In this document: positions 1 through 61,293 of the stretch, in pieces | Layout: every line of letters starts with the position of its first letter | Position numbering within the stretch: position 1 is the stretch's first letter | Assembly (NCBI GenBank): GCA_016209015.1 | Contig: JACQWY010000024.1 | Span: 1-61,293 of the forward strand | Direction of reading: 5' to 3' | Length of the DNA stretch: 61,293 nt | Origin: Gammaproteobacteria bacterium | Lineage (GTDB): Bacteria > Pseudomonadota > Gammaproteobacteria > Ga0077536 | Program-made: the position numbers and the translations under genes | Notes under the pieces: generated by a model | What the model saw: the letters and a program-made list of their open reading frames with translations, nothing else | What the model was told of the DNA's origin: nothing | Databases searched by the model: none

Positions 1-873
1 CTCGCCTATCACCATCAGGCACTGCTCTATACGCTGCTGTTCAAAGCTGCCGCAGAGACCCTCACCACGCTCGCCGCCGATCCGAAGCATCTCGGGGCAC
101 GCCTCGGCTTCACCGCCGTGCTTCACACCTGGGGCTCGGCGCTGACCCACCATCCGCATCTGCATTGCATCGTGCCGGGCGGCGGTGTCGCCCTGGACGG
201 CACGCGCTGGGTGGCCTGCCGCAAAGGCTTCTTCCTGCCGGTCCGCGTGCTCTCGCGCCTGTTCCGCCGACTCTTCCTCGAAGCACTCGATGCCGCTCAC
301 CGCGCCGGGCAGTTGCAGTGCTTCGGCGAGCATCGCCCGCTGAACGAACCAGCCGCGTTCAACGCCTTCTTGAGCTCACTGCGCAAGACGGAATGGGTCG
401 TCTACGCCAAGCGACCGTTCAGCGGCCCCGCAGCCGTGCTCGCCTATCTCGCCCGCTACACCCATCGCGTCGCCATCGCCAACAGCCGCCTCATCACCCA
501 CGACGAACGCGGCGTCACCTTCAAGTGGAAGGATTATCGCGCTGCCGGCAACGCGCGCTACAAAACCATGACCCTCGCGACCGACGAGTTCATCCGTCGC
601 TTCCTGCTCCACGTCCTGCCGCGCGGATTCCATCGCATCCGGCACTACGGCGCGCTCGCCAATCATCAGCGGGGCGACGCACTCGCCACCGCGCGCGAGC
701 TCCTAGGCGTAGCAGCATCCGTCACGCACGAGGCGGACTCCGCCACGCCGCCACCCGCGCCGACCTTCGTCTGTCCGGGATGTGGGGCCGCCATGCTCGT
801 CATCGCCACCTTCGAGCGCGGACATGCGCCGCGCGCGTTACCGCGCAACCTCGGCCCGCCATGCAGCGACTGA
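1..873 (+). CDS. IS91-family transposase, 5' part cut by window edge
   Basis: The frame is open from base 1, so the gene starts outside the window; at least 290 residues are visible. IS91-type enzymes are HUH/Y2 rolling-circle transposases that nick single-stranded DNA. The HUH-like histidine motif is visible as HPHLHC near codons 51-56, followed by the family's glycine-rich PGGG. The YLARYTHR segment carrying the tyrosine region lies about 100 residues later. The C-terminus has a CPGCG zinc-ribbon remnant. The GTG at 118 is internal, not a start. No second transposon gene is seen and I cannot delimit the ori/ter ends, so whether the element is complete is unknown. Confidence 0.85.
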   Translation, partial: LAYHHQALLYTLLFKAAAETLTTLAADPKHLGARLGFTAVLHTWGSALTHHPHLHCIVPGGGVALDGTRWVACRKGFFLPVRVLSRLFRRLFLEALDAAHRAGQLQCFGEHRPLNEPAAFNAFLSSLRKTEWVVYAKRPFSGPAAVLAYLARYTHRVAIANSRLITHDERGVTFKWKDYRAAGNARYKTMTLATDEFIRRFLLHVLPRGFHRIRHYGALANHQRGDALATARELLGVAASVTHEADSATPPPAPTFVCPGCGAAMLVIATFERGHAPRALPRNLGPPCSD

Positions 874-1267
874 CGAACGTGACACGGAGACGCGAAATCC
901 CGGACGGCTCATCACCGGCCATGGGCGGCTTCGTGCTCGATGAGAAGAAGAGGCTGGAAAGGCTCGCCGATGATCATTCTGGTGCCCGGCACGACGACGA
1001 ATTGCTCGACGCCTCGTCACCCGCAATGCGACAACTGATGCGCTTCACTGCTGAGAGCGAAGCGATCACCACACGACGCGTGATTCAAATCCCCATAGCC
1101 ACGACGGACTTCGTGAGGCGCCTTCGCCGCTACGTGCCGCTGCTGATGCGCGGGCATCTGACAACGCTTAACGGAAGCGGTCGCGTTCGCGATGCATGCC
1201 GTCCACTATCCCGTCTTCGCAATCCTGCCGGCGAGGCCGCCGGCTTTCCGAGGGTCGTGCGACGTGG
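874..1267. other. Intergenic stretch after the transposase, no gene seen
   Basis: I find no convincing coding frame here; the long plus-strand frame crossing it is an arginine-rich shadow of the transposase. It probably contains the 3' end of the IS91 element, but no terminal sequence could be identified. Confidence 0.4.
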
Positions 1268-1360
1268 GGGCGAATTGGGGTCAGGTTCAAATTCCGGCCG
1301 ACCGCATACGAAGAAGCAGGGCGGGTCGATCCGGAAATTGAACCTGACCCCAATTCGCCC
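1268..1360. repeat. REP-like palindrome, family A copy 1
   Basis: Two 30-bp arms (1268-1297 and 1331-1360) are inverted repeats with a single mismatch and flank a 33-bp centre. The shared core is AATTGGGGTCAGGTTC. A second copy lies at 2065-2153. The form is that of a REP/RAYT-type mobile palindrome. It ends only 18 bp upstream of the cadD-like start, so it replaces most of that gene's leader. Confidence 0.85.
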
Positions 1361-1378
1361 GACCCGGTTGCGCTCGGC

Positions 1379-1963
1379 ATGAACCTCGCGAGCCCCCTCC
1401 TCACCGGCTTCGTCGCCTCGGCCGCGACGAACCTCGACGATCTCGTGCTGCTCGTCGCGTTCTTCCTGCATCCCGCGACACGCTTTCCGAAAGTCGTGCT
1501 CGGCACGCTCGCCGGCTCCGCCGCGCTCGCGGCAGGCGGCGTCGTGCTGGGGCGCGCTGCACTCGCGCTGAGCCCGCTCGCGGTCGGCGCGCTCGGTCTC
1601 GTGCCGCTCTGGCTCGGCGCGCACAAGCTCTGGAAGCGGCGTCGCGCACGCCGCGAAGGGCGCGAGCTCACGGCGCACGAAGCGCCCGGCGTGTGGGCAA
1701 TCTGCGGCCTGACGATCGCGGCGGGCGGTGACAATCTCGGTGTCTACGCACCGCTGCTCTCCGTGCGCGGTCTCGAGCTCGCGATCCTCGTCGGGGTGCT
1801 CGTCACGGGGCCCATACTCTGGTGCGCGCTCGCGCGCGCGACGGCCCATCATCCGGCGCTCAGACCCTATGCGATGCGCTACGGGCGCGATGCCGTGCCC
1901 TACGTCTACATCGTCCTCGGGCTCGCGGTGATCGGGGATGGCGTGCGCGAGTACCTCGCGTGA
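1379..1963 (+). CDS. CadD-like cadmium/cation transporter, membrane protein
   Basis: This 194-residue protein is almost entirely hydrophobic, with about five or six membrane segments. It carries a TNLDDL motif near the N-terminus and GGDNLGVY in the middle, the paired acidic/asparagine motifs seen in the CadD and related LysE/TerC-like cation exporters. Length fits the CadD family (about 200 aa). The frame is open upstream, but the upstream peptide only translates the palindrome at 1268-1360, so the ATG at 1379 is preferred. The gene stands alone after a repeat and an IS element, suggesting an accessory gain. The substrate (Cd or another divalent ion, or quaternary amines) cannot be told from sequence. 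Confidence 0.75.
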   Translation: MNLASPLLTGFVASAATNLDDLVLLVAFFLHPATRFPKVVLGTLAGSAALAAGGVVLGRAALALSPLAVGALGLVPLWLGAHKLWKRRRARREGRELTAHEAPGVWAICGLTIAAGGDNLGVYAPLLSVRGLELAILVGVLVTGPILWCALARATAHHPALRPYAMRYGRDAVPYVYIVLGLAVIGDGVREYLA

Positions 1964-2064
1964 CCGCGCGTGCGCTCGTGGCGTGGGCCGGCTCCGGATG
2001 ATGGGCTTTCAACCCAACGGTCATGAAGTTTGTGCAGCGCCCGCAATCATGAAAGACGCGTAGA

Positions 2065-2153
2065 GGGAATTGGGGTCAGGTTCGATTTCGCGGCGAACGT
2101 TATGGCGCGTACCCGGGCGCTCCCCCGCGAATTCGAACCTGACCCCATTTCCC
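2065..2153. repeat. REP-like palindrome, family A copy 2
   Basis: Inverted arms of 29 bp at 2065-2093 and 2125-2153 differ at two positions and share the GGGGTCAGGTTC core with the copy at 1268-1360. It lies between the convergent ends of the cadD-like gene and the luciferase-like gene. Confidence 0.85.
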
Positions 2154-2242
2154 GCCGGCGCCGCCGCTCTTTCACGGCAGCTCTTTCACGGCATCCTATG
2201 AAGCGTGCTGCGGTTCGACGTGGCAGCACCGGTACGGCATCA

Positions 2243-2378
2243 CGTAGGTCCGATTGGCGCCAGCGTAATCGGACGTTGAATCGGTCAACGCCGCCGCCCG
2301 TTCCGGCAGTCGCGCTCCATGCGTTGCGTACGCGGGGCTGGACGGACGTCCGATTACGCTGCGCCAATCGGACCTACG
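2243..2378. repeat. Long inverted repeat, family B copy 1
   Basis: Arms of about 33 bp (2243-2276 and 2346-2378) are inverted copies with one indel. They share TAGGTCCGATT and GTAATCGGACGT with copies at 6159-6264 and 16710-16817. It ends 6 bp from the stop of the minus-strand luciferase-like gene, between convergent genes, and could serve as a transcription terminator or barrier in both directions. Confidence 0.85.
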
Positions 2379-2383
2379 AAGAA

Positions 2384-3232
2384 TTACCCGGCCTTCAACG
2401 ACTCCGCGAGCTTCGCGAGCGTGTCGAGGCGTGGCAGCACCGTGTCCGCGCCTTCCGAAGGCACGGCGAACACGAGCTCCGTATAACCTTCGGCCATCAG
2501 CGCGCGGCAGCGATCTTCTTTCGTCGGCGCGAAGAACAGACCGAGCGTCAGATCCTCGAAGCGTCGGCCGCGTTTCGCGCATGCTTCTTTCAATTGCTCC
2601 ACCGTCCCGCTCGTCGGATAGCCGCCGACCGGCGTCCAGCCATCGCCGTATTCCGCGACGCGATCGGGAATGTACTTCGAGTTCGCGCCGATCCAGATCG
2701 GCGGGCCACCGGCCTGCAGCGGTTTCGGATAGGACAGCATGGGATCGAAATTCACGTATTCGCCGTGGAATTCCGAGATCTCGTCGCGCCACATCGCCTT
2801 CATGGCGAGCACGTATTCGCGGACGACCCGCCAGCGCTTCTTGAACGGGTGGCCGTGGTTCTCGAACTCGGGTTCGTTCCAGCCGCAGCCGACGCCGAGC
2901 GTGACGCGTCCGCCGGAGAGCCGGTCGAGCGAAGCGACGGTCTTCGCGAGCGCGATCGGATCGTGCTGGGCGACGAGCGCGACGCCGGTGCCGAGGCGGA
3001 TGCGCTTCGTCACCGCCGCGCACGTCGCGAGCGCGACGAAGGGATCGTAAGTGCGGCGATAGGGCTCGGGGATCTCCTGGTCCTTGAAGTAAGGCGAGAC
3101 CGAGTTGCACGGGAAGTGCGTGTGCTCCGGCAGGAACAGCCCGTCGAGCCCGCGCTCTTCCACGGCGCGCGCGATCTCGGCCGGCTGCATCGACTTGTCG
3201 GTGGCGAAAAAGAAGATCCCGCACTGGACCAT
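2384..3232 (-). CDS. LLM-class luciferase-like flavin/F420-dependent oxidoreductase
   Basis: The 282-residue protein is a bacterial luciferase-like TIM barrel that uses FMNH2 or F420H2. The family signature is spread along the sequence: an early PEHTHFP segment, RIRLGTGV near residue 80, the LDRLSGGRVTLGVG motif near residues 103-116, and GGPPIWIGA near residue 170. Length suits the F420-dependent TIGR03619-like group. The ATG at 3232 is chosen because conserved barrel strand 1 (GIFFFATD) begins right after it; the frame continues upstream without family sequence. It stands alone, converging on the cadD-like gene across two repeats. The substrate is unknown; cofactor choice between FMN and F420 is uncertain. 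Confidence 0.85.
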   Translation of the reverse strand: MVQCGIFFFATDKSMQPAEIARAVEERGLDGLFLPEHTHFPCNSVSPYFKDQEIPEPYRRTYDPFVALATCAAVTKRIRLGTGVALVAQHDPIALAKTVASLDRLSGGRVTLGVGCGWNEPEFENHGHPFKKRWRVVREYVLAMKAMWRDEISEFHGEYVNFDPMLSYPKPLQAGGPPIWIGANSKYIPDRVAEYGDGWTPVGGYPTSGTVEQLKEACAKRGRRFEDLTLGLFFAPTKEDRCRALMAEGYTELVFAVPSEGADTVLPRLDTLAKLAESLKAG

Positions 3233-3271
3233 GGCTCTCTCCTGCAAACGTGACGAGGGGTATAGTAGCGC

Positions 3272-3457
3272 ATGCCGGCGCCGCACCGCGCCGGCTTCCC
3301 ATCGGTGTTCGCAGAGGTTGCTGTCGTGTTGAAGGAGAGGCTCACGCTCTGGAGCTGGATGCTCAGTCCGAGAATCATCACGTGGACGATCGTGCTCGTG
3401 CTGACCGTGCTCGTCGTGCTCTATCTGCTCTGGTCGCACTATCATCACGTGATATGA
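3272..3457 (+). CDS. Possible small single-span membrane protein
   Basis: A 61-residue frame ends in one strong membrane segment (roughly residues 38-54) and a histidine-containing tail. A shorter version could start at the GTG at 3326. It sits between the divergent luciferase-like gene and the AhpD-like gene, 22 bp upstream of the latter. No family is recognised and coding status is uncertain, but the hydrophobic run is unlike the arginine-rich shadow frames nearby. Confidence 0.35.
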   Translation: MPAPHRAGFPSVFAEVAVVLKERLTLWSWMLSPRIITWTIVLVLTVLVVLYLLWSHYHHVI

Positions 3458-3479
3458 CGCACGTCCGTTACGACACGCG

Positions 3480-4502
3480 ATGACGTTCCGCCATCTCGCC
3501 GCGCCGCGTCCGGCTGACGAAGCCGCCAGGCGCGCGGCACTGGCGATCGGTCGCATGGGCGGCGCGCTCGCACCCGTGCTGCTGCTGCATGCGGGCATCC
3601 CCGGCACGCTGCCCGCGCTGTGGGCGTATTGCCGCGCGACGCTCCACGGCAGTCTGCTGCCGCGGACCTCGAAAGAGATCGCGGCCGCAGCGATCGCGAG
3701 CGCGAACCGCTGCCCCTGGAGCTTCGACGCGCATCTCGTCGCGCTCGTCGCAGGCGGCGCACGCCGGAGTGCCGAGGCCCTCGTCCGCGGCGATTACGAA
3801 GCGCTCGGCGACTCCGGGCACCGCGCTTGCGCCGAATGGGGCGCGCTCACGCTCGAGGCCGGCAACCCCGCGCTCCTCGCGGCCCCGTGCCCGGGCGCGG
3901 CACGCGCCGAGCTCCTCGGCACGGCCGTGCTCGCCCATCATCTCGATCGGCTCGCGACGGTGTTCCTCGCCGGCAGTCCCGTGCCGGGGCCGGAGGCGCT
4001 GCGGCCGCTCGCGCTCGGGCTCGCGGGTCTGCGCCATGCCGGCGCCTGGCGTCGCGCCGCGCGCGCGACGGCAGAGCCGGCGGCGATCGCCGGCACGGCG
4101 GACGGGGCTCCGGCGTGGTCGACGGCGGCCCCTGCGATCGGCGCGGCCTTCGTCGCGCTGTCGAACGCGCTGGAGCACGCGGGCGGGCGCGTGCTCGCAG
4201 AGCCCGTCGTGAGCCGCGTGCACGATTACGTGTCGTCCTGGGACGGTGAGGCGCCGAGCATCAATCGGCACTGGGCGGATCGCCCGTTCCAGCCTCTCGG
4301 CGCGAGCGAGCTCGCGGCCGGGCGCTTCGCGCTGCTCACGGCGCTCGCGCCGCAGCAGGTCGATGCGATGGTCGTCGGCGAATTTCGCCGGCATCACGCG
4401 GACGAGACGACGCTCGTCGAAGTCGCGGCCTGGGCGGCGTTCACCGCGGCGCAGCGGATCGGGGCGTGGCTCGGGACGGCTGCGCAACTGCGATCAGCGT
4501 AA
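3480..4502 (+). CDS. AhpD-like / carboxymuconolactone decarboxylase-fold protein
   Basis: The 340-residue, alanine-rich all-helical protein has an AhpD-type core: a SKEIAAAAIAS helix near residues 63-73, then NRCPWSFDAH near residues 75-84. In AhpD-like peroxidases the matching motif is CxxC followed by histidine; here only the first cysteine is present, replaced further on by S-F-D-A-H. Peroxidase activity by the usual dithiol route is therefore doubtful. At 340 aa it is long enough for two CMD-type halves, and a second histidine-bearing helix (RRHHADE) lies near residue 302. It may be co-transcribed with the small frame at 3272-3457. The function is not known. Confidence 0.65.
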   Translation: MTFRHLAAPRPADEAARRAALAIGRMGGALAPVLLLHAGIPGTLPALWAYCRATLHGSLLPRTSKEIAAAAIASANRCPWSFDAHLVALVAGGARRSAEALVRGDYEALGDSGHRACAEWGALTLEAGNPALLAAPCPGAARAELLGTAVLAHHLDRLATVFLAGSPVPGPEALRPLALGLAGLRHAGAWRRAARATAEPAAIAGTADGAPAWSTAAPAIGAAFVALSNALEHAGGRVLAEPVVSRVHDYVSSWDGEAPSINRHWADRPFQPLGASELAAGRFALLTALAPQQVDAMVVGEFRRHHADETTLVEVAAWAAFTAAQRIGAWLGTAAQLRSA

Positions 4503-4610
4503 GCGCGATCGCAGAGTTCTTCGGTTCCGCGTTTGCCGAAGGCGAGCGCCGCGCGTAGGCCCGACGCGGAATTCTTCCGATGCCGCGGGCAACTGATCCC
4601 GCCGGCGATG

Positions 4611-5519
4611 CTAGGGCTTCAGATCCTTCAAGCCGCGCTGCAGACCGGCGCGCGGCACGGCGTTTTCCGGCGCAGTGTAATCGCCGTCGAGCGGTGCGAC
4701 GGTGATATAGCCCTCACCGAACAACGTCGTGTCTGAATCCTCGACGTCGGGGCCGGGCGTGACGCGCTTGAACGGCGCGGTGTATTCGCCGGGCGCGGTT
4801 TCCTGGAAGCTGATGTTGAAATAGGAAGACTGGCCCTGCACGGCGGCTTTCACGCCTTTGACCAGCGCGGGCGGCAGCGCGGGATAGTTCACGTTCAGTA
4901 TCTCGCGCGGCTTCATGATGCGGCCCGTCGCGCAGCCCTCGTCGCGGAGGCGAGCGATCAGGCGCGTCGCGAATTCCGCGACCTGCGCGAAGTGCTCGAG
5001 GTTCTGCGGATCGCGTGGATTGCCCTTCGTCGGCAGGTCCGTGCTGAACGCGAGGCCGGGCACGGGCGGCTGGAGGAGCTGCACGCCGGCGACGGTCGCG
5101 CCGACCGTACCGGAGATCGGCGTCGCCGGGCCGATGTTCGCGCCTTCGTTGATACCGGAGACGATCAGATCCGGGCGGTGGTCGGGCCCGAGAATGCCGG
5201 TCACGCCGAGGAGCACGCTGGTCGCGGGCGTACCGCCGACGGCGTAGATCTTGTGCTCGGCATCCTTCGTGACCGCGACCTTGCCGAAGTTCAGTGCGGT
5301 GGAGACGCCGCTGTTGTTCTTGTCGGGGGCGATCATCGTCACGTCGAAACCGGCTTTCGTGAACGCGCTCTGCAAGGCCTCGATGCCCGGTGCCTGATAG
5401 CCGTCGTCGTTCGTGAGCAGGATCTTCACCGGCGCTTTGCAGTCGAATGCCGCGGCCGTGCCTGAAATCGCGAGCACGAGCCCGGCGACGAGCGCCTTTA
5501 CAGTCTTCTTCACTTGCAT
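4611..5519 (-). CDS. SurE-like 5'/3'-nucleotidase with signal peptide
   Basis: The protein (302 aa) begins with a clear Sec signal peptide (charged KK, hydrophobic stretch, AAA before about residue 25). SurE motifs follow: the metal-binding TNDDGYQAPG at about 36-45, PDKNNSGVS near 66-74, GTPATS near 96, SGINEGANIG near 121 and LNVNYP near 208. SurE enzymes are metal-dependent nucleoside monophosphate phosphatases and are normally cytoplasmic, so this is an exported paralogue likely to act on periplasmic nucleotides or other phosphate esters. The C-terminal part is longer than the classic 250-aa enzyme. It stands alone, converging on the AhpD-like gene and divergent from the DUF1993 gene. Confidence 0.9.
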   Translation of the reverse strand: MQVKKTVKALVAGLVLAISGTAAAFDCKAPVKILLTNDDGYQAPGIEALQSAFTKAGFDVTMIAPDKNNSGVSTALNFGKVAVTKDAEHKIYAVGGTPATSVLLGVTGILGPDHRPDLIVSGINEGANIGPATPISGTVGATVAGVQLLQPPVPGLAFSTDLPTKGNPRDPQNLEHFAQVAEFATRLIARLRDEGCATGRIMKPREILNVNYPALPPALVKGVKAAVQGQSSYFNISFQETAPGEYTAPFKRVTPGPDVEDSDTTLFGEGYITVAPLDGDYTAPENAVPRAGLQRGLKDLKP

Positions 5520-5643
5520 GCTCCCACGGCGGCCGGCGACGCACGGCGCAGCGTTGTTGTTCGTTGAACGAGCGGGCCGCCGCGGACCGCAGCCCTGTTA
5601 GAATGCTGAGCCTACCGTCCCGGATTCAGGAGTCAACCAGCCC

Positions 5644-6144
5644 ATGAACGTCTATGACCTGACGATTCCAGTCTTCACCGGCATGCTGCGCAACCTCTCG
5701 AAGCTGCTCGAGCGGGCCGAGGAACAGGCCGCATCGCGCAAGTTCGCGCCGGAAGCGCTGCTCGACGCGCGGCTCTATCCCGACATGTTCCCGCTGACGC
5801 GGCAGGTGCAGCTCGCGACGGATTTCGCGAAGGGCACGGCCGCGCGTCTCGCGGCTCAGGACGTGCCCAAGTGGGACGACACCGAGCGTGGTTTCGCGGA
5901 GCTGCAGGCCCGGATCAGCAAGGCGCTCGATTATCTCGCGACGATCGCGCCCGCGGCGTTCGACGACGCCGAGAGCCGCGCCATCGAGCTCAAGACGCCC
6001 GCCGGCACGTTCCACTTTCGCGGCGACGAATTCCTGCTGACCTGGGGCCTGCCGAATTTCTACTTCCACGTGACGACGGCCTACAACATCCTGCGTCACA
6101 ACGGCATCGAGATCGGCAAGCTGGATTTCCTCGGCAAAGCTTGA
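5644..6144 (+). CDS. DUF1993 family protein
   Basis: This 166-residue soluble protein matches the DUF1993 family in length and pattern: an N-terminal VPVFTGMLRNL-like helix, LYPDMFPLTRQVQ near residues 40-52, and a C-terminal LPNFYFHVTTAYNILRHNG region. The family is a four-helix DinB-like fold of unknown biochemical role, found in bacteria and fungi. Histidines near the C-terminus could bind metal, but this is inference. It is a single gene, converging on the SAM hydrolase-like gene across repeat B2. Confidence 0.85.
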   Translation: MNVYDLTIPVFTGMLRNLSKLLERAEEQAASRKFAPEALLDARLYPDMFPLTRQVQLATDFAKGTAARLAAQDVPKWDDTERGFAELQARISKALDYLATIAPAAFDDAESRAIELKTPAGTFHFRGDEFLLTWGLPNFYFHVTTAYNILRHNGIEIGKLDFLGKA

Positions 6145-6158
6145 GGGACACGCGTATG

Positions 6159-6264
6159 CGTAGGTCCGATTAGCCGAAGGCGTAATCGGACGTTCGTGCG
6201 CCAGTAAACCGCTGCGGTGAACCGAACGAACGTCCGATTACGCTGGCGCTAATACGGACCTACG
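6159..6264. repeat. Long inverted repeat, family B copy 2
   Basis: Arms of about 37 bp flank a short centre; the left arm carries TAGGTCCGATTAGCC and the right arm its inverted copy with one extra base. It begins 15 bp after the DUF1993 stop and lies between convergent genes, as do both other family B copies. Confidence 0.85.
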
Positions 6265-6341
6265 AAGTCTTCATGGGATGGCACTGGACATCCCTTCGAC
6301 AGATGCTCCGAAAGCCGGAGTATGACCCGGCACCACACGCC

Positions 6342-7154
6342 TCATACCCCGCCACCCTCCGTCACCACCACCGGCCCACCGCGGCCAAGGCCCAACAGCG
6401 CCGCTGCGTTCTGCTCGGCGCAGGCGATCTCGAGCACTTCGAACGAATTCACGAGCGCGAGCAGGGTGCCGGGCGGCACGTCGCCGTAAGTGCGGTGGAG
6501 CGGCAGCACGCGACCCGCGGCCTTCACGACCGGACGCGTGAAGCCCGCGAGATCGGCGGCCTCGATGTTCGTGATGAGATTGCCGAAGTGATCGCTCGTT
6601 ATCACGCAGCCGGCGAGCTCGCGTCCGCGCCGCACCGGGCGCTCGATCAACTGCGGGATGTAATCGTCCGTCGCGACGCCGATCGCGAGCGGGTCGAGCG
6701 TGCCCGCCGCGAGTGCGGCGGCGAGCGGTGCGAAGAAATCCCGGCCGTGGAACGTCGCCGACAGGGTACCGAGACGGAGGCTGCCGAGACGTTCGCGATC
6801 GACGAGATAGGCGGTGCCGCCCGTGCGTTCGACGAGTCCCGCGAGCAGACCGTTGTCCGGCGCGAGGAACAGATGCCCCTGGCCGAGCACGAGCAGCACA
6901 CCGCGCTCGGTGCCCACCCCGGGATCGACGACGGCGAGGTGCACCGTGCCTTTGGGGAAATACTGGAACGAGCGCTCGAGCCAGAAGCCGGCCTCGGCCG
7001 GCCAGTGGACGTGCGCTTCGTGCGTGAGATCGACGAGTCGCGCGGCGGGGAAGCGGCTCAGCATCACGCCCTTCATCGTGCCGACGAAGGGCCCGCGATG
7101 ACCGAAGTCCGTCGTGATGCTGATGACGCCGCAGGCTTGGAAATTCACGGGCAT
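6342..7154 (-). CDS. SAM hydroxide adenosyltransferase (DUF62) family protein
   Basis: The 270-residue protein has the DUF62/SAM hydrolase layout: TTDFGHRGPFVGTMKGV near residues 14-30, the VVDPGVGTERG loop near 74-84, APDNGLL near 98, STFHGRDFFAP-like near 133-142, and a second-domain DHFGNLITNI near 190-199. Characterised members split S-adenosylmethionine into adenosine and methionine, with halogenases such as SalL as relatives. It starts 37 bp after the end of the crotonase gene on the same strand and may be co-transcribed with it. The in vivo role in bacteria is poorly known. The family call is firm; activity is inferred. Confidence 0.85.
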   Translation of the reverse strand: MPVNFQACGVISITTDFGHRGPFVGTMKGVMLSRFPAARLVDLTHEAHVHWPAEAGFWLERSFQYFPKGTVHLAVVDPGVGTERGVLLVLGQGHLFLAPDNGLLAGLVERTGGTAYLVDRERLGSLRLGTLSATFHGRDFFAPLAAALAAGTLDPLAIGVATDDYIPQLIERPVRRGRELAGCVITSDHFGNLITNIEAADLAGFTRPVVKAAGRVLPLHRTYGDVPPGTLLALVNSFEVLEIACAEQNAAALLGLGRGGPVVVTEGGGV

Positions 7155-7191
7155 GATCGCAACTCCCGGCGGCGGCGCGCCGCCGTCTCGT

Positions 7192-7986
7192 TCAGGGCTT
7201 CGGATACCAGCTCGGGTCGCGCTTCTCGACGAAGCTCGCGAACCCTTCCGCGGCCTCGCGCGACTGGCGGATCGCCGCGTGCGAGGCGACGAGCTCCTCG
7301 AACAACGCCTCGCTCATGATCGAGCCCGCGCAGCGCATCACGCCGCGCTTCGTCTGCGCGACCGCATCCGGCGCCGCCATCAGAATTCCTTCGATGATCG
7401 GCTTCGCGGCTTCGTCCAGCCTGCCGGGTTCACAGACCTCGTGCACGAGACCGATGCGCCGCGCCTCGCAGGCATCGAAGCGTTCGCAGGTCACGGCGTA
7501 GCGGCGCACGTTGCGCTCGCCGATCGCGGCGTTCAACTGCGGGAAGATCACGCTCGCGAACACGCCCCAACGCGCCTCGCTGATCGCGAACTTCGCGTCG
7601 CTCGAGGCGATCACGATGTCGCAGGCCGAGGCGACGCCCGTCCCGCCGCCGATGCACGAGCCGTGGATGAGGGCGATCGTCGGCACTTTGAATTCGTTCA
7701 GGCCGCGCACGACCGCCGCGGTGCGGCGCGAAGTCTCGAGGTTCGTCGCCTCGTCCTTCGTCGCGATGTCGCGCAGCCATTTCAGATCGGCGCCGGCCTG
7801 GAAGTGACGGCCGTTGCCGCGGACGACGACGACGCGTACGCGCTCGTCGGTCGCGAGCGTGCCGAACGTCTCGAGCAGGGCTGCGACGAGCTCGGCGTTG
7901 TAGGCATTGTTCTTGTCGGGACGGTTCAACGTGACGGTCGCGACGCCGCGGGCGTCGACGCTGCACAGGACTACGTTCTCGGTCAT
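7192..7986 (-). CDS. Enoyl-CoA hydratase/isomerase (crotonase) family protein
   Basis: The 264-residue protein is a complete crotonase: the N-terminal VTLNRPDKNNAYN motif (residues 17-29), the oxyanion-hole segment GRHFQAGADLKWL near 59-71, and GSCIGGGTGVASACDIVIAS near 110-128. Its overall look resembles methylglutaconyl-CoA or isohexenylglutaconyl-CoA hydratases of the leucine/acyclic terpene routes, though the carboxylase and dehydrogenase genes of those pathways are not beside it. Its neighbours are the DUF62 gene downstream and a small membrane-anchored hypothetical upstream. The substrate is unresolved. Confidence 0.85.
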   Translation of the reverse strand: MTENVVLCSVDARGVATVTLNRPDKNNAYNAELVAALLETFGTLATDERVRVVVVRGNGRHFQAGADLKWLRDIATKDEATNLETSRRTAAVVRGLNEFKVPTIALIHGSCIGGGTGVASACDIVIASSDAKFAISEARWGVFASVIFPQLNAAIGERNVRRYAVTCERFDACEARRIGLVHEVCEPGRLDEAAKPIIEGILMAAPDAVAQTKRGVMRCAGSIMSEALFEELVASHAAIRQSREAAEGFASFVEKRDPSWYPKP

Positions 7987-8074
7987 TGCACTCCCCTCTG
8001 CGCTTCCAGGATGTCGTCGTCGCCGCGCGTACGTTGCGCGCGGGCAGGGTGAGATTGTAAACGAGAGCGGCGGG

Positions 8075-8509
8075 CTACATCCCCTCTTCGACGTCGATGA
8101 TGCGGCGGTCGGCGCGCACCCAGTAGCGGAAATCGACGCCGCGCTGATTCAGCCGGCAGACCGAGGGCGCGACCCAGATCTGTTGGACACCGTCGGCGAG
8201 TGCGAAGTGGAAGTAGAGGTAGTTGCGTGGATCCTTGCGCGCGCCCTGCCGCTGGCCGAGACGTTCAAGGAGATCGCGCGCCACGTCCTCGTAGGCAGCG
8301 AGCTCGTCGAAGGACAGGCGCGTCGCGCCGGTCATGGTGAGGCCGGCCTCCTTCGTCTCGCAGACCGTCGGCTGCCGGCTCGCGGGCGCAGTCTCCGCTT
8401 CGCGCATTGCCCGACGCGCGTCGTCGACGTCGCGCAGCAGCGAGAAGATCGCGATGGCGACGCATGCGAGCACGAGCAGCGTCGAGCCGGGGAAGGTCCG
8501 TGTCGGCAT
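8075..8509 (-). CDS. Membrane-anchored hypothetical protein
   Basis: This 144-residue protein has one N-terminal membrane segment (about residues 8-26) followed by a soluble, probably periplasmic domain with two cysteines (in TVCETKEAG and SVCRLNQRG). The ATG at 8509 is preferred to the ATG 20 codons upstream because a GGAG stands just before it and the membrane segment follows. I do not recognise a family. It lies 88 bp upstream of the crotonase gene on the same strand. Confidence 0.6.
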   Translation of the reverse strand: MPTRTFPGSTLLVLACVAIAIFSLLRDVDDARRAMREAETAPASRQPTVCETKEAGLTMTGATRLSFDELAAYEDVARDLLERLGQRQGARKDPRNYLYFHFALADGVQQIWVAPSVCRLNQRGVDFRYWVRADRRIIDVEEGM

Positions 8510-8626
8510 AGGCTCCGGGGGGCTTCTTGGGAAAGCGCGGATTCTGTCAGGATATGGGAGGGAGGACAAACCTGGCGGCAGCGTACCGAGTGCCGGATCG
8601 GCTGTGATTCAGCGACGAACGACAAA

Positions 8627-8900
8627 GTCCTTCTCCCGACTGCGGGGACGCTCGATGCATTGCGCCTTGCCTGACACGTGTCGCCCTCGCGCAGGCGAGG
8701 GCCTAGTCGTTCAGCCCCGGGGCTGAGGTCGAACCGCGGGGCGAGAGCAGATTACCCGCGCGGCGCTGCGCCCTCGAAAGGCCGAGGTTCACTGCGCGTG
8801 CCATGGGTCACCGACTGGGCTTCGCCTGCGCGAGGGCGACGAGCCGGCAGTGCGTCCTGCGGTGCACCGTTCAACCGAATTCGCAGGTCGGCGACGAACC
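8627..8900. repeat. Composite inverted repeat, family C copy 1
   Basis: Inner palindromic arms at about 8679-8709 and 8811-8841 both contain the self-complementary GCCCTCGCGCAGGCGAGGGC-type sequence. Outer arms near 8631-8646 and 8880-8899 are weaker inverted copies. The element resembles the copy at 23154-23450 along its length, including the internal segment with AGGTTCACTGCGCGTG. Both copies abut the terminator of a minus-strand operon. Confidence 0.75.
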
Positions 8901-8934
8901 AAAAAAAAGCCCCCGGTACTTTCATGCCGGGGGC
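8901..8934 (-). terminator. Intrinsic terminator of the hyuA-hyuB unit
   Basis: Read on the minus strand, a GCCCCCGG / CCGGGGGC stem with a short loop is followed by eight T. It begins 17 bp after the hyuB-like stop. Confidence 0.9.
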
Positions 8935-8950
8935 GTCGTGTCGAACGATA

Positions 8951-10747
8951 TCAGGCCGCGAGCTTCTGGCGCTGCGCCGCCGTCGCCTTCGCGTCGACCT
9001 GCATCGTCTTCGGATCGATCACCACGCCGTAGACGTCGCGTGCGGCTTCGATCGAGACGTATTCGTCGAGGACGTCGTCCAGCACCGCGTCGATCTCGCG
9101 CTCCAGCGGGCTGCCGTAACCGCCGCCGCCCGTGCTCTCGAACATGAAGACCTCACCGTACTTGAACGGATGCGCGCAGAGCAGCGGGCTCTTCCAGCCG
9201 CCCTTGCCGTCGAGACCGCCGATCACTTCCTCGCGGCCGTCGTTGAAGATCTTCACCTGGCGCTGGACGGCGGAATGCTTGCCGCCCGCGACACCCGGGC
9301 TGCCCTCGAGCGTGCGGGCCGTTTCCATGCTCAGCTCGCCGTCGGAGAGATAACGGACCTTGAAGATCGCGCCCAAGCCGCCGCGATAACGGCCGGCACC
9401 CGCGCTGTCCTGGCGCAGCTCGAAGGCTTCATAAGCGATCGGGAACAGCAGCTCCGCGGTTTCGGCCGGCATGTTCATGCAATTGCCGAGCGGATCTTCC
9501 GTCACGTTCATGCCGTCGTTGAACGGCGTCGCGCCCCAGCCGCCGGCCGGCAGATCCGAGAACACGTCCGTCGTGCCCTGATAATTCACGGAGGACACGA
9601 ACCAGTTGCAGTCCGCGCTCGTCGAGCCGGTCGCTTTCTCGGGGCAGGCCTTCGCGAGCGCCTGCCAGATCGCGCTCGTGATCTTCGAGGACGTGAGCGT
9701 CGTACAGCCGATCGTCGGCGCCGGCCACTTCGCATTCAGCCAGGAGCCGTCCGGTATGACTATCTTGATCGGGTTGAACATGCCCTGGTTCTGCGGCGCG
9801 TAGGGCGCGAGGAAGAACTGCAGCGAATAGAGCGTCGCGGACGCCGTGTTCGCATAGGGCGAATTGATCGCGCCCTTGACGATGGAATCCGTGCCGCTGA
9901 AGTCCACCGTGATGTCCGAGCCCTTGACGATCAGCTTCACCTTGATGCGGATCGGCTCCTTCGAGAAGCCGTCGGTATCCGCATAGTCCTCGCCTTCGTA
10001 GACGCCGTCCGGGATCTCGGTGATGCTCTTGCGCACTATCCTCTCGGTGTACTCCTGGAGCTGCTTCATCGCCGCCTTGAGCGTCGCGACCGTGTACTTC
10101 GCGGCGGCGCGCTGCATCTCCTGCTCGGCGGCGCGCAGGCAACCGACGTGGGCCTGCAGATCGCCCTTCACGAAGTGCGGCGTGCGCGTGTTGTTCATGA
10201 TGATCGCGATGATGTCCTCGCGCGGCTTGCCGGCGGCGTAGATCTTCGTCGGCGGCAGGCGCAGGCCTTCGCCCGCGATGTGCGTGCCCGCGAACGCCTG
10301 GCCGCCCGCGGCGCCGCCGCCGAGGTCCATCCAGTGGCCGCGGCTGACCGCGAAGCCGAGCAGCTCTTTCTCGAAGAAGATCGGCATCAGGAACGTGATG
10401 TCGTTGATGTGCGTGCCGCCCTTGTAGGGATCGTTCAGGCAGATGACGTCGCCTTCATCGATGTTGTCGAGACCGAAGTGCTCGATGATCGCCTCCGCGC
10501 TGAACTTCATCGCGGCGAGGTGGATCGGGCAGTTCGCGGCCTGCGAGAGCAGTTGCACCTCGTAGTCGTAGATCGCGTTCGAGAAATCGACCATGTCCGC
10601 GAGGATCGGCGAGAACGATGCGCGCTGGAGCACGGTCGACATGCGATCGCTCGCGTATTCGAAGATACTCCTGAGCACTTCGAAAGTGACCGGGTCGACC
10701 TTGGTCTGCTCGATGACGGACGCGTCTACCTTTACCTTCTTGTCCAT
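8951..10747 (-). CDS. HyuB/acetone carboxylase alpha-like subunit (hydantoinase B/oxoprolinase family)
   Basis: The 598-residue protein belongs to the hydantoinase B/oxoprolinase superfamily. Key stretches are SPILADMVDFSNAIYD near residues 45-60, the conserved NDPYKGGTHINDITF near 105-119, SRGHWMDLGG near 134-143, a GCTTLTSSKI region near 345, and a C-terminal GGGGYGSPLERE near 544-555. In carboxylases of this superfamily HyuB-like subunits carry out the carboxylation half reaction; in hydantoinases and oxoprolinases they complete ring opening. The start is 12 bp after the hyuA-like stop with a GGAGGAG ribosome site, so the two are translated as a pair. Context with an acetoacetate-CoA ligase favours a ketone carboxylase, but hydantoinase cannot be excluded. 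Confidence 0.85.
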   Translation of the reverse strand: MDKKVKVDASVIEQTKVDPVTFEVLRSIFEYASDRMSTVLQRASFSPILADMVDFSNAIYDYEVQLLSQAANCPIHLAAMKFSAEAIIEHFGLDNIDEGDVICLNDPYKGGTHINDITFLMPIFFEKELLGFAVSRGHWMDLGGGAAGGQAFAGTHIAGEGLRLPPTKIYAAGKPREDIIAIIMNNTRTPHFVKGDLQAHVGCLRAAEQEMQRAAAKYTVATLKAAMKQLQEYTERIVRKSITEIPDGVYEGEDYADTDGFSKEPIRIKVKLIVKGSDITVDFSGTDSIVKGAINSPYANTASATLYSLQFFLAPYAPQNQGMFNPIKIVIPDGSWLNAKWPAPTIGCTTLTSSKITSAIWQALAKACPEKATGSTSADCNWFVSSVNYQGTTDVFSDLPAGGWGATPFNDGMNVTEDPLGNCMNMPAETAELLFPIAYEAFELRQDSAGAGRYRGGLGAIFKVRYLSDGELSMETARTLEGSPGVAGGKHSAVQRQVKIFNDGREEVIGGLDGKGGWKSPLLCAHPFKYGEVFMFESTGGGGYGSPLEREIDAVLDDVLDEYVSIEAARDVYGVVIDPKTMQVDAKATAAQRQKLAA

Positions 10748-10759
10748 TCCGGCTCCTCC

Positions 10760-12802
10760 TCAGGCGTTGGCCGTGAGATTGCGGCTGATGTCGATGATCA
10801 GATTGCCGTACTGATCGACGGTCGCCACCGCATTCGGCGGCAGTACGGCGCAGGCATGCTCGTACTCGACGATGCTCGGGCCCGCGACCGTCGCTCGGGG
10901 CTTCAGGGCGTGACCGTCGTAGACCTTGCTCTGATGCCACTCGCGATTGAAATAGATCTTGCGCTCGCCCTTCACGGGTTCCGCGCCGCTGCCGCCGACT
11001 TCGACGGGCGGCGGGGCGTCCATCTTGCCGATCGCGGTCACGCCGAGCGAAACGAAGGCCGGCGCGAAATCGTCCGAGCTCACACCGTACTCCCGTTCGT
11101 GGCACTTGTGGAAGGTCGCGACGAGGTCCGGGATGTCGTGGGCGGTGAGCGCCTTGGCCGGGACGGGCGTTTCCACCTCGTAGGTCTGGCCCACGTAGCG
11201 CATCTGGGCGCTGCGCTGGGTCTCGATGTCCTGACGGGCGACGCCGTCCGCTTCGAGCAGCCGGATGGCTTCGGCTTCGAGCTTCGAGTATAGCTCATTG
11301 ACCTTCGCCAAATCGGCCTGTTCGACCGACGAGAAATAGAAGGCCTCGAGGTCCTGGCGCAGGTCCATCGCGGTCGCGCCGAACGCCGAGGCGACGCCCG
11401 CGTAGACCGGCACGATGACTTTCGGGATGTTCAGGGACTCGGCCACGAAGCAGGCGTGCATCGCACCCGCGCCGCCGAAGCTCGCGAGCACGAAATCGCG
11501 CGGATCGCGACCGCGCGAGACGAGCACCTTCTTCACCGCCTGCGCCATGTTCTCGCAGCCGATGCGGATCATGCCGTCCGCGGTCTCGATACCCGACAGG
11601 CCGAATTCCTCGGCGAGCCGCTCCATTGCGGCCTCGGCGCCCTCGATGTCGAGATCCATCTTGCCGCCGAGCGTGGGCTCGATGCGGCCGAGGAGGAGAT
11701 TCGCGTCCGTGATCGTGGGCTCCGTGCCGCCGAGCCGGTAGGACACCGGGCCCGGGCTCGAGCCCGCGCTCCTGGGGCCGACGCGCAGCGAACCGCCTTC
11801 GTCGACCCAGCCGATCGACCCGCCGCCCGCACCCACGCTGTGGATGTCGAGCATCGGCACGATGCAGGGGATTTCCCATTCGATTTCGTGATCGCGGGTG
11901 ATGAGACCATGGCCATCCTCGACGATCGACACATCGAAGCTCGTGCCGCCGACGTCGGTGTGGACGAGGTTCGGATGATCGGCGAGCAGGCGCGAGAGAT
12001 ACGCCGCGTAGGCCACGCCGCCGGCGGGACCGGACTCGATGAGCTCTTCCGGATGCAGCTTCGCGTAGTCGACGCCCGTGATGCCGCCGCTCGATTTCAG
12101 GATCAGCAGCGAACCCGTGAAGCCCTTCTGCTTCAGCGCGTTCTCGAGGCGGTTGAAGTAGTCCTCCATGACCGGGATCGTCGCGGCACGGATCGCGGTC
12201 GTCGTGAAGCGGCCGTGCTCGCGGAACACCGGGCGCGTCTCGGAGGACAGTACGACGTAGGTGTCCGGACAGACGCTCTTGATCACGTCGCGCATCTCGC
12301 GCTCGTGCTGACCGTTCTTGTAGGCGTTGATGAACGCGATGGCGACGGACTTGATGCCGTGCGTCTTGATCTTGTTCGCGATCTCGAGGGCGGCGTCTTT
12401 CGGCAGCGGGCGGACGATTTCGCCCTTGGCGTTCGTGCGCTCGTTCAGCGTGTAACGGTAACGGCGCTTGATGATGGGCTTCGGTTTGACCTGGTAGGGA
12501 TCGTAGAGCTGCTCGCGATGCTGGCGGCCGATTTCGATCGTGTCGCGGAAGCCGTCGGTCGTGACCATCGCGGCATCGGGATAGTCGCGCTCGATGAGCG
12601 CGTTCGTCGCCGTGGTCGTGCCGTGCATGAGATGCGAGATCTCGGCGAACGGGATCCCGGCCGCCGCGATGGCGCTGATGACGCCCTCGGACCGGTCATG
12701 CTTCGTGGTCAGGACCTTGGAGGTGACCTGCTTGCGGGTCTTGTCCTCCCAGGCGAATAAGTCGGTGAACGTGCCTCCGACGTCGATGCCGACGCGCCAC
12801 AT
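10760..12802 (-). CDS. HyuA/acetone carboxylase beta-like ATPase subunit
   Basis: The 680-residue protein is a hydantoinase A/oxoprolinase-type ATPase with an actin-like nucleotide site. GIDVGGTFTDLF lies at residues 5-16, HGTTTATNALIER near 60-72, a second phosphate motif HTDVGGTSFDVS near 287-298, and the GAGGGSIGWVDEGG loop near 325-338. In the carboxylases this subunit uses ATP to phosphorylate bicarbonate or substrate. A strong GAGGAGATA ribosome site precedes the ATG at 12802. It is first of a two-gene unit with hyuB and lies 309 bp downstream of the acetoacetate-CoA ligase gene on the same strand. No small gamma subunit is present here, unlike the 31.5-39 kb operon. Confidence 0.85.
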   Translation of the reverse strand: MWRVGIDVGGTFTDLFAWEDKTRKQVTSKVLTTKHDRSEGVISAIAAAGIPFAEISHLMHGTTTATNALIERDYPDAAMVTTDGFRDTIEIGRQHREQLYDPYQVKPKPIIKRRYRYTLNERTNAKGEIVRPLPKDAALEIANKIKTHGIKSVAIAFINAYKNGQHEREMRDVIKSVCPDTYVVLSSETRPVFREHGRFTTTAIRAATIPVMEDYFNRLENALKQKGFTGSLLILKSSGGITGVDYAKLHPEELIESGPAGGVAYAAYLSRLLADHPNLVHTDVGGTSFDVSIVEDGHGLITRDHEIEWEIPCIVPMLDIHSVGAGGGSIGWVDEGGSLRVGPRSAGSSPGPVSYRLGGTEPTITDANLLLGRIEPTLGGKMDLDIEGAEAAMERLAEEFGLSGIETADGMIRIGCENMAQAVKKVLVSRGRDPRDFVLASFGGAGAMHACFVAESLNIPKVIVPVYAGVASAFGATAMDLRQDLEAFYFSSVEQADLAKVNELYSKLEAEAIRLLEADGVARQDIETQRSAQMRYVGQTYEVETPVPAKALTAHDIPDLVATFHKCHEREYGVSSDDFAPAFVSLGVTAIGKMDAPPPVEVGGSGAEPVKGERKIYFNREWHQSKVYDGHALKPRATVAGPSIVEYEHACAVLPPNAVATVDQYGNLIIDISRNLTANA

Positions 12803-13111
12803 GTGGTATCTCCTCTCGTTCGGGTTGGCGGGCCGGGACGGGGCCTTACCACGTCGCCGGTCTCAATCGGCAGGTCCCCCGCGCCGCGGCGGCGGCACGT
12901 GGCCGCGCCCGGCGACTGCCGTAGGGTTCGCGCGTCTGACGCGCCCGGTCGCCGGCGGGCTGTCCGGCGTCCGGTGCAAGCGGGTTGCGGCCTTAGTGTG
13001 TCGGCATTCCCCAGGCCTTTCAATGGTCCGCCGGGGAAAGCAAGAATCCGGCCCCGGGCCCCGGCCCGGGCCACCGGGGGGCAAGCTTCTTGCGCCCCGG
13101 TGCGCGGCGAT
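12803..13111. other. Intergenic leader of the hyuA-hyuB unit
   Basis: This 309-bp stretch has no credible gene. It contains the hyuA ribosome site next to 12803, a very GC-rich tract around 13050-13075, and the hairpin at 13072-13102 belonging to the ligase gene. A promoter for hyuA would lie here but no clear -35/-10 pair was found. Confidence 0.4.
13072..13102 (-). terminator. Strong hairpin just after the acetoacetate-CoA ligase gene
   Basis: CACCGGGG(G)GCAAG pairs with CTTGCGCCCCGGTG over about 14 bp with one mismatch and a 3-nt loop, beginning 9 bp past the stop. There is no T run, so it may act as a 3' stabiliser or a weak terminator rather than a full stop. Confidence 0.55.
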
Positions 13112-15094
13112 TCAGCGCTCGAAATCGGTCTGTTTCCCTGCGAAATCGATGAAGTAATCGATGGACGCCGGGTTCATCATTGCGTCGCGGCTGACCGCCT
13201 TCGCGATGTCGTAACCCATGAGGATCCTGCGCACCGGGACCTCGAGCTTCTTGCCGGTCAGCGTATAGGGCACGGCCTCGACAGCATAGATCCGGTCCGG
13301 GACGTGGCGCGGCGAGCACTGCTCGCGCAAGGCCTCGTTGATCTTCTTCACGAGCCCGGGCGTGAGCTCGCGCCCCGGTTTCAATTGCACGAACAGCGGC
13401 ATGAAGAAGCGCCCGCCGGAGAGATCGAGGTTCACGATGATCGAATCCTGCAACTCCTCGATCGCCTCGAGCGTACGGTAGATCTCGGCCGTGCCGATGC
13501 GCACGCCGTAGCGGTTCAAGGTCGAATCCGAGCGGCCCTGGATGTAGCAGCCGCCGCGCGCGTTGACCTTGAAGAAATCGCCGTGGCGCCAGTAGCCGGG
13601 GAACACTTCGAAGTAGGACTCGCGATAGCGATGGCCGTCGCGATCGTTCCAGAAACAGATCGGCATCGAGGGCATGGGCTTGCAGACGACGAGCTCGCCG
13701 ACTTCGTCGATGACGGACTCGCCGGCGTCGTTGAATGCGTGCACGTCGACGGCGAGCGCCGCGGCCTGGATCTCGCCCGCATACACCGGCAGCGTGCACG
13801 AGCCGCTGACGAAGCCCGAGCTGATGTCCGTGCCGCCGCTCTGCGAGGTCACCCAGAGATCTTCTTTCACGTTCTCGTAGAGCCACACCATCGATTCCGG
13901 CGTCACCGGCGAGCCGCTCAAGAGCACGCCTTCGAGCGCGGCGTAATCGTACTTCGCTTTCGGCACGATGCCGTTCTTCTGCATCAGGCTCACGTAAGTC
14001 GGGCTGCCGCCGAAGATCGTCGCCTTGTGCTCGGCGGCGAGCCGCCACAGCACGTCGACGTCGGGCGCGGACGGGTTGCCGTCGTAGAGTATCGAAGAGG
14101 CGCCGACGACCAGCGCCGACATCAGCACGTTCCACATGATCCAGCCCGAGGTCGTGTAGAAGAACATCGTCGCGCCGGGACGGAGGTTGATCTGCAGGCT
14201 CATGCCCTTGTGCATCTCAAGCGTGATGCCGCCGTGGCTGTGGACGATCGCTTTCGGCAGGCCGGTCGTGCCGGAGGAATAGACGATCCACAACGGATGA
14301 TCGAAGGGCACGGGCGTGAACTCGAGCGGCGCGGCCGGTGCGTGCGCCATGATCTCGGGCCAGATCGCCGCGTGCGACACGGGCGGCTCGGCCTGCGCAT
14401 CGATGTACGGCAGGAAGACGACCTGCTTCAGGGACGGCAACTGTTCGATGATGTGCAGCGCCTCGGCACGGCGATCGAAGGTCTTGCCGCCGTAGTTGTA
14501 GCCGTCGACGCAGAACAGCACCGTCGGTTCGATCTGGCTGAAGCGATCGAGCACGCTGCGTACGCCGAAGTCCGGCGAGCAGCTCGACCAGATTGCGCCG
14601 AGGCTCGCGGTCGCGAGGAAGGCGACGATCGTCTCCGGGATGTTCGGCATGAAGGACGCCACGCGATCGCCCGGCTTCACGCCGTACTCGGGCAGGCGCG
14701 CCGCGAGACGCGTGACCTGATCGGCGAGCTCGTTCCAGCTCACGGCGCGGTAGGGGATGTGCTCGGCGGCGAAGTGCAGCGCGGTCTCGGGCCCGCGGCT
14801 GTTGCGCAGGACATGTTCGGCGAAATTCAGATGCGCGCCCGGAAACCATTTGGCGCCCGGCATCTCCGCATGCTTCAGCACGCACTCGTAGGGCGTCGTC
14901 GACTTGATGTCGAAGTACTGCCAGACCGCTTCCCAGAAGGCCTCGAGATTCGCGACGGACCAGGCCTGGAGCTCCGTGTAGTTCGCGAGACGCACCTGCT
15001 TGTGCTCGGCGAGCCAGCGCAGGAATTTCGTCAATTGCGAGGCCGCGATGCGGGCCGGGCTGGGCGTCCAGAGCAGGTCGCCTTCTTGAACCAT
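13112..15094 (-). CDS. Acetoacetate-CoA ligase (acetoacetyl-CoA synthetase) family
   Basis: The 660-residue protein is an ANL-superfamily acyl-CoA synthetase of the acetoacetyl-CoA synthetase type. The N-terminal cap is typical, the AMP-binding P-loop YSSGTTGLPKAIVH lies near residue 270, and FFYTTSGWIMWN, YRTLEAIEELQD and the C-terminal catalytic lysine motif PYTLTGKKLEVPVRRI are all visible. Length (about 650 aa) and the GWIMWN segment are those of acetoacetyl-CoA synthetase rather than acetyl-CoA synthetase. It would convert a beta-keto acid, CoA and ATP to beta-ketoacyl-CoA, AMP and PPi. The thiolase is divergent across a 360-bp structured region and the hyuAB carboxylase-like pair lies downstream, forming a plausible ketone, beta-keto acid, CoA ester, acetyl-CoA route. 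Confidence 0.9.
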   Translation of the reverse strand: MVQEGDLLWTPSPARIAASQLTKFLRWLAEHKQVRLANYTELQAWSVANLEAFWEAVWQYFDIKSTTPYECVLKHAEMPGAKWFPGAHLNFAEHVLRNSRGPETALHFAAEHIPYRAVSWNELADQVTRLAARLPEYGVKPGDRVASFMPNIPETIVAFLATASLGAIWSSCSPDFGVRSVLDRFSQIEPTVLFCVDGYNYGGKTFDRRAEALHIIEQLPSLKQVVFLPYIDAQAEPPVSHAAIWPEIMAHAPAAPLEFTPVPFDHPLWIVYSSGTTGLPKAIVHSHGGITLEMHKGMSLQINLRPGATMFFYTTSGWIMWNVLMSALVVGASSILYDGNPSAPDVDVLWRLAAEHKATIFGGSPTYVSLMQKNGIVPKAKYDYAALEGVLLSGSPVTPESMVWLYENVKEDLWVTSQSGGTDISSGFVSGSCTLPVYAGEIQAAALAVDVHAFNDAGESVIDEVGELVVCKPMPSMPICFWNDRDGHRYRESYFEVFPGYWRHGDFFKVNARGGCYIQGRSDSTLNRYGVRIGTAEIYRTLEAIEELQDSIIVNLDLSGGRFFMPLFVQLKPGRELTPGLVKKINEALREQCSPRHVPDRIYAVEAVPYTLTGKKLEVPVRRILMGYDIAKAVSRDAMMNPASIDYFIDFAGKQTDFER

Positions 15095-15139
15095 GGGTCA
15101 GTCCTCTTCTTCAGCTGAATATCGTTATTAGAGCTCTGA

Positions 15140-15281
15140 ACAAGTCCGTCCGGGACTTGTCAGCGCACGGCCAGCAAGAAGTGTAATTCTTGCCGGCCTC
15201 ACGTGAACAATGGCTTACGCCACCGTTCACGGCGGCACATCCCTGTGCCGCAGGAAGCTCTGAACTCGTTCAGAGCTTCCT
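15140..15281. repeat. Cluster of four hairpins (family D) in a divergent intergenic region
   Basis: Four stems lie in 140 bp: 15140-15160 (ACAAGTCC arms), 15174-15193 (GCAAGAA arms), 15203-15230 (GTGAAC arms) and a perfect 13-bp stem at 15252-15281 (AGGAAGCTCTGAA arms with a 4-nt loop). The AGGAAGCTCTGAAC core recurs at 52252-52281 and a shorter GCTCTGAAC form at 41591. The cluster fills the space between the ligase and thiolase starts. Confidence 0.8.
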
Positions 15282-15454
15282 CGTATACGGAAGGCGCGGG
15301 CGCCCGCTCAGGCGCCCCGGCGGCACTGGTCCGCGTGACCGGGATCATCGACGCCGCCCGCATGATAGCGATACCATGCAGGCTCCACAAACGGGCCGTC
15401 CGGCCCGGAAATCCGCGGCTACGCCGCAATAATTCTTAGCGGGAGAGGCAGCTT

Positions 15455-16693
15455 ATGAACGACGTTTTCGTCGCCGGCGTCAGCATGACGGCATTCGGCA
15501 AGCACCTGACGCGCAGCATCAAGGACCTGGCCCAGGACGCGCTGCAGGGCGCGCTGAAGGATGCGGGCGCGGAGCTCGGCGACATCGAGGCCGTGTTCTA
15601 CGGCAACTGCGTGCAGGGCCACATGGACGGCCAGGACATGATCCGCGGTGAGATCGCGCTGCGTGCCGCGGGCCTGCAGAACGTGCCGATGATCAACGTC
15701 GAGAACGCCTGCGCGACCGGCAGCTCCGCTTTCCACCTCGCGGTGAGCTACGTACGCTCCGGTGCCGCCGACATCGCGCTCGCGATCGGCGTGGAGAAGA
15801 TGTTCTCCGCGGACAAGGCGCTCATGTTCAGCGCCTTCGACGGCGCGTGGGACGTGCATCAGGTCGAGCAGAACCGCAACACGCTCACCTCCATGGGCGA
15901 GGGTCTCCCGATCCCGCCGGGCACGACCTCGGACAAGCCGTACAGTGTCTTCATGGACGTCTACGCCGGTCTCTCGCGCCTGCACATGCGCGAGTTCGGC
16001 ACGACCCAGCGCCAGATCGCCATCGTCTCCTCGAAGAACCATCAGCACTCGACGATGAATCCGCTGTCGCAGTATCAGCGTGCCTACAGCGTGGACGAAA
16101 TTCTCGCCGCGCCGCCGATCACCTATCCGCTGACGCTGCCGATGTGCTCGCCGGTGAGCGACGGCGCGGCCGCCGCGATCGTCTGCAATGCCGCCGGCCT
16201 GAAGCGTCTGTCGAGCGCCGCGAAGCGGGCGAAGCGCGTCTGCGCCTCGGTCGTGCAGACCGGCTCGAACCGGCGCGCCGAGGATCTCCATCTGCACGTG
16301 ACCGCGCGCGCCGCGAAGAAGGCCTACGAGCAGGCGGGCGTCGGTGCGGACGCGATGTCGATGGCCGAAGTCCACGATGCGACCGCAGTCGGCGAAATCA
16401 TCGAAGTGGAAGCGCTCGGCCTGTGCAAGCTCGGCGAAGGCGGCCCGTTCGCGGAATCCGGCGCGACCGCGCTCGGCGGCCGTCTGCCGGTCAATCCCTC
16501 GGGCGGCCTCGAGTCGAAGGGCCATCCCATCGGCGCGACCGGCATTGCCCAGATCTACGAGCTCGTCACTCAGCTCCGCAACGAGGCCGGAAAACGCCAG
16601 ATCACCGCGCCGAAATTCGGCATCGCCCAGAACGGCGGCGGCATCTGCGGCGTGGAGGAAGCCGTGGTGTGCGTGCACATCGTGGGGCACTGA
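15455..16693 (+). CDS. Thiolase-like acetyl-CoA acyltransferase (SCP-x/lipid-transfer type)
   Basis: The 412-residue protein has the thiolase fold. The nucleophile motif is NACATGSSA with Cys86, the region NPSGGLESKGHPIGATG carries the active-site histidine, and a C-terminal GGGICG holds the second cysteine. The sequence style (early DAGAELGDIEAVFYGN, internal MSMAEVHDATA) is that of the SCP-x/non-specific lipid-transfer thiolase group rather than FadA or PhaA. A GGGAGAGG ribosome site precedes the ATG. It would release acetyl-CoA or propionyl-CoA from a beta-ketoacyl-CoA. It is divergent from the acetoacetate-CoA ligase, so shared regulation is plausible. Downstream it converges on DUF1329 across repeat B3. 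Confidence 0.85.
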   Translation: MNDVFVAGVSMTAFGKHLTRSIKDLAQDALQGALKDAGAELGDIEAVFYGNCVQGHMDGQDMIRGEIALRAAGLQNVPMINVENACATGSSAFHLAVSYVRSGAADIALAIGVEKMFSADKALMFSAFDGAWDVHQVEQNRNTLTSMGEGLPIPPGTTSDKPYSVFMDVYAGLSRLHMREFGTTQRQIAIVSSKNHQHSTMNPLSQYQRAYSVDEILAAPPITYPLTLPMCSPVSDGAAAAIVCNAAGLKRLSSAAKRAKRVCASVVQTGSNRRAEDLHLHVTARAAKKAYEQAGVGADAMSMAEVHDATAVGEIIEVEALGLCKLGEGGPFAESGATALGGRLPVNPSGGLESKGHPIGATGIAQIYELVTQLRNEAGKRQITAPKFGIAQNGGGICGVEEAVVCVHIVGH

Positions 16694-16709
16694 TCCGAGA
16701 AACGGTCTT

Positions 16710-16817
16710 CGTAGGTCCATTGATTAGCCGCAGGCGTAATCGGACGTTCGCGCGGCAGCGAAGCACTGGCGGCCGTCGAGCGAGCGTCCGATTACGCTGG
16801 CGCTAATCGGACCTACG
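16710..16817. repeat. Long inverted repeat, family B copy 3
   Basis: Same family as 2243-2378 and 6159-6264: arms carry GTAGGTCC and GTAATCGGACGTTCG and their inverted copies, with a small insertion in the left arm. It fills the 133-bp space between the convergent thiolase and DUF1329 genes. Confidence 0.85.
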
Positions 16818-16826
16818 GACGACTGT

Positions 16827-18203
16827 TCAAGTCCCCAGCCGGCGTATCGCCTGCTCCGTCAGGTACTGATCGAAAATCGCCGGATCGTTCACGCGCATGC
16901 CGTAACCGCCGCCGATCTGTTTGACCTGCGCGAGGCGGGTCATGCGATTGCTCTGCACGTCGTGGGCGTGGACGTTGCACCACGACCAGTACGGATGCGT
17001 GCCGTCCATCACCTTCTGGTCGCCCTTCTCGTAGACGGAGTACGTACCGTCGAACGACTTGAACGGTTCGCCGCGACGATCGAAAGTGATCGCGTTGACG
17101 GGCAGCAGGGTGCGGGCATCGAACCATACGCGCTTCTTGCCGACCGGCGCGCGCGGATAACCCGTCGGCTCGCATTCGACCACGATCACTTCGGGAATGA
17201 GCTCCGCGTTCGTGTCCCAGAACGTGAGGCCCTTGCCGCCGCCGTGCGTCTTGCCTTCCCAGTTCTCGTCCTCGGCCGCCCAGTTCTCGGTCAGCCCTGC
17301 GATGAACGGCTGGCGGCCGACGATCTTGTAGTTGCCCCAGGTGAGATAGGGATCACCGGCGGCCCAGGCATCGGAGAGATAGAGCGTCGTGCCGGGAATG
17401 AGCGGCTCGAAGCGCTGGCTCGACGGGAAGCGGCGCACGCGCTTGAACTGGGGCAGATAGCCCATGAGGTCGGGGAACTGCGTCTGGTCGTAGGGCCAGA
17501 TGTTCAGGAACGACGTGCCCTTCGCGTCCTGCGGGTAAGTGAAGAACACGGTGTTGTAGCGCAACTTGTCCTCCGAACCGGGCAGATAGGGCTTCGGATC
17601 GATGGTCGTACGCGCCACCGCGGCGTATTCGACCCACGCGACTTCGTAGGTGTAGCCGAGATTGCCGTCGGCATCGAGCTCGTAGTCGCGCACGGCGTAG
17701 AACGAGACGTCGTGACGCCCCCACGACAACGTGACCGGCACGAACACCTCGACCGCGCTCTGCGGCTTCGGGAAGGGATTGCCGCCGATCCAGGGTTTGC
17801 CCTCTTTCGTGACGACGTTGCCCTTCGCATCGAACTGGGCGAGACCCTGATTGCGCAGCGTCGCCTCGATGTAATCGGGCGGGCTCAGCTTCGTCATCTC
17901 GGTGGTCGTCGGCACGAGCTTGATCTTTCGGCCGAGCTGTTTGATCTGGATGAGACGTATGGGATCGATGAGGTCCGCGACGATGTCGACGTTCGACGCG
18001 TCGATCGTGTCGCCCGGCTTGAGCTTGCCCTTCGTGTACATCTCGATCGAGAGCAGCTCGTCGGGGTAGGCGTTCTCGAAACCGCCGTTGCCTGCCACGG
18101 CGTCCCATACCGTGCCGAACACGCCGGCGGCGAAGATACCCTTCGCGCTCTGCTCGAGGAAGTGCCGCCGAGCGTAGTTGAAATCGTATTTGCGGATTCT
18201 CAT
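16827..18203 (-). CDS. DUF1329 family exported protein
   Basis: The 458-residue protein matches DUF1329: KLKPGDTIDASNVDIVADLI near residues 58-77, then a long beta-rich body with tryptophans (TYEVAWVEYA, FLNIWPYDQTQFPDLMGY). The ATG at 18203 is chosen over one 22 codons upstream because AGGGG stands just before it. The N-terminus (RRHFLEQSAKGIFAAGVFG) is basic then moderately hydrophobic, like a Tat-type signal with RRHF, so export is likely. DUF1329 proteins are LolA/LppX-like periplasmic proteins usually encoded with DUF1302 outer-membrane proteins and RND pumps, as here 5 kb away. It is the last gene of the vWA-TPR-CobW-DUF1329 unit. Ligand unknown, probably a lipid or hydrophobic substrate. 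Confidence 0.85.
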   Translation of the reverse strand: MRIRKYDFNYARRHFLEQSAKGIFAAGVFGTVWDAVAGNGGFENAYPDELLSIEMYTKGKLKPGDTIDASNVDIVADLIDPIRLIQIKQLGRKIKLVPTTTEMTKLSPPDYIEATLRNQGLAQFDAKGNVVTKEGKPWIGGNPFPKPQSAVEVFVPVTLSWGRHDVSFYAVRDYELDADGNLGYTYEVAWVEYAAVARTTIDPKPYLPGSEDKLRYNTVFFTYPQDAKGTSFLNIWPYDQTQFPDLMGYLPQFKRVRRFPSSQRFEPLIPGTTLYLSDAWAAGDPYLTWGNYKIVGRQPFIAGLTENWAAEDENWEGKTHGGGKGLTFWDTNAELIPEVIVVECEPTGYPRAPVGKKRVWFDARTLLPVNAITFDRRGEPFKSFDGTYSVYEKGDQKVMDGTHPYWSWCNVHAHDVQSNRMTRLAQVKQIGGGYGMRVNDPAIFDQYLTEQAIRRLGT

Positions 18204-18259
18204 GCCAATGCCCCTGTCGTAATTGAACCGGTGCGCAGCGTCGCACCCGGGTGCGGGCC

Positions 18260-19240
<981 letters not shown>

Positions 19241-19247
19241 GTCGGGA

Positions 19248-21533
19248 TCACTCCTTCGCGGCCGGCGTGCAGCCGAGCTTCGCGTCGTGGACCGCGATCT
19301 GCGCGGTGAACTCCGGCGGCGCTTTCGGCGGATGGGCTTTCACGTCGGCGACGAGCGGGCAGGCGGCCTGCGGATCGGTCGACTCCGACTTCATTTCGAT
19401 GCGCGCCAGCATTCCCTCCTGCCACACGGCACTGTCTGCATCGGTGCGATCGGTGATGACCTTCCATGCGCTCTCGGCCTCGGCAGTGCGGTTCGTGAGG
19501 CGCGCGGTGCGCGCGAGCTGGACCCAGCCGTCGCCCGCCTTCGGATACTGCTTGTTGAACGCGGCTGCCGCTTCGTAAGCCTCGTCGTTGCGCCGGTCGG
19601 CGAGCAGCGAAGTGATTTCCATCAGCCGGAAGCGGCGATCCATGTCCGGCAGGTTCGCGAGCAAGGGCTTGAGACTCGCGGTCATCATGCGCTTCACGTC
19701 GCCGTCGGGCAGCGCCTTCACCCAGGGATAGACGAGCTCGAGCTGCCAGCCTTCGAGCTGCCCCGTGCCCGGCTGCTGCAACCAGGCCGCGAGACGCTCG
19801 GGCTGGCCGAGGCGCTCGTAGCAGCGGATACGCGCCCACAGCAGCGCCTTGCGCGCGGAAGAACCGATATCGCCCTTCCTCTCGGCGAGATCGATGGCCT
19901 TCACGACATCCTCCGGCACGGTGTCCGAGACTGCCCGCATCTGCAGGTACGCCGCATAGTTCTCGGGATTGCGCTTCTCCTCGGCAGGCAGCTCGTCGAA
20001 CGCGTTCATGCCCTGGCGCGCGATGCCGGAATACTGCGTCGAGGCACCCGGGTCGAACTTCGCGAACTCGCGCGCGATGAGGAAGAAGCGCGCCGTTTGT
20101 ACGCCGCCGCCCAAGGTGTCCGGCCGCTTCACGGAGCCGAGCAGCTTCAGCGCGGTCGTGGTGTCGCCGCTCGACTGGGCGAGGATGAGGCGTGCGCCGT
20201 CGGCATCCGGATCGCCTGGATTCGCGCTGAGGAAACGTTGCGCGGCCTGCTGCAGGGCCTGCTGGGATTCCGGCGTGCCCTTGGCCTGCTCGCGTTGCGC
20301 GCGGGCGATGTAGACGAGCTTGATGGCGGCATTGCGCAGCTCGGCCTCGAGCTTCGGATTGCGCAGCAGCTTTTCGCCGAGCGTCGCCGCCTGGTCGGTG
20401 AGATTGCTCTTCAGGCAGGCCACCGCATGGCGATAGCGGAAGCGATCGAAGTTCATGCCGGGTGCCCCGGGCTCCTGGGCGAAGAACTTCTGATACTTCT
20501 GGACCGCGGTGTAGTACTGCTCGCTCGTGAACGCGAACTCGGCTCCCACGAGCTCGCCCCAGATCCCGAGATCCTCGCGCACGACTTCCTTCTGGTAGCC
20601 GAGGATGTCGGAAAGCAGTGTCATCTCCATGAGACCCGCATCGATGAGCTGGCGGAGCTTCGCCACGCCTTCTCGGCCGCCGGCCTGCGTCGCGCGCTGA
20701 CGCTCGAGGAGGGCGAAGGCCTCCGCGCGAAGCCGGCCCGCGTCGAAGGCGTCGTTCGCGCCGGCCGGGGCCGCGATCGGCGTCGGTGCCTTGTTCTCGC
20801 GCATCAAGCGGAGCTGCTCGCCGACGGCCTTCTTCACGGGATGTCCCGGATCCCCGGCGAGCGCGGTATCCAGGTTCTCGAAGATCGAAATCGCCCGCGG
20901 ACGATTGCCTTCGGCGATCGCGACGAAACCGAGGCCGAGCCAGCCGCCGTAGACGAGGCTCGGTTGGAAGATTTGCAGCGATGCCGCGCGGAAGCCGCGG
21001 CGTGCGTGCTTCAGGAGCCTGATGCGCTCGTCGCCCCTCGTGCTGCGCTCCGCGAGCGTCAGCTCCAGCCAGCTCCGCCAGTACGGGAACGCCGCCATCG
21101 CGAAGCTCAGGTCATCCCAGGCCGCCGACCGGTAGAGCTGCTCGAGCGCGCCTTCGTTGTCCCCCGCTTCGTCTTCGATGGCCATGAGCTTGCCGGTCGC
21201 GAGCTTGTGGAGCTCGGTCGTGACGTGGACGAGCTTCTTCATGTAGCCGTCGGAAACGCCGGCGCCACGCGCCGCATCCACGATGCTGCCGTAGCCCCGC
21301 GCCGCGTGCGCGAGATCGTGCGTCGAGCTCGCGGGGCTCAGACCGGCGAGTACGGCCTGGGCCTGCGTGAGCGGATCGGGCGCATTCGGCGCGGCTTGCG
21401 CAGCGGGCGCAGCCGGCGATGCCGCGGCCGGCTGCGCGCGCTTCGCGATGCCGGCAGCCGAAGCATCCAACGCGAGAGCGATTACGCCAAGGACGAATGC
21501 CGTGCCGAGTCCCGTTCTGCGCGATGTCGTCAT
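19248..21533 (-). CDS. Large exported TPR-like repeat protein, function unknown
   Basis: The 761-residue protein starts with a signal peptide (RRTGLGTAFVLGVIALALDASA, cleavage near residue 27) and an alanine/proline-rich linker. The rest is helical with many short repeats of TPR/Sel1 character (for example AASLQIFQPSLVYGGWLGLG near 180 and ADRRNDEAYEAAAAFNKQYP near 655). I recognise no enzyme motif. The start lies 8 bp after the stop of the vWA/TonB-like gene, and the CobW gene follows after 7 bp, indicating a tight operon. A scaffold for an envelope complex with the vWA protein is the most natural reading, but this is inference. Confidence 0.75.
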   Translation of the reverse strand: MTTSRRTGLGTAFVLGVIALALDASAAGIAKRAQPAAASPAAPAAQAAPNAPDPLTQAQAVLAGLSPASSTHDLAHAARGYGSIVDAARGAGVSDGYMKKLVHVTTELHKLATGKLMAIEDEAGDNEGALEQLYRSAAWDDLSFAMAAFPYWRSWLELTLAERSTRGDERIRLLKHARRGFRAASLQIFQPSLVYGGWLGLGFVAIAEGNRPRAISIFENLDTALAGDPGHPVKKAVGEQLRLMRENKAPTPIAAPAGANDAFDAGRLRAEAFALLERQRATQAGGREGVAKLRQLIDAGLMEMTLLSDILGYQKEVVREDLGIWGELVGAEFAFTSEQYYTAVQKYQKFFAQEPGAPGMNFDRFRYRHAVACLKSNLTDQAATLGEKLLRNPKLEAELRNAAIKLVYIARAQREQAKGTPESQQALQQAAQRFLSANPGDPDADGARLILAQSSGDTTTALKLLGSVKRPDTLGGGVQTARFFLIAREFAKFDPGASTQYSGIARQGMNAFDELPAEEKRNPENYAAYLQMRAVSDTVPEDVVKAIDLAERKGDIGSSARKALLWARIRCYERLGQPERLAAWLQQPGTGQLEGWQLELVYPWVKALPDGDVKRMMTASLKPLLANLPDMDRRFRLMEITSLLADRRNDEAYEAAAAFNKQYPKAGDGWVQLARTARLTNRTAEAESAWKVITDRTDADSAVWQEGMLARIEMKSESTDPQAACPLVADVKAHPPKAPPEFTAQIAVHDAKLGCTPAAKE

Positions 21534-21541
21534 GACGCGGC

Positions 21542-22825
21542 CTAGAGGATATCCAGCAGCGCCTGCATCTGGCGCGCGAACTGATCGCCGATGATGAGGA
21601 TGATGAGGCGCTTCGTGAGCGAGGATTCCTGCTCGAGCGTCGCCGCATCGCCGTTGCCCGCGTCCGCGATGAGCCTGAACTCGTACATCGGCTCGCTGCG
21701 GTAGAGCGCGCGGTTCACTTTGCGGCCGACGCGATTCTCGACCATCGAGGGATTCGCCTCGTCGCTCACGTCGAGCGTCGAGACGATGCCGCCACTCGCG
21801 GCGAAGCGCTCCACCTTCTTCACGATCGTGCTCATGTCGTCCCGGTGCGGCCCCGCATCGCCGACGAGGATGACTATGCGTCGCGCGCCGGCCTGCCAGC
21901 CCGTCTCGTCTATGCCCTGCTTCAGACCCTCGAGAATGTCCTCGTACATGTCACCGCCCCCTTCGGCGAGGAGCTCGTGCAGGAAGCCGCGGAGCTTCTT
22001 CGTGCTGTAGGTGAGGCGCTGTGTCTTCGTCAGGAATCCGGGCTCATCCGTGTCGCGGTAGGCCACGAGGCCGAAGCGGGCCGTCGGCACGAGCGAACGC
22101 ACGGTCGCGACGATGTCCGTGATCCGCGCTTTGACTTCGCTGATCACCCAATCCATCGAGCCCGTCGCGTCCACCACGAAGACGACATCGAGCCCGCCGT
22201 CGCGCAGCCCCTGCAGATACGCCGCGAACTGATTCGACGAATCGCCGAGCGCGTTGCCGATGCCGACGCCGCGAACCGCGGTGCCCGCACCCGCCGCTTC
22301 GCTGAGCGCCCCCACCGCCGGCACGCGTGCGGCGGCGGCGATGCCGTTCGGGTCGACGAGGCGGGGCTGGGCCTGCTGCGCCGGTGCTGCGGGCGCGGCC
22401 ATCGCGCCGGCACCGCCGGCATCGGCTTTCAACGTCAATGGAACGTCGGGCGGCGGCGGCTTCACCGCCTGCGGCGCGATGAGGATCTCCGGCGGCTTCA
22501 TCTCGAGCTCTTTCTCGAATTCGATCGCTTCCTGCGGCGGTGGCGGCTCGAGCACACGCTGCAAGGGCTGCTTCTCGACTTCGACCGTCATTTCGTGCAC
22601 GGGCGGCTGCTTTACGTGCGCGGCATTGCGGGCGAGCTCGTAGAGTTCGTCGGCGACGCGCGACGAGAGAATGACGTGCACGAAGAGCGACGCCACGAGC
22701 AAGGCGAGCCACAGTCCCCAGCGGCGCGGCGGGCAAAGCTTCACGACGGACTCGTCATTCGGAAAGTCAGGAGAGGATCTCGCTTGGCCAGGAGTGTCAC
22801 GGGGGACGCAATCGATGAATGGCAT
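21542..22825 (-). CDS. TonB-like N-terminus fused to a von Willebrand factor A domain
   Basis: The 427-residue protein has a short cytoplasmic tail, one membrane span at about residues 36-54, and a proline- and glutamate-rich linker at 70-130 (PPPPQEA, PPPPDVPL) like TonB or GltJ-type proteins. A vWA domain follows from about 212, with the metal site D219-A-T-G-S-M. Position 22825 is preferred as start over an ATG 11 codons earlier; neither has a clear ribosome site. vWA domains bind protein partners through a divalent cation. The downstream TPR-like protein is probably its partner. The combination suggests an envelope-spanning system contacting the outer membrane; no family name fits well. 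Confidence 0.75.
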   Translation of the reverse strand: MPFIDCVPRDTPGQARSSPDFPNDESVVKLCPPRRWGLWLALLVASLFVHVILSSRVADELYELARNAAHVKQPPVHEMTVEVEKQPLQRVLEPPPPQEAIEFEKELEMKPPEILIAPQAVKPPPPDVPLTLKADAGGAGAMAAPAAPAQQAQPRLVDPNGIAAAARVPAVGALSEAAGAGTAVRGVGIGNALGDSSNQFAAYLQGLRDGGLDVVFVVDATGSMDWVISEVKARITDIVATVRSLVPTARFGLVAYRDTDEPGFLTKTQRLTYSTKKLRGFLHELLAEGGGDMYEDILEGLKQGIDETGWQAGARRIVILVGDAGPHRDDMSTIVKKVERFAASGGIVSTLDVSDEANPSMVENRVGRKVNRALYRSEPMYEFRLIADAGNGDAATLEQESSLTKRLIILIIGDQFARQMQALLDIL

Positions 22826-23011
22826 TGGTTTGGGGCTGCTTCCAGCAGTGTATCGCACACGGCGCCGGTTTTATCCGGCGGCCCGAGGGCACTGCACATT
22901 GGTCACATATCGGGCGCCCGGGTTCCGCCGCACGGGCTACGGCCGCTTCAATCGTTCTCCCGGATCAACCTGGCCTGCTCGCGATTCGGCGGCTCCGGCA
23001 GCCGGGCAAAG
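22826..23011. other. Leader of the vWA operon
   Basis: No gene is seen. A short GCCGG/CCGGC hairpin lies near 22864-22882. No convincing -35/-10 pair was found; repeat elements begin at about 23012. Confidence 0.35.
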
Positions 23012-23157
23012 AGGGCTGCTCTCCGACCTGCGGCGGGGGGGGCGATCGAAGCATCCCGTCCTGGCTGATGGCCGTCGCCTTCGCGAAGGCGAGGGGAAAG
23101 TGCGCGCCGCGGTATGCGCAGCGACCGCCCTCCGCAGTCCGGGGGAAAAGCCAAAAA
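23012..23157. repeat. Partial family C repeat (copy 3)
   Basis: It has outer arms like the full copies (CTCTCCGACCTGCGG on the left, CCGCAGTCCGGG on the right, then an A run) but only one inner palindrome (GTCGCCTTCGCGAAGGCGA). It looks like a shortened element placed directly beside copy 2. Confidence 0.6.
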
Positions 23158-23450
23158 AAGAGGCTCCTCTCCGAACTGCGGGGCTGCTCGTCGGTACACC
23201 GTGGCGCGTATTCCCCACGTGTCGCCCTCGCGCAGGCGAGGGCCCAGTCGTTCAGCCCCGGCGCCGAGGTAGAACCGCGGGCCGAGCGCAGAAAACGAGC
23301 GCAGTGCGGAACGGAGGGCTCGAAAGTCCGAGGTTCACTGCGCGTGCTGTCGGTCACCGACTGGGCCCTCGCCTGCGCGAGGGCGACGGGCATTAGCCGA
23401 GGCGGAATGCGTCGACTGATCCCGCAGTCTGGAGAAGAAACAAAAAAAAG
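23154..23450. repeat. Composite inverted repeat, family C copy 2
   Basis: Inner arms at about 23219-23250 and 23358-23389 are near-perfect inverted copies containing GCCCTCGCGCAGGCGAGGGC. Outer arms are CTCCTCTCCGAACTGCGG on the left and its inverted relative near 23423-23440. It closely resembles 8627-8900 in order and internal sequence. Confidence 0.8.
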
Positions 23451-23471
23451 GCCGGCGATTGCCGGCCTTTT
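23442..23471 (-). terminator. Intrinsic terminator of the MMPL-YCF48-DUF1302 unit
   Basis: On the minus strand AAGGCCGGC-AATC-GCCGGCCTT is followed by an eight-T run, 20 bp after the DUF1302 stop. The stem is flanked by four T on the other side, so it could also work in the opposite direction. Confidence 0.9.
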
Positions 23472-23491
23472 CGAAGAGCGCCAGGTCGTGC

Positions 23492-25513
23492 TCAGAAGAA
23501 GAACGCCGCACGGGCGAAGACTTCGTCGCCGCTCGTCTGGTCGATCGTCGCCAGTGTGCTCTGCGTGCCGTTGCCGAGATCTTTCGCGATGTTGGCATAG
23601 ATATCGAACTGCCACTTCGTGCTCGGCTTGTAGCGCACGCCCGGCTGAATGAAGATCGAGCCGGACACGTCGTACAGTACTGCGAAGTCGGCGCGCCAGA
23701 TCAGGTTCGGGAACGGCTGCTGGAACGCGAACGTCACCGCATCGAACATGTCTTGACCTTTCGGACGGCCAGTCGCGCCGGTGATGCCATCCGTGTCGTT
23801 GCCGTCGAGCAGACGGCCGAACATGTCGGATTCCGTCTTGTGCATCCACTCGAACACGAGGTAGGTCGCCGGGGCGTTCGGGAGAATCGACTGATACTTC
23901 TCGAACACCACGGACGCTACGGCCTCGTCACGCTCCGTCGGACGCTGGTCGAGCGTCAGTGAGGTGAACTTCTTGTTCGGCGTGTAGCTCATCTCGCCGC
24001 GGACGATGAGCTGGTCCAGCAGACTGCCGGGCGAGCTCTCGATGATGTAGTTGCCGCCGAAGCCGAAGATCTGCTCACGCTTGAACACACGCTCAATGTA
24101 GCCGCGGAGCGGGCCGAAGCCCCCGAAGAAAGTATTCAGCGTATTGATCGCCAGGCCCTTGTTCCCTTCGAACGGGATGCCGAAGAGCTGCCGGCCGACG
24201 AGCTGCGAGCCCGAGAACTGGTCGAGCGAGGTAGACACGCCTTCGACCGGATTCAGGCGCACTTGACCCGCATAGTGGAACCACTCATCCGCGGAGCTCG
24301 TGCCCGTGACGTCCGGAATGAACGCCGAGCCGCAGGCGCCCGCGAAGTGCAGACCGGCTTGGGCGCTGGCGAGCTGACCGGCGGTCGCCAATGCACGGAA
24401 AGGCGAATTGGCCAGGCAGAACGGGTTCGGCGTGCCGTCCGGGCTCGCGAGCGGCGCATCCTTCCAGCGGACGAAGCCATCCGGATTGATGCGGGACACC
24501 GCCATCGCCTGCAAGGTCAGCTTGTCGGTGATCGGCGCACGCAGCTTGAAGCCGAAGTTCAGTGCATTCTCGGCGTCCTGGAACGTATTGCGATCATCCA
24601 GCGTGAATGCCGCCGGAATCACGTTGTAGGGCGTATTCTCGGCCGGCAGGATGCTCGGATTGAACATCTGGACGAAGCCTTCGAGCTCCCACTCGTTCTT
24701 GAACGTGAAGCTGCCGCGGACGCCCGGCATCGCGATGCGCTTGTCCGAGTACTCCTCGGCGGCGACGTCGAGGAAGGAGTGACGACGCAGGTCGAGACCG
24801 TTCACGACGTCGAACACGCGGAAGAACAGTGCTTCGCCCCAGGCGATCTGCTGCTGGCCGACACGCAGCCACATGCCGCCATGGTGCCAGTCCACGTACG
24901 CCGACGGGAAGTCGAGCATCGCGTTGTCCGTGGTGACTTCCAGCGGATTCAGACGGCCATTGCTGTACCAGCCGCTGTCCTGGGGCTGCTTCGCCAGCTT
25001 GTTGCCGCCGATGCCGTAGAAATTGCCGGCATGCGTCAGGCCGAAGTGATCGCCGACGTTACCATTGCCGAACGGCTCTTCCTCGGCGGTGTAGACGCGG
25101 GTCTGAACATATGCGGAGAATTCGTCGCTGAACTTCGCCTGGATGTCGAGTTCGAGCTTCGTGGCGAACAGATTGAACTGGTTGTTGTCCGTCAGGCCGG
25201 AAGAAGCAGCGGGAACCGCGCCGCAACCGACGCCGATGTTCATTTTGCAGGTACCGCTGTTCGTGATGATCTGCCCGGCATTGCCCGGCGAACCGACACG
25301 CAGCGGCGAAACCATCTTGTTATAGGGGTTCCCGGTCGTATTGAACGTGTTCGTTCCGTCGATCGAGACTCCGATCTCCTGCCGGATGTAACCCGTGACG
25401 TTCAGGTCGACGCCGCCCAGTTGAAAGCTTCCCGCCGACGCAGTCAGCGGTAACAGGACACTGGCGGCCATTCCCCCGGCGACCAGACCTTTAGCGATTT
25501 TGTTAGTGGCCAC
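23492..25513 (-). CDS. DUF1302 family outer-membrane protein
   Basis: The 673-residue protein starts at a GTG with an upstream GAGAGGAG. It has a signal peptide (LVAGGMAASVLLPLTASAG, cleavage near residue 28) followed directly by GSFQLGGVDLNVTGYIRQE, a beta-barrel beginning. The body alternates short polar and aromatic strands (MWLRVGQQQIAWGEALFFRVFDVVNGLDLRRH in pieces near 215-245, the DUF1302 hallmark), and the last residue is phenylalanine, as in Omp85-assembled barrels. DUF1302 proteins are outer-membrane proteins encoded with DUF1329 and RND transporters in bacteria that use hydrophobic compounds. It is the last gene after MMPL and YCF48. A pore or receptor for a hydrophobic substrate is inferred. 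Confidence 0.9.
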   Translation of the reverse strand: MATNKIAKGLVAGGMAASVLLPLTASAGSFQLGGVDLNVTGYIRQEIGVSIDGTNTFNTTGNPYNKMVSPLRVGSPGNAGQIITNSGTCKMNIGVGCGAVPAASSGLTDNNQFNLFATKLELDIQAKFSDEFSAYVQTRVYTAEEEPFGNGNVGDHFGLTHAGNFYGIGGNKLAKQPQDSGWYSNGRLNPLEVTTDNAMLDFPSAYVDWHHGGMWLRVGQQQIAWGEALFFRVFDVVNGLDLRRHSFLDVAAEEYSDKRIAMPGVRGSFTFKNEWELEGFVQMFNPSILPAENTPYNVIPAAFTLDDRNTFQDAENALNFGFKLRAPITDKLTLQAMAVSRINPDGFVRWKDAPLASPDGTPNPFCLANSPFRALATAGQLASAQAGLHFAGACGSAFIPDVTGTSSADEWFHYAGQVRLNPVEGVSTSLDQFSGSQLVGRQLFGIPFEGNKGLAINTLNTFFGGFGPLRGYIERVFKREQIFGFGGNYIIESSPGSLLDQLIVRGEMSYTPNKKFTSLTLDQRPTERDEAVASVVFEKYQSILPNAPATYLVFEWMHKTESDMFGRLLDGNDTDGITGATGRPKGQDMFDAVTFAFQQPFPNLIWRADFAVLYDVSGSIFIQPGVRYKPSTKWQFDIYANIAKDLGNGTQSTLATIDQTSGDEVFARAAFFF

Positions 25514-25806
25514 TCCCGCTCTCCTCTCAGATAAGTATCAGTGTCGAGCAACTATTGATTGGTAGGCGAACTGTAAATCCGGCGTTGGGGGAGACGCTTT
25601 CGACTAGAGACCAGTAGCATCTTTACCACACGCTGGGGAACCCCAGAATTCCCCGAGTATTCAGCCGCCGTCCGCCCCTTTTGGGCATATGCCTAATAAA
25701 CTACAGCACAAAGCGTCAATATTCAACCCGCGCCACGGCTTTGTTGTCTTTGCGCAGCAGCTCGTTGCTTTGCTGCTACGCAACGGAAACGAAGTCGTGT
25801 GACGTA

Positions 25807-26832
25807 TTAACGCAACACCTGCGCAATCATCCCACGCGCGCCACCAATGTAGACGACCTGCGCGTGCACGGGGCCCGCTTCGGTCTTGACCTTGGCCTCG
25901 CCGATGCCGATCGCCTGGTACCAGTTTCGCAGAACCTGGGGGTCGCCCGAATGCGTCCACGTCGCGCCGGCGTCGCTGCTGCGGATGAGCGCACGGATGC
26001 CGGTGATGACGACCTCGCCCTGCTTCGAGACCCATACGCCGAGCAGATTCGCGTCGCCGCCGACGTCGACTTTCTCCCAGGTGTTGCCGTTGTCCACGGT
26101 CTTGATTACGAGACCCTTCTGGCCCACACCGAAGCCGGTGCCATCCTCGAGGACGTGCATCGCGAACAAGGACTCGTCGCTCTTGTGTTTCGAGGTCCAG
26201 GTCTTGCCATCGTCCTCGGAGACGAGCACGAGCCCGAACTCGCCGCCCACCGTGAGACGCCCGCTCTCCTCGACGCGCGCGATGTACATGTGGGGCTGAT
26301 ATCCGCCCTCGGCGAACTTCTCCCAGTCGAGCTCGATGGGGGACCAGCTCTTGCCGCCGTCGTGAGACAGGATGATCGTGCCGAATTCGCCGACCGAGAG
26401 CGCGACGCCCTTCGAATTGACCGAAATGCCCATGAGCCGTGATTCCGTACCCGATTTCGCAGCCTCCCAGCCGCCGCCTTCCTTGCCGAGCAGCACGGTA
26501 CCGCGCTGGCCGACGATGATGCGCTTGTCGCCGAGCATCGCGATGCCGAGCAGCGCGAGATTCGTAGGTGACGAAGTCGCAGCCCACGATGTCCCACCGT
26601 CTTTCGATTCGAGGATCACGCCGAACGCGCCCACCGCGTAGCCCGTGGCGCCTTCGATGGCCATTTCGTAAATCGCGTCGTGCGGAATCCCCGAGCGGAT
26701 GACGCCGATCTGCTGCGGGGCGGCGGGCGCCGCGGCCTCCTCGGCCGGGGCATTGCCCGAGAAAGCGAGCGCGCAGAGCGCCAGGGCGGCCGCCGCGCGG
26801 CCAGTTCTCGATCCGAATCTTGAAGTAGTCAC
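25807..26832 (-). CDS. YCF48/Hcf136-like beta-propeller, exported
   Basis: The 341-residue protein starts at a GTG preceded by AGAGGA and has a signal peptide ending near residue 30 (SGNAPAEE). The mature part is a series of BNR/YCF48-type blades, each with a DGGxxW or similar turn: SKDGGTSWAA, SHDGGKSWSP, EDDGKTWTS, DNGNTWEK, SDAGATWTH. In bacteria such proteins accompany RND/MMPL and DUF1302 genes; in plastids the relative helps assemble photosystem II. It is placed between the MMPL and DUF1302 genes in one operon, consistent with a periplasmic accessory of the transporter. The exact role is unknown. Confidence 0.85.
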   Translation of the reverse strand: MTTSRFGSRTGRAAAALALCALAFSGNAPAEEAAAPAAPQQIGVIRSGIPHDAIYEMAIEGATGYAVGAFGVILESKDGGTSWAATSSPTNLALLGIAMLGDKRIIVGQRGTVLLGKEGGGWEAAKSGTESRLMGISVNSKGVALSVGEFGTIILSHDGGKSWSPIELDWEKFAEGGYQPHMYIARVEESGRLTVGGEFGLVLVSEDDGKTWTSKHKSDESLFAMHVLEDGTGFGVGQKGLVIKTVDNGNTWEKVDVGGDANLLGVWVSKQGEVVITGIRALIRSSDAGATWTHSGDPQVLRNWYQAIGIGEAKVKTEAGPVHAQVVYIGGARGMIAQVLR

Positions 26833-26870
26833 AGTGTCCTCTGAATAGCTTCTCTAAGTTGACGATGCGA

Positions 26871-29276
26871 TCAAGCCTGGGCCGGCTGGCGGTATACGGA
26901 AAGATCGATGCTCTCCACCAGCAGCTGATGCTCCGACGCCAGGAATTTCGGCTTGACCCAATACACGAGCAGGGGCTGCACGACGAGCGCGCAGATCATG
27001 TTGATGGTCATGACCATCACGAGCAAAAGCCCCATGTCCGACAGGAACTTCAGGTCGGACAGGAAGTACCACGGCAGGATGCTGATGAGCACGATCGTCG
27101 CCGTGAAGAAGATCGCTTTGCCTGTCGTCGTCACGGCGCGCTGGATGGCCTCGCCGTGGTGCTGCGCGTCCTGGAACTCTTCCGTCATGCGGCTCATGAG
27201 ATAGATGCCGTAGTCGATCCCGACGCCGATGCCGATGCCGGCGATGGGCAGGCTGTTCACGTCGAGGCCGAGGCCCAGACGCTCCATCGCCGCCGTCAGG
27301 AAGACGTTCGCGAGATTCACGGGAATCAGCAGCAGGATACCGGCGACGAAGGAACGATACGCCGCCGAGCAGCCGAGGAAGATCATGAGATTCAGCAGAC
27401 CGAGGATGTACCACTGGTACTTGTCGACCGTGTCGTTCACCGATTGCTGCAGCGCGATCGCGCCGGTTCCGAGGCGGACCCTGAAGTTCGGGTGATCAGC
27501 GCCCACCGCGGCGATTGCCTCACGCGTCTGCTTGAGCGCGACGTCGACCGTACCCTGCTTGTTGTCCTTGAACCATTGGGAGACGGTGCCGTTCTGCAGC
27601 GTGAAATCCGTGACGTGGCCATACGACTTCGCATTCGTACCCAGGAATAGCGCCGTCACGCCCGCGTTGACCGCCTGATCGGATGGGTCGATCGATCCCC
27701 ATTTCGGATTGCCGCCGCTGAACAGGCGGTTCGCTTCGGGCAGGTAGTCGGCGAACGACAGCGTCGCTGCCGGCGGCTTCGGCGCAGCCTCGAGATGGCG
27801 CTGCAGGCCCTCCATGGTCGCAAGCGTCTCCGCCTCGCGCAGGATGCGTTGATCGCCCTTGCTCTCGAAAACGATCTCGAGCGTCATCAGCCCGGGGAAG
27901 TGGTGATTGATCTCGCGGACCGCAGTATTGAACTCGGACTTGTTGAACAGCAGGTTCGTGCCTTCGACCGGATTACCGATCTTGAGGTGCGCCGCGAACC
28001 AGAAGCCCGTCACCGACAGCACGATGACGACGACGGTCGTCACGCGCGCACGCGGGCCGTGCGACCAGCTCGCGATGACGTGCAGCATGGCGATGATCGA
28101 GTCGTGCCAGGTCTTTTCGGTGCCCTTGCCGATGAGCGTCGCGACGTTGCCCGGCGGTTTGAAATACGACACCAGCAGCGGCGAGAGGAATACGTCCGTC
28201 GGGATGAGGTTCATGGCCCAGAAGCCGCAGAAGACCGCGAAGCGCTCCATCACCGGGATCGGTGCGACCGCGATGAGGAACAGGCACGCACAGTCCGTGA
28301 AAATGCCGAGAATTCCGGGCGCCATCATGACGCCTAATGCGAGCTCGGCCGCTTTGTGGCGATCGTTGATCTCGTAGTAGATCTCGTAGAAGCGCTCCAT
28401 GAACTGCACGCAGTGCGAGAACGCGCGAGCCACGAGCAGCATAGGAACCACCATGATCAGCGGTTCGATGGGCTGGTGCATCCATCCGACCAGGCCGAAG
28501 CCCCAGACGACGCCGACTGCGCTGACGATGATCGGCGTGACCACGCCAGGGACGTTGCGCATGTAGAAGAGCAGAGAGAGGAGGAGTGCGAGGCCGGTGA
28601 TGCCGAAAATCACCAGCATCTGCTTTTCGTACGTATACACCCAGCCCGTGAGTACGGGCTGGCCGGCGACGTGCACCTCGTGATTCGCGTCGCGCTCTTT
28701 CTCGACGAGGTTCTGCACGTAACGGAACGTCTCGCCGTAATTGAGCGTGCGTTCGATGAACGTAGCCTGCAGCAGGGTCGCCGTCTCGTCGCCGGAAATG
28801 AGGAAGGTCCGCACGTTCGCGGCCTTGTCCACGCGGCTCTTGAACTCGGCGATTTCCTCCGGCGTCTCCGGCGATTTCGCGTCGATGAGCGGTTTCATGT
28901 CGACACCGAAAGGCGTCGCCTCCGCGTAGCGCGCCTTCTCCGTCGTGATCGAGAGAATCTGATCGTGGTCGACGGCCGGCGCGAGGTCGATCTCGCGCGT
29001 CATGCGCCAGACCTTCGCGAGCGTCTCCTTGTTATAGATGTCCCCGTGCTTGTTCTTGATGAGGATGACCACCGTCAGCGGATTGCCGAAGTTCGGATGG
29101 TCCTTATACGTCTGCACGAAAGGATGCGTCTTCGGGAAGAGATCCGAGAAGATCGTCCGCAGGTCCACATGACGCAGGCCGATTGCGAAGAAAATTGTCC
29201 AGGCTCCGAGAAATAGCAGCGAAAAGCCGCGATGCTTCATCACCCATTGGGCGATGCGGAAACGAAATCCTTGCAT
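26871..29276 (-). CDS. RND superfamily (MMPL-type) transporter
   Basis: The 801-residue inner-membrane protein has the RND layout: a first membrane span near residues 15-32, a large periplasmic loop to about 215, a bundle of spans at about 220-420, a second periplasmic loop, and a final bundle from about 620. The GIGVGIDYGIYLMSRM motif at about 682-696 holds the Asp of the proton relay. Length and the two-fold repeat fit MMPL/HpnN-like exporters of lipids rather than AcrB-like drug pumps, and no fusion protein or TolC gene is nearby. It is the first gene of the MMPL-YCF48-DUF1302 unit behind a strong promoter. Substrate inferred as lipid-like or hydrophobic. Confidence 0.9.
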   Translation of the reverse strand: MQGFRFRIAQWVMKHRGFSLLFLGAWTIFFAIGLRHVDLRTIFSDLFPKTHPFVQTYKDHPNFGNPLTVVILIKNKHGDIYNKETLAKVWRMTREIDLAPAVDHDQILSITTEKARYAEATPFGVDMKPLIDAKSPETPEEIAEFKSRVDKAANVRTFLISGDETATLLQATFIERTLNYGETFRYVQNLVEKERDANHEVHVAGQPVLTGWVYTYEKQMLVIFGITGLALLLSLLFYMRNVPGVVTPIIVSAVGVVWGFGLVGWMHQPIEPLIMVVPMLLVARAFSHCVQFMERFYEIYYEINDRHKAAELALGVMMAPGILGIFTDCACLFLIAVAPIPVMERFAVFCGFWAMNLIPTDVFLSPLLVSYFKPPGNVATLIGKGTEKTWHDSIIAMLHVIASWSHGPRARVTTVVVIVLSVTGFWFAAHLKIGNPVEGTNLLFNKSEFNTAVREINHHFPGLMTLEIVFESKGDQRILREAETLATMEGLQRHLEAAPKPPAATLSFADYLPEANRLFSGGNPKWGSIDPSDQAVNAGVTALFLGTNAKSYGHVTDFTLQNGTVSQWFKDNKQGTVDVALKQTREAIAAVGADHPNFRVRLGTGAIALQQSVNDTVDKYQWYILGLLNLMIFLGCSAAYRSFVAGILLLIPVNLANVFLTAAMERLGLGLDVNSLPIAGIGIGVGIDYGIYLMSRMTEEFQDAQHHGEAIQRAVTTTGKAIFFTATIVLISILPWYFLSDLKFLSDMGLLLVMVMTINMICALVVQPLLVYWVKPKFLASEHQLLVESIDLSVYRQPAQA

Positions 29277-29493
29277 AGATTACTCAGCCTTGGTTGTGGC
29301 ACTTTGCGCGGTACATTCTCACCGTCGGGGAGCTCCCCAGGCGAAGCTCGGACCGGACTCGGACTGGCGCGCATCCGCCGTTGCTCTTGTATTTCTCGGT
29401 ATCGGGACGGGCGCTGGAGCCGTCCGGTCTGCGCCGGGTTTACGACCAGGGAGAAAAGCGTCCGTACCATGCTGCAGGTCGTTGTTCTTCTTC

Positions 29494-29519
29494 GGTACCG
29501 GCCCTCCCTGAAAGGTACC
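29494..29519. promoter_or_regulatory. Paired GGTACC boxes 20 nt apart, putative operator
   Basis: Two GGTACC hexamers start exactly 20 nt apart, about two helical turns. They lie just downstream of the predicted MMPL transcription start, in the leader. An identical pair with identical spacing lies at 39473-39498. A roadblock-type operator is possible. Confidence 0.5.
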
Positions 29520-29532
29520 TGATAGGCAGCAT

Positions 29533-29568
29533 GGTCCGGACTATAGGGATGTGAAAATAGGCTGTCAA
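29533..29568 (-). promoter_or_regulatory. Sigma-70 promoter of the MMPL-YCF48-DUF1302 unit
   Basis: On the minus strand a perfect -35 TTGACA (29563-29568) is followed after 17 bp by TATAGT (29540-29545), five of six matches to -10. The start would be near 29533, about 257 nt before the ATG. The palindrome GTCCGGAC overlaps the -10/+1 region. Confidence 0.75.
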
Positions 29569-29619
29569 TGAGTTGAATTTGCTGGAGTTTTGATGCGCCG
29601 CAACATCCTTTGCGACGCT

Positions 29620-30522
29620 TCAGGACAGCACTTCCGGCTGCAAATGGGCGACGAACCAGTCGCGTGCGGCGACCGAGGCGATCGCGAATTTTTCGACGTA
29701 GGGATCGAAGTGCGCGCCGGGTACGATCACGAGCTTCTTCGGCTCCAGCGCACGCTCGTAGCACTCCAGCGCCACATCGGTCGGGGCGAGCGTATCGTGG
29801 CTCGCGATTATCATCAGCAGCGGTGTCGGGGAAATCCTGTGCACGTACGTCCCGGGCTCGTAGCCGAGGCCCCAGTCCGCGCTGCGCAAGGTGACTTCGT
29901 TCTTCCAGGACGGGAAGCGCGCCTTGTGCTTCTCGAAGAACTCGAAGCCCTCTTTGCAAGGCAGCGCGCACGGCGTCGTGAAGTCCGGCGCGACGACCGG
30001 TATCTTCGCCGGCGCCTGGCCCACGAAGCGCGCTTCGCGGTCCGCGGTCAGCGCAGCGACCAAATCTCCCATCAGCGGGCCCTGAACCAGACGTTCGAAC
30101 GTCGCCTTGCCGCTGATGAGCGGCACCTGTGAGACGACGCACTTGACGCGACGGTCGAGCGCGCCGACGACGAGTACGTGACCACCCGAATAGCTCGAGC
30201 CCCAGATCCCGATCCGTTCCTTGTCGGTCTGACGCAACGTGCGCGCGAAACTGATCGCTTCGCGATAATCGTCTATCTGCTGCCAGGGATTGATCTCCTG
30301 GCGCGGCCGTCCCTCACTCGCTCCGAAGTTGCGGTGATCGAAGACGAGCACTGCGAAGCCCGCGGCGCAGAAGCATGCGGCGAAGTCGTCGAGGAACAAT
30401 TCCTTCACGCCCGAAAAGCCGTGCGCCATGACGATGGTCGGAAAGCGGCCCCGCCCTTTCGGGACGGAGTGCCAACCACGCAGCTTCGTGCCTGCCGATT
30501 TGAATTCGATGTCTTTCCTCAC
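29620..30522 (-). CDS. Alpha/beta hydrolase (dienelactone hydrolase/peptidase S9-like)
   Basis: The 300-residue protein has a complete serine hydrolase fold: the oxyanion strand HGFSGVKE near residues 35-42, the nucleophile elbow GIWGSSYSGGH near 109-119, an aspartate in ASHDTLAP near 238-245, and the catalytic histidine in PGAHFDPY near 266-273. The GTG at 30522 is preferred because AAAGGAATC precedes it; the frame runs on upstream but reads as low-complexity basic sequence. It is divergent from a TetR regulator. Relatives cleave esters or carbon-carbon bonds in aromatic and polyester catabolism, but the substrate here is unknown. Confidence 0.85.
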   Translation of the reverse strand: MRKDIEFKSAGTKLRGWHSVPKGRGRFPTIVMAHGFSGVKELFLDDFAACFCAAGFAVLVFDHRNFGASEGRPRQEINPWQQIDDYREAISFARTLRQTDKERIGIWGSSYSGGHVLVVGALDRRVKCVVSQVPLISGKATFERLVQGPLMGDLVAALTADREARFVGQAPAKIPVVAPDFTTPCALPCKEGFEFFEKHKARFPSWKNEVTLRSADWGLGYEPGTYVHRISPTPLLMIIASHDTLAPTDVALECYERALEPKKLVIVPGAHFDPYVEKFAIASVAARDWFVAHLQPEVLS

Positions 30523-30843
30523 GTTCAGATTCCTTTCCCAGGACACGCTGGTGAATAGTTCGAAGAGACGAAGGCCACAGCATCGGACGCAACGCATCGG
30601 CGCGAGGGTGCTGCCCCGCGCGCACTGCATCACAGCGACGTGTGGCTTGCAAGCAAGCGAGGCTTGAACTTCCCGTGAGCCGAGGTGAAACTTGACGCAG
30701 TCACGGTCGCACGAGACGAGGCGCGACGAGCGCACAGGGCCGCGACGTACGAAGCGGCAAGCCGGCGATGAGAGCGGCACCCGCCAGGCCCCGTCCCGCA
30801 TGCAGAGCGACGAACACCGAAGCATCCACGACACGGCAGGCTC
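30523..30843. other. Divergent intergenic region, hydrolase / TetR
   Basis: This 321-bp stretch separates the hydrolase and the TetR gene and should carry both promoters. A short palindrome CTTGC-AA-GCAAG at 30646-30657 is the best operator candidate, but support is weak. No coding sequence is seen. Confidence 0.3.
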
Positions 30844-31503
30844 GTGAAACAGCAGTCCCCATCAATTCCGGACGGCGCGCCCGCGCACCGCCGCGCAGCG
30901 GAAATCTGGCTCCTGCTCGAGGAAATCATCCTGAGTGGCGGGTTCGCGCGCCTGAGCGTGGGCGAGCTCGCCGAGCGATTGTCGTGCTCCAAGCGCACGC
31001 TCTACGAGCTCGCGCCGAGCAAGAACGAGCTCGTACTGAAAGTCATCGCGGAATTCTTCGCGCGCATCCGTCGCGAAGCGGCAGGCGCGGTCGCGGCCTC
31101 GGACGATCCGGCAGATCAGATATTCGTTTATCTGCAGGCCGGCGTGCGCGCGGCGCAGCGCTTGAGTCAGACGACGATCGTCGACATCAACGGCTGGGAA
31201 CCGGCACGGCGGATCTGGCAGGAGCACATCCGGCTGCGCGTCGACGGACTGTGCGAGCTGATCGAGCGCGGCATCAAGCTCGGCGTGTTCCGCCGCATCA
31301 ATCCGAAGCTCGTGGCCGAGCTCGCGTTCGCGAGCATCAGCCGACTGCGCGAGCCGGATTTCTACCTGAGCACGAACATTCCCGCTTCGGAAGCATTCCA
31401 GGAGTACTACCGGATGCTGCTGAGCTCGCTGCTAGACGAGAGCGCGGCGCACCTGCGCCACGCTGCGGCACCACGGCGGCGCGGCCGCCGCAGCACCGTC
31501 TGA
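30844..31503 (+). CDS. TetR/AcrR family transcriptional regulator
   Basis: The 219-residue protein (GTG start) has the N-terminal TetR DNA-binding domain at about residues 18-65: a helix with EIWLLLEEIILSGGF, then LSVGELAERLSCSKRTLYEL as the helix-turn-helix. The C-terminal ligand domain is helical and ends in a basic RRRGRRS tail. It is divergent from the hydrolase and converges, with a 19-bp gap, on the last gene of the Apc-like carboxylase operon. It is the only conventional one-component repressor in the catabolic part of the window, so it is the first candidate to control the hydrolase, the carboxylase operon or the envelope genes. Confidence 0.85.
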   Translation: MKQQSPSIPDGAPAHRRAAEIWLLLEEIILSGGFARLSVGELAERLSCSKRTLYELAPSKNELVLKVIAEFFARIRREAAGAVAASDDPADQIFVYLQAGVRAAQRLSQTTIVDINGWEPARRIWQEHIRLRVDGLCELIERGIKLGVFRRINPKLVAELAFASISRLREPDFYLSTNIPASEAFQEYYRMLLSSLLDESAAHLRHAAAPRRRGRRSTV

Positions 31504-31522
31504 GAGATTCCCCGCGCTCTGC

Positions 31523-32362
31523 TCAGCCGAGCAGAGCTTTCACGCGATCGAGCACGAGCTCCGGCTGTGCGGTCTCCGGCACGGCGCCGTAGAGCACGCC
31601 TCCCGGCGGTGGCGCCGGCGCTGCGGCTGCCGTCCAGTAGGTGCCCGGCAATCCCCCACCGCAGCGCACGCCGGAATCCGCGATCGCCGCGAGCGCGGCG
31701 GACTCGAGCTCCGGGTAGAGCAGCACGTCGACGTCGAGACCGTCGATGGCGCCCGTCGCGGGCGCCGCAGCCGTCTGCGCGAGCGCCGTGACCCAGCGAT
31801 AGTGCTGGGCCGAGCCGACGAGCGTCGCATACGCATCCGCTTCGTCCGCCGAGACCGGCTCCGCGGCCGCACGCTTCAGCAGCAACGCGGCGATCGGTTT
31901 CTCGGAGAACGAGCGCACGAGATCCGACAGCGCCATCGTGACGTCGTCGAGCGCGTCGAACCCGGGCTCCGACATGCCGCACGCCGCGAGCAGATCCCGC
32001 GGCGAGGTCAGCGCGAGCACGAGATCGAGCTCCTGCGCGAACTTGTGCGCGAGCGCGTCCAGCACTTCGGCCGTAAAGGCACGCCCATGTGCGTCTGCGA
32101 GCGCCGCACGTACGCGTTCCACTGCATCGCCCTCGTCACCCGCCGCGAGCAGCGCCCGCACCGGCGCAAGCACGTCGACGCTCAGGACTTCGGTACGGAT
32201 CACGCTCCGCGCCTGGCCGAGCGTGTTCGCGCAGCGCGTCGCCTGCTTCAGCCAGTCCGCCGGATTGCCGGCGAACACCCGTCGCGCATAGTCGTCGAAC
32301 TCGATCCACAACACGCGATCACGCCGGCCGTCGAGCCAGGATCGCAGAACATTCGCCGCCAT
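31523..32362 (-). CDS. Probable fifth subunit of an acetophenone carboxylase-type enzyme (Apc5-like)
   Basis: The 279-residue soluble, alanine-rich protein (about 29 kDa) has no motif I can name. It is placed last in a five-gene unit whose first four products are carboxylase subunits, 39 bp after the fourth. Acetophenone carboxylase of Aromatoleum has subunits of 70, 15, 87, 75 and 34 kDa in gene order; here the products are roughly 68, 14, 77, 82 and 29 kDa. Position and size therefore suggest the loosely bound fifth subunit. The sequence itself does not prove it: an IEFDDYARRVFAGNP N-terminus and a mid-region LALTSPRDLLAACG are the most conserved-looking parts. Confidence 0.5.
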   Translation of the reverse strand: MAANVLRSWLDGRRDRVLWIEFDDYARRVFAGNPADWLKQATRCANTLGQARSVIRTEVLSVDVLAPVRALLAAGDEGDAVERVRAALADAHGRAFTAEVLDALAHKFAQELDLVLALTSPRDLLAACGMSEPGFDALDDVTMALSDLVRSFSEKPIAALLLKRAAAEPVSADEADAYATLVGSAQHYRWVTALAQTAAAPATGAIDGLDVDVLLYPELESAALAAIADSGVRCGGGLPGTYWTAAAAPAPPPGGVLYGAVPETAQPELVLDRVKALLG

Positions 32363-32401
32363 TTCAGGTCCCCGTCGCGCTTGAACGGCGCTCAGGATAG
32401 C

Positions 32402-34633
32402 TCAAGAGCGGCCCTTGATGGCAGCGAGCTCCGCTTCGAGCTCGGCAATGCGCACGTCCTTCGGATTCGGCATCATCACCGGCACGATGGCGTCGGCCGG
32501 GCAGGTGTCGTCCGGCGAGCCGCGGTAGAGCAGCGACTTGTCCTTCCATGAACCGTAGAACGGCACGTCGCGCGGCGGCTCCGGCGTCTCCCAGCTCTTC
32601 ACGAATTCCTTGTACGGCTTGCCACGGTGCTTGCGCATTTCGCGCTCGGCGTCGCGCGCTTTCTGCGTTGCTTCGTGGTCGACCGCGCCCGTCTTCTCGT
32701 CGAGGACGACATGGTAGACATTCTGGACGCTGCGCATCGAGAGCAGACCGTCGAGGAGGTCCTTCGCGACGAGCGTCGGATCGCGCTCCAGCACGTCGCC
32801 GTAACCCCCACCGCCGCCCTGGGTGATCATGTAGAGTTCACCGGGCTTGGCGAACTCGAGCTGCAGCCCCATGTGATGGGTGCTGTAGGTCGCGCCCGGG
32901 AACGGGCGTTCGTTCATGATCTCTTCGATGGAGTAGCGCAGCAGCTCGCGCTTGTCCCTCATCACCTCGAAGACGTTCACGCCCTTCACCTTGCAGAGCG
33001 GCAGCGTGCCGGGCGCATAGCCACCGAAGATGCCGTAGGTCGTCGGGAACTTCGAGCCGATCGAGCAGCACATGAAGCCCCACATCGAGGAGTCCTTCAT
33101 GGTGGCGATCTGCTGGTAGCCATGGCCGCCGCGGAACTTGCCGAAGCCTTCGGCGTCGCGCATGAGCTTGTGCGGCACGACCTTCAGCAGCGGCACCTCC
33201 TCTTCGATCAGCTCCTGCTCGCCGATGTCGGCCATCGGCGCGAAGATCGGCGCTATAGAATGTTCGCCGTCGCGGTTCGAGCGTGCCGCGCCGCCCATGC
33301 CGTTCAGATCCGCGCAGACGTTGCCGACGAGCTCGCCGTACTGGTTCACGCCGCCGTAGATGAACGTGACGATCATGTTGTACCAGCCGGCGATGATGTC
33401 CGTGCAGTGCTTTTCGGAAGCGCTGTAGATGAACTTCGGCACGCCGATCTGGATCGCGGTGAAGCCCGGGAAGAACGTCATCATGCTCTGGGCGTTCGGG
33501 GCATCGGGCGAGCAGTTCAGCGTCGAGCGCTTGTCCGTCAGCACCGTCATCGGCGCGAACACCGCCTGGTTACGCGGCAGATCCGGCCACACGAAGCTCA
33601 GGAACTCCTGCGCGAGCATGCCCTTCAGCGAAGCGAGCACCGTGTTGTTGGGACGGTTGAGGAACTCCGGAGACGAGCCGCGGAAATCGATGATCAGCTC
33701 GTCGTTCTTCTTCTCGAGCTCGAGGCGGATGCGGATGAGGCAGTTCTCGCGCAGCGTGCCGTCGGCGAAGACGTTCGTGCGGACCTTGCCGTCGGGCCAG
33801 GTCGACAGACGCCGGCGCACTTCGATTTCGGTGTCCGTGAGCGTCTTGCGCAGCGTGGCGATGACGGCTTCGACGCCGTACTCCGCGATCGCGTCCTCGA
33901 CGCGTGCTTTCATGCGCATCGCGGCGAAGAACTTCGATTTCATGCCTTCGAGCTGGAGCTTGGGCTCGCGCACGGAGTTCTGCAGGAAGGTCATGATGTC
34001 GCGCTTGAACTCGTAGTTCTCGCCCACCTTGATCGGCGACATCTTGAGCCCTTCGTCGAACGGCGATTCGGCCGCAGAGGGCATGCCGCCCGGCTCGATC
34101 GCGCCGTTCTCGCCCTCGTGCACGATTGCACCGGTGAAGCAGATCAGCTCACCGTTATGGAACACCGGGAGCAGCAGACTCTGGTCGGTGTTGTGGATGT
34201 TGCCGTAGCGCGCGTCGTTGTGCATGAAGATGTCGCCATCCTTGAGCCCAACGGTCGGATCGTCCTTCCAGTATTTCAGGATGAACTTCACCGGATGCTG
34301 CGTCAGCACCGAGAAGATGAGCACGCCGCCCATCGAGGCGAGCGCGAGATCGCCGTTCGCCGTCCAGACGCCCGAGATGAGATCGCCCCACTTCGCGCCC
34401 GGCGCCGCCCCCATCTGCTCGACCATGTCGAACGATTCGTTGCACGCCGTCTGCAGCTTGTGGCGGACGAGGTTGATCTGATCCGGGTCGGCGAAGCTCT
34501 TCAGCGCTTCGGCTTCGCGCGGCGTCGTCGGGACGACGCGATGGTCCTCCATGATCTCCGGATCGGGGCCGAGGAAGAGCACGTTCTCTTCCAGGAATTT
34601 CTCGATGATGGACTTTTCTTGGTCACCGCCCAT
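32402..34633 (-). CDS. HyuB-like catalytic subunit of an acetone/acetophenone carboxylase-type enzyme
   Basis: At 743 residues this is longer than the hydantoinase B-like protein at 8951-10747 and fits the acetone carboxylase alpha / acetophenone carboxylase large-subunit group. The conserved FMHNDARYGNIHNTDQ segment lies near residues 135-150, followed by HNGELICFTGAIVHEGENG near 158-176 and a GGMPSAAE stretch. RGSSPEFLNRP lies near 318, and a glycine-rich GGGGGYGDVLERDP near 606-619 is followed by the typical VLDEKTGAVDHEAT tail. The C-terminus ends in a short predicted coil (IAELEAELAAIKG). It is the fourth gene in the operon, with its start 27 bp after the stop of the second HyuA-like gene. 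Confidence 0.85.
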   Translation of the reverse strand: MGGDQEKSIIEKFLEENVLFLGPDPEIMEDHRVVPTTPREAEALKSFADPDQINLVRHKLQTACNESFDMVEQMGAAPGAKWGDLISGVWTANGDLALASMGGVLIFSVLTQHPVKFILKYWKDDPTVGLKDGDIFMHNDARYGNIHNTDQSLLLPVFHNGELICFTGAIVHEGENGAIEPGGMPSAAESPFDEGLKMSPIKVGENYEFKRDIMTFLQNSVREPKLQLEGMKSKFFAAMRMKARVEDAIAEYGVEAVIATLRKTLTDTEIEVRRRLSTWPDGKVRTNVFADGTLRENCLIRIRLELEKKNDELIIDFRGSSPEFLNRPNNTVLASLKGMLAQEFLSFVWPDLPRNQAVFAPMTVLTDKRSTLNCSPDAPNAQSMMTFFPGFTAIQIGVPKFIYSASEKHCTDIIAGWYNMIVTFIYGGVNQYGELVGNVCADLNGMGGAARSNRDGEHSIAPIFAPMADIGEQELIEEEVPLLKVVPHKLMRDAEGFGKFRGGHGYQQIATMKDSSMWGFMCCSIGSKFPTTYGIFGGYAPGTLPLCKVKGVNVFEVMRDKRELLRYSIEEIMNERPFPGATYSTHHMGLQLEFAKPGELYMITQGGGGGYGDVLERDPTLVAKDLLDGLLSMRSVQNVYHVVLDEKTGAVDHEATQKARDAEREMRKHRGKPYKEFVKSWETPEPPRDVPFYGSWKDKSLLYRGSPDDTCPADAIVPVMMPNPKDVRIAELEAELAAIKGRS

Positions 34634-34660
34634 GGCCGTTACCTCTTTGATCTTTCCGCT

Positions 34661-36784
34661 TTAGTCTTTGACCACCCATGCCGCACCGGAGCTGCCCATC
34701 GTGAGGGTCCAGCCCGGTTCGACGAGGTAGGTCGTGCGTGGCGTTTCGATGAGCGCGGGACCCGCGACGCGCATGCCCTCGGCCACCGCTTCGCCGTCGT
34801 AGACCGCAGTCATCATCGGCTCGGCGGCTTCGGGGAAATGGCATTCGCGCTGCGTGCGCGGCACCGGTTTCGCGTCGTCGCTCTTCGTAGAGCGCGTGAG
34901 TTCGAGCTTCTGGTGCTCGACATAGGAGACGACGCGGATCACGTTGATGCGCACGCCCGCTTCCGGCGCCTGGCTGCCCTCGCCGAAGCGCTGGGCGTAG
35001 TTGACGCTGAAGAGATCGAGGATCGTGATGATGTCCTGCATCGACGAGAGCCGGCTCAACGGGCAGGCGACGCCGATCTGCGCGAGCTGATTACCGTAGC
35101 GCATGTCGAGCTCGACGCGCGATTTGATGGCCTCCGGCGCGGCGCCCTGCCGCAGGAGATCCTCGCGGCCGCGCTGCTCGAGCTCGACGACGGTCTCGTT
35201 GAAGACGTCGAACTCCTCCAGCATCTTGCGCTTCGTGGCGTCGTAGAGCATGAGATAGAGCGACTTTTCGTGAATGTGGAGCTGGCTCATGTTGCCGGCG
35301 CCCAGCGCCGAGAACACGGAGCTGAACGGCGGCACGAGGACTTTCGTGATGCCGATGCGCGAGGCGTAACCGCACGCGTGGATCGGGCCGCCGCCGCCGT
35401 AGCTGAGGATGACGAAGTGCTTCGGGTTGTAACCCTTGACCGCGACTTCCTTGAAGATCGCCGCCGCCATGTTCGCATCGACCTTGCGCTTGATGGCTTT
35501 CGCCGCATCGATGAGTGACATGCCGGAGGGCTTGCAGATGAATTCCTCGATGGCGCGTTCGGCGCGGCGCTTGTTGATCTTGATCGTGCCGCCGGCGTAG
35601 TTGTGCTCGTCGAGGTAGCCCAGCACGAGGTTCGCGTCCGTCGTCGTCGGCACCTTGCCGCCGCGGCCGTAACAGGCCGGTCCCGGGTCGGAGCCCGCGG
35701 AATCGGGGCCGACTTCGACCGCTTCCCACAGCCGATCGTAACGCGCGATGGAACCGCCGCCCGCACCGAGCGTGTGGAGGTAGGTCATCGGCGTCGAGAC
35801 GAGCCAGCGATCGATGACGGGATTGAAGTCGTAGAACTTCACGCCGTCGGAGGTCACCAGGCCGATGTCGAAGCTCGTGCCGCCCATGTCGGTCGCGATG
35901 ATGTTCGGCTCGCTGAACTTCTCGGAGATGTAGTTCGAGGCCTCGAGACCGGCGACCGGGCCCGAGTGGATCGTCTGCAGCGAGTGCGTGGAGTTGAGCT
36001 GTGCCATGCCGCCGGTGTTGTGCACGAGCAGCATCGGGCGCTTGTAGCCGTTCTGCCGCAGCACGACTTCGAGCGTCGACATGCCGTGATACATCTGATC
36101 GTGCAGATAGGCGTCGAGCACCGCGGACATCGTGCGCGAATACTCCGCTTTGCGGCCCGCGACGCGATGCGAGAGCACGATCGGGATCGCGCCGAGCACG
36201 TGCGTCGGATACTCGCCGAGGATGATGCGCTCGACCTCCTTCTCGTGCTCGGGATTGACGACCGCGTTGATGAGCGCGACCACGAAAGCCTGCGCGCCCT
36301 GGTCGACGAGCTTGCGGACCTGCTTGCGCACGTCGTCGCCCTCGACTTCGAGCACCGAAGTGCCTTTGTAGTCGATGCGTTCCTGGATGCCGACGATCAT
36401 CGTCATCGGCACGAGCGGCACGGGACGATCCGCACCCGGGAGATCCGTCTGCTCGGTGGCGGAGAGGCCGTCGCCGTAGCCGCGCGCGCGCATCAGCGGA
36501 ACCGAGGACTCGTAGCCGGCGGTCGTGATGATGCCGACGCGCGGGCCCTTGCGCTGGATCAGCGCGTTCGTGCCGAGCGTCGTCGCATAGCGCACGGCGT
36601 CGACGCTCGAGAGCACTTCGCCGATGTCCTTGCCGATTTCGGCACAGGCCTTCTGCAGGGCGTCCATGAAGCCCGAGGCCAGATTGTGATGAGTGGTGAG
36701 TGCCTTTGCTTCGACGTATTTGTCGTCGAAGGCCAGGAAGCAGTCCGTGAACGTGCCTCCGATGTCTACGCTAACCCGCCGCAT
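34661..36784 (-). CDS. HyuA-like ATPase subunit (second copy) of the Apc-type carboxylase
   Basis: The 707-residue protein has the HyuA ATPase architecture: VDIGGTFTDCFL at about residues 5-16, ATTLGTNALIQRKG near 69-82, TDMGGTSFDIGLV near 295-307 and GAGGGSIARYDRLWEAV near 341-357. The C-terminal part carries a typical EPGWTLTMG strand near the end. Its start overlaps the end of the small zinc-ribbon gene by 14 bp, a sign of translational coupling. Together with the first HyuA-like subunit it would supply the alpha/alpha-prime pair seen in acetophenone carboxylase, where two related ATPase subunits work in one complex. Confidence 0.85.
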   Translation of the reverse strand: MRRVSVDIGGTFTDCFLAFDDKYVEAKALTTHHNLASGFMDALQKACAEIGKDIGEVLSSVDAVRYATTLGTNALIQRKGPRVGIITTAGYESSVPLMRARGYGDGLSATEQTDLPGADRPVPLVPMTMIVGIQERIDYKGTSVLEVEGDDVRKQVRKLVDQGAQAFVVALINAVVNPEHEKEVERIILGEYPTHVLGAIPIVLSHRVAGRKAEYSRTMSAVLDAYLHDQMYHGMSTLEVVLRQNGYKRPMLLVHNTGGMAQLNSTHSLQTIHSGPVAGLEASNYISEKFSEPNIIATDMGGTSFDIGLVTSDGVKFYDFNPVIDRWLVSTPMTYLHTLGAGGGSIARYDRLWEAVEVGPDSAGSDPGPACYGRGGKVPTTTDANLVLGYLDEHNYAGGTIKINKRRAERAIEEFICKPSGMSLIDAAKAIKRKVDANMAAAIFKEVAVKGYNPKHFVILSYGGGGPIHACGYASRIGITKVLVPPFSSVFSALGAGNMSQLHIHEKSLYLMLYDATKRKMLEEFDVFNETVVELEQRGREDLLRQGAAPEAIKSRVELDMRYGNQLAQIGVACPLSRLSSMQDIITILDLFSVNYAQRFGEGSQAPEAGVRINVIRVVSYVEHQKLELTRSTKSDDAKPVPRTQRECHFPEAAEPMMTAVYDGEAVAEGMRVAGPALIETPRTTYLVEPGWTLTMGSSGAAWVVKD

Positions 36785-37139
36785 TCGCTTTCCCCTCGAT
36801 CCTGGCCTGTCGTTCTTTGAGTTTGTCGATGTCGAGCTCGATGTCGTTCGTCAACGGATGACCCGGCGGCAGATATTCGTTCTCGATCAGCGTGCCGCAA
36901 TCCGGGCAGTAGAACTCGATGATCCGGCACCACTTGGGATCCGGGGCGTAGGTGTACGGATAGCTGTCGTCGAGGATCGGCCGATGGATTTCGCGCGGAT
37001 CGCGATCGTGCACGAGCAGGCCCTCCTTGTAGGGCGAGCGCGCCGGTCCGATGTCGTGGTTGCAGCGCCGGCAGTGCCAGCGCTCGGTGCCCAGATCGAT
37101 CTCCAGGTATTCCGTGATTGCTATGCGTTTGTCGCTCAT
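36771..37139 (-). CDS. Acetone carboxylase gamma-like zinc-ribbon subunit
   Basis: The 122-residue protein has two CxxC pairs, WHCRRCNHDIG at about 23-33 and FYCPDCGTLIENEY near 80-93, separated by a segment LLVHDRDPREIHRPI that matches the acetone carboxylase gamma subunit pattern (vHvRDpxxi, then ReYyCPeCGTL). Gamma subunits bind zinc and hold the carboxylase complex together. Its ATG overlaps the stop of the upstream HyuA-like gene (TAATG) and its end overlaps the next gene by 14 bp. This small subunit separates true ketone carboxylases from plain hydantoinases or oxoprolinases and is the main evidence for the function of this operon. Confidence 0.85.
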   Translation of the reverse strand: MSDKRIAITEYLEIDLGTERWHCRRCNHDIGPARSPYKEGLLVHDRDPREIHRPILDDSYPYTYAPDPKWCRIIEFYCPDCGTLIENEYLPPGHPLTNDIELDIDKLKERQARIEGKANAAG

Positions 37140-39064
37140 TACTTGTTCACCTCGAGCACCACGTCGTGGTTGCTGGTCACCGCGAGGCGCCACCCGGCCG
37201 CCACGAGGCACGTGAGATAGTCGCCTTTGATCAGGCACGGCCCGGCCAGGGCGTGGCCCGGTTGCAGATCCTTGTCGTGCACGACGGGCACGCTCACCGG
37301 CTTGCCCGCCGCGAGGCGGATTTCCGTCTGACCCGCCGTCGGCGCGGCGCTCGCCTGCTCGTTGCCCGGCGCTACGAGTGCCGAGGACGGCAGCTCGTGC
37401 ACGGCTTTCAGCGTGAGACGTGCATTGGCGTCGGCCGGCACTTTGCCGTCCACGAGCGGGGATTCCTGCACTTTGCCGTCCACGGCACGCCACAGCGAAT
37501 AGTCGTAACGGCAGGACGCGGGATCCACGCCTTCACCGTACATGTCGCGGCGCGCGCGGACTTCGAGCTCGGCCTTCACCGCCGCGAGCGCGGCCCCGGC
37601 AGCGTCGGCGGCCGGCACCTGGTATTCGTGGGCGAGATGGCTGAAACCGATGCCGAAGGCGCTGAACACCGCCGCGAAGCGCGGCACGATGACGCGCGGC
37701 ATGCCAATCGCACCGGCGATGCCGGCCGCGATCATCGGACCGCCGCCGCCGAACGCGACGAGCGTCGCCTGCTTCGGATCGCGCCCCGCCTGTTTGATGA
37801 CCGCCGCGAGATGCGCGCCGACCTCTTCCTGGAACGCGGCGATGATCGCGCTCGCGGCTTCCTGCGCGTTCTTGCCGATGTGCTCGCCGACCTGCGTCTT
37901 GACCGCCTGCAACGCACGTTCGACGTCGAGCTTGAGCTCGCCGCCGAGATACTGCTCGCCATCGAGCACGCCCGCGATGAGCAGCGCGTCGGTCAGCGTC
38001 GCGTTCGTGCCGCCGCGGCCGAAGCAGGCCGGTCCAGGGGCTGCGCCGACGGATTCGGGGCCGATCACGATCTTCCCGTCCGCGACCCTCACGATCGAGC
38101 TGCCGCCGAGACCGAAGCTCTGCAACTCCGGCAGCGGGAAGGAGGTTTGCAGCTCATCGACTTCGCCGTACGCATTCTGCGGCACGGACTTGCCCTTGAC
38201 GACGGAGACGTCGGTGGTCGTGCCGCCGATGTCCATCGCGACGAGCGTGTCGTCGCCGTAGAGCTTCGCATAGGCGAGTGTGCCCTCGAGGCCGCCGCGC
38301 GGACCCGAGCCCCAGGTCTTGATCGCGGTGGTCTTCGCGACGCGGGCGGAATCGCCGTCGTTGCGGAAGATCAGCAGCGGACGCTTGAGGTGGTGGATCT
38401 TGCAGATGTTCTCCGCGCTGTAGAGGAAGTGCTCCATGCCCGGATGCAGATAGGAGTTCACGACCGAGGTCGCGGTGCGGCGCGCGTGATCCGTGTCCTG
38501 CACGAGCTCGGTCGAAATCAGGAACGGGATTGCACCGAGCAGATGGCGCGGGTAGCGATCGAGCAGCGCTTCCTTGACGTTCTGCTCCGCCTGCGCCGAC
38601 TTGAGCGTCACGACGAGGCGCTGCGCACCGACTGACAGCAACTGGTTGATGATGCGCGTGAGCTCGTGGCCGTCGATCGCGCCGTCGGCACCGACCTTGA
38701 TGCCGCTCGGACGCTCCGGAACCATCGCCTTCCACAGATCGCTCGAGCCGAAGCGCGCGATCGCGCCGTAGACCGTCTCCTCGTCACCCGCCTCGACGAG
38801 CAGCGCGACGGGCGTGCCCTTGTGCTCGACGACGGCGTTCGTGCCGGAGGTGGTGGAGTAGCGCAGGCATTCCGTTTCGCGGATGAGTCGGGCGAGATCC
38901 TCTTCGCCGTACAGGTCGCGCGACCCGCGCTTCAGTGCTTCCATGAAACACTGTGTCAGGTCGTGCGGCGTGGTGATGGCCTTGGCGTGGACGACTTTGC
39001 CGCCACTGCTGATGCAGACGTCGGTGAACGTGCCGCCGTTGTCGATGTTGACCAGGAATCCCAT
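37139..39064 (-). CDS. HyuA-like ATPase subunit (first copy) of the Apc-type carboxylase
   Basis: The 641-residue protein (about 68 kDa) is a HyuA-type ATPase that opens the operon. Motifs: NIDNGGTFTDVC near residues 6-17, where N replaces the usual valine or isoleucine, STTSGTNAVVEHKG near 71-84, MDIGGTTTDVSVV near 279-291, and LGGSSIVRVADGK near 319-331 in place of the longer GAGGGS loop. The ATG at 39064 is chosen for its GGGGAGGT ribosome site; the frame is open for 81 further codons upstream without family sequence. A shorter, more divergent paralogue of the second HyuA-like subunit fits the two-ATPase design of acetophenone carboxylase. Confidence 0.85.
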   Translation of the reverse strand: MGFLVNIDNGGTFTDVCISSGGKVVHAKAITTPHDLTQCFMEALKRGSRDLYGEEDLARLIRETECLRYSTTSGTNAVVEHKGTPVALLVEAGDEETVYGAIARFGSSDLWKAMVPERPSGIKVGADGAIDGHELTRIINQLLSVGAQRLVVTLKSAQAEQNVKEALLDRYPRHLLGAIPFLISTELVQDTDHARRTATSVVNSYLHPGMEHFLYSAENICKIHHLKRPLLIFRNDGDSARVAKTTAIKTWGSGPRGGLEGTLAYAKLYGDDTLVAMDIGGTTTDVSVVKGKSVPQNAYGEVDELQTSFPLPELQSFGLGGSSIVRVADGKIVIGPESVGAAPGPACFGRGGTNATLTDALLIAGVLDGEQYLGGELKLDVERALQAVKTQVGEHIGKNAQEAASAIIAAFQEEVGAHLAAVIKQAGRDPKQATLVAFGGGGPMIAAGIAGAIGMPRVIVPRFAAVFSAFGIGFSHLAHEYQVPAADAAGAALAAVKAELEVRARRDMYGEGVDPASCRYDYSLWRAVDGKVQESPLVDGKVPADANARLTLKAVHELPSSALVAPGNEQASAAPTAGQTEIRLAAGKPVSVPVVHDKDLQPGHALAGPCLIKGDYLTCLVAAGWRLAVTSNHDVVLEVNK

Positions 39065-39472
39065 GCGAGATTGACCTCCCCGCTTGTTATCAGTGCTTGT
39101 ACGAGTCGGGCGTCCGCCGCGTTGCGCCGACGGAACCCGGGCGCCCGCGAACCGGCGCCATGGTCCTTGGTCCGGACGGATGCATGCGATGCCGTTCGGC
39201 CGCGGAGGCGGACCGACCGGCGCTCGAGCGCGTACGACCGGGAAACTGGTTGCCGGGTCGATGGCGCGTCTTCCGGGTGAGGGAAATCGCACCGTCGCGG
39301 ACGGCACCCTGAGTTTAATGTGTTATCAGCCAGTATGCGGCGGTTCGCGCGCCCAGGAACTCGGGCGGCCACCAGACCGGAGTCGGCATCGACGGGCGAT
39401 GCAGTGCGCGTCCCACTCGCCGGCATGCGGGGCGTGTGAGCCTGCGGCACGGTCGGCAGATGCGCTTGATTT

Positions 39473-39498
39473 GGTACCATTAAAACTCATTCGGTACC
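39473..39498. promoter_or_regulatory. Paired GGTACC boxes 20 nt apart, putative operator
   Basis: TTGGTACC (39471-39478) and GGTACCAA (39493-39500) form a perfect inverted repeat around an AT-rich 14-bp centre. Spacing of the GGTACC cores (20 nt) equals that at 29494-29519. Both pairs lie close to 220 nt upstream of a start codon (39721 here; 29276 there). Confidence 0.5.
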
Positions 39499-39520
39499 AA
39501 ACATTCAAGAGGCAGGCGGG

Positions 39521-39539
39521 GCCCCGCGGGGGCGTTTTT
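39521..39539 (+). terminator. Terminator-like hairpin with T run
   Basis: GCCCC-GCG-GGGGC is followed by GTTTTT. No plus-strand gene ends just before it. It lies about 20 nt after the paired GGTACC sites, so it could be a leader attenuator of the quinohemoprotein gene or the end of a short RNA. Confidence 0.5.
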
Positions 39540-39720
39540 CGTGCTGCAGGACAGCATCGCGCACCGCGTTCCCGGCGCAGCCCGAAACGCGCCGAAGCGC
39601 CCGTGACGCTCGCCTGCGAGGTTGGTACGCTGGCGGCCGGGACGGGTGCCCGCATCCGCTCGCGAATCACCGACAAGAATCACGTACGCCGCCGTCCGCC
39701 GGCGGGTTCGAGGGGAAATC

Positions 39721-41586
39721 ATGATGAGTACACGCCGGCTCGGCGCGTTGCTGAGCCTTTGCCTCCTGCCGTTGTCCGCTACCTTCGCCGCGCCGCCCGA
39801 TGGCAAGGCCGTTTTCGAGAAGCAATGCGCCACTTGTCATGCCTCGGGGGCGGTGCGCGCGCCGAGCATGGAAACGCTGCAGGCGATGACGCCCGCCCGC
39901 ATCGTCCGCGCCCTGAATACCGGCGCGATGCGCATCATCGGCACGTTCAACCTCACCGGCCCGCAGCGCGTCGCGGTCGCCGAGTACATCACCGGCAAGA
40001 CCTTCGACCCGAGCTGGCGGCCCGTGACGACGAACCCATGCGCACCCGCGACCTGGCCCGAGGGCAACGTGTTCGCGCGTCCGCACTGGAACGGCTGGGG
40101 CGTCGACCAGGCGAACACCCGCCTGCAGCACGCCTCCATGGCGAACCTTCCACCCGAGGACGTCTCCAGGCTCGAGCTCAAATGGGCTTTCGCCTATCCG
40201 GGCGAGACGTTCACGGAATCGCAGCCGGCAGTCGTCGGCGGGCGTCTGTTCGCGGGCAGCCCGAGCGGCCAGGTCTATGCGCTCGACGCAAAGAGCGGTT
40301 GCACGGCCTGGGTGTTCCAGGCGGACGCGCCGGTGAAAGCGCCGGTCGTGCTCGGCAGTGCGGGCGGCGACGGCAAGCTCATGGTGTTCTTCGGCGATCA
40401 ATCGGCGCGCGTCTACGCCGTCGACGCGGCGAGCGGCAAGCTCGTCTGGGAAGCGCAGGCGGACGATCATCCCGCCGCGCGCATCACCGGTGCCGCGCAG
40501 ATCTTCGAGGGCCGCGTGTACGTCGGCGTCTCCTCGCTCGAGGAAGGTCTCGCGGCCGATCCGAACTACCAGTGCTGCCGGTTCCGGGGCAGCGTCCAGG
40601 CGTACGACGCGGCGACCGGCAAGCGCCTCTGGACGCGCTACACGATCGAGGAAACACCCGCGGAGCACGGTGAACCGCGCAAGAACGGCAAGCCCGAGAT
40701 GGGCCCCTCCGGCGCGAGCGTGTGGTCGGCGCTGACCATCGATCCCAAGCTGCGCCGGATCTACGCCGGCACCGGCGACAACTATTCGCAGCCGGCGACG
40801 AAGACGAGCGACGGCATCATGGCGATCGCGATCGACACCGGCGAGACCGTCTGGACGTATCAGGGTCTCGCCGGCGACGCCTGGAACATCGGCTGCATGA
40901 CCGAGCCCCAGCACAACTGCCCGAAAGACGAAGGCCCCGATCAGGACATGGGCGCATCACCGATCGTCACCACGCTCGCGAACGGACAGCGCGTGGTGAT
41001 CGGTGCGCAGAAATCCGGCTACATGCACGTGCTCGACGCGGATCAGAACGGCAAGCTCCTCTGGAAGAAGAAGCTCGCGGAAGGCGGCGTGCAGGGCGGT
41101 CTGCAATGGGGTCAGGCGACGGACGGCGAGACGTTCTACGCCGCGGTCTCCGACGTGCGCTGGCTGACGAAGCAGGTCGTCATCGCGAGCCCGAAGCTCG
41201 ATCCCCGCCATGGCGGCGGCCTCGTCGCGGTCGATCTCGTGACCGGCAGGGAGCGCTGGCGGGCGCCGCCCGTCACCTGCGGCGGGCGTCCGAAATGCAG
41301 CCCCGCACAGACTGCGGCGGTCACGCTCATTCCGGGCGTCGTGTTCTCGGGCTCGCAGAGCGGCGAGCTCCGCGCGTTCGCGACGAACGACGGCAAGCTG
41401 CTGTGGAAGTACGACACGCTGCGCAGCTTCAAGACCGTGAACGGCGCGCCGGGCCGGGGCGGCAGCCTCGATCAGGCCGGTCCGGTCGTCGTCGACGGCT
41501 GGCTCTACGTCAATTCCGGCTACAGCAAGTGGGGCGCGAATCCCGGCAACGTCGTGCTCGCGTTCGGGCCGCGCGGCATGAATTGA
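39721..41586 (+). CDS. PQQ-dependent quinohemoprotein dehydrogenase (polyvinyl alcohol dehydrogenase-like)
   Basis: The 621-residue protein has a signal peptide (cleavage near residue 23), a cytochrome c domain with CATCH at 36-40, and then an eight-bladed PQQ propeller from about 120 with repeated ALDAxSGKxxW-type blades (VYAVDAASGKLVW near 231-243, AYDAATGKRLW near 294-304). Two adjacent cysteines (Cys285-Cys286) match the vicinal disulfide seen near PQQ in quinoprotein alcohol dehydrogenases. The N-terminal heme domain and the overall length resemble polyvinyl alcohol dehydrogenase. It acts in the periplasm and passes electrons to cytochrome c. A GAGGGG precedes the ATG at 39721. Convergent with the SQR gene. 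Substrate: an alcohol, perhaps the precursor of the ketone. Confidence 0.85.
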   Translation: MMSTRRLGALLSLCLLPLSATFAAPPDGKAVFEKQCATCHASGAVRAPSMETLQAMTPARIVRALNTGAMRIIGTFNLTGPQRVAVAEYITGKTFDPSWRPVTTNPCAPATWPEGNVFARPHWNGWGVDQANTRLQHASMANLPPEDVSRLELKWAFAYPGETFTESQPAVVGGRLFAGSPSGQVYALDAKSGCTAWVFQADAPVKAPVVLGSAGGDGKLMVFFGDQSARVYAVDAASGKLVWEAQADDHPAARITGAAQIFEGRVYVGVSSLEEGLAADPNYQCCRFRGSVQAYDAATGKRLWTRYTIEETPAEHGEPRKNGKPEMGPSGASVWSALTIDPKLRRIYAGTGDNYSQPATKTSDGIMAIAIDTGETVWTYQGLAGDAWNIGCMTEPQHNCPKDEGPDQDMGASPIVTTLANGQRVVIGAQKSGYMHVLDADQNGKLLWKKKLAEGGVQGGLQWGQATDGETFYAAVSDVRWLTKQVVIASPKLDPRHGGGLVAVDLVTGRERWRAPPVTCGGRPKCSPAQTAAVTLIPGVVFSGSQSGELRAFATNDGKLLWKYDTLRSFKTVNGAPGRGGSLDQAGPVVVDGWLYVNSGYSKWGANPGNVVLAFGPRGMN

Positions 41587-41590
41587 GGAC

Positions 41591-41662
41591 GCTCTGAACG
41601 AGACCATCCTGGACTTTTCAGAGCACGGTCTGAAAACACCGCGGGCGCCCGAGGGCGCCCGC
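41591..41662. terminator. Convergent-end hairpins (family D and a GC-rich stem)
   Basis: A GCTCTGAA...TTCAGAGC stem (41591-41624) is followed by a perfect 10-bp stem GCGGGCGCCC-GA-GGGCGCCCGC (41641-41662). They lie between the convergent quinohemoprotein and SQR genes and probably terminate both. Confidence 0.6.
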
Positions 41663-41673
41663 TCCGCTTCAGC

Positions 41674-42879
41674 TCAGGGCAGCGGCCACGGCCAGCTCCG
41701 GCCGCGCACGAGCCCGCGCCAATAGATCTCCGGCATCACGTATTTCTTCAGTAGATACATGCTGCCGCGTTCCTCCCCCTGATCGAACGGAAACGTCTCC
41801 ACCGGCTTCAGCTCGTAGTCGAACTCCGCGAGCATGAGCTTGCCGTAGCCGGTCACGAGCGGGCACGACGTGTAGCCGTAGTACTGCGCGTCGCTCGTCG
41901 TGCCCCGCAGGAACGCGAGCAGGTTCGCGACGAGGATCGGGCTCTGCGCGCGGATCGCCGCCGCGGTCTTCGACGTCGGCAGATTGCTCGCGTCGCCGAG
42001 GCTGAACACGTTCGGATAACGGACGTGCTGCATCGTCGCCTTGTTGACCTCGACCCAGCCGGCCGCGTCGCCGAGCGTGCTCTGTTTGATGAAATCCGGC
42101 GGCCCCATCGGCGGGGTGACATGGATGAGATCGTATTTCTCGACGCGCTCCTCGCCGGACTCGGCGTGCTTGAACACCGCCTCCTTCGCCTCCGGCCTGA
42201 GCTCGGTGAGCTCCTGGCGGTAGTTCACCTCGATGCCGCGCGCAGTGGCGATTGCGGACAACCGCTCCGCGTACTTCGGCGCACGGAAGATCGAGGCGAC
42301 CGCGCACATGTAGCTCACGTGCGTGACGTTGCGGATGCCAGTGCGGCGGAAGTGGTCCTCGGCGAGGAACATCACCTTGAGCGGGGCGCCCGCGCACTTG
42401 ATGGGCGTGCTCGGAATGGTGAACAGCGCGCGCCCGCCGGTGAAGCGCTGGATCTGCTCCCAGGTTGCGTTGACGGTGTCGTAGCTGTAGTTGCTGCAGA
42501 CGCCGTTTTTGCCGACGGCTTCCTGGAGACCCGGGATCTTGCCCCAGTTGATCTGCAGGCCGGCCGCGACGACGAGCGCGTCGTAGCCGAGGCGCTGACC
42601 ATCCGCAGTGACGACGCAGTTCTCCTCGGGACGGAATTCGGCAGCGGCCTGCCGGATCCACTGCACGCCCTTGGGAATCATCTCCGCCATCGGCCGCCGG
42701 CTGCGCTCTTTGGGAAAGATCCCGGCGCCGACCAGCGTCCACAGCGGCTGGTAATAATGCACGCTCGCCGGATCGACGAGCACGACTTCGAGCCCCTGAC
42801 CGCCTCGCTGCAATCGCGCCGCGACGCTGAGCCCGGCCGCGCCGGCGCCGATCACCACCACTCTCTTCTTGTTTGCCAT
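41674..42879 (-). CDS. sqr: Sulfide:quinone oxidoreductase, type II (mitochondrial-like)
   Basis: The 401-residue flavoprotein has an N-terminal FAD site VVVIGAGAAGLS at 7-18 and a second GDASNLPTSKTAAA motif near 295-308. The two redox cysteines of type II SQR appear as Cys162 in PIKCAGAP and Cys339 in GYTSCPLVTGYGK, the pattern of the human mitochondrial enzyme; Cys128 is also present. SQR oxidises sulfide to zero-valent sulfur and reduces quinone at the membrane. The ATG at 42879 follows GGGGAGG. It is divergent from the TauE/SafE-like gene of the oxidase cluster. In this setting it may protect the copper/heme oxidase from sulfide or feed electrons to it; this is inference. Confidence 0.9.
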   Translation of the reverse strand: MANKKRVVVIGAGAAGLSVAARLQRGGQGLEVVLVDPASVHYYQPLWTLVGAGIFPKERSRRPMAEMIPKGVQWIRQAAAEFRPEENCVVTADGQRLGYDALVVAAGLQINWGKIPGLQEAVGKNGVCSNYSYDTVNATWEQIQRFTGGRALFTIPSTPIKCAGAPLKVMFLAEDHFRRTGIRNVTHVSYMCAVASIFRAPKYAERLSAIATARGIEVNYRQELTELRPEAKEAVFKHAESGEERVEKYDLIHVTPPMGPPDFIKQSTLGDAAGWVEVNKATMQHVRYPNVFSLGDASNLPTSKTAAAIRAQSPILVANLLAFLRGTTSDAQYYGYTSCPLVTGYGKLMLAEFDYELKPVETFPFDQGEERGSMYLLKKYVMPEIYWRGLVRGRSWPWPLP

Positions 42880-43094
42880 GTCGCCTCCCCTCGTGACATC
42901 GCCGCACCCGGCGCATGATATACGCCGGCATGGCGTTTCGTCGCCCCGCCCCGCCCGGGCCGGCGCCGAGCCGCCGTCGGCGACGTTATGCCGCACCCGC
43001 GCCGGCAGCGTGCGCGGGATGCGCTATGATCGGGCCCGCCGTCGCGACGACGGCCACGTTCCCGGGCGGGGCCGGACCCGCGGTGATTCTGAAA

Positions 43095-43913
43095 ATGTCG
43101 AACGAAGCGCTCGTGGCCCTCTCGATGGGGGCGCTGAGCACCCTCCATTGCTGGGGCATGTGCGGCGGGATCGTCGGTGCCATCAGCCTCTCGGCGCCCG
43201 CCGCGGTCCGCGACGACAGGCGTGCGCTCATGACTTACGCAGCGGTCTACAACCTCGGCCGGATCACGAGCTACAGCATCGGCGGGGCGCTCGCCGGTGC
43301 GGCCGGTCGCGTGATCACGAGCGGCATCCCGACCGAGCTCACGTTCCGGGCCCTGCAGCTCTTGGCGTGCCTCATGCTCATCACGGCGGGGCTGCGCCTC
43401 GCCGGCTGGTTGCCGCAGGTCGCGCTGCTGGAACGGGCCGGCTTGCACGTGTGGCGGCACGTCCAGCCGCTGAGCCGCCGCCTGCTGCCGCTCGACAGTC
43501 ACGCGAAAGCCGCCGCGCTCGGTCTCATCTGGGGCTGGCTGCCCTGCGGCCTCGTCTATTCGATGTTCATGACGAGCGCGGCCCAGGCCGACGCCGGCCG
43601 CGGGGCGCTCGCGATGGCGGCATTCGGACTCGGGACGTTCCCAGGCATGCTGGCCGCGGCTTATGCGCTCGGCCGCGCGCCGAACATCCTGAAGCGGCCG
43701 CAGGTGCGCCGCATCGCGGGTGCGCTCGTGGTGGTCATCGCGATCGGCTGGTTCGCGCGGCAGTGGCTCGCGCCGGCCGGCGCGCATGCACACCATCGTC
43801 ATCCGGCGCCGACGGCCGTGGAGCACGTGCATCAGCCGGCCCCGGCAGACGCGCCGGCGAGCGGGCCTTCAGCGCCGGTCGATCCCCACGCGCATCATCA
43901 TCACGCGGAGTGA
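43095..43913 (+). CDS. TauE/SafE-like (DsbD_2) membrane protein of the cbb3 cluster, histidine-rich tail
   Basis: The 272-residue protein has six or seven membrane spans with the signature STLHCWGMCGGIVGA at about residues 12-26 and LPCGLVYSMFM near 155-165. These are the paired cysteine/glycine motifs of the urease-accessory/DsbD_2 group commonly encoded with ccoS and ccoI. The tail from about residue 234 is very rich in histidine (AHAHHRHP, HAHHHH at the end), which points to copper binding. The ATG at 43095 is chosen because the first membrane span follows; no strong ribosome site is seen. The 3' end overlaps that of the convergent ccoS gene by 13 bp. Likely role: metal or thiol handling for cbb3 oxidase assembly. 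Confidence 0.75.
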   Translation: MSNEALVALSMGALSTLHCWGMCGGIVGAISLSAPAAVRDDRRALMTYAAVYNLGRITSYSIGGALAGAAGRVITSGIPTELTFRALQLLACLMLITAGLRLAGWLPQVALLERAGLHVWRHVQPLSRRLLPLDSHAKAAALGLIWGWLPCGLVYSMFMTSAAQADAGRGALAMAAFGLGTFPGMLAAAYALGRAPNILKRPQVRRIAGALVVVIAIGWFARQWLAPAGAHAHHRHPAPTAVEHVHQPAPADAPASGPSAPVDPHAHHHHAE

Positions 43914-44098
43914 TCGCCGCCCGGCGGTCGAGGCGGCACGTCGTCGCGATGCCCGACACGATCGTCGTCGAGCAGGATTTCCCGGCCCTTCGCGTCCAGA
44001 TCGTCGAACTGACCGGAGTCGATCGCCCAGAAGAATGCATAGCCGATCAGCGCGACGAGCACGAGCGAGACGGCGATCAGCAGCACGATGATTTCCAT
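43901..44098 (-). CDS. ccoS: cbb3-type oxidase assembly protein CcoS
   Basis: This 65-residue protein has one N-terminal membrane segment (residues 3-25, ALIGYAFFWAIDSGQFDDL follows) and a charged tail. The FFWAIDSGQFDD motif is the hallmark of CcoS, which is required for cofactor insertion (heme b and CuB) into CcoN. It starts 7 bp after the ccoI stop on the same strand, giving the usual ccoI-ccoS pair. Confidence 0.95.
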   Translation of the reverse strand: MEIIVLLIAVSLVLVALIGYAFFWAIDSGQFDDLDAKGREILLDDDRVGHRDDVPPRPPGGDHSA

Positions 44099-44105
44099 GG
44101 TTCCC

Positions 44106-46583
44106 TCAGCGCACGCGATAGATGCGCGCGGCGTTCGCGATAACGAGCAGCGAGCTCAGCGACATGCCGAGCGCGCCGATCCACGGCGTAATGTAACCCG
44201 CGAGCGCGAGCGGCAGCGCCAGTACGTTGTAGGCGATCGACCAGGCGATGTTCTGCCGGACGACGGCGCGTGTCAGCAGCGCGATGCGATGCGCGTGGCG
44301 CACGGCATCGAGGCCCTCGCGCAGGATCACGATGTCGGCATTCAGTTTCGCGTGATCCGCCGCTTCGTTCAGCGCGAATGAGACGTCCGCCTGGGCGAGG
44401 ATCGGGGCGTCGTTCACGCCGTCACCGACGGCGACGACGCGTCGCCCCGCCGCCTGGAGCGCGGTCACCGCCGCGAGCTTCTCGGGCGGCGTGAGCCCGC
44501 CATGCGCCGCGTCGACCCCGAGCTGACCGGCGACACTGGCCACGGCCCGGGCATGATCGCCGCTCAGGATCGTGATGCCGCACCCGGCAGCACGCAGGTG
44601 CGCGATCGTCTCGACCGCGCCCGGACGGAGCTGATCCGAGAACTCGAACGCCGCGCACAGTTCGCCGCCCGCCGTCGCGAGGAACGCGGTCTTCTCGTCC
44701 GTGGCGCCGCCGAGGCGCTCGAGCTCCGCGGCCGTGGCCGGATGGCGCGCGCGAATGAAGCCGGCCGAGCCGAGCAGGTATTCCGTGCCTTCCACGGATC
44801 CCGCGAGTCCCTCGCCCGGGAAGTTGCGCACCTCACCGGCCGGCGCAGGCGTGGCCGCCGCGAGGATGGCGCGCGCGACGGGATGTTCGGAATGTGCTTC
44901 GAGCGCGGCGGCGATGCGGAGCACGGCGTCGCGCGCCCGGCCACCGAGAGGCGCCACGGCGCTCAGCGCGAGGCGGCCGGTGGTGAGCGTACCGGTCTTG
45001 TCGAAGACGAATTCATCGGCGGTCGCGAGTGCCTCGAGCGCGTTCGGATGAATCAGCGCGACGCCCTGGCGCATGAAGCTGGAGGAGGCCGCGGTCAGCG
45101 CAGTCGGGGTCGCGATCGCCAGTGCGCAGGGACACGAAACGACGAGCACCGCGATCGTCGCCGGCAGCCAGAGCGCCGGATCGTGTCGCAGGTAGTAGAG
45201 CGCCGTGATCGCCGCCAGCACGATCACGAGCCCGATGAACCACCCGGAGATGCGTTGCGTGAGCTCGGTCAGCACGGGCTTGCGTGCCTGTGCGCGCTCG
45301 ATGAGCTGCATCACCTGCATCAGGAACGAGCCCTCGCCGACCGTCGTCACCTCGATCTGCAGCGGCGAATCGACGTTCGTGCTGCCGCTGATCACGCGCT
45401 GGCCCGGCCCCTTGCGAATGGGCGTGCTCTCGCCGGTGAGGATGCTCTCGTCGACGCTCGATTCACCGTCGCGCACGAGGCCATCGACGGGCACGGTCTC
45501 GCCGGGTTTGACGAGAACGAGATCGTGCGGCTTCAGGCGCGTCACGGCGACCGTTTCGAAACCCGCTCCGGCACCGGCGAGAATCCGCGTCGCGGCAGTC
45601 GGCACGATGCGCGCGAGATGGTCGATGTGCGTCGTGGCATGGCTGCGCGCGGTGAGCTCGAGATAGCGGCTGCCGAGCAGGAGCGCGACGAACATGGTCA
45701 CCGAGTCGAAATACACGGGGCCGCCGCCCGAGGTCACCGCCCACATGCTGCCGGCGAACGCGAGCACGATGCCGAGCGTCACCGAGAGGTCCATGTTCAC
45801 GTGCCACTGCTTCAGCGCGCGCCACGCGCCGACGTAGAACGGCTGGGCGGAAAACCCCATCACCGGCAGGGCAAGGACGAGCCCGAGCCATTGCAGCAGT
45901 CGCTCGTACTTCGGCTCGAGATCGGCGGACTCGCTGAAATAAAGCGCGAAGGCGATCATCATCACCTGCATGCTGCACAGCGCCGCGACGCCGAGCCGTC
46001 GGAGGTAGTACTTGCGTTCCTTCACGAGCAGGGCCTGGCGCTTCGTGGCATCGAAGGGGAACGCCTTGTAACCGAGGCGCAGGATTTCGGCGAGCACGTC
46101 GCTCAGCGCGACACGGCCCGGCTGCCATTCGAGCGCCGCCTGCCGCGTCGAGTAGTTGACTTCGAAGCGCGCGACGCCGGGCACCTTGTTCAAGCGCGAT
46201 TCGAGCAGCCAGGCGCAGGCCGCGCAGGTGATGCCGTCGAGCACGAGGCTCGCTGCCGAAGTCTCGGCGGCGTCCGCCTGCATGAAACGCTGCTGGACCT
46301 CGTCCTCGTCGTAGACGGCGAGCTTCGCGAGCTCTTCCGGAACCAATTGGTCCGGTTTGATCGCCGCGCCGTCGCGATGCGCGTAGTAAGCCGTGAGTCC
46401 GTGATCCACGATCGCCTCCGCGACGGCCTGGCAACCCGCGCAACACATGGCCCGCTCGTGATCGTCGATGCGCACGTGAAGCGAGATCCCGGAAGGGATG
46501 GCTTCGTCGCAATGAAAGCAGCTCTCGTTACCCGGCACGGACGCAGCTTCGCGTTGCCGCACACCGGCCTCTGACGCTGTCAT
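44106..46583 (-). CDS. ccoI: Copper-translocating P1B-type ATPase CcoI/FixI
   Basis: The 825-residue protein has an N-terminal cysteine domain (CFHCDEAIP, then CCAGCQAV), an HMA metal site GITCAAC near residue 120, eight membrane spans with the P1B motif CPCALAIATP, the phosphorylation site DKTGTLTTG, the HP motif SEHPVARA, and GDGVNDAPILAQADVS near the end. This is the FixI/CcoI layout: an exporter that supplies copper for CuB of cbb3 oxidase. The ATG at 46583 is preferred over one 17 codons upstream. It is divergent from ccoN across a 245-bp region with a predicted FNR site, so the assembly and structural genes may be induced together. Confidence 0.95.
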   Translation of the reverse strand: MTASEAGVRQREAASVPGNESCFHCDEAIPSGISLHVRIDDHERAMCCAGCQAVAEAIVDHGLTAYYAHRDGAAIKPDQLVPEELAKLAVYDEDEVQQRFMQADAAETSAASLVLDGITCAACAWLLESRLNKVPGVARFEVNYSTRQAALEWQPGRVALSDVLAEILRLGYKAFPFDATKRQALLVKERKYYLRRLGVAALCSMQVMMIAFALYFSESADLEPKYERLLQWLGLVLALPVMGFSAQPFYVGAWRALKQWHVNMDLSVTLGIVLAFAGSMWAVTSGGGPVYFDSVTMFVALLLGSRYLELTARSHATTHIDHLARIVPTAATRILAGAGAGFETVAVTRLKPHDLVLVKPGETVPVDGLVRDGESSVDESILTGESTPIRKGPGQRVISGSTNVDSPLQIEVTTVGEGSFLMQVMQLIERAQARKPVLTELTQRISGWFIGLVIVLAAITALYYLRHDPALWLPATIAVLVVSCPCALAIATPTALTAASSSFMRQGVALIHPNALEALATADEFVFDKTGTLTTGRLALSAVAPLGGRARDAVLRIAAALEAHSEHPVARAILAAATPAPAGEVRNFPGEGLAGSVEGTEYLLGSAGFIRARHPATAAELERLGGATDEKTAFLATAGGELCAAFEFSDQLRPGAVETIAHLRAAGCGITILSGDHARAVASVAGQLGVDAAHGGLTPPEKLAAVTALQAAGRRVVAVGDGVNDAPILAQADVSFALNEAADHAKLNADIVILREGLDAVRHAHRIALLTRAVVRQNIAWSIAYNVLALPLALAGYITPWIGALGMSLSSLLVIANAARIYRVR

Positions 46584-46714
46584 CGATGGCGCATCCCTGC
46601 GGACTCGACCACAATGCCTGCGCGGCCCTGGCATCGTGTAGGGAATGGAGAATTCATGTGTCGCGCGCGCTCACCCAAGGTGGCGCATGGTCTCCGTCGG
46701 GATGGGGTGCGAAT

Positions 46715-46728
46715 TTGACGTGGATCAT
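46715..46728 (+). promoter_or_regulatory. Predicted FNR/ANR box upstream of ccoNOQP
   Basis: TTGAC-GTGG-ATCAT matches the FNR consensus TTGAT-N4-ATCAA at 8 of 10 positions. It lies 101 bp upstream of the ccoN ATG. A CACAAT at 46750-46755 would place it near -41, the class II activating position. The FNR encoded at 56451-57200 has the recognition helix for this motif. Confidence 0.55.
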
Positions 46729-46828
46729 AATAGGTCCGGAAAAAGCAAACACAATCGCCCATACTGAAATCGCACCCTTTCTTCAACTTAAAACGGCCTA
46801 AAGCGCCGAGCAGTATGGGAGTTTCCGG

Positions 46829-48250
46829 ATGGCGGACACGCAAACATACAACTACCACGTAGTGCGGCAATTCGCGCTGATGACGTTGATTTGGGGCGTT
46901 GTCGGCATGCTGGTCGGCGTCATCATCGCCGCTCAGTTGTGCTGGCCACAGCTCAACTTCGACATTCCTTATCTCACGTTCAGCCGGCTACGTCCCCTCC
47001 ACACCAATGCGGTCATCTTCGCGTTCGGCGGATGCGCTCTGTTCTCGACGTCTTATTACGTCGTACAGCGCACGTGCCACGCGCGATTGCTGAGCGATGG
47101 TCTCGCCGCCTTCACCTTCTGGGGTTGGCAGCTCGTCATCGTTCTCGCCGCACTGTCGTTCCCGCTCGGCATTACTACCGGTAAGGAGTATGCGGAGCTC
47201 GAATGGCCGATCGACATTCTCATCACGCTCGTCTGGGTCTCTTATGCAATCGTGTTCTTCGGCACGATCGTCAAGCGCAAGGTCAAGCACATCTACGTCG
47301 CGAACTGGTTCTTCGGCGCGATGATCATCACCATCGCGGTGCTGCATCTCGTGAACAGCGCTGAAATCCCGGTCACCCTGACGAAGTCCTACTCGGCTTA
47401 CGCCGGTGTGCAGGACGCGATGGTGCAGTGGTGGTACGGTCACAACGCCGTGGGCTTCTTCCTGACCGCGGGCTTCCTCGGCATGATGTACTACTTCATC
47501 CCGAAGCAGGCCGGCCGCCCGGTGTACTCCTACCGGCTGTCGATCGTCCACTTCTGGGCGCTGATCTTCACCTACATCTGGGCCGGTCCCCACCATCTCC
47601 ACTACACCGCGCTGCCGAACTGGACGCAGTCCCTCGGCATGGTGATGTCCATCATCCTGCTCGCGCCCTCCTGGGGCGGCATGATCAACGGCATCATGAC
47701 GCTGTCCGGCGCGTGGCATAAGCTGCGTACCGACCCCGTGCTGCGCTTCCTGATCGTCTCCGTCTCGTTCTACGGCATGTCGACCTTTGAAGGCCCGATG
47801 ATGTCGATCAAGACGGTGAACGCGCTGTCGCACTACACGGACTGGACCATCGGCCACGTGCACTCGGGCGCGCTGGGCTGGGTGGCCTTCGTGTCGATGG
47901 GCTGCCTGTACTATCTCATCCCGCGCCTCTACGGCCGTGAGATCTACAGCCTGAAGCTCGTCGAGACGCACTTCTGGATCTCCACCTTCGGCATCGTGCT
48001 CTACATCACCTCGATGTGGGTCGCGGGCATCATGCAGGGTCTGATGTGGCGCGCGGTCAATCCGGACGGCACGCTGACCTACAGCTTCGTCGAATCCGTT
48101 GCGGCGATGCATCCGTTCTTCATCATCCGTCTGCTCGGCGGTGTGATGTTCCTCGGAGGCACCTTGATCATGGTCTACAACATGTTCAAGACGATCGCGG
48201 GCTCGAAGCTCGTCACTGCATCCATTCCCGCCCCGGCAACGGCGCACTGA
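46829..48250 (+). CDS. ccoN: cbb3-type cytochrome c oxidase subunit I (CcoN)
   Basis: The 473-residue protein has twelve membrane spans and all metal ligands of a C-family heme-copper oxidase: HTNAVIFAF near 57 (low-spin heme b), [11 protein letters not shown] near 204-214 and [13 protein letters not shown] near 253-265 for CuB, and the HVHSGALGW segment near 346-354 for the two hemes. It reduces oxygen to water at very low oxygen pressure. A GGGAG precedes the ATG. It leads ccoNOQP-orf-ccoGH, with ccoO starting 11 bp after its stop. Confidence 0.97.
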
Positions 48251-48261
48251 GGTAAACGACG

Positions 48262-48876
48262 ATGTCTCTATTCCACGAAAACATCGAAAAGAACATCGGC
48301 TTCATGATGGGGCTGATCCTGGTGCTTATCACCGTGGGTGGCCTGGTGCAAATCGTGCCGCTGTTCTTCATGCACTCCACGATGGAGCCTGTCGAAGGCG
48401 TCAAGCCCTATACGGCGCTGCAATTGACCGGGCGCGACGTCTACATCCGAGAGGGCTGCTATCTGTGTCACTCGCAGATGGTCCGTCCCTTCCGGGCGGA
48501 GACCGAGCGCTACGGCCACTACTCACTGGCAGGTGAGTTCGTCTACGACCATCCCTTCCAGTGGGGCTCCAAGCGTACGGGTCCGGATTTGCAGCGTGTC
48601 GGCGGTCGCTACAGCGACGACTGGCACCGCGCGCATCTGAACAACCCGCGCGACGTCGTGCCAGAGTCGATCATGCCAGGCTATCCCTGGCTGGAGAAGG
48701 ACGCCGCCAATGCCGCCGACATCGCAGCGAAGATGAAGGCGCTGCGAGTGGTGGGCGTGCCGTATACGGATGAGGAAATCGCCGGGGCCGCGAAGGAACT
48801 CGAAGGCAAGACCGAGCAGGACGCGCTCGTCGCGTACCTGCAGAACATGGGTACTGCCGTAAAGTTCAATAAATGA
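48262..48876 (+). CDS. ccoO: cbb3 oxidase subunit II, monoheme cytochrome c (CcoO)
   Basis: The 204-residue protein has one N-terminal anchor (residues 13-35), the CYLCH heme site at 66-70 and a MVRPFRAE segment straight after it, with the methionine ligand in [10 protein letters not shown] near 137-146. It passes electrons to CcoN. Its stop overlaps the ccoQ start (ATGA). Confidence 0.97.
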
Positions 48877-49034
48877 GCGATTGGATAGGCACCATCTTCT
48901 CTGCATGGACGGTGGTCGTGGCCGTGCTCTTCGTCGTCATCGTGCTGTGGGCCTGGAGCTCCAGGCGCAAGCAGGATTTCGACGAAGCCGCCCGACTGCC
49001 GCTCGAGGCCGACGACGATTCGTCGGCCCGTTAA
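48873..49034 (+). CDS. ccoQ: cbb3 oxidase subunit IV (CcoQ)
   Basis: This 53-residue protein is too short for most gene finders. It starts at the ATG overlapping the ccoO stop and has one membrane span (about residues 8-28, [17 protein letters not shown]) followed by a charged tail with [13 protein letters not shown], the usual CcoQ pattern. It stabilises the oxidase. ccoP follows after 21 bp. Confidence 0.9.
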
Positions 49035-49055
49035 AATCTTATCGGGAGTCTTGAA

Positions 49056-49982
49056 ATGGCCGATTTTATCAGCGGTTCCTGGAGCATCTACATCGCCGTG
49101 GTGACCGTGCTCAGCATTGTCGTGCTGATGCTGTTCACCTGGAAGATGTCCATGGGCATTCCCAAACCCACCGGCGGTCAGGTCGAAACCAGCGGTCACA
49201 CCTGGGACGAAGATCTGGCGGAATACAACCACCCGCTGCCGAGCTGGTGGCTCAACATGTTCTACATCACCCTGGTGTGGGGCTTGATCTATCTGGCGCT
49301 CTATCCGGGCCTCGGCTCCTTCGCGGGCTTCCTCGGCTGGAGTGAGCAGACGCAGTACGACCAGGAGATGGCGCAGGCCGATCAGAAGTACGGCCCCATC
49401 TTCCAGCAGTACCTCACGCAGGAGATCGACAAGGTCGCGCAGGACCCGAAGGCACTCGCCATCGGCCAGCGCCTCTTCGCGAACTACTGCACGGCCTGCC
49501 ACGGTTCGGACGCCAAGGGCGGGCCGGGCTTCCCGAACCTGCGCGACGGCGACTGGCTGTACGGCGGCGAGCCGGCGCAGATCAAGACGACGATCATGGA
49601 AGGCCGTCAGGGCGCGATGCCGACGTGGAGCCCGGTACTCGGTGCGGACGGCGTGGAAAAGGCAGCGACATTCGTCGAGAGCCTGTCCGGTCGCCAGGTC
49701 GACCAGGCCGTCGCCGCGGAAGGCAAGAAGATCTTCGAGCAGAACTGCGTCGCCTGCCATGGCCCGGACGGCAAGGGCATGCAAGCTCTCGGCGCGCCGA
49801 ACCTGACCGACGACATCTGGCTTTATGGCGGCACTCACGCCAAACTAGTCGAAACGATCACTAAGGGTCGTAACGGGCGGATGCCGTCCCACAAGGACTT
49901 CCTCGGGGAAGCCAAGGTGCATCTGCTCGCCGCGTACGTTTTCAGCTTCCGTAACGCGGCCGGAGGCGAAGCAGCGAAATAG
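49056..49982 (+). CDS. ccoP: cbb3 oxidase subunit III, diheme cytochrome c (CcoP)
   Basis: The 308-residue protein has two membrane spans (about 9-29 and 66-88), the NHPLPSWWLNMFY motif near 58-70, and two heme c sites, CTACH at 145-149 and CVACH at 231-235. Each is followed by a methionine ligand region (GAMPTW, GRMPSH). It receives electrons from the soluble cytochrome pool. The two-span N-terminus is the form common in Gammaproteobacteria. Confidence 0.97.
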   Translation: MADFISGSWSIYIAVVTVLSIVVLMLFTWKMSMGIPKPTGGQVETSGHTWDEDLAEYNHPLPSWWLNMFYITLVWGLIYLALYPGLGSFAGFLGWSEQTQYDQEMAQADQKYGPIFQQYLTQEIDKVAQDPKALAIGQRLFANYCTACHGSDAKGGPGFPNLRDGDWLYGGEPAQIKTTIMEGRQGAMPTWSPVLGADGVEKAATFVESLSGRQVDQAVAAEGKKIFEQNCVACHGPDGKGMQALGAPNLTDDIWLYGGTHAKLVETITKGRNGRMPSHKDFLGEAKVHLLAAYVFSFRNAAGGEAAK

Positions 49983-50003
49983 GCGGTACACGCCCGTGGT
50001 GCG

Positions 50004-50306
50004 ATGGAACTCGTGAACAAGACCGGCTGGTGGCCGCCGTCCCAACGGGTGGCGGCCGTCCTCTGGATCTCCTTCCTGATGGCCGCGGTCGCGACCGGGG
50101 CCTTCTTCTCGGTGATAGATCCCATGGAGCTCCGCTACTGCGTGAGCTTTCCGGAAGTGAGCCGCCTCGGCGCTTACACCATCGGATTCTTCCTGTTCTG
50201 GCTCTTGACCGGAATCTCGTGCCTGCTCAGCATCATCTTCGTCTACCCTGCGGAACCGACTAAGGCTCCGCCCTTCATGAATTCCTCTCATCATGTCGAC
50301 GGTTAA
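50004..50306 (+). CDS. Small membrane protein in the cco operon, function unknown
   Basis: This 100-residue protein lies 21 bp after ccoP and 2 bp before ccoG, so it is certainly co-transcribed. It has two membrane segments, about 17-37 and 57-79, with a short periplasmic loop DPMELRYCVSFPEVSR between them, and ends in a histidine-containing tail (NSSHHVDG). I do not recognise a named family. A role in cbb3 assembly or stability is inferred from position. Confidence 0.75.
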   Translation: MELVNKTGWWPPSQRVAAVLWISFLMAAVATGAFFSVIDPMELRYCVSFPEVSRLGAYTIGFFLFWLLTGISCLLSIIFVYPAEPTKAPPFMNSSHHVDG

Positions 50307-50308
50307 TC

Positions 50309-51727
50309 ATGAACCAACCACAACCCCTGGAGACCCCGCCGCGGGCTAAGGCTGCCCGTAGCGACGTCAACGACACCCTTTACGAACAGCGTCAGAAGGT
50401 CTATCCGCGGCAGGTCCACGGCCTGTTCGCGTCGGCGCGACTGACTACCGCGCTCGTCCTGCTCGGCATCTTCTACGTGATGCCGTGGATCAGCTGGAAC
50501 GGCCGCCAGGCCATCCTCTTCGATCTGCCGGCGCGCAAGTTCTACATCTTCGGGCTCACGTTCTGGCCGCAGGACTTTCTGTATCTGACGTTCCTGCTGA
50601 TGCTCGCGGCTTATAGCCTCTTCTTCTTCACGGCGCTCGCCGGCCGGCTGTGGTGCGGCTATGCCTGCCCGCAGACGGTGTGGACGGACTCGTTCCTGTG
50701 GATCGAGCGTTTCGTCGAGGGCGATCGTTCGAAACAGATGAAGCTCGACCAGTCGCCGATGAGCTGGCGCAAATTCCGCATCAAGATGACGAAGCACGCG
50801 TTGTGGATTGTCTTCGCGCTGTTCACGGGCTACACGTTCGTCTCGTACTTCTCGCCCGCCACGCAGCTCGCGCAGGACCTCGCGAATTTCAAGACCGGGC
50901 CCTGGGAAACGTTCTGGGTGTTGTTCTACGCCTTCGCGACCTATGGCAACGCCGGCTGGATGCGCGAGCAGGTGTGCAAATACATGTGTCCCTACGCCCG
51001 CTTCCAGAGCGCGATGTTCGACAAGGACACGCTCATCATCTCCTACGATCAGGCACGCGGCGAACCGCGCGGCTCGCGTCGTACGAGCTCGGATCACAAG
51101 GCACAAGGCCTCGGCGACTGCATCGACTGCCAGATGTGCGTGCAGGTCTGCCCGACCGGCATCGACATCCGCAACGGCCTGCAGTACGAGTGCATCGGCT
51201 GCTCGGCCTGCGTCGACGTCTGCGACGACGTGATGGAGAAGGTCGGCTATCCGAAGGGGCTCGTGAAATACACGACCCAGCATGCAATCGATGGCGGCGT
51301 GACCCACGTGCTCCGGCCCCGCATCATCCTCTACGGGACGGTGCTCGTGCTCCTGACGATCGCCTTCGGTTACAAATTGAGCCTGCGCATCCCGATCGGG
51401 CTGGACGTCATCCGGGATCGCAATCAGCTCTACCGCGAGGTGCAGAACGACATCGAGAACGTCTATCTCCTGAAGATCATCAATCAGGACGACAAGGCGC
51501 ACGAATACACGCTCACGGCCGACGGTATCCCGGGACTGACGCTCACGCTGGAACGCCCGGTCGTCCATGCCGACGGTGGTTCGGTCTTGAACTTGCCCGT
51601 GAGCCTCAAGGCACCGTCCGACAAGCTCACGGCGCGCAGTACGCCCGTGCTGTTCACGCTGGAGGCGAAAGATGATCCGAAGCTCAAGATCACGTCGAAC
51701 GCTAAATTCCTGGGGCCGCGCACATGA
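50309..51727 (+). CDS. ccoG: cbb3 oxidase accessory protein CcoG (FixG/RdxA), iron-sulfur protein
   Basis: The 472-residue membrane protein has about five spans, the CGYACPQTVWTD motif near 115-126, a ferredoxin domain with two CxxCxxCxxxC clusters (DCIDCQMCVQVCP near 270-282, CIGCSACVDVC near 295-305), and a C-terminal periplasmic immunoglobulin-like domain. CcoG reduces Cu(II) to Cu(I) for delivery to the oxidase. Its stop overlaps the ccoH start (ATGA). Confidence 0.95.
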   Translation: MNQPQPLETPPRAKAARSDVNDTLYEQRQKVYPRQVHGLFASARLTTALVLLGIFYVMPWISWNGRQAILFDLPARKFYIFGLTFWPQDFLYLTFLLMLAAYSLFFFTALAGRLWCGYACPQTVWTDSFLWIERFVEGDRSKQMKLDQSPMSWRKFRIKMTKHALWIVFALFTGYTFVSYFSPATQLAQDLANFKTGPWETFWVLFYAFATYGNAGWMREQVCKYMCPYARFQSAMFDKDTLIISYDQARGEPRGSRRTSSDHKAQGLGDCIDCQMCVQVCPTGIDIRNGLQYECIGCSACVDVCDDVMEKVGYPKGLVKYTTQHAIDGGVTHVLRPRIILYGTVLVLLTIAFGYKLSLRIPIGLDVIRDRNQLYREVQNDIENVYLLKIINQDDKAHEYTLTADGIPGLTLTLERPVVHADGGSVLNLPVSLKAPSDKLTARSTPVLFTLEAKDDPKLKITSNAKFLGPRT

Positions 51728-52203
51728 GCACCGTTGAAGAAAGCGCGCTCCGTCGCCCCTGGTATCGCGAGCCGATGGTGTGGCTCGTGATCCTCTTTCC
51801 GGTGCTTGCCGTGTGCGGGGGCATCACGACGCTGTTCCTCGCCGTGCGCTCCGACGACGGCCTCGTCGTCGACGACTATTACAAGCGCGGCCTCGAGATC
51901 AACAAGACCCTGGAACGGGACCATCAGGCGGAAACCTACGCCCTGAAGGCAAAGCTCGACGTGAATCCCGGGACGCACGCGTTCTCGATGAATCTCGCCG
52001 CCGACAGGAGCTTCACGTATCCGGCACAGATCACCGTGACGTTCGTCCACGCGACGCGTTCGGGTCTCGACCGCCGGATGCTGGCGCTACGTCAGGACGG
52101 CGCCGTCTACACCGGCGCCCTGCCGCAGCTCGCGAAAGGCGACTGGTACGTTCATCTCGAAGCGGACAACTGGCGGCTCATCGACAAGCTGCGCATCCGC
52201 TGA
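51724..52203 (+). CDS. ccoH: FixH/CcoH family protein
   Basis: The 159-residue protein has one N-terminal span (about 18-42) and a periplasmic beta domain with DDYYKRGLEINK near 48-59, the FixH motif, and GDWYVHLEADN near the end. CcoH is needed for stable cbb3 complex assembly and stays close to CcoP. Last gene of the cco operon. Confidence 0.92.
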   Translation: MSTVEESALRRPWYREPMVWLVILFPVLAVCGGITTLFLAVRSDDGLVVDDYYKRGLEINKTLERDHQAETYALKAKLDVNPGTHAFSMNLAADRSFTYPAQITVTFVHATRSGLDRRMLALRQDGAVYTGALPQLAKGDWYVHLEADNWRLIDKLRIR

Positions 52204-52216
52204 GGCCGCTGCCTGC

Positions 52217-52281
52217 GGCGACGGCCGGGCCGTCGCCTCGCGTTCGTCTTCAGGAAGCTCTGAACGAGCTCGGAGCTTCCT
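52217..52281. terminator. Convergent-end hairpins after ccoH
   Basis: A perfect 9-bp stem GGCGACGGC-CGG-GCCGTCGCC (52217-52237) and a family D stem with AGGAAGCTC arms (52252-52281) lie between convergent ccoH and the sensor kinase gene; the second overlaps the kinase 3' end. They probably stop transcription from both sides. Confidence 0.65.
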
Positions 52282-53629
52282 TCCGGTTTCCGGTCACCGG
52301 CGGGAACGACACCCGCGCGACGAGCCCGCGACCGCCGCGTCCCGCCTCGAGCACGAGCTTCGCGCCGCAGAGCGCCGCAATCCGCGAGACGATGCTCAAG
52401 CCCAGCCCCGAGCCCGACTGACCGCTGCCGAGCACGCGATAGAACCGCTCCGTCACCCGCGCGCGCTCCGTCGCGGGGATGCCGGATCCTTCATCGTGGA
52501 TTTCGAGGACGGCGCCGTCGGCATGCGAGACAGTGACCGTGACGATCGTACCGCCCGGGCTGTAGCGGATCGCATTGTCGAGCAGATTGCGCACCAGCAC
52601 GCCGAGCAGCGCGGGGTCGCAGGCGACGGGCGCGCCGCTCTCCGCGGCATCGAGCTCGATCGCGATCCCCTTCGTGTGTGCAGCCTGGGCGAGCAGCGCA
52701 ATCGTCTGCTGAGCGACGTCCTCGAGTCTGCAGTGCGGGCTCGTCGTCTGTGTCGAGGCGGCATCGAGGCGCGCGAGCGTGAGGAGCTGATCGATCAGGT
52801 GACTCGCGCGATCGCAGCCCTGCACGACGTTCGCACAAGCTTCGCGCCGCTCTTCCTCCGCTGCGGCGCCGAGCGCGACCTGCGCCTGCGCACGAATCGC
52901 CGCGATGGGCGTGCGCAGCTCGTGAGCGGCATCCGCAGTGAATCTGCGCTCGCCCGCGATCAGGGCGCCGATACGGGCGAACAGGCCGTTCAACTGTCCG
53001 ACGAGCGGCCGCACTTCGCCCGGCACGCCCTCCACCCCGATCGGATCGAGACGATCCGGCGCGAGGTCGGCGACTTCCGTGGCGAGCTCGTTCAAGGGTT
53101 TCAGCCCGCGCCCGATCGCGACGGCGAGCAGCAGCGCGAGCACGGGCAGGGCGATGCCGAGAGGTGTCAGCATGTGGCCCACGATCTCCCCGGCCACCGC
53201 CCGCCGGGCGGAGACGAGCTCGCCGACCTGCACGAGCGCGTCGTGCTCGTGTGCCCAGGCACTGAAAACACGCCACCGCCGCCCCTGCACGTCGCTCGTG
53301 CTGAAGCCCTCGGCGACATCGGAGAGCCGCGTGCGCGGTGCGGATTTCGAATGCACGCCGAGACGGCGCCCGTGCTCCCAGACCTGGAAAGCGATCTGCG
53401 TGCTGTAGCGGTGCCACTGCGGCGCGTGCTCGACCTCGTCCTCGTCGGAATCCTCCGCAATCTGTTCGACGATCATCGCGGTCGTCTGGGCGAGATGCGC
53501 ATCGAGCAGCTCGTCGAGCTCGTGCCGGGCCGCTGCATAGCCTACGAGCGCCGTGAGCGCCCAGCACGCAACCATCGCGAGGAGCACGCCGACGAGCAGG
53601 CGCGCACGCAGCGAGGCGCCCCGCTTCAT
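52250..53629 (-). CDS. QseC/TctE-like sensor histidine kinase
   Basis: The 459-residue protein has two membrane spans (about 9-30 and 172-193) enclosing a periplasmic domain with a run of acidic residues (EDSDEDEVEHAP). It also has a HAMP-like region, the dimerisation histidine in DAAHELRTPIAAIRAQ, the N-box DNAIRYSPGG, and the G-boxes DEGSGIP and GSGLGLSIV. Its ATG overlaps the stop of the response regulator gene (ATGA), so the two are translated together. An acidic periplasmic loop suggests a metal or cation signal, but this is inference. Confidence 0.9.
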   Translation of the reverse strand: MKRGASLRARLLVGVLLAMVACWALTALVGYAAARHELDELLDAHLAQTTAMIVEQIAEDSDEDEVEHAPQWHRYSTQIAFQVWEHGRRLGVHSKSAPRTRLSDVAEGFSTSDVQGRRWRVFSAWAHEHDALVQVGELVSARRAVAGEIVGHMLTPLGIALPVLALLLAVAIGRGLKPLNELATEVADLAPDRLDPIGVEGVPGEVRPLVGQLNGLFARIGALIAGERRFTADAAHELRTPIAAIRAQAQVALGAAAEEERREACANVVQGCDRASHLIDQLLTLARLDAASTQTTSPHCRLEDVAQQTIALLAQAAHTKGIAIELDAAESGAPVACDPALLGVLVRNLLDNAIRYSPGGTIVTVTVSHADGAVLEIHDEGSGIPATERARVTERFYRVLGSGQSGSGLGLSIVSRIAALCGAKLVLEAGRGGRGLVARVSFPPVTGNRKEAPSSFRAS

Positions 53630-54291
53630 CGCGGGTCCTTCGGCAGCATGTAACCGACACCGCGCAAGGTGATGATCACTCCGGGCTCCAGCTTGCGGCG
53701 CAGATGATGGATGTGGACTTCGATCGCGTTCGATTCGATTTCGTCGCCCCAGGGATAGAGGCGTTCGATCAACTGGTCGCGGGAGAGCACGCGTCCCGCG
53801 TCGCGGGCGAGCTCCTGGAGGAGCGCGAATTCGCGTGCCGAGAGGTCGACGACCTGACCGCGCCAGGTCACGCGGTGTGCGGCGGGATCGACGACGAGGC
53901 TGCCGCATTCGTAGACGGGGGAGGCCTGGCCGCTGCTGCGGCGGATGAGCGCGCGCAAGCGGGCGGCGAGCTCGCCGAGATCGCAGGGCTTGACGAGATA
54001 ATCGTCGGCGCCGCGATCGAGGCCCGTGATGCGATCGTCGATCGCGTCACGGGCAGTCAGGATCAGGACCGGCACGCGGTTCTCCGCGGCCCGTACGGCT
54101 TTGAGGACGTCGAGACCGTCGAGCTGCGGCAGACCGAGATCGAGCACGGCCGCCGCGAACGGCTCATGCGCGAGCGCCGCCACCGCGCTGCGCCCGTCGC
54201 GCAACCAATCGACTTCGTATCCCGCCTGCCGCAAACCACGCTGCAGCCCGTCACCCAGCAGGGCATCGTCCTCGACCAGCAATATCCTCAC
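53626..54291 (-). CDS. OmpR/QseB-family response regulator
   Basis: The 221-residue protein starts at a GTG preceded by a G-rich ribosome site. The receiver domain has EDD at 7-9, phosphoacceptor Asp51 in LDLGLPQLDG, Thr in ILTARD and Lys in LVKPCDLGEL. A winged-helix DNA-binding domain follows (SAREFALLQELARDAGRVLSR, then HIHHLRRKL and RGVGYML). It is the partner of the overlapping histidine kinase. It starts 37 bp after the cytochrome b gene end on the same strand, placing it with the SHP-DHC-cytochrome b set. Confidence 0.92.
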   Translation of the reverse strand: MRILLVEDDALLGDGLQRGLRQAGYEVDWLRDGRSAVAALAHEPFAAAVLDLGLPQLDGLDVLKAVRAAENRVPVLILTARDAIDDRITGLDRGADDYLVKPCDLGELAARLRALIRRSSGQASPVYECGSLVVDPAAHRVTWRGQVVDLSAREFALLQELARDAGRVLSRDQLIERLYPWGDEIESNAIEVHIHHLRRKLEPGVIITLRGVGYMLPKDPR

Positions 54292-54328
54292 GCCCCCCCC
54301 TTCGCGCCCGGCCCCGCGCGCAGGGCCG

Positions 54329-55000
54329 TCAGTCGTCGTAACGCTGCACGCTTGCATGCTCGGTCTTCTGCGCACCGGTCGTTGCGTCACCGGCGGCCAT
54401 CGACCAGACCCAGAATCCGGCGATCGCCGCCGCGAGCGTGACACCGATCAGGGCCCGCGAGCCCGCGATCCCGGCTTCGCGCGGCCCTTCCTTGTGTCCG
54501 TCGATCATCGCACGGACGAGGTTCTCGCGATGCAACACACTGCTCACGACGACGCCGGCGACGTGGACGCCCACCACCGCGAGCATCGCGAACGAGATAC
54601 CTTCGTGCAGTTCCTCGAAGACCTCGCCGCCGACATCGGCGTAGAGCAGCCAGCCGCTCGCGCAGACCAGTACGGCGAGTGCGAGCAGCGCGACGATCGC
54701 GAGCGCGCCGGCGGGATTGTGGCCCACGTAATGCCGGGGTTGCCGGCTCAGCAGGCTGCCGAGATAGCGCGTGACCTCGGCAGGTCCACGCACGAATTCC
54801 GAGAAGCGCGCATACCGCGTGCCGATCAGGCCCCAGCACAGACGGAACGCGACGAGCCCGAGTGCCGTGAAGCCGAGCATGACGTGGACGTCGCGCCAGC
54901 GCTCGCTCTCGGCGGTGAGGAACGCGCCCGCGAAGCTCGCGGCGAGCGTCCAGTGGAAGATGCGTGTCGGGAGATCCCAAACGAGTATTCGATCCTTCAT
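54329..55000 (-). CDS. Cytochrome b561-type membrane protein of the SHP/DHC set
   Basis: The 223-residue protein has four or five membrane spans and heme-ligand histidines in LPTRIFHWTLA near 10-20, RDVHVMLGF near 36-44, HEGISFAML near 132-140 and VVGVHVAGVV near 142-151, the di-heme b pattern. The segment RYYVGHNPAG-like (RHYVGHNPAGA near 88-98) is the common Ni/Fe-hydrogenase-type cytochrome b motif. It would pass quinol electrons to the diheme cytochrome c encoded 9 bp upstream. Third gene of the unit. Confidence 0.9.
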   Translation of the reverse strand: MKDRILVWDLPTRIFHWTLAASFAGAFLTAESERWRDVHVMLGFTALGLVAFRLCWGLIGTRYARFSEFVRGPAEVTRYLGSLLSRQPRHYVGHNPAGALAIVALLALAVLVCASGWLLYADVGGEVFEELHEGISFAMLAVVGVHVAGVVVSSVLHRENLVRAMIDGHKEGPREAGIAGSRALIGVTLAAAIAGFWVWSMAAGDATTGAQKTEHASVQRYDD

Positions 55001-55009
55001 GTGTTCACC

Positions 55010-55471
55010 TCAACGGGGAATCCGGATGTCGTGTTCGGCAAAGCTGCCCTGCTCGGCAGCAGGATGGCAGGCCGCGCAGTTCGACGGCGTCTCGATGGCC
55101 GGTCGTTGCCAGGTGGCGGCGGCGACCTCGTCGTGCTCGCGCACGAACCAGCGCGCCTTCGTCATGCGCAGCGCCGGTTTGCCGTCGTCGCCCGGCGTGT
55201 CCTTGCGCCGCGCGTGCGCTCGGACGTAATCGAGCAGGGGCTGCGCCGCGGCGGGATCGAGACTCGCGTCGACGCCGAAGTGCGTCGACAGATCCGCGAA
55301 CACCGCGGTCCAGGAAGCGGCGGCGAGCCCGCGCGGCGGGAACGCGACGTGGCAACTGCCGCATTCCTCGACGTAGCGGGGATCGAGCGGCTGCGCCTTG
55401 CGGTGCTCGCCGGCGAGCACCGGTCCGGCCGCAGCGAGCAGGAGAACGCCCGCGACGGACGTGAGTTTCAT
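55010..55471 (-). CDS. Diheme cytochrome c (DHC family)
   Basis: The 153-residue exported protein has a signal peptide (cleavage after VLAG, near residue 21) and two heme sites, CGSCH at 37-41 and CAACH at 132-136. Spacing and length match DHC, the diheme cytochrome c that donates to SHP in Rhodobacter sphaeroides and Shewanella. The ATG at 55471 is chosen for its GAGGAGG ribosome site. It starts 11 bp after the SHP-like gene. Confidence 0.9.
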   Translation of the reverse strand: MKLTSVAGVLLLAAAGPVLAGEHRKAQPLDPRYVEECGSCHVAFPPRGLAAASWTAVFADLSTHFGVDASLDPAAAQPLLDYVRAHARRKDTPGDDGKPALRMTKARWFVREHDEVAAATWQRPAIETPSNCAACHPAAEQGSFAEHDIRIPR

Positions 55472-55482
55472 CGGGCGCCTCC

Positions 55483-55887
55483 TCACGGTTTCACCGAGAG
55501 CAGATAGGCGATCACGTCGCCTTTCTCGCGGGCCGTGCAGACGCGCTTCACCACGTCGCGACAATTGCGGGTGAACCACTTCTCGACCTTCGCCGCCTTC
55601 GTGAAGCGTTCCGCGTTCGCGGCCGGCGCCATGGGCTGGATGGTCTTGCCGGTCACGGCGTGCTTGCCGGCCGCGGCCGGGTTGTCCGTGTGACAGCTCG
55701 AGCAGCTCCAGTCGCCGCCATGCGTGGTGTTGAAGAACTCGCGGCCGCGGCCCGCATCGAAGCCCTGGAATCCGGGCTCCTCCTGTTGGGCCGCAGTCGA
55801 GAATGCGGTTTCGAAATCGCGGGGCTGCTCGGCCCCCGCGGCGCCGACCCCCGCGGCGAACGCGGCGGCTGCGAAAAGACGGTGCAT
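55483..55887 (-). CDS. SHP-like oxygen-binding cytochrome c (DUF1924)
   Basis: The 134-residue protein has a signal peptide (cleavage near residue 19), a single heme site CSSCH at 62-66, and the C-terminal TRNCRDVVKRVCTA segment. In sphaeroides heme protein (SHP) an asparagine is the displaceable sixth heme ligand and neighbouring cysteines form a disulfide; Asn108, Cys109 and Cys117 are the likely equivalents here. SHP binds oxygen and nitric oxide and is reduced by DHC. It is first in the SHP-DHC-cytochrome b order, which is conserved in several proteobacteria. Confidence 0.85.
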   Translation of the reverse strand: MHRLFAAAAFAAGVGAAGAEQPRDFETAFSTAAQQEEPGFQGFDAGRGREFFNTTHGGDWSCSSCHTDNPAAAGKHAVTGKTIQPMAPAANAERFTKAAKVEKWFTRNCRDVVKRVCTAREKGDVIAYLLSVKP

Positions 55888-56023
55888 GTCACGAACCTCC
55901 GTAGCGGACTACGGGGCATGATCCGGGACGAGGATTAAGCCGCCATTAGCTGCGGCCCGACCACGCTGAATCCGGGGAAGCGGAAGGTGGAGCGCGCCGG
56001 ACGGCCCGTCCGGTCGCGCGCGC

Positions 56024-56467
56024 TTATTCCGTCGCGGCGGCCTTGGCCGCGGCGGCCTGCTTGATGGACTGGATGAGATTGTTCTCGGAGAGCGGCGACT
56101 CGAGGATGTCCATGGCGCCGTAGCGCAATGCCTGCACCGCATCACCCACCGCGTTCGACGGCACGGTCACGATCGTCGGGAGATAGACCCCGCGCTCCTG
56201 CACGTTGTGCATGAGCTCGACGCCGGACATGTCGGTCAGCTCCTTGTCGATGAGCAGCACCGTCTGCGGCGGCGGGGCGATGGCTTCCAGGGCATCTTCC
56301 GCCTTCTGGAAAGCCATCACGGTGTGGCCGCGCGCGCGCAACAGTTGCGAGAGCGTCGCGAGCTTCTCGGGATCGGAGTTGACCACCACCACGTTGATCG
56401 CCTCGCGCGGCCGTGCTTCAGTCCAGACTTTGGCCGGAACGTCCACGATGTCACGCGTTGGAAGCAT
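56024..56467 (-). CDS. Stand-alone receiver-like protein, degenerate, overlapping fnr
   Basis: The 147-residue protein has a CheY-like fold without an output domain: VVVVNSDPEKL at 26-36 where the acidic pair is reduced to N-S-D, LLIDKELTDMSG near 71-82 with a possible phosphoacceptor Asp74, TVPSN in place of the usual S/T-A motif, and ILESPL where KP is normal. The conserved lysine is missing, so normal phosphotransfer is doubtful. The start overlaps the last 17 bp of the fnr gene, which suggests translational coupling. It may modulate FNR by binding, but this is inference. Confidence 0.75.
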   Translation of the reverse strand: MLPTRDIVDVPAKVWTEARPREAINVVVVNSDPEKLATLSQLLRARGHTVMAFQKAEDALEAIAPPPQTVLLIDKELTDMSGVELMHNVQERGVYLPTIVTVPSNAVGDAVQALRYGAMDILESPLSENNLIQSIKQAAAAKAAATE

Positions 56468-57200
56468 CCAGCACCCGCCCTTCGAGGGCGAGGTCCTTCA
56501 GCGCGGTCAGGGAGACGATTTTGACGTAGCGACGATCGACCTCGAGGATGCCGCGGCGCTGGAAGTCGCTGAACAGCCGGCTGATCGTCTCGACCGCGAC
56601 GGCGAGATAGTTCGCGATTTCCTGGCGCGACATGCTCAAATTGAACTCGGAGCGCGAGCAGCCGCGGGCCGCGAAGCGATTCGACATGTAGAGCAGGAAG
56701 ATCGCGAGGCGGGCCTGCGCAGACTTCTGGCCGAGGAGCAGCGCGTGATTCTGTTTCTCCATGACCTGGGAGGCAGCGGCGCGCATGATCTCGTTCCACA
56801 GCGCCGGCACCTCGATGGCGACCTGGGCGAGCCGATGGTAGGGCAGGCTGCAGACCGCGGTCGTTTCCAGCGCGATGGCGGAGCTCTGGTGGCGGCCATC
56901 GGCGATCGCGTCGAAGCCGAGCAGATCACCCGGGAAGTGGAAGGCGACGATCTGCTCGCAGCCGTCCTCGCTGTCGATGTAGCACTTCACGGAACCGGAG
57001 CGCACGACGTAGAGGCTCTTCAGGTCGTCACCCTGGCGGAAGACGTGGGCGCCGCGACGCAGCGGACCGCTGCAGACCATGTTCTTCGCGACCTGGGCTC
57101 GGTTCTCGGGGTCGAGGACCCGCGCTACGCAAAATTTTGTCCAGCGGCAGCTACTGCAGGAAGCAGAGAGCGGCGGAAAATTGATGACGTTACCGTTCAT
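56451..57200 (-). CDS. fnr: FNR/ANR-type oxygen-sensing transcription regulator
   Basis: The 249-residue protein has the four cysteines for a [4Fe-4S] cluster: Cys15, Cys18, Cys24 (CSSCRWTKFC) and Cys117 (TTAVCSLPYH). The cAMP-binding-like beta-roll (GEQIVAFHFPGDLLGFDAI-type) and the C-terminal HTH follow, with the recognition helix VETISRLFSDFQ at 203-214, the E-xx-SR pattern that reads TTGAT. It is expected to activate ccoNOQP through the box at 46715. The receiver-like gene overlaps its end. No FNR site was seen in its own upstream region. Confidence 0.95.
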   Translation of the reverse strand: MNGNVINFPPLSASCSSCRWTKFCVARVLDPENRAQVAKNMVCSGPLRRGAHVFRQGDDLKSLYVVRSGSVKCYIDSEDGCEQIVAFHFPGDLLGFDAIADGRHQSSAIALETTAVCSLPYHRLAQVAIEVPALWNEIMRAAASQVMEKQNHALLLGQKSAQARLAIFLLYMSNRFAARGCSRSEFNLSMSRQEIANYLAVAVETISRLFSDFQRRGILEVDRRYVKIVSLTALKDLALEGRVLDASNA

Positions 57201-57351
57201 GAGGTCACCCCGTTAGCTTTGCGGAAAGGCATCGTTCTTGGTCGGTTGTACTGTAGGCCCGATGCCCCGGGGCAGGGCATTCGCGCTTACGCGTAACGGG
57301 ATTGCGGAAACTACCTACTGACTCGCCGGTAGCCCCGGGAGCCGCGGCAGC

Positions 57352-57966
57352 TCAGGGGGCGTCGACCCGGGTCGCGATGGCGACGAGCTCGGCGAGGGAT
57401 TTGGCGCCGGTCTTGCTCATGACCTTCGCGCGGTGGATTTCCACCGTCCGCTCGCTGAGCCCGAGCTCGACGGCGATGACCTTGTTCGCCTGACCCTGGA
57501 CGATCCGCCGCATGACCTCGAGCTCGCGGGGCGTCAGCGAGTCGAACCGCGCCCGGTTCGCCTCGAGCTGGTCGGCCGCCGTGCGGCGGCTGCGGTCGAG
57601 CGCGAGCGCCTGGTTGATGCGATCGAGCAGATCCTGGTCCTTGAACGGCTTTTCGACGAAGTCCACCGCACCGGCGCGCATCGCGTGGACGGCCATCGAG
57701 ACGTCGCCGTGGCCGGTGATGAAGATGATGGGGATCGCGATCCCGCGCTCGGCGAGCACCTGCTGCAGCTCCAGGCCGCTCATCAGCGGCATGCGGATGT
57801 CGAGCACGAGGCAGCCGGGGCGCGCGGGATCGTATTGGTCGAGGAAAGCACGCGCGGACTCGAAGGTCTCGACGCGCAGCGACATCGATTTCACGAGCAG
57901 CGCGAGCGAATCGCGCACCGCGCCGTCGTCGTCCACGATGAAGACCGTCGGACTGCCTGCGTCCAT
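57352..57966 (-). CDS. fixJ: FixJ-family response regulator
   Basis: The 204-residue protein has a complete receiver (DDD at 12-14, Asp56 in VLDIRMPLMSG, Thr84 in FITGHGD, Lys106 in VEKPF) and a LuxR-type HTH (LTPRELEVMRRIVQG from about 143, NKVIAVELGLSERTVEIHRAKV). It starts 3 bp after the FixL stop. FixJ regulators activate micro-oxic genes such as fixK and cbb3 oxidase genes in response to low oxygen. Confidence 0.92.
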   Translation of the reverse strand: MDAGSPTVFIVDDDGAVRDSLALLVKSMSLRVETFESARAFLDQYDPARPGCLVLDIRMPLMSGLELQQVLAERGIAIPIIFITGHGDVSMAVHAMRAGAVDFVEKPFKDQDLLDRINQALALDRSRRTAADQLEANRARFDSLTPRELEVMRRIVQGQANKVIAVELGLSERTVEIHRAKVMSKTGAKSLAELVAIATRVDAP

Positions 57967-57969
57967 GGC

Positions 57970-59478
57970 CTACTCCGGCACCGCGGGCAGACTCACGATG
58001 AAGCGCGCACCGCCCTTGTCGTTGTCGGAATACCTGAGCGTGCCGCCGTGGGCGGCGACGATGGAATGACTGATCGAGAGCCCCATCCCCATGCCGGACT
58101 CCTTGGTCGTGAAGAAGGGCAGGAAGAGCTCGGCGCGGACGTGCTCCGGCACGCCGCCGCCGCGGTCGTCGAACACGAGCTCCACCCGCCCCTCCGCCTC
58201 GCGGCTGCTGACTTCGAGCACGCGCTGGTCGTCGGCGAGCGGCAGCATCGCGTCGATGGCATTGCGGATGAGGTTCAAGCATACCTGCTGCAGCTGAACC
58301 GGGTCGACGAACACGCACGGCAGATCACCCGCGAGCTCCGTGCCGAGCGCGACGCGCGCCTCGCGGGCGTCGACCTCGGCGAGATCGAGCACCTGCCCGA
58401 CGATATCGTTGACGTCGACGGTCTCGCGGCTGCTCTCGCGCTTCGTGACGAAATTGCGGATGCGCTTGACGACCTGCCCGGCGCGCAGCGCCTGATCGGA
58501 GATCCGCTCGAACGCATCGGCGAGCGTCGGCAGATCGGCGTTGCCGCTCGCGATGAGGCGCCGGCAGGCCTGCGCATGCGTCGAGATCGCAGTGAGCGGT
58601 TGATTGATTTCGTGAGCGATCGCCGAGGCCATCTCGCCGAGCGTGGTGAGACGGCCGACATGCGCGAGCTGCTCGCGCATCTGCCGCGTCATCTCCTCGG
58701 ATTCCACCTGCTCGGTCTGGTTGACGACGAGCCCGATCACGAACGACGAGCCCTCGGGCCGGTGCACGAGCACGAGGTGCGCGGCGACGTTCATCAGCGC
58801 TCCTGCGCGGCCCCGCCACTGCAGCTCGCAGACCGGCACCGTCGCGCCCCGCACGAGCGCCTGCAACGTCTGGGCGAAGCGTTCGTGATCCTGGGGCACG
58901 GCGAAGTCGGTGCAATTGCGGCCGATGATCTCCGCCGCCGGCACGCCCAGCATCGCGATCAGCGCGGGATTTACCGTGCCGATGCGGCCGATGAGATCGC
59001 TCGTGAAGATGCCGATCGGCGCATTGTCGATGACGAGCCGGAGCTCCTGCTCGCGCTCGCGCGCCATGCGCTGGACCTCGCGCCGCTTCGTGATGTCGCG
59101 CACGATGCCGACGAAAGTGATGCGTTGCTCGGTGAGGATCTCGCCGACGGCGAGCTCCATCGGGAAATGCTCGCCGCTGCGGCGCCGCCCGATCACTTCG
59201 CGTCCGATGCCGATGATCTTCGGGCTGCGGGTGCGAAGATAGCTCCCGATGTAGCCGTCGTGGCGGGACGCCTCGTCGTCGGGCATGAGCATGCTGACGT
59301 TGTGGCCGATCACCTCGGCCGCCCGGAAGCCGAAGATATTCTCGGCGCCCGGATTGAAGGATTCGATGCGCCCGTCGGTGCCGATGATGATGATGCCCTC
59401 GACCGTCGCACGCAGCAGACCGTCGTAGCGTGCCTCGAGGGCGAGCAGCTTCTGTTCGAGCGTATTCGCGGCCAGCAT
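57970..59478 (-). CDS. fixL: FixL-like heme-PAS oxygen-sensor histidine kinase
   Basis: The 502-residue protein has no membrane span. The first PAS domain (about 16-130) carries the heme-binding signature HDGYIGSYL with proximal His73 and the IIGIGREV segment with Arg93, the residue that signals oxygen binding in Bradyrhizobium FixL. A second PAS (143-255) follows, then the kinase core with His289 in AHEINQPLTAIS, N-box NLIRNAID, and G-boxes DDRGGGVP and GMGMGLSIS. It should be inactive when oxygen is bound to heme. It forms a pair with the downstream FixJ. Confidence 0.92.
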   Translation of the reverse strand: MLAANTLEQKLLALEARYDGLLRATVEGIIIIGTDGRIESFNPGAENIFGFRAAEVIGHNVSMLMPDDEASRHDGYIGSYLRTRSPKIIGIGREVIGRRRSGEHFPMELAVGEILTEQRITFVGIVRDITKRREVQRMAREREQELRLVIDNAPIGIFTSDLIGRIGTVNPALIAMLGVPAAEIIGRNCTDFAVPQDHERFAQTLQALVRGATVPVCELQWRGRAGALMNVAAHLVLVHRPEGSSFVIGLVVNQTEQVESEEMTRQMREQLAHVGRLTTLGEMASAIAHEINQPLTAISTHAQACRRLIASGNADLPTLADAFERISDQALRAGQVVKRIRNFVTKRESSRETVDVNDIVGQVLDLAEVDAREARVALGTELAGDLPCVFVDPVQLQQVCLNLIRNAIDAMLPLADDQRVLEVSSREAEGRVELVFDDRGGGVPEHVRAELFLPFFTTKESGMGMGLSISHSIVAAHGGTLRYSDNDKGGARFIVSLPAVPE

Positions 59479-59669
59479 GGGCTAGTGGATCGTTCCGCAG
59501 GATTCCGGGTCGGGGCATTCTAGCAGCTCGCCCGGCCGCTGCCTGCCCGCCCCCCGGCCGGGCCCGGGGACGGTTTCGCTCGCGCGCGCGGCCGGGCTAC
59601 ACTTGGACGGCGCGGCGGCAGCGGTCGCGCCGGTACACCGAGGCCCCGGTCACGCAGGAGAAGAACATC

Positions 59670-60131
59670 ATGGCTCTAGAGATACGCAAGATACTGGTCC
59701 CGATCGACGGCTCCGAGGGCGCGGAGAAAGCCGCCGAATTCGCCGGGCATCTCGCCCGCTACACGAACGCGACCGTCACGCTGCTGCGCGTCCACAGTCC
59801 TGAAATCTACCAGTTGAGCGTGCTGAGCGAGATCCCGCCGCTCACGGACTTCGAGTACATGGAAGTGATGCAGAAGCACCTGAGCGATCCCGAGAAGGAT
59901 CCGGCCTTCGCCGAGGCGAAGCAGGCCGTCGGCGCACTGCCCGCACCCGTCGACGAACGCGTCGTCTGGGGCCAGCCGGCCCAGGCGATCTGCGACTACG
60001 CGAAGGAGAACGCGATCGACCACATCGTGATCGGCTCGCGCGGCCGCTCGGCCTTCTCCTCCCTCGTCCTCGGCAGCGTGAGCCTGCAGGTGCTGCATCA
60101 CGCGCCGTGCCCGGTGACGGTGGTGCGCTGA
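59670..60131 (+). CDS. Universal stress protein (UspA family)
   Basis: The 153-residue protein has the Usp alpha/beta fold: ILVPIDGSEGAEKAA at 8-22 and the ATP-binding GSRGRSAFSSLVLGSVS near 122-138, followed by APCPVTVVR. The ATG at 59670 follows an AGGAG; the frame is open upstream, but that part is not Usp-like. It is divergent from fixL, as universal stress genes often are in micro-oxic regulons. Confidence 0.92.
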   Translation: MALEIRKILVPIDGSEGAEKAAEFAGHLARYTNATVTLLRVHSPEIYQLSVLSEIPPLTDFEYMEVMQKHLSDPEKDPAFAEAKQAVGALPAPVDERVVWGQPAQAICDYAKENAIDHIVIGSRGRSAFSSLVLGSVSLQVLHHAPCPVTVVR

Positions 60132-60365
60132 GGGAAGCACGCCGGGAGCACGATAAGGGCACGCGACTGGACCTCACTGGGCGCACGGTTCACTCCAGGC
60201 GCGCGCAGGCAATGCTCCCGCAACCTGATTGCCGGGGGCCGCTCTCAGTTCATGGTCGCGCCCGAGGGGGGGGGCACACCGGGTACGGGGGCCGTTGGTG
60301 GGCCGGATCCGCTTCCGCCCGGGAGTTCAAACATACCGAGCCCTGCCAGCGCAGTCGGCCTGAGG

Positions 60366-60707
60366 CTATCCGCAATCAGGCAGGTCATCGAGCGCCTGCA
60401 ATTCCCGCTCCAGTTCTTCCGGGGGATAGCGAACGACCGGCACATGCCGCGCCGAACATTCGGACATGAACCCGCGCAGCGTCATCCCGGCCATCCTCGC
60501 CCCGCTGCTGACGGTGATCACTTCCTCATCGGTCAGCTTCACCGCCAACGCGACGCGCAAACCTTCCTGAAGCAGGGCGTCGTCGAACGGCACGGCCAGG
60601 AAAACGGGTTGTCCGTCCTTCGTCACGAGGGACAGCTTACCGGCCTCCGCGTTCCGCACCAGTTCCCCGATTCGCTCGCGCAGGTCTCGGACGGTGAAGG
60701 TTTGCAT
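60366..60707 (-). CDS. Phd/YefM antitoxin domain joined to a UPF0175-like domain
   Basis: The 113-residue protein starts at 60707 after a GGAG. Residues 1-45 are a Phd/YefM-type antitoxin domain (MQTFTVRDLRERIGELVRN, then LVTKDGQPVFLAVPFDD). The rest (GLRVALAVKLTDEEV, then AGMTLRGFMSECSARHVPVV) resembles the UPF0175 helix-turn-helix family found as antitoxin partner of PIN-domain toxins. No toxin gene is seen in the 234 bp downstream before the Usp gene, so this may be an orphan antitoxin or its toxin was lost. It is 100 bp left of the CRISPR array. Confidence 0.75.
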   Translation of the reverse strand: MQTFTVRDLRERIGELVRNAEAGKLSLVTKDGQPVFLAVPFDDALLQEGLRVALAVKLTDEEVITVSSGARMAGMTLRGFMSECSARHVPVVRYPPEELERELQALDDLPDCG

Positions 60708-60806
60708 AATGGCACTCCGGAATATCGCGCTGACAGGTGACGTCAAGAATTCGGTTCGGTCCCCTCGGGAAAGCTATCACAAACCTCGCTTCACTATGGC
60801 GGCGCC

Positions 60807-61293
60807 AACCGAATCCGCGCCCGCTCACGAGAGCGGGCGATACTGACGTAGCTCGCGGCCTGGTTCAGCTCGACGTTGTTTCAATCCGCGCCCGCTCACG
60901 AGAGCGGGCGATACCATCAAAGGCGCGTATCTGCCCGTCGGCGGCTATACGTTTCAATCCGCGCCCGCTCACGAGAGGGGGCGATACTCTCGGGCGCTCT
61001 CTTCTTGGTGGCTGCCATGCTGTTTCAATCCGCGCCCGCTCACGAGAGCGGGCGATACCGCACGGCACGCTGAGCGATGGCCTATCGCTGCTCGTTTCAA
61101 TCCGCGCCCGCTCACGAGAGCGGGCGATACTCCTCTTGGTGTGCCCCGCTTCCCCCGAGGCGCGGTTTCAATCCGCGCCCGCTCACGAGAGCGGGCGATA
61201 CATGTGATCCACAAGCAGAACGACGATGTGCTATGGGTTTCAATCCGCGCCCGCTCACGAGAGCGGGCGATACAATGAAGCCCTCGGTCGCCA
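60807..61293 (-). CRISPR. CRISPR array, 37-nt repeats, truncated by window end
   Basis: Seven repeats start at 60807, 60878, 60951, 61022, 61094, 61165 and 61237, separated by six spacers of 34, 36, 34, 35, 34 and 35 nt; a seventh spacer is cut by the window end. The plus-strand repeat begins GTTTCAATCC and ends GGGCGATAC, with a strong internal hairpin (CGCCCGCTC arms). On the minus strand it ends in GGATTGAAAC, the usual 3' handle. The first repeat has lost its left five bases and the third has one substitution, so the left end is the old, distal end; the leader and cas genes should lie to the right, outside the window. Confidence 0.97.

Follow-up and report, generated by a model that had tools for sequence, protein, structure and literature searches.

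A five-gene acetophenone carboxylase-like operon likely encoding a two-kinase ketone carboxylase in a gammaproteobacterial genome

Operons of the acetophenone carboxylase (Apc)-like type, in which the genes for the alpha', gamma, alpha and beta subunits follow one another in that order, with or without a gene for epsilon, were described in 2017, and as of that year a single enzyme of the Apc branch had been biochemically characterised (PMC5214803). Apc is described as highly specific for acetophenone (PMC4729919), and its subunits are given as 70, 15, 80, 75 and 32 kDa in the introduction of the Apc paper, with 34 kDa for epsilon in the abstract. The acetone carboxylase AcxABC (5m45, 5svb) has one ATPase subunit, a gamma that is longer (5m45_C, 168 aa) and the gene order alpha-beta-gamma, while hydantoinase, oxoprolinase and caprolactamase (6yra, 7hk5, CapAB) are hydrolases lacking gamma, alpha' and epsilon.

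Analysis of the window, a stretch of 61,293 nucleotides from a gammaproteobacterial genome, revealed an operon that in our judgement is likely to encode an ATP-dependent, biotin-independent carboxylase with two kinases (alpha alpha' beta gamma epsilon), the substrate being a ketone other than acetophenone and plausibly a hydrophobic one. Apc-like five-gene clusters have already been described; what is new is the subclade, its pocket and the battery of carboxylases in the genome.

Operon layout and core subunits

The operon comprises five genes on the same strand, between positions 39064 and 31523, in the order of apcABCDE:

37139..39064, minus strand, alpha' (ApcA-like, 641 aa), second ASKHA-type ATPase, proposed bicarbonate kinase (NCBIfam ApcA, 5l9w_b, ATP motifs, tree)
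36771..37139, minus strand, gamma (ApcB-like, 122 aa), zinc-ribbon subunit (PF08882, 5l9w_C, four cysteines)
34661..36784, minus strand, alpha (ApcC-like, 707 aa), first ASKHA-type ATPase, proposed ketone kinase (NCBIfam ApcC, 5l9w_B, pocket, tree)
32402..34633, minus strand, beta (ApcD-like, 743 aa), frame subunit with metal site (NCBIfam ApcD, 5l9w_A)
31523..32362, minus strand, epsilon (ApcE-like by fold, 279 aa), URO-D-like barrel (AlphaFold2, Foldseek, VIA)

The genes for alpha' and gamma overlap by 1 nt and those for gamma and alpha by 14 nt, gaps of 27 nt and 39 nt separate alpha from beta and beta from epsilon, and the calculated masses are 67.3, 14.2, 76.9, 82.6 and 29.2 kDa (alpha', gamma, alpha, beta, epsilon). 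Gene calls and Pfam bear out the original prediction of a five-gene unit at 31523-39064 encoding HyuA-like, gamma-type, HyuA-like, HyuB-like and fifth proteins, the computed geometry gives the same two overlaps and the 27-bp and 39-bp gaps, and the estimated sizes of about 68, 14, 77, 82 and 29 kDa were close to those calculated. The sizes it gave for known Apc (70, 15, 87, 75 and 34 kDa) were slightly off, as 70, 15, 75 and the abstract's 34 are those of the paper but 87 stands for 80, and the introduction has 32 for epsilon.

Hydantoinase_A domains were detected by Pfam in both large ATPases, Hydantoinase_B in beta and Acetone_carb_G (PF08882, E 4.6e-38) in gamma. In NCBIfam and PDB sequence searches the top match of each of the four core proteins was its own Apc counterpart, the best chains being 5l9w_b for alpha', 5l9w_B for alpha and 5l9w_A for beta, with gamma matching 5l9w_C at E 2.7e-37; the 122-aa protein is thus a gamma-type subunit, as had been proposed from its zinc ribbon. 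None of the equivalog cut-offs for acetophenone carboxylase (ApcA-ApcE) was reached: the core scores amount to 23-61% of them (bits/cut-off: alpha' against ApcA 359/1250, gamma 152/250, alpha against ApcC 569/1500, beta against ApcD 348/1500), and epsilon had no match.

The ATP motifs D8NGGT, D278IGGT and GAAPGP are kept in alpha', gamma is of the short Apc kind with C23, C26, C78 and C81 at the places of the four zinc ligands, and beta keeps the D84/H147/D150/H172 metal site in the alignment to 5l9w_A. The fingerprint of alpha reads QERIDYKG, against an expected R/KERiDsxG. The operon has in common with the Apc of Aromatoleum aromaticum (5l9w core, 9fou ApcE) the five-gene order, the best matches of the core, the ATP motifs, the cysteines that bind zinc in gamma, the metal residues of beta and the epsilon fold, but differs from it in the alpha pocket, in two of the three named polar residues of the alpha' bicarbonate pocket (E248 replaced by G, K281 by D), in the length of beta (743 aa against 684 aa in Apc), in an epsilon that is not recognisable as ApcE by sequence, and in belonging to a separate subclade.

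Phylogenetic position and distribution

In the tree, which has 92 rows, draws on 29 of the 80 loci and carries SH-aLRT support only and a long-branch warning, alpha' and alpha of the window fall in two Apc-context clades (support 100 for alpha', 99 for alpha), separate from the hydantoinase and acetone-carboxylase types, and the 14 hydantoinase-type proteins of the same genome form a clade of their own (support 99). The two ASKHA ATPases are thus of the alpha' and alpha lineages, and the pair does not group with the hydantoinase-type rows. Both outcomes named beforehand as overturning the carboxylase reading, a missing gamma-family match of the 122-aa protein and a grouping of the two HyuA-like proteins with oxoprolinases or hydantoinases, were looked for and did not occur. 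AcxABC shares gamma, HyuA/HyuB homologues and the places of the metal ligands with the window and lies apart on the tree; its single ATPase and alpha-beta-gamma order are not those of the operon, nor is the two-gene arrangement without gamma of hydantoinases and oxoprolinases, which share the HyuA/HyuB core. On Pfam content and the tree we reject both a plain hydantoinase and an acetone carboxylase, the former having already been excluded in the original prediction, with which the gamma subunit, the paired ATPases and the tree agree. Its suggestion of a new clade holds for an uncharacterised subclade, though not for the four-/five-gene Apc-like type as such, already described in 2017 (PMC5214803).

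A scan of genome contigs with a gamma alignment yielded 316 confirmed stretches, of which the best 80 were taken as loci; these related loci are not independent of one another, and their genes were called by our own script, which missed gamma in L068, L115 and L116. The order alpha'-gamma-alpha-beta was found in 66 of these 80 loci from other genomes (64 contiguous, two interrupted by one gene), a recurrence that makes the arrangement more than chance, and epsilon was found in 50 of 55 testable loci. The ten nearest gamma matches comprise seven from Gammaproteobacteria, two titled Klebsiella pneumoniae and one from a proteobacterium, judged by record titles, which fits the likely gammaproteobacterial origin in the original prediction.

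Gene neighbourhood, alpha pocket and candidate substrates

In related loci the operon order is often accompanied by genes for a CoA ligase, thiolase, dehydrogenase or CobW protein, as judged from context labels that are phmmer best matches (E up to 1e-10). The genes of interest around the operon in the window are:

30844..31503, plus strand, TetR-type regulator, convergent with epsilon across a 19-nt gap (relatives in 7/80 loci)
26871..29168, minus strand, MMPL/RND transporter (relatives in 13/80 loci, including L049 and L051-L055 just past epsilon)
25807..26832, minus strand, YCF48/BNR-repeat protein
23492..25471, minus strand, DUF1302 protein
18260..19240, minus strand, CobW-type GTPase (relatives directly after epsilon in L059, L061, L063, L064 and L065)
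16827..18203, minus strand, DUF1329 protein
15455..16693, plus strand, thiolase-fold protein, possible beta-ketoacyl-CoA cleavage, outside the operon
13112..15094, minus strand, acetoacetate--CoA ligase, outside the operon (TIGR01217, 804.6 bits, cut-off 520.9)

A same-strand downstream CoA ligase is present in 30 of the 55 testable loci, accompanied by a thiolase in L063 and L065; in the window both enzymes are encoded 16-18 kb away from the operon. A PQQ dehydrogenase (39868-41586), considered as a conserved alcohol-oxidising partner, was rejected, having one weak relative (92 bits) in one of 80 loci. Among the matches listed in a literature search for CobW or metallochaperones together with ketone carboxylases, none was on both by title.

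Acetone, butanone or another short-chain ketone would suit the acetoacetate--CoA ligase of the window and its relatives, which follow the carboxylase in 20 of the 55 testable loci; these belong, however, to the sister subclade, and the ligases adjacent to the carboxylase in the window's own subclade (L063, L064, L065, L086, L111) represent a different AMP-binding type. As four loci of the genome are already in acetone-carboxylase order and the DUF1302, DUF1329, YCF48 and MMPL neighbourhood suggests a hydrophobic compound, we regard a short-chain substrate as unlikely.

That the operon encodes acetophenone carboxylase, or an isozyme acting on the same compound, could be argued from the shared gene order and the Apc subunits as top matches, but is quite improbable given the described specificity of Apc and a second locus, L030. 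This operon of the same genome is near-canonical, its core proteins scoring 1097.9/1250, 234/250, 1495.9/1500 and 1454.8/1500 on the four Apc models; it has an ApcE match of 267 bits, and L F N P I Q T in its alpha pocket are the residues of Apc (L81, F281, N282, P285, I333, Q344, T345). The window alpha has T I H P I Y L at these places, a set shared by all eight subclade members checked; P and I are kept and five of the seven positions differ, although this seven-residue pocket is not a published membership rule. With L030 in the same genome, scores far below the models and a different pocket, the operon is probably not acetophenone carboxylase itself.

That the operon encodes a hydrolase with additional subunits that uses ATP to open a lactam, a hydantoin or some other cyclic amide is scarcely credible, since the HyuA/HyuB domains and the match of alpha to caprolactamase alpha (442 bits, second in NCBIfam to ApcC) are set against hydantoinases without gamma and alpha' (PMC5214803), the separate clade of the genome's own hydantoinase-type proteins and CoA ligase and thiolase partners that match a beta-keto acid product.

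A hydrophobic ketone fits the gene context and is a plausible candidate substrate. The host genome is unusually rich in ketone-carboxylase-type enzymes, with 14 gamma-type domains, six of them in double-ATPase operons; gamma counts from scans that scored part of the candidates are lower bounds.

The fifth subunit and a proposed reaction

The epsilon sequence had no match in Pfam, NCBIfam (including ApcE) or PDB searches. Its AlphaFold2 model (pLDDT 94.4) found the solved ApcE 9fou as best Foldseek match (E 3.6e-8), followed by uroporphyrinogen decarboxylase (URO-D), and the fifth subunit of the Apc type is therefore represented by predicted fold; the Apc5 comparison proposed earlier for the 279-aa protein thus came out as an ApcE/URO-D-like fold, though without a direct sequence match. 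By VIA Z and TM-score the model agrees with URO-D structures at least as closely as with 9fou (VIA Z 22.6 for URO-D, 20.0 for 9fou_B). URO-D and MtaA/CmuA-type methyltransferases resemble epsilon in the barrel fold (273-279 residues aligned at a VIA Z of about 22), with an identity of 8-12% in the VIA matches. A literature search joining acetophenone carboxylase with uroporphyrinogen decarboxylase found nothing, and none of the papers since 2018 holding 'acetophenone carboxylase' was on ApcE structure, judged by titles.

We infer the reaction, assembly, role of epsilon, site of C-C bond formation and substrate class from these comparisons. Alpha would phosphorylate the enol of the ketone and alpha' bicarbonate, each with its own ATP, on a frame formed by beta and the zinc subunit gamma, in which the D-H-D-H site of beta lies where acetone carboxylase has Mn. 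The epsilon barrel would dock and help to connect the two sites, bringing CO2 together with the enol phosphate. A CoA ligase would then activate the beta-keto acid product for cleavage by a thiolase, a fate with which the recurrent partners fit. More tentatively, and on balance doubtfully, the operon may represent a separate double-kinase subfamily for hydrophobic or terpenoid-like ketones, with T-I-H-P-I-Y-L as signature, a metal loaded by CobW and a chamber closed by epsilon, in a host whose roughly 14 carboxylases would differ in substrate.

The pocket signature, confident epsilon fold and recurrent CoA-ligase and CobW partners of this uncharacterised subclade, together with six comparable double-ATPase operons in one genome, one of them near-canonical Apc, open both the choice of substrate and the function of epsilon to experiment, and CO2-adding enzymes for inert ketones are also of interest to biocatalysis.

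Of 85 candidates searched with the epsilon profile, 58 came out as members, 55 of which were taken into the family profile A3 (L030, L114 and L123 left out); A3 had no PDB match up to E 10, and a direct ApcE sequence match was found in just eight of the 55 relatives. The epsilon-like gene of L032, missed by the epsilon profile, matches the ApcE model at E 8.9e-9. The candidate second epsilon of Solimonas-type loci proved to be a short-chain dehydrogenase (by Pfam in L067, by phmmer label in the other loci), and the family member of L104 matches methyltransferase models.

Organization of the operon and its core subunits

The five-gene operon of acetophenone carboxylase (Apc) type in the original prediction was borne out in its gene positions, all on the minus strand at 31523-39064:

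37139-39064, minus strand, alpha', 67.3 kDa calculated
36771-37139, minus strand, gamma, 14.2 kDa calculated
34661-36784, minus strand, alpha, 76.9 kDa calculated
32402-34633, minus strand, beta, 82.6 kDa calculated
31523-32362, minus strand, epsilon, 29.2 kDa calculated

The first two gene junctions overlap (by 1 and 14 nt) and the other two leave spacers of only 27 and 39 nt, which suggests a single transcription unit. The alpha' start at 39064 sits within a longer open frame and is supported by the ApcA alignment, which starts at alpha' residue 3.

The top NCBIfam models were ApcA for alpha' (359 bits vs. an equivalog cut-off of 1250), ApcB for gamma (152 vs. 250), ApcC for alpha (569 vs. 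1500) and ApcD for beta (348 vs. 1500), all four scores being far under the cut-offs, and the top PDB match of each core subunit was its own 5l9w chain. Both ATPases (alpha' and alpha) keep the ASKHA motifs, gamma keeps its four zinc cysteines, and the alpha interface fingerprint QERIDYKG is near, not identical, to R/KERiDsxG. Residues D84, H147, D150 and H172 of beta align with D65, H123, D126 and H148 of Apc beta and with the Mn ligands E89, H150, D153 and H175 of acetone carboxylase (PMC5214803, PMC5543143). For the zinc site of Apc, the authors of PMC5214803 preferred gamma over beta, so a catalytic metal in the beta subunit of Apc-type enzymes is what we ourselves infer.

Since every part is present, the two-kinase scheme proposed for Apc (enol phosphate on alpha, carboxyphosphate on alpha', epsilon as a helper bridging both sites; PMC5214803) was transferred to the window operon, in which alpha would make the enol phosphate, alpha' would make carboxyphosphate and epsilon would help to bridge their sites; as acetone carboxylase does, this enzyme may also make use of its conserved metal site in beta. 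Apc-like clusters of four or five genes, the fifth being highly divergent, were described in 2017 (PMC5214803), and the operon type itself was therefore already known; new, within a limited literature search, are the subclade and the pocket signature that marks it, the predicted epsilon fold and how large the genome's set of putative carboxylases is.

The fifth subunit

Window epsilon gave no sequence match in Pfam, NCBIfam or PDB searches. Many beta-neighbouring genes in the fetched carboxylase loci are related to it; of 85 candidates, 58 were recruited by iterating a profile. The AlphaFold2 model built from 55 of these sequences (mean pLDDT 94.4) has eight strands in alternation with helices. 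Foldseek against the PDB placed three chains of 9fou first ('Acetophenone carboxylase subunit epsilon ApcE', released 2025-12-24; best E 3.6e-8), followed by uroporphyrinogen decarboxylases (URO-D), whereas VIA-align placed URO-D at the top (Z up to 22.6), with 9fou_B at rank 24 (Z 20.0, 266 residues, rmsd 3.5) and methionine synthases further down (Z 16.7 and below); the predicted fold is thus clear, and ApcE is not the nearest structure by every measure. The NCBIfam ApcE model matched eight of the 55 aligned members, Pfam URO-D two, and the epsilon of L030, another operon of the same genome, matched the ApcE model with 267 bits. Window epsilon is therefore ApcE-like by predicted fold, position near beta and family linkage, without a direct sequence match.

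Phylogeny, substrate and gene neighbourhood

The HyuA-type tree had 92 rows (two from the window operon, 32 others from its genome and 58 from 29 of the 80 best gamma-matching loci of other genomes); it was made by a quick method and carried a long-branch warning, the window rows not being among the long branches. It resolved four clades: the 35 alpha' rows without exception (support 100), the 35 alpha rows of Apc context, likewise complete (99), the 14 hydantoinase-type rows (99) and the seven acetone-carboxylase-like rows (100). Window alpha' and alpha fell into matching subclades with L049, L053, L056, L059, L062-L065, L072, L075 and L086, apart from the side with L030, L066, L078, L104 and L120.

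L030 (own-genome C11) scored slightly under or close to the Apc cut-offs (ApcA 1097.9/1250, ApcB 234/250, ApcC 1495.9/1500, ApcD 1454.8/1500). At the seven alpha pocket positions named in PMC5214803, ApcC and L030 have L F N P I Q T, the window and all eight other subclade members checked T I H P I Y L, and all nine sister-subclade members checked T V/I H P I H L. In alpha', Apc E248 and K281 are kept in L030, whereas the window has G and D; the remaining rows checked have D at the K281 position. The window operon is probably not an acetophenone carboxylase, as L030 has the near-cut-off scores and the Apc pocket and the window pocket differs.

Among the 55 testable loci (those of 66 four-gene loci with at least 2.5 kb past beta), epsilon was present in 50 and missing in five, and a same-strand CoA ligase lay downstream in 30 (acetoacetate–CoA ligase in 20, another in 10). 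Short-chain dehydrogenases were found in 19, MalT-LuxR regulators in 16, DUF1329 in 14, thiolases and MMPL each in 13 and CobW in 11; L063 and L065 each have a same-strand run made up of epsilon, CobW, ligase and thiolase genes. This neighbourhood plainly parallels the ethylbenzene degradation pathway of alcohol dehydrogenase, Apc, benzoylacetate–CoA ligase and thiolase (PMC4729919).

Within the window's genome, CobW lay near three of six Apc-type operons (window, L030, L033) and near none of eight acetone-carboxylase-like or fused loci and none of 13 hydantoinase loci, a small sample in which the window stretch exceeds all others in length and has its CobW 12 kb from epsilon. CobW may load a metal. 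The window at 13112-29168 also contains acetoacetate–CoA ligase, thiolase, DUF1329, DUF1302, YCF48 (a family we take to correspond to COG4447) and an MMPL transporter. Because the last four resemble the AmeABCD set described for Castellaniella monoterpene metabolism (DUF1302, DUF1329, a COG4447 protein and an RND transporter; PMC6394551), they speak for a hydrophobic substrate, with no specific compound indicated.

L109 (Hydrocarboniphaga effusa) has alpha'-gamma-alpha-beta followed by short-chain dehydrogenase, acetoacetate–CoA ligase and CobW, epsilon not being found within the fetched stretch. A hydantoinase-type pair at 8951-12802 of the window (region 7192-15094) has an acetoacetate–CoA ligase upstream and an enoyl-CoA hydratase downstream, the latter with gamma-carboxygeranoyl-CoA hydratase as best model, under its cut-off; the gamma-alpha-beta locus L091 contains relatives of both. 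A tryptophan-halogenase-family flavoprotein gene (L053:5182-6720) is divergent to alpha'; at the corresponding position, genes of similar size lie on the minus strand in L051, L052, L054 and L055. The records with L052 and L057, which contain the operon, are titled as Klebsiella pneumoniae MAGs, probably wrongly.

Putative carboxylase battery of the genome, and its relatives

Across the 5.7-Mb genome, PF01968 matches 36 times, with 34 of these reaching E 1e-40 or lower, and PF08882 matches 14 times. By gene order, six of the PF08882 loci are alpha', gamma, alpha, beta operons, one of which (L032) has a fifth, epsilon-like gene between gamma and alpha; four are alpha-beta-gamma, three beta-gamma-alpha and one a beta with a C-terminal gamma-like domain. 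PF08882 was found in 33 of 35 other genomes of the same family, with at most seven copies, and in none of 22 genomes of other families surveyed alongside. With E limited to 1e-20, a class-wide draw of 369 genomes gave at least seven with the domain and a phylum-wide draw of 398 at least nine; both numbers include the own genome, which had the highest count in each draw among the part of candidates scored. The HyuA expansion itself is shared, genome G016 of the family having 35, and 14 of the 36 genomes of the family, own included, carry an epsilon of the window type.

At L038:8719-13130 (own-genome C65), a 760-aa HyuB with a C-terminal gamma-like domain and paired cysteines kept adjoins a HyuA gene whose product stands by itself on the tree; beta and gamma are fused in this architecture. 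Many genomes of the family likewise have frames of about 750-800 aa in which PF08882 matches weakly. L034, L035 and L036 (own-genome C44, C46 and C42), of beta-gamma-alpha order, are sister to the alpha-beta-gamma locus L041.
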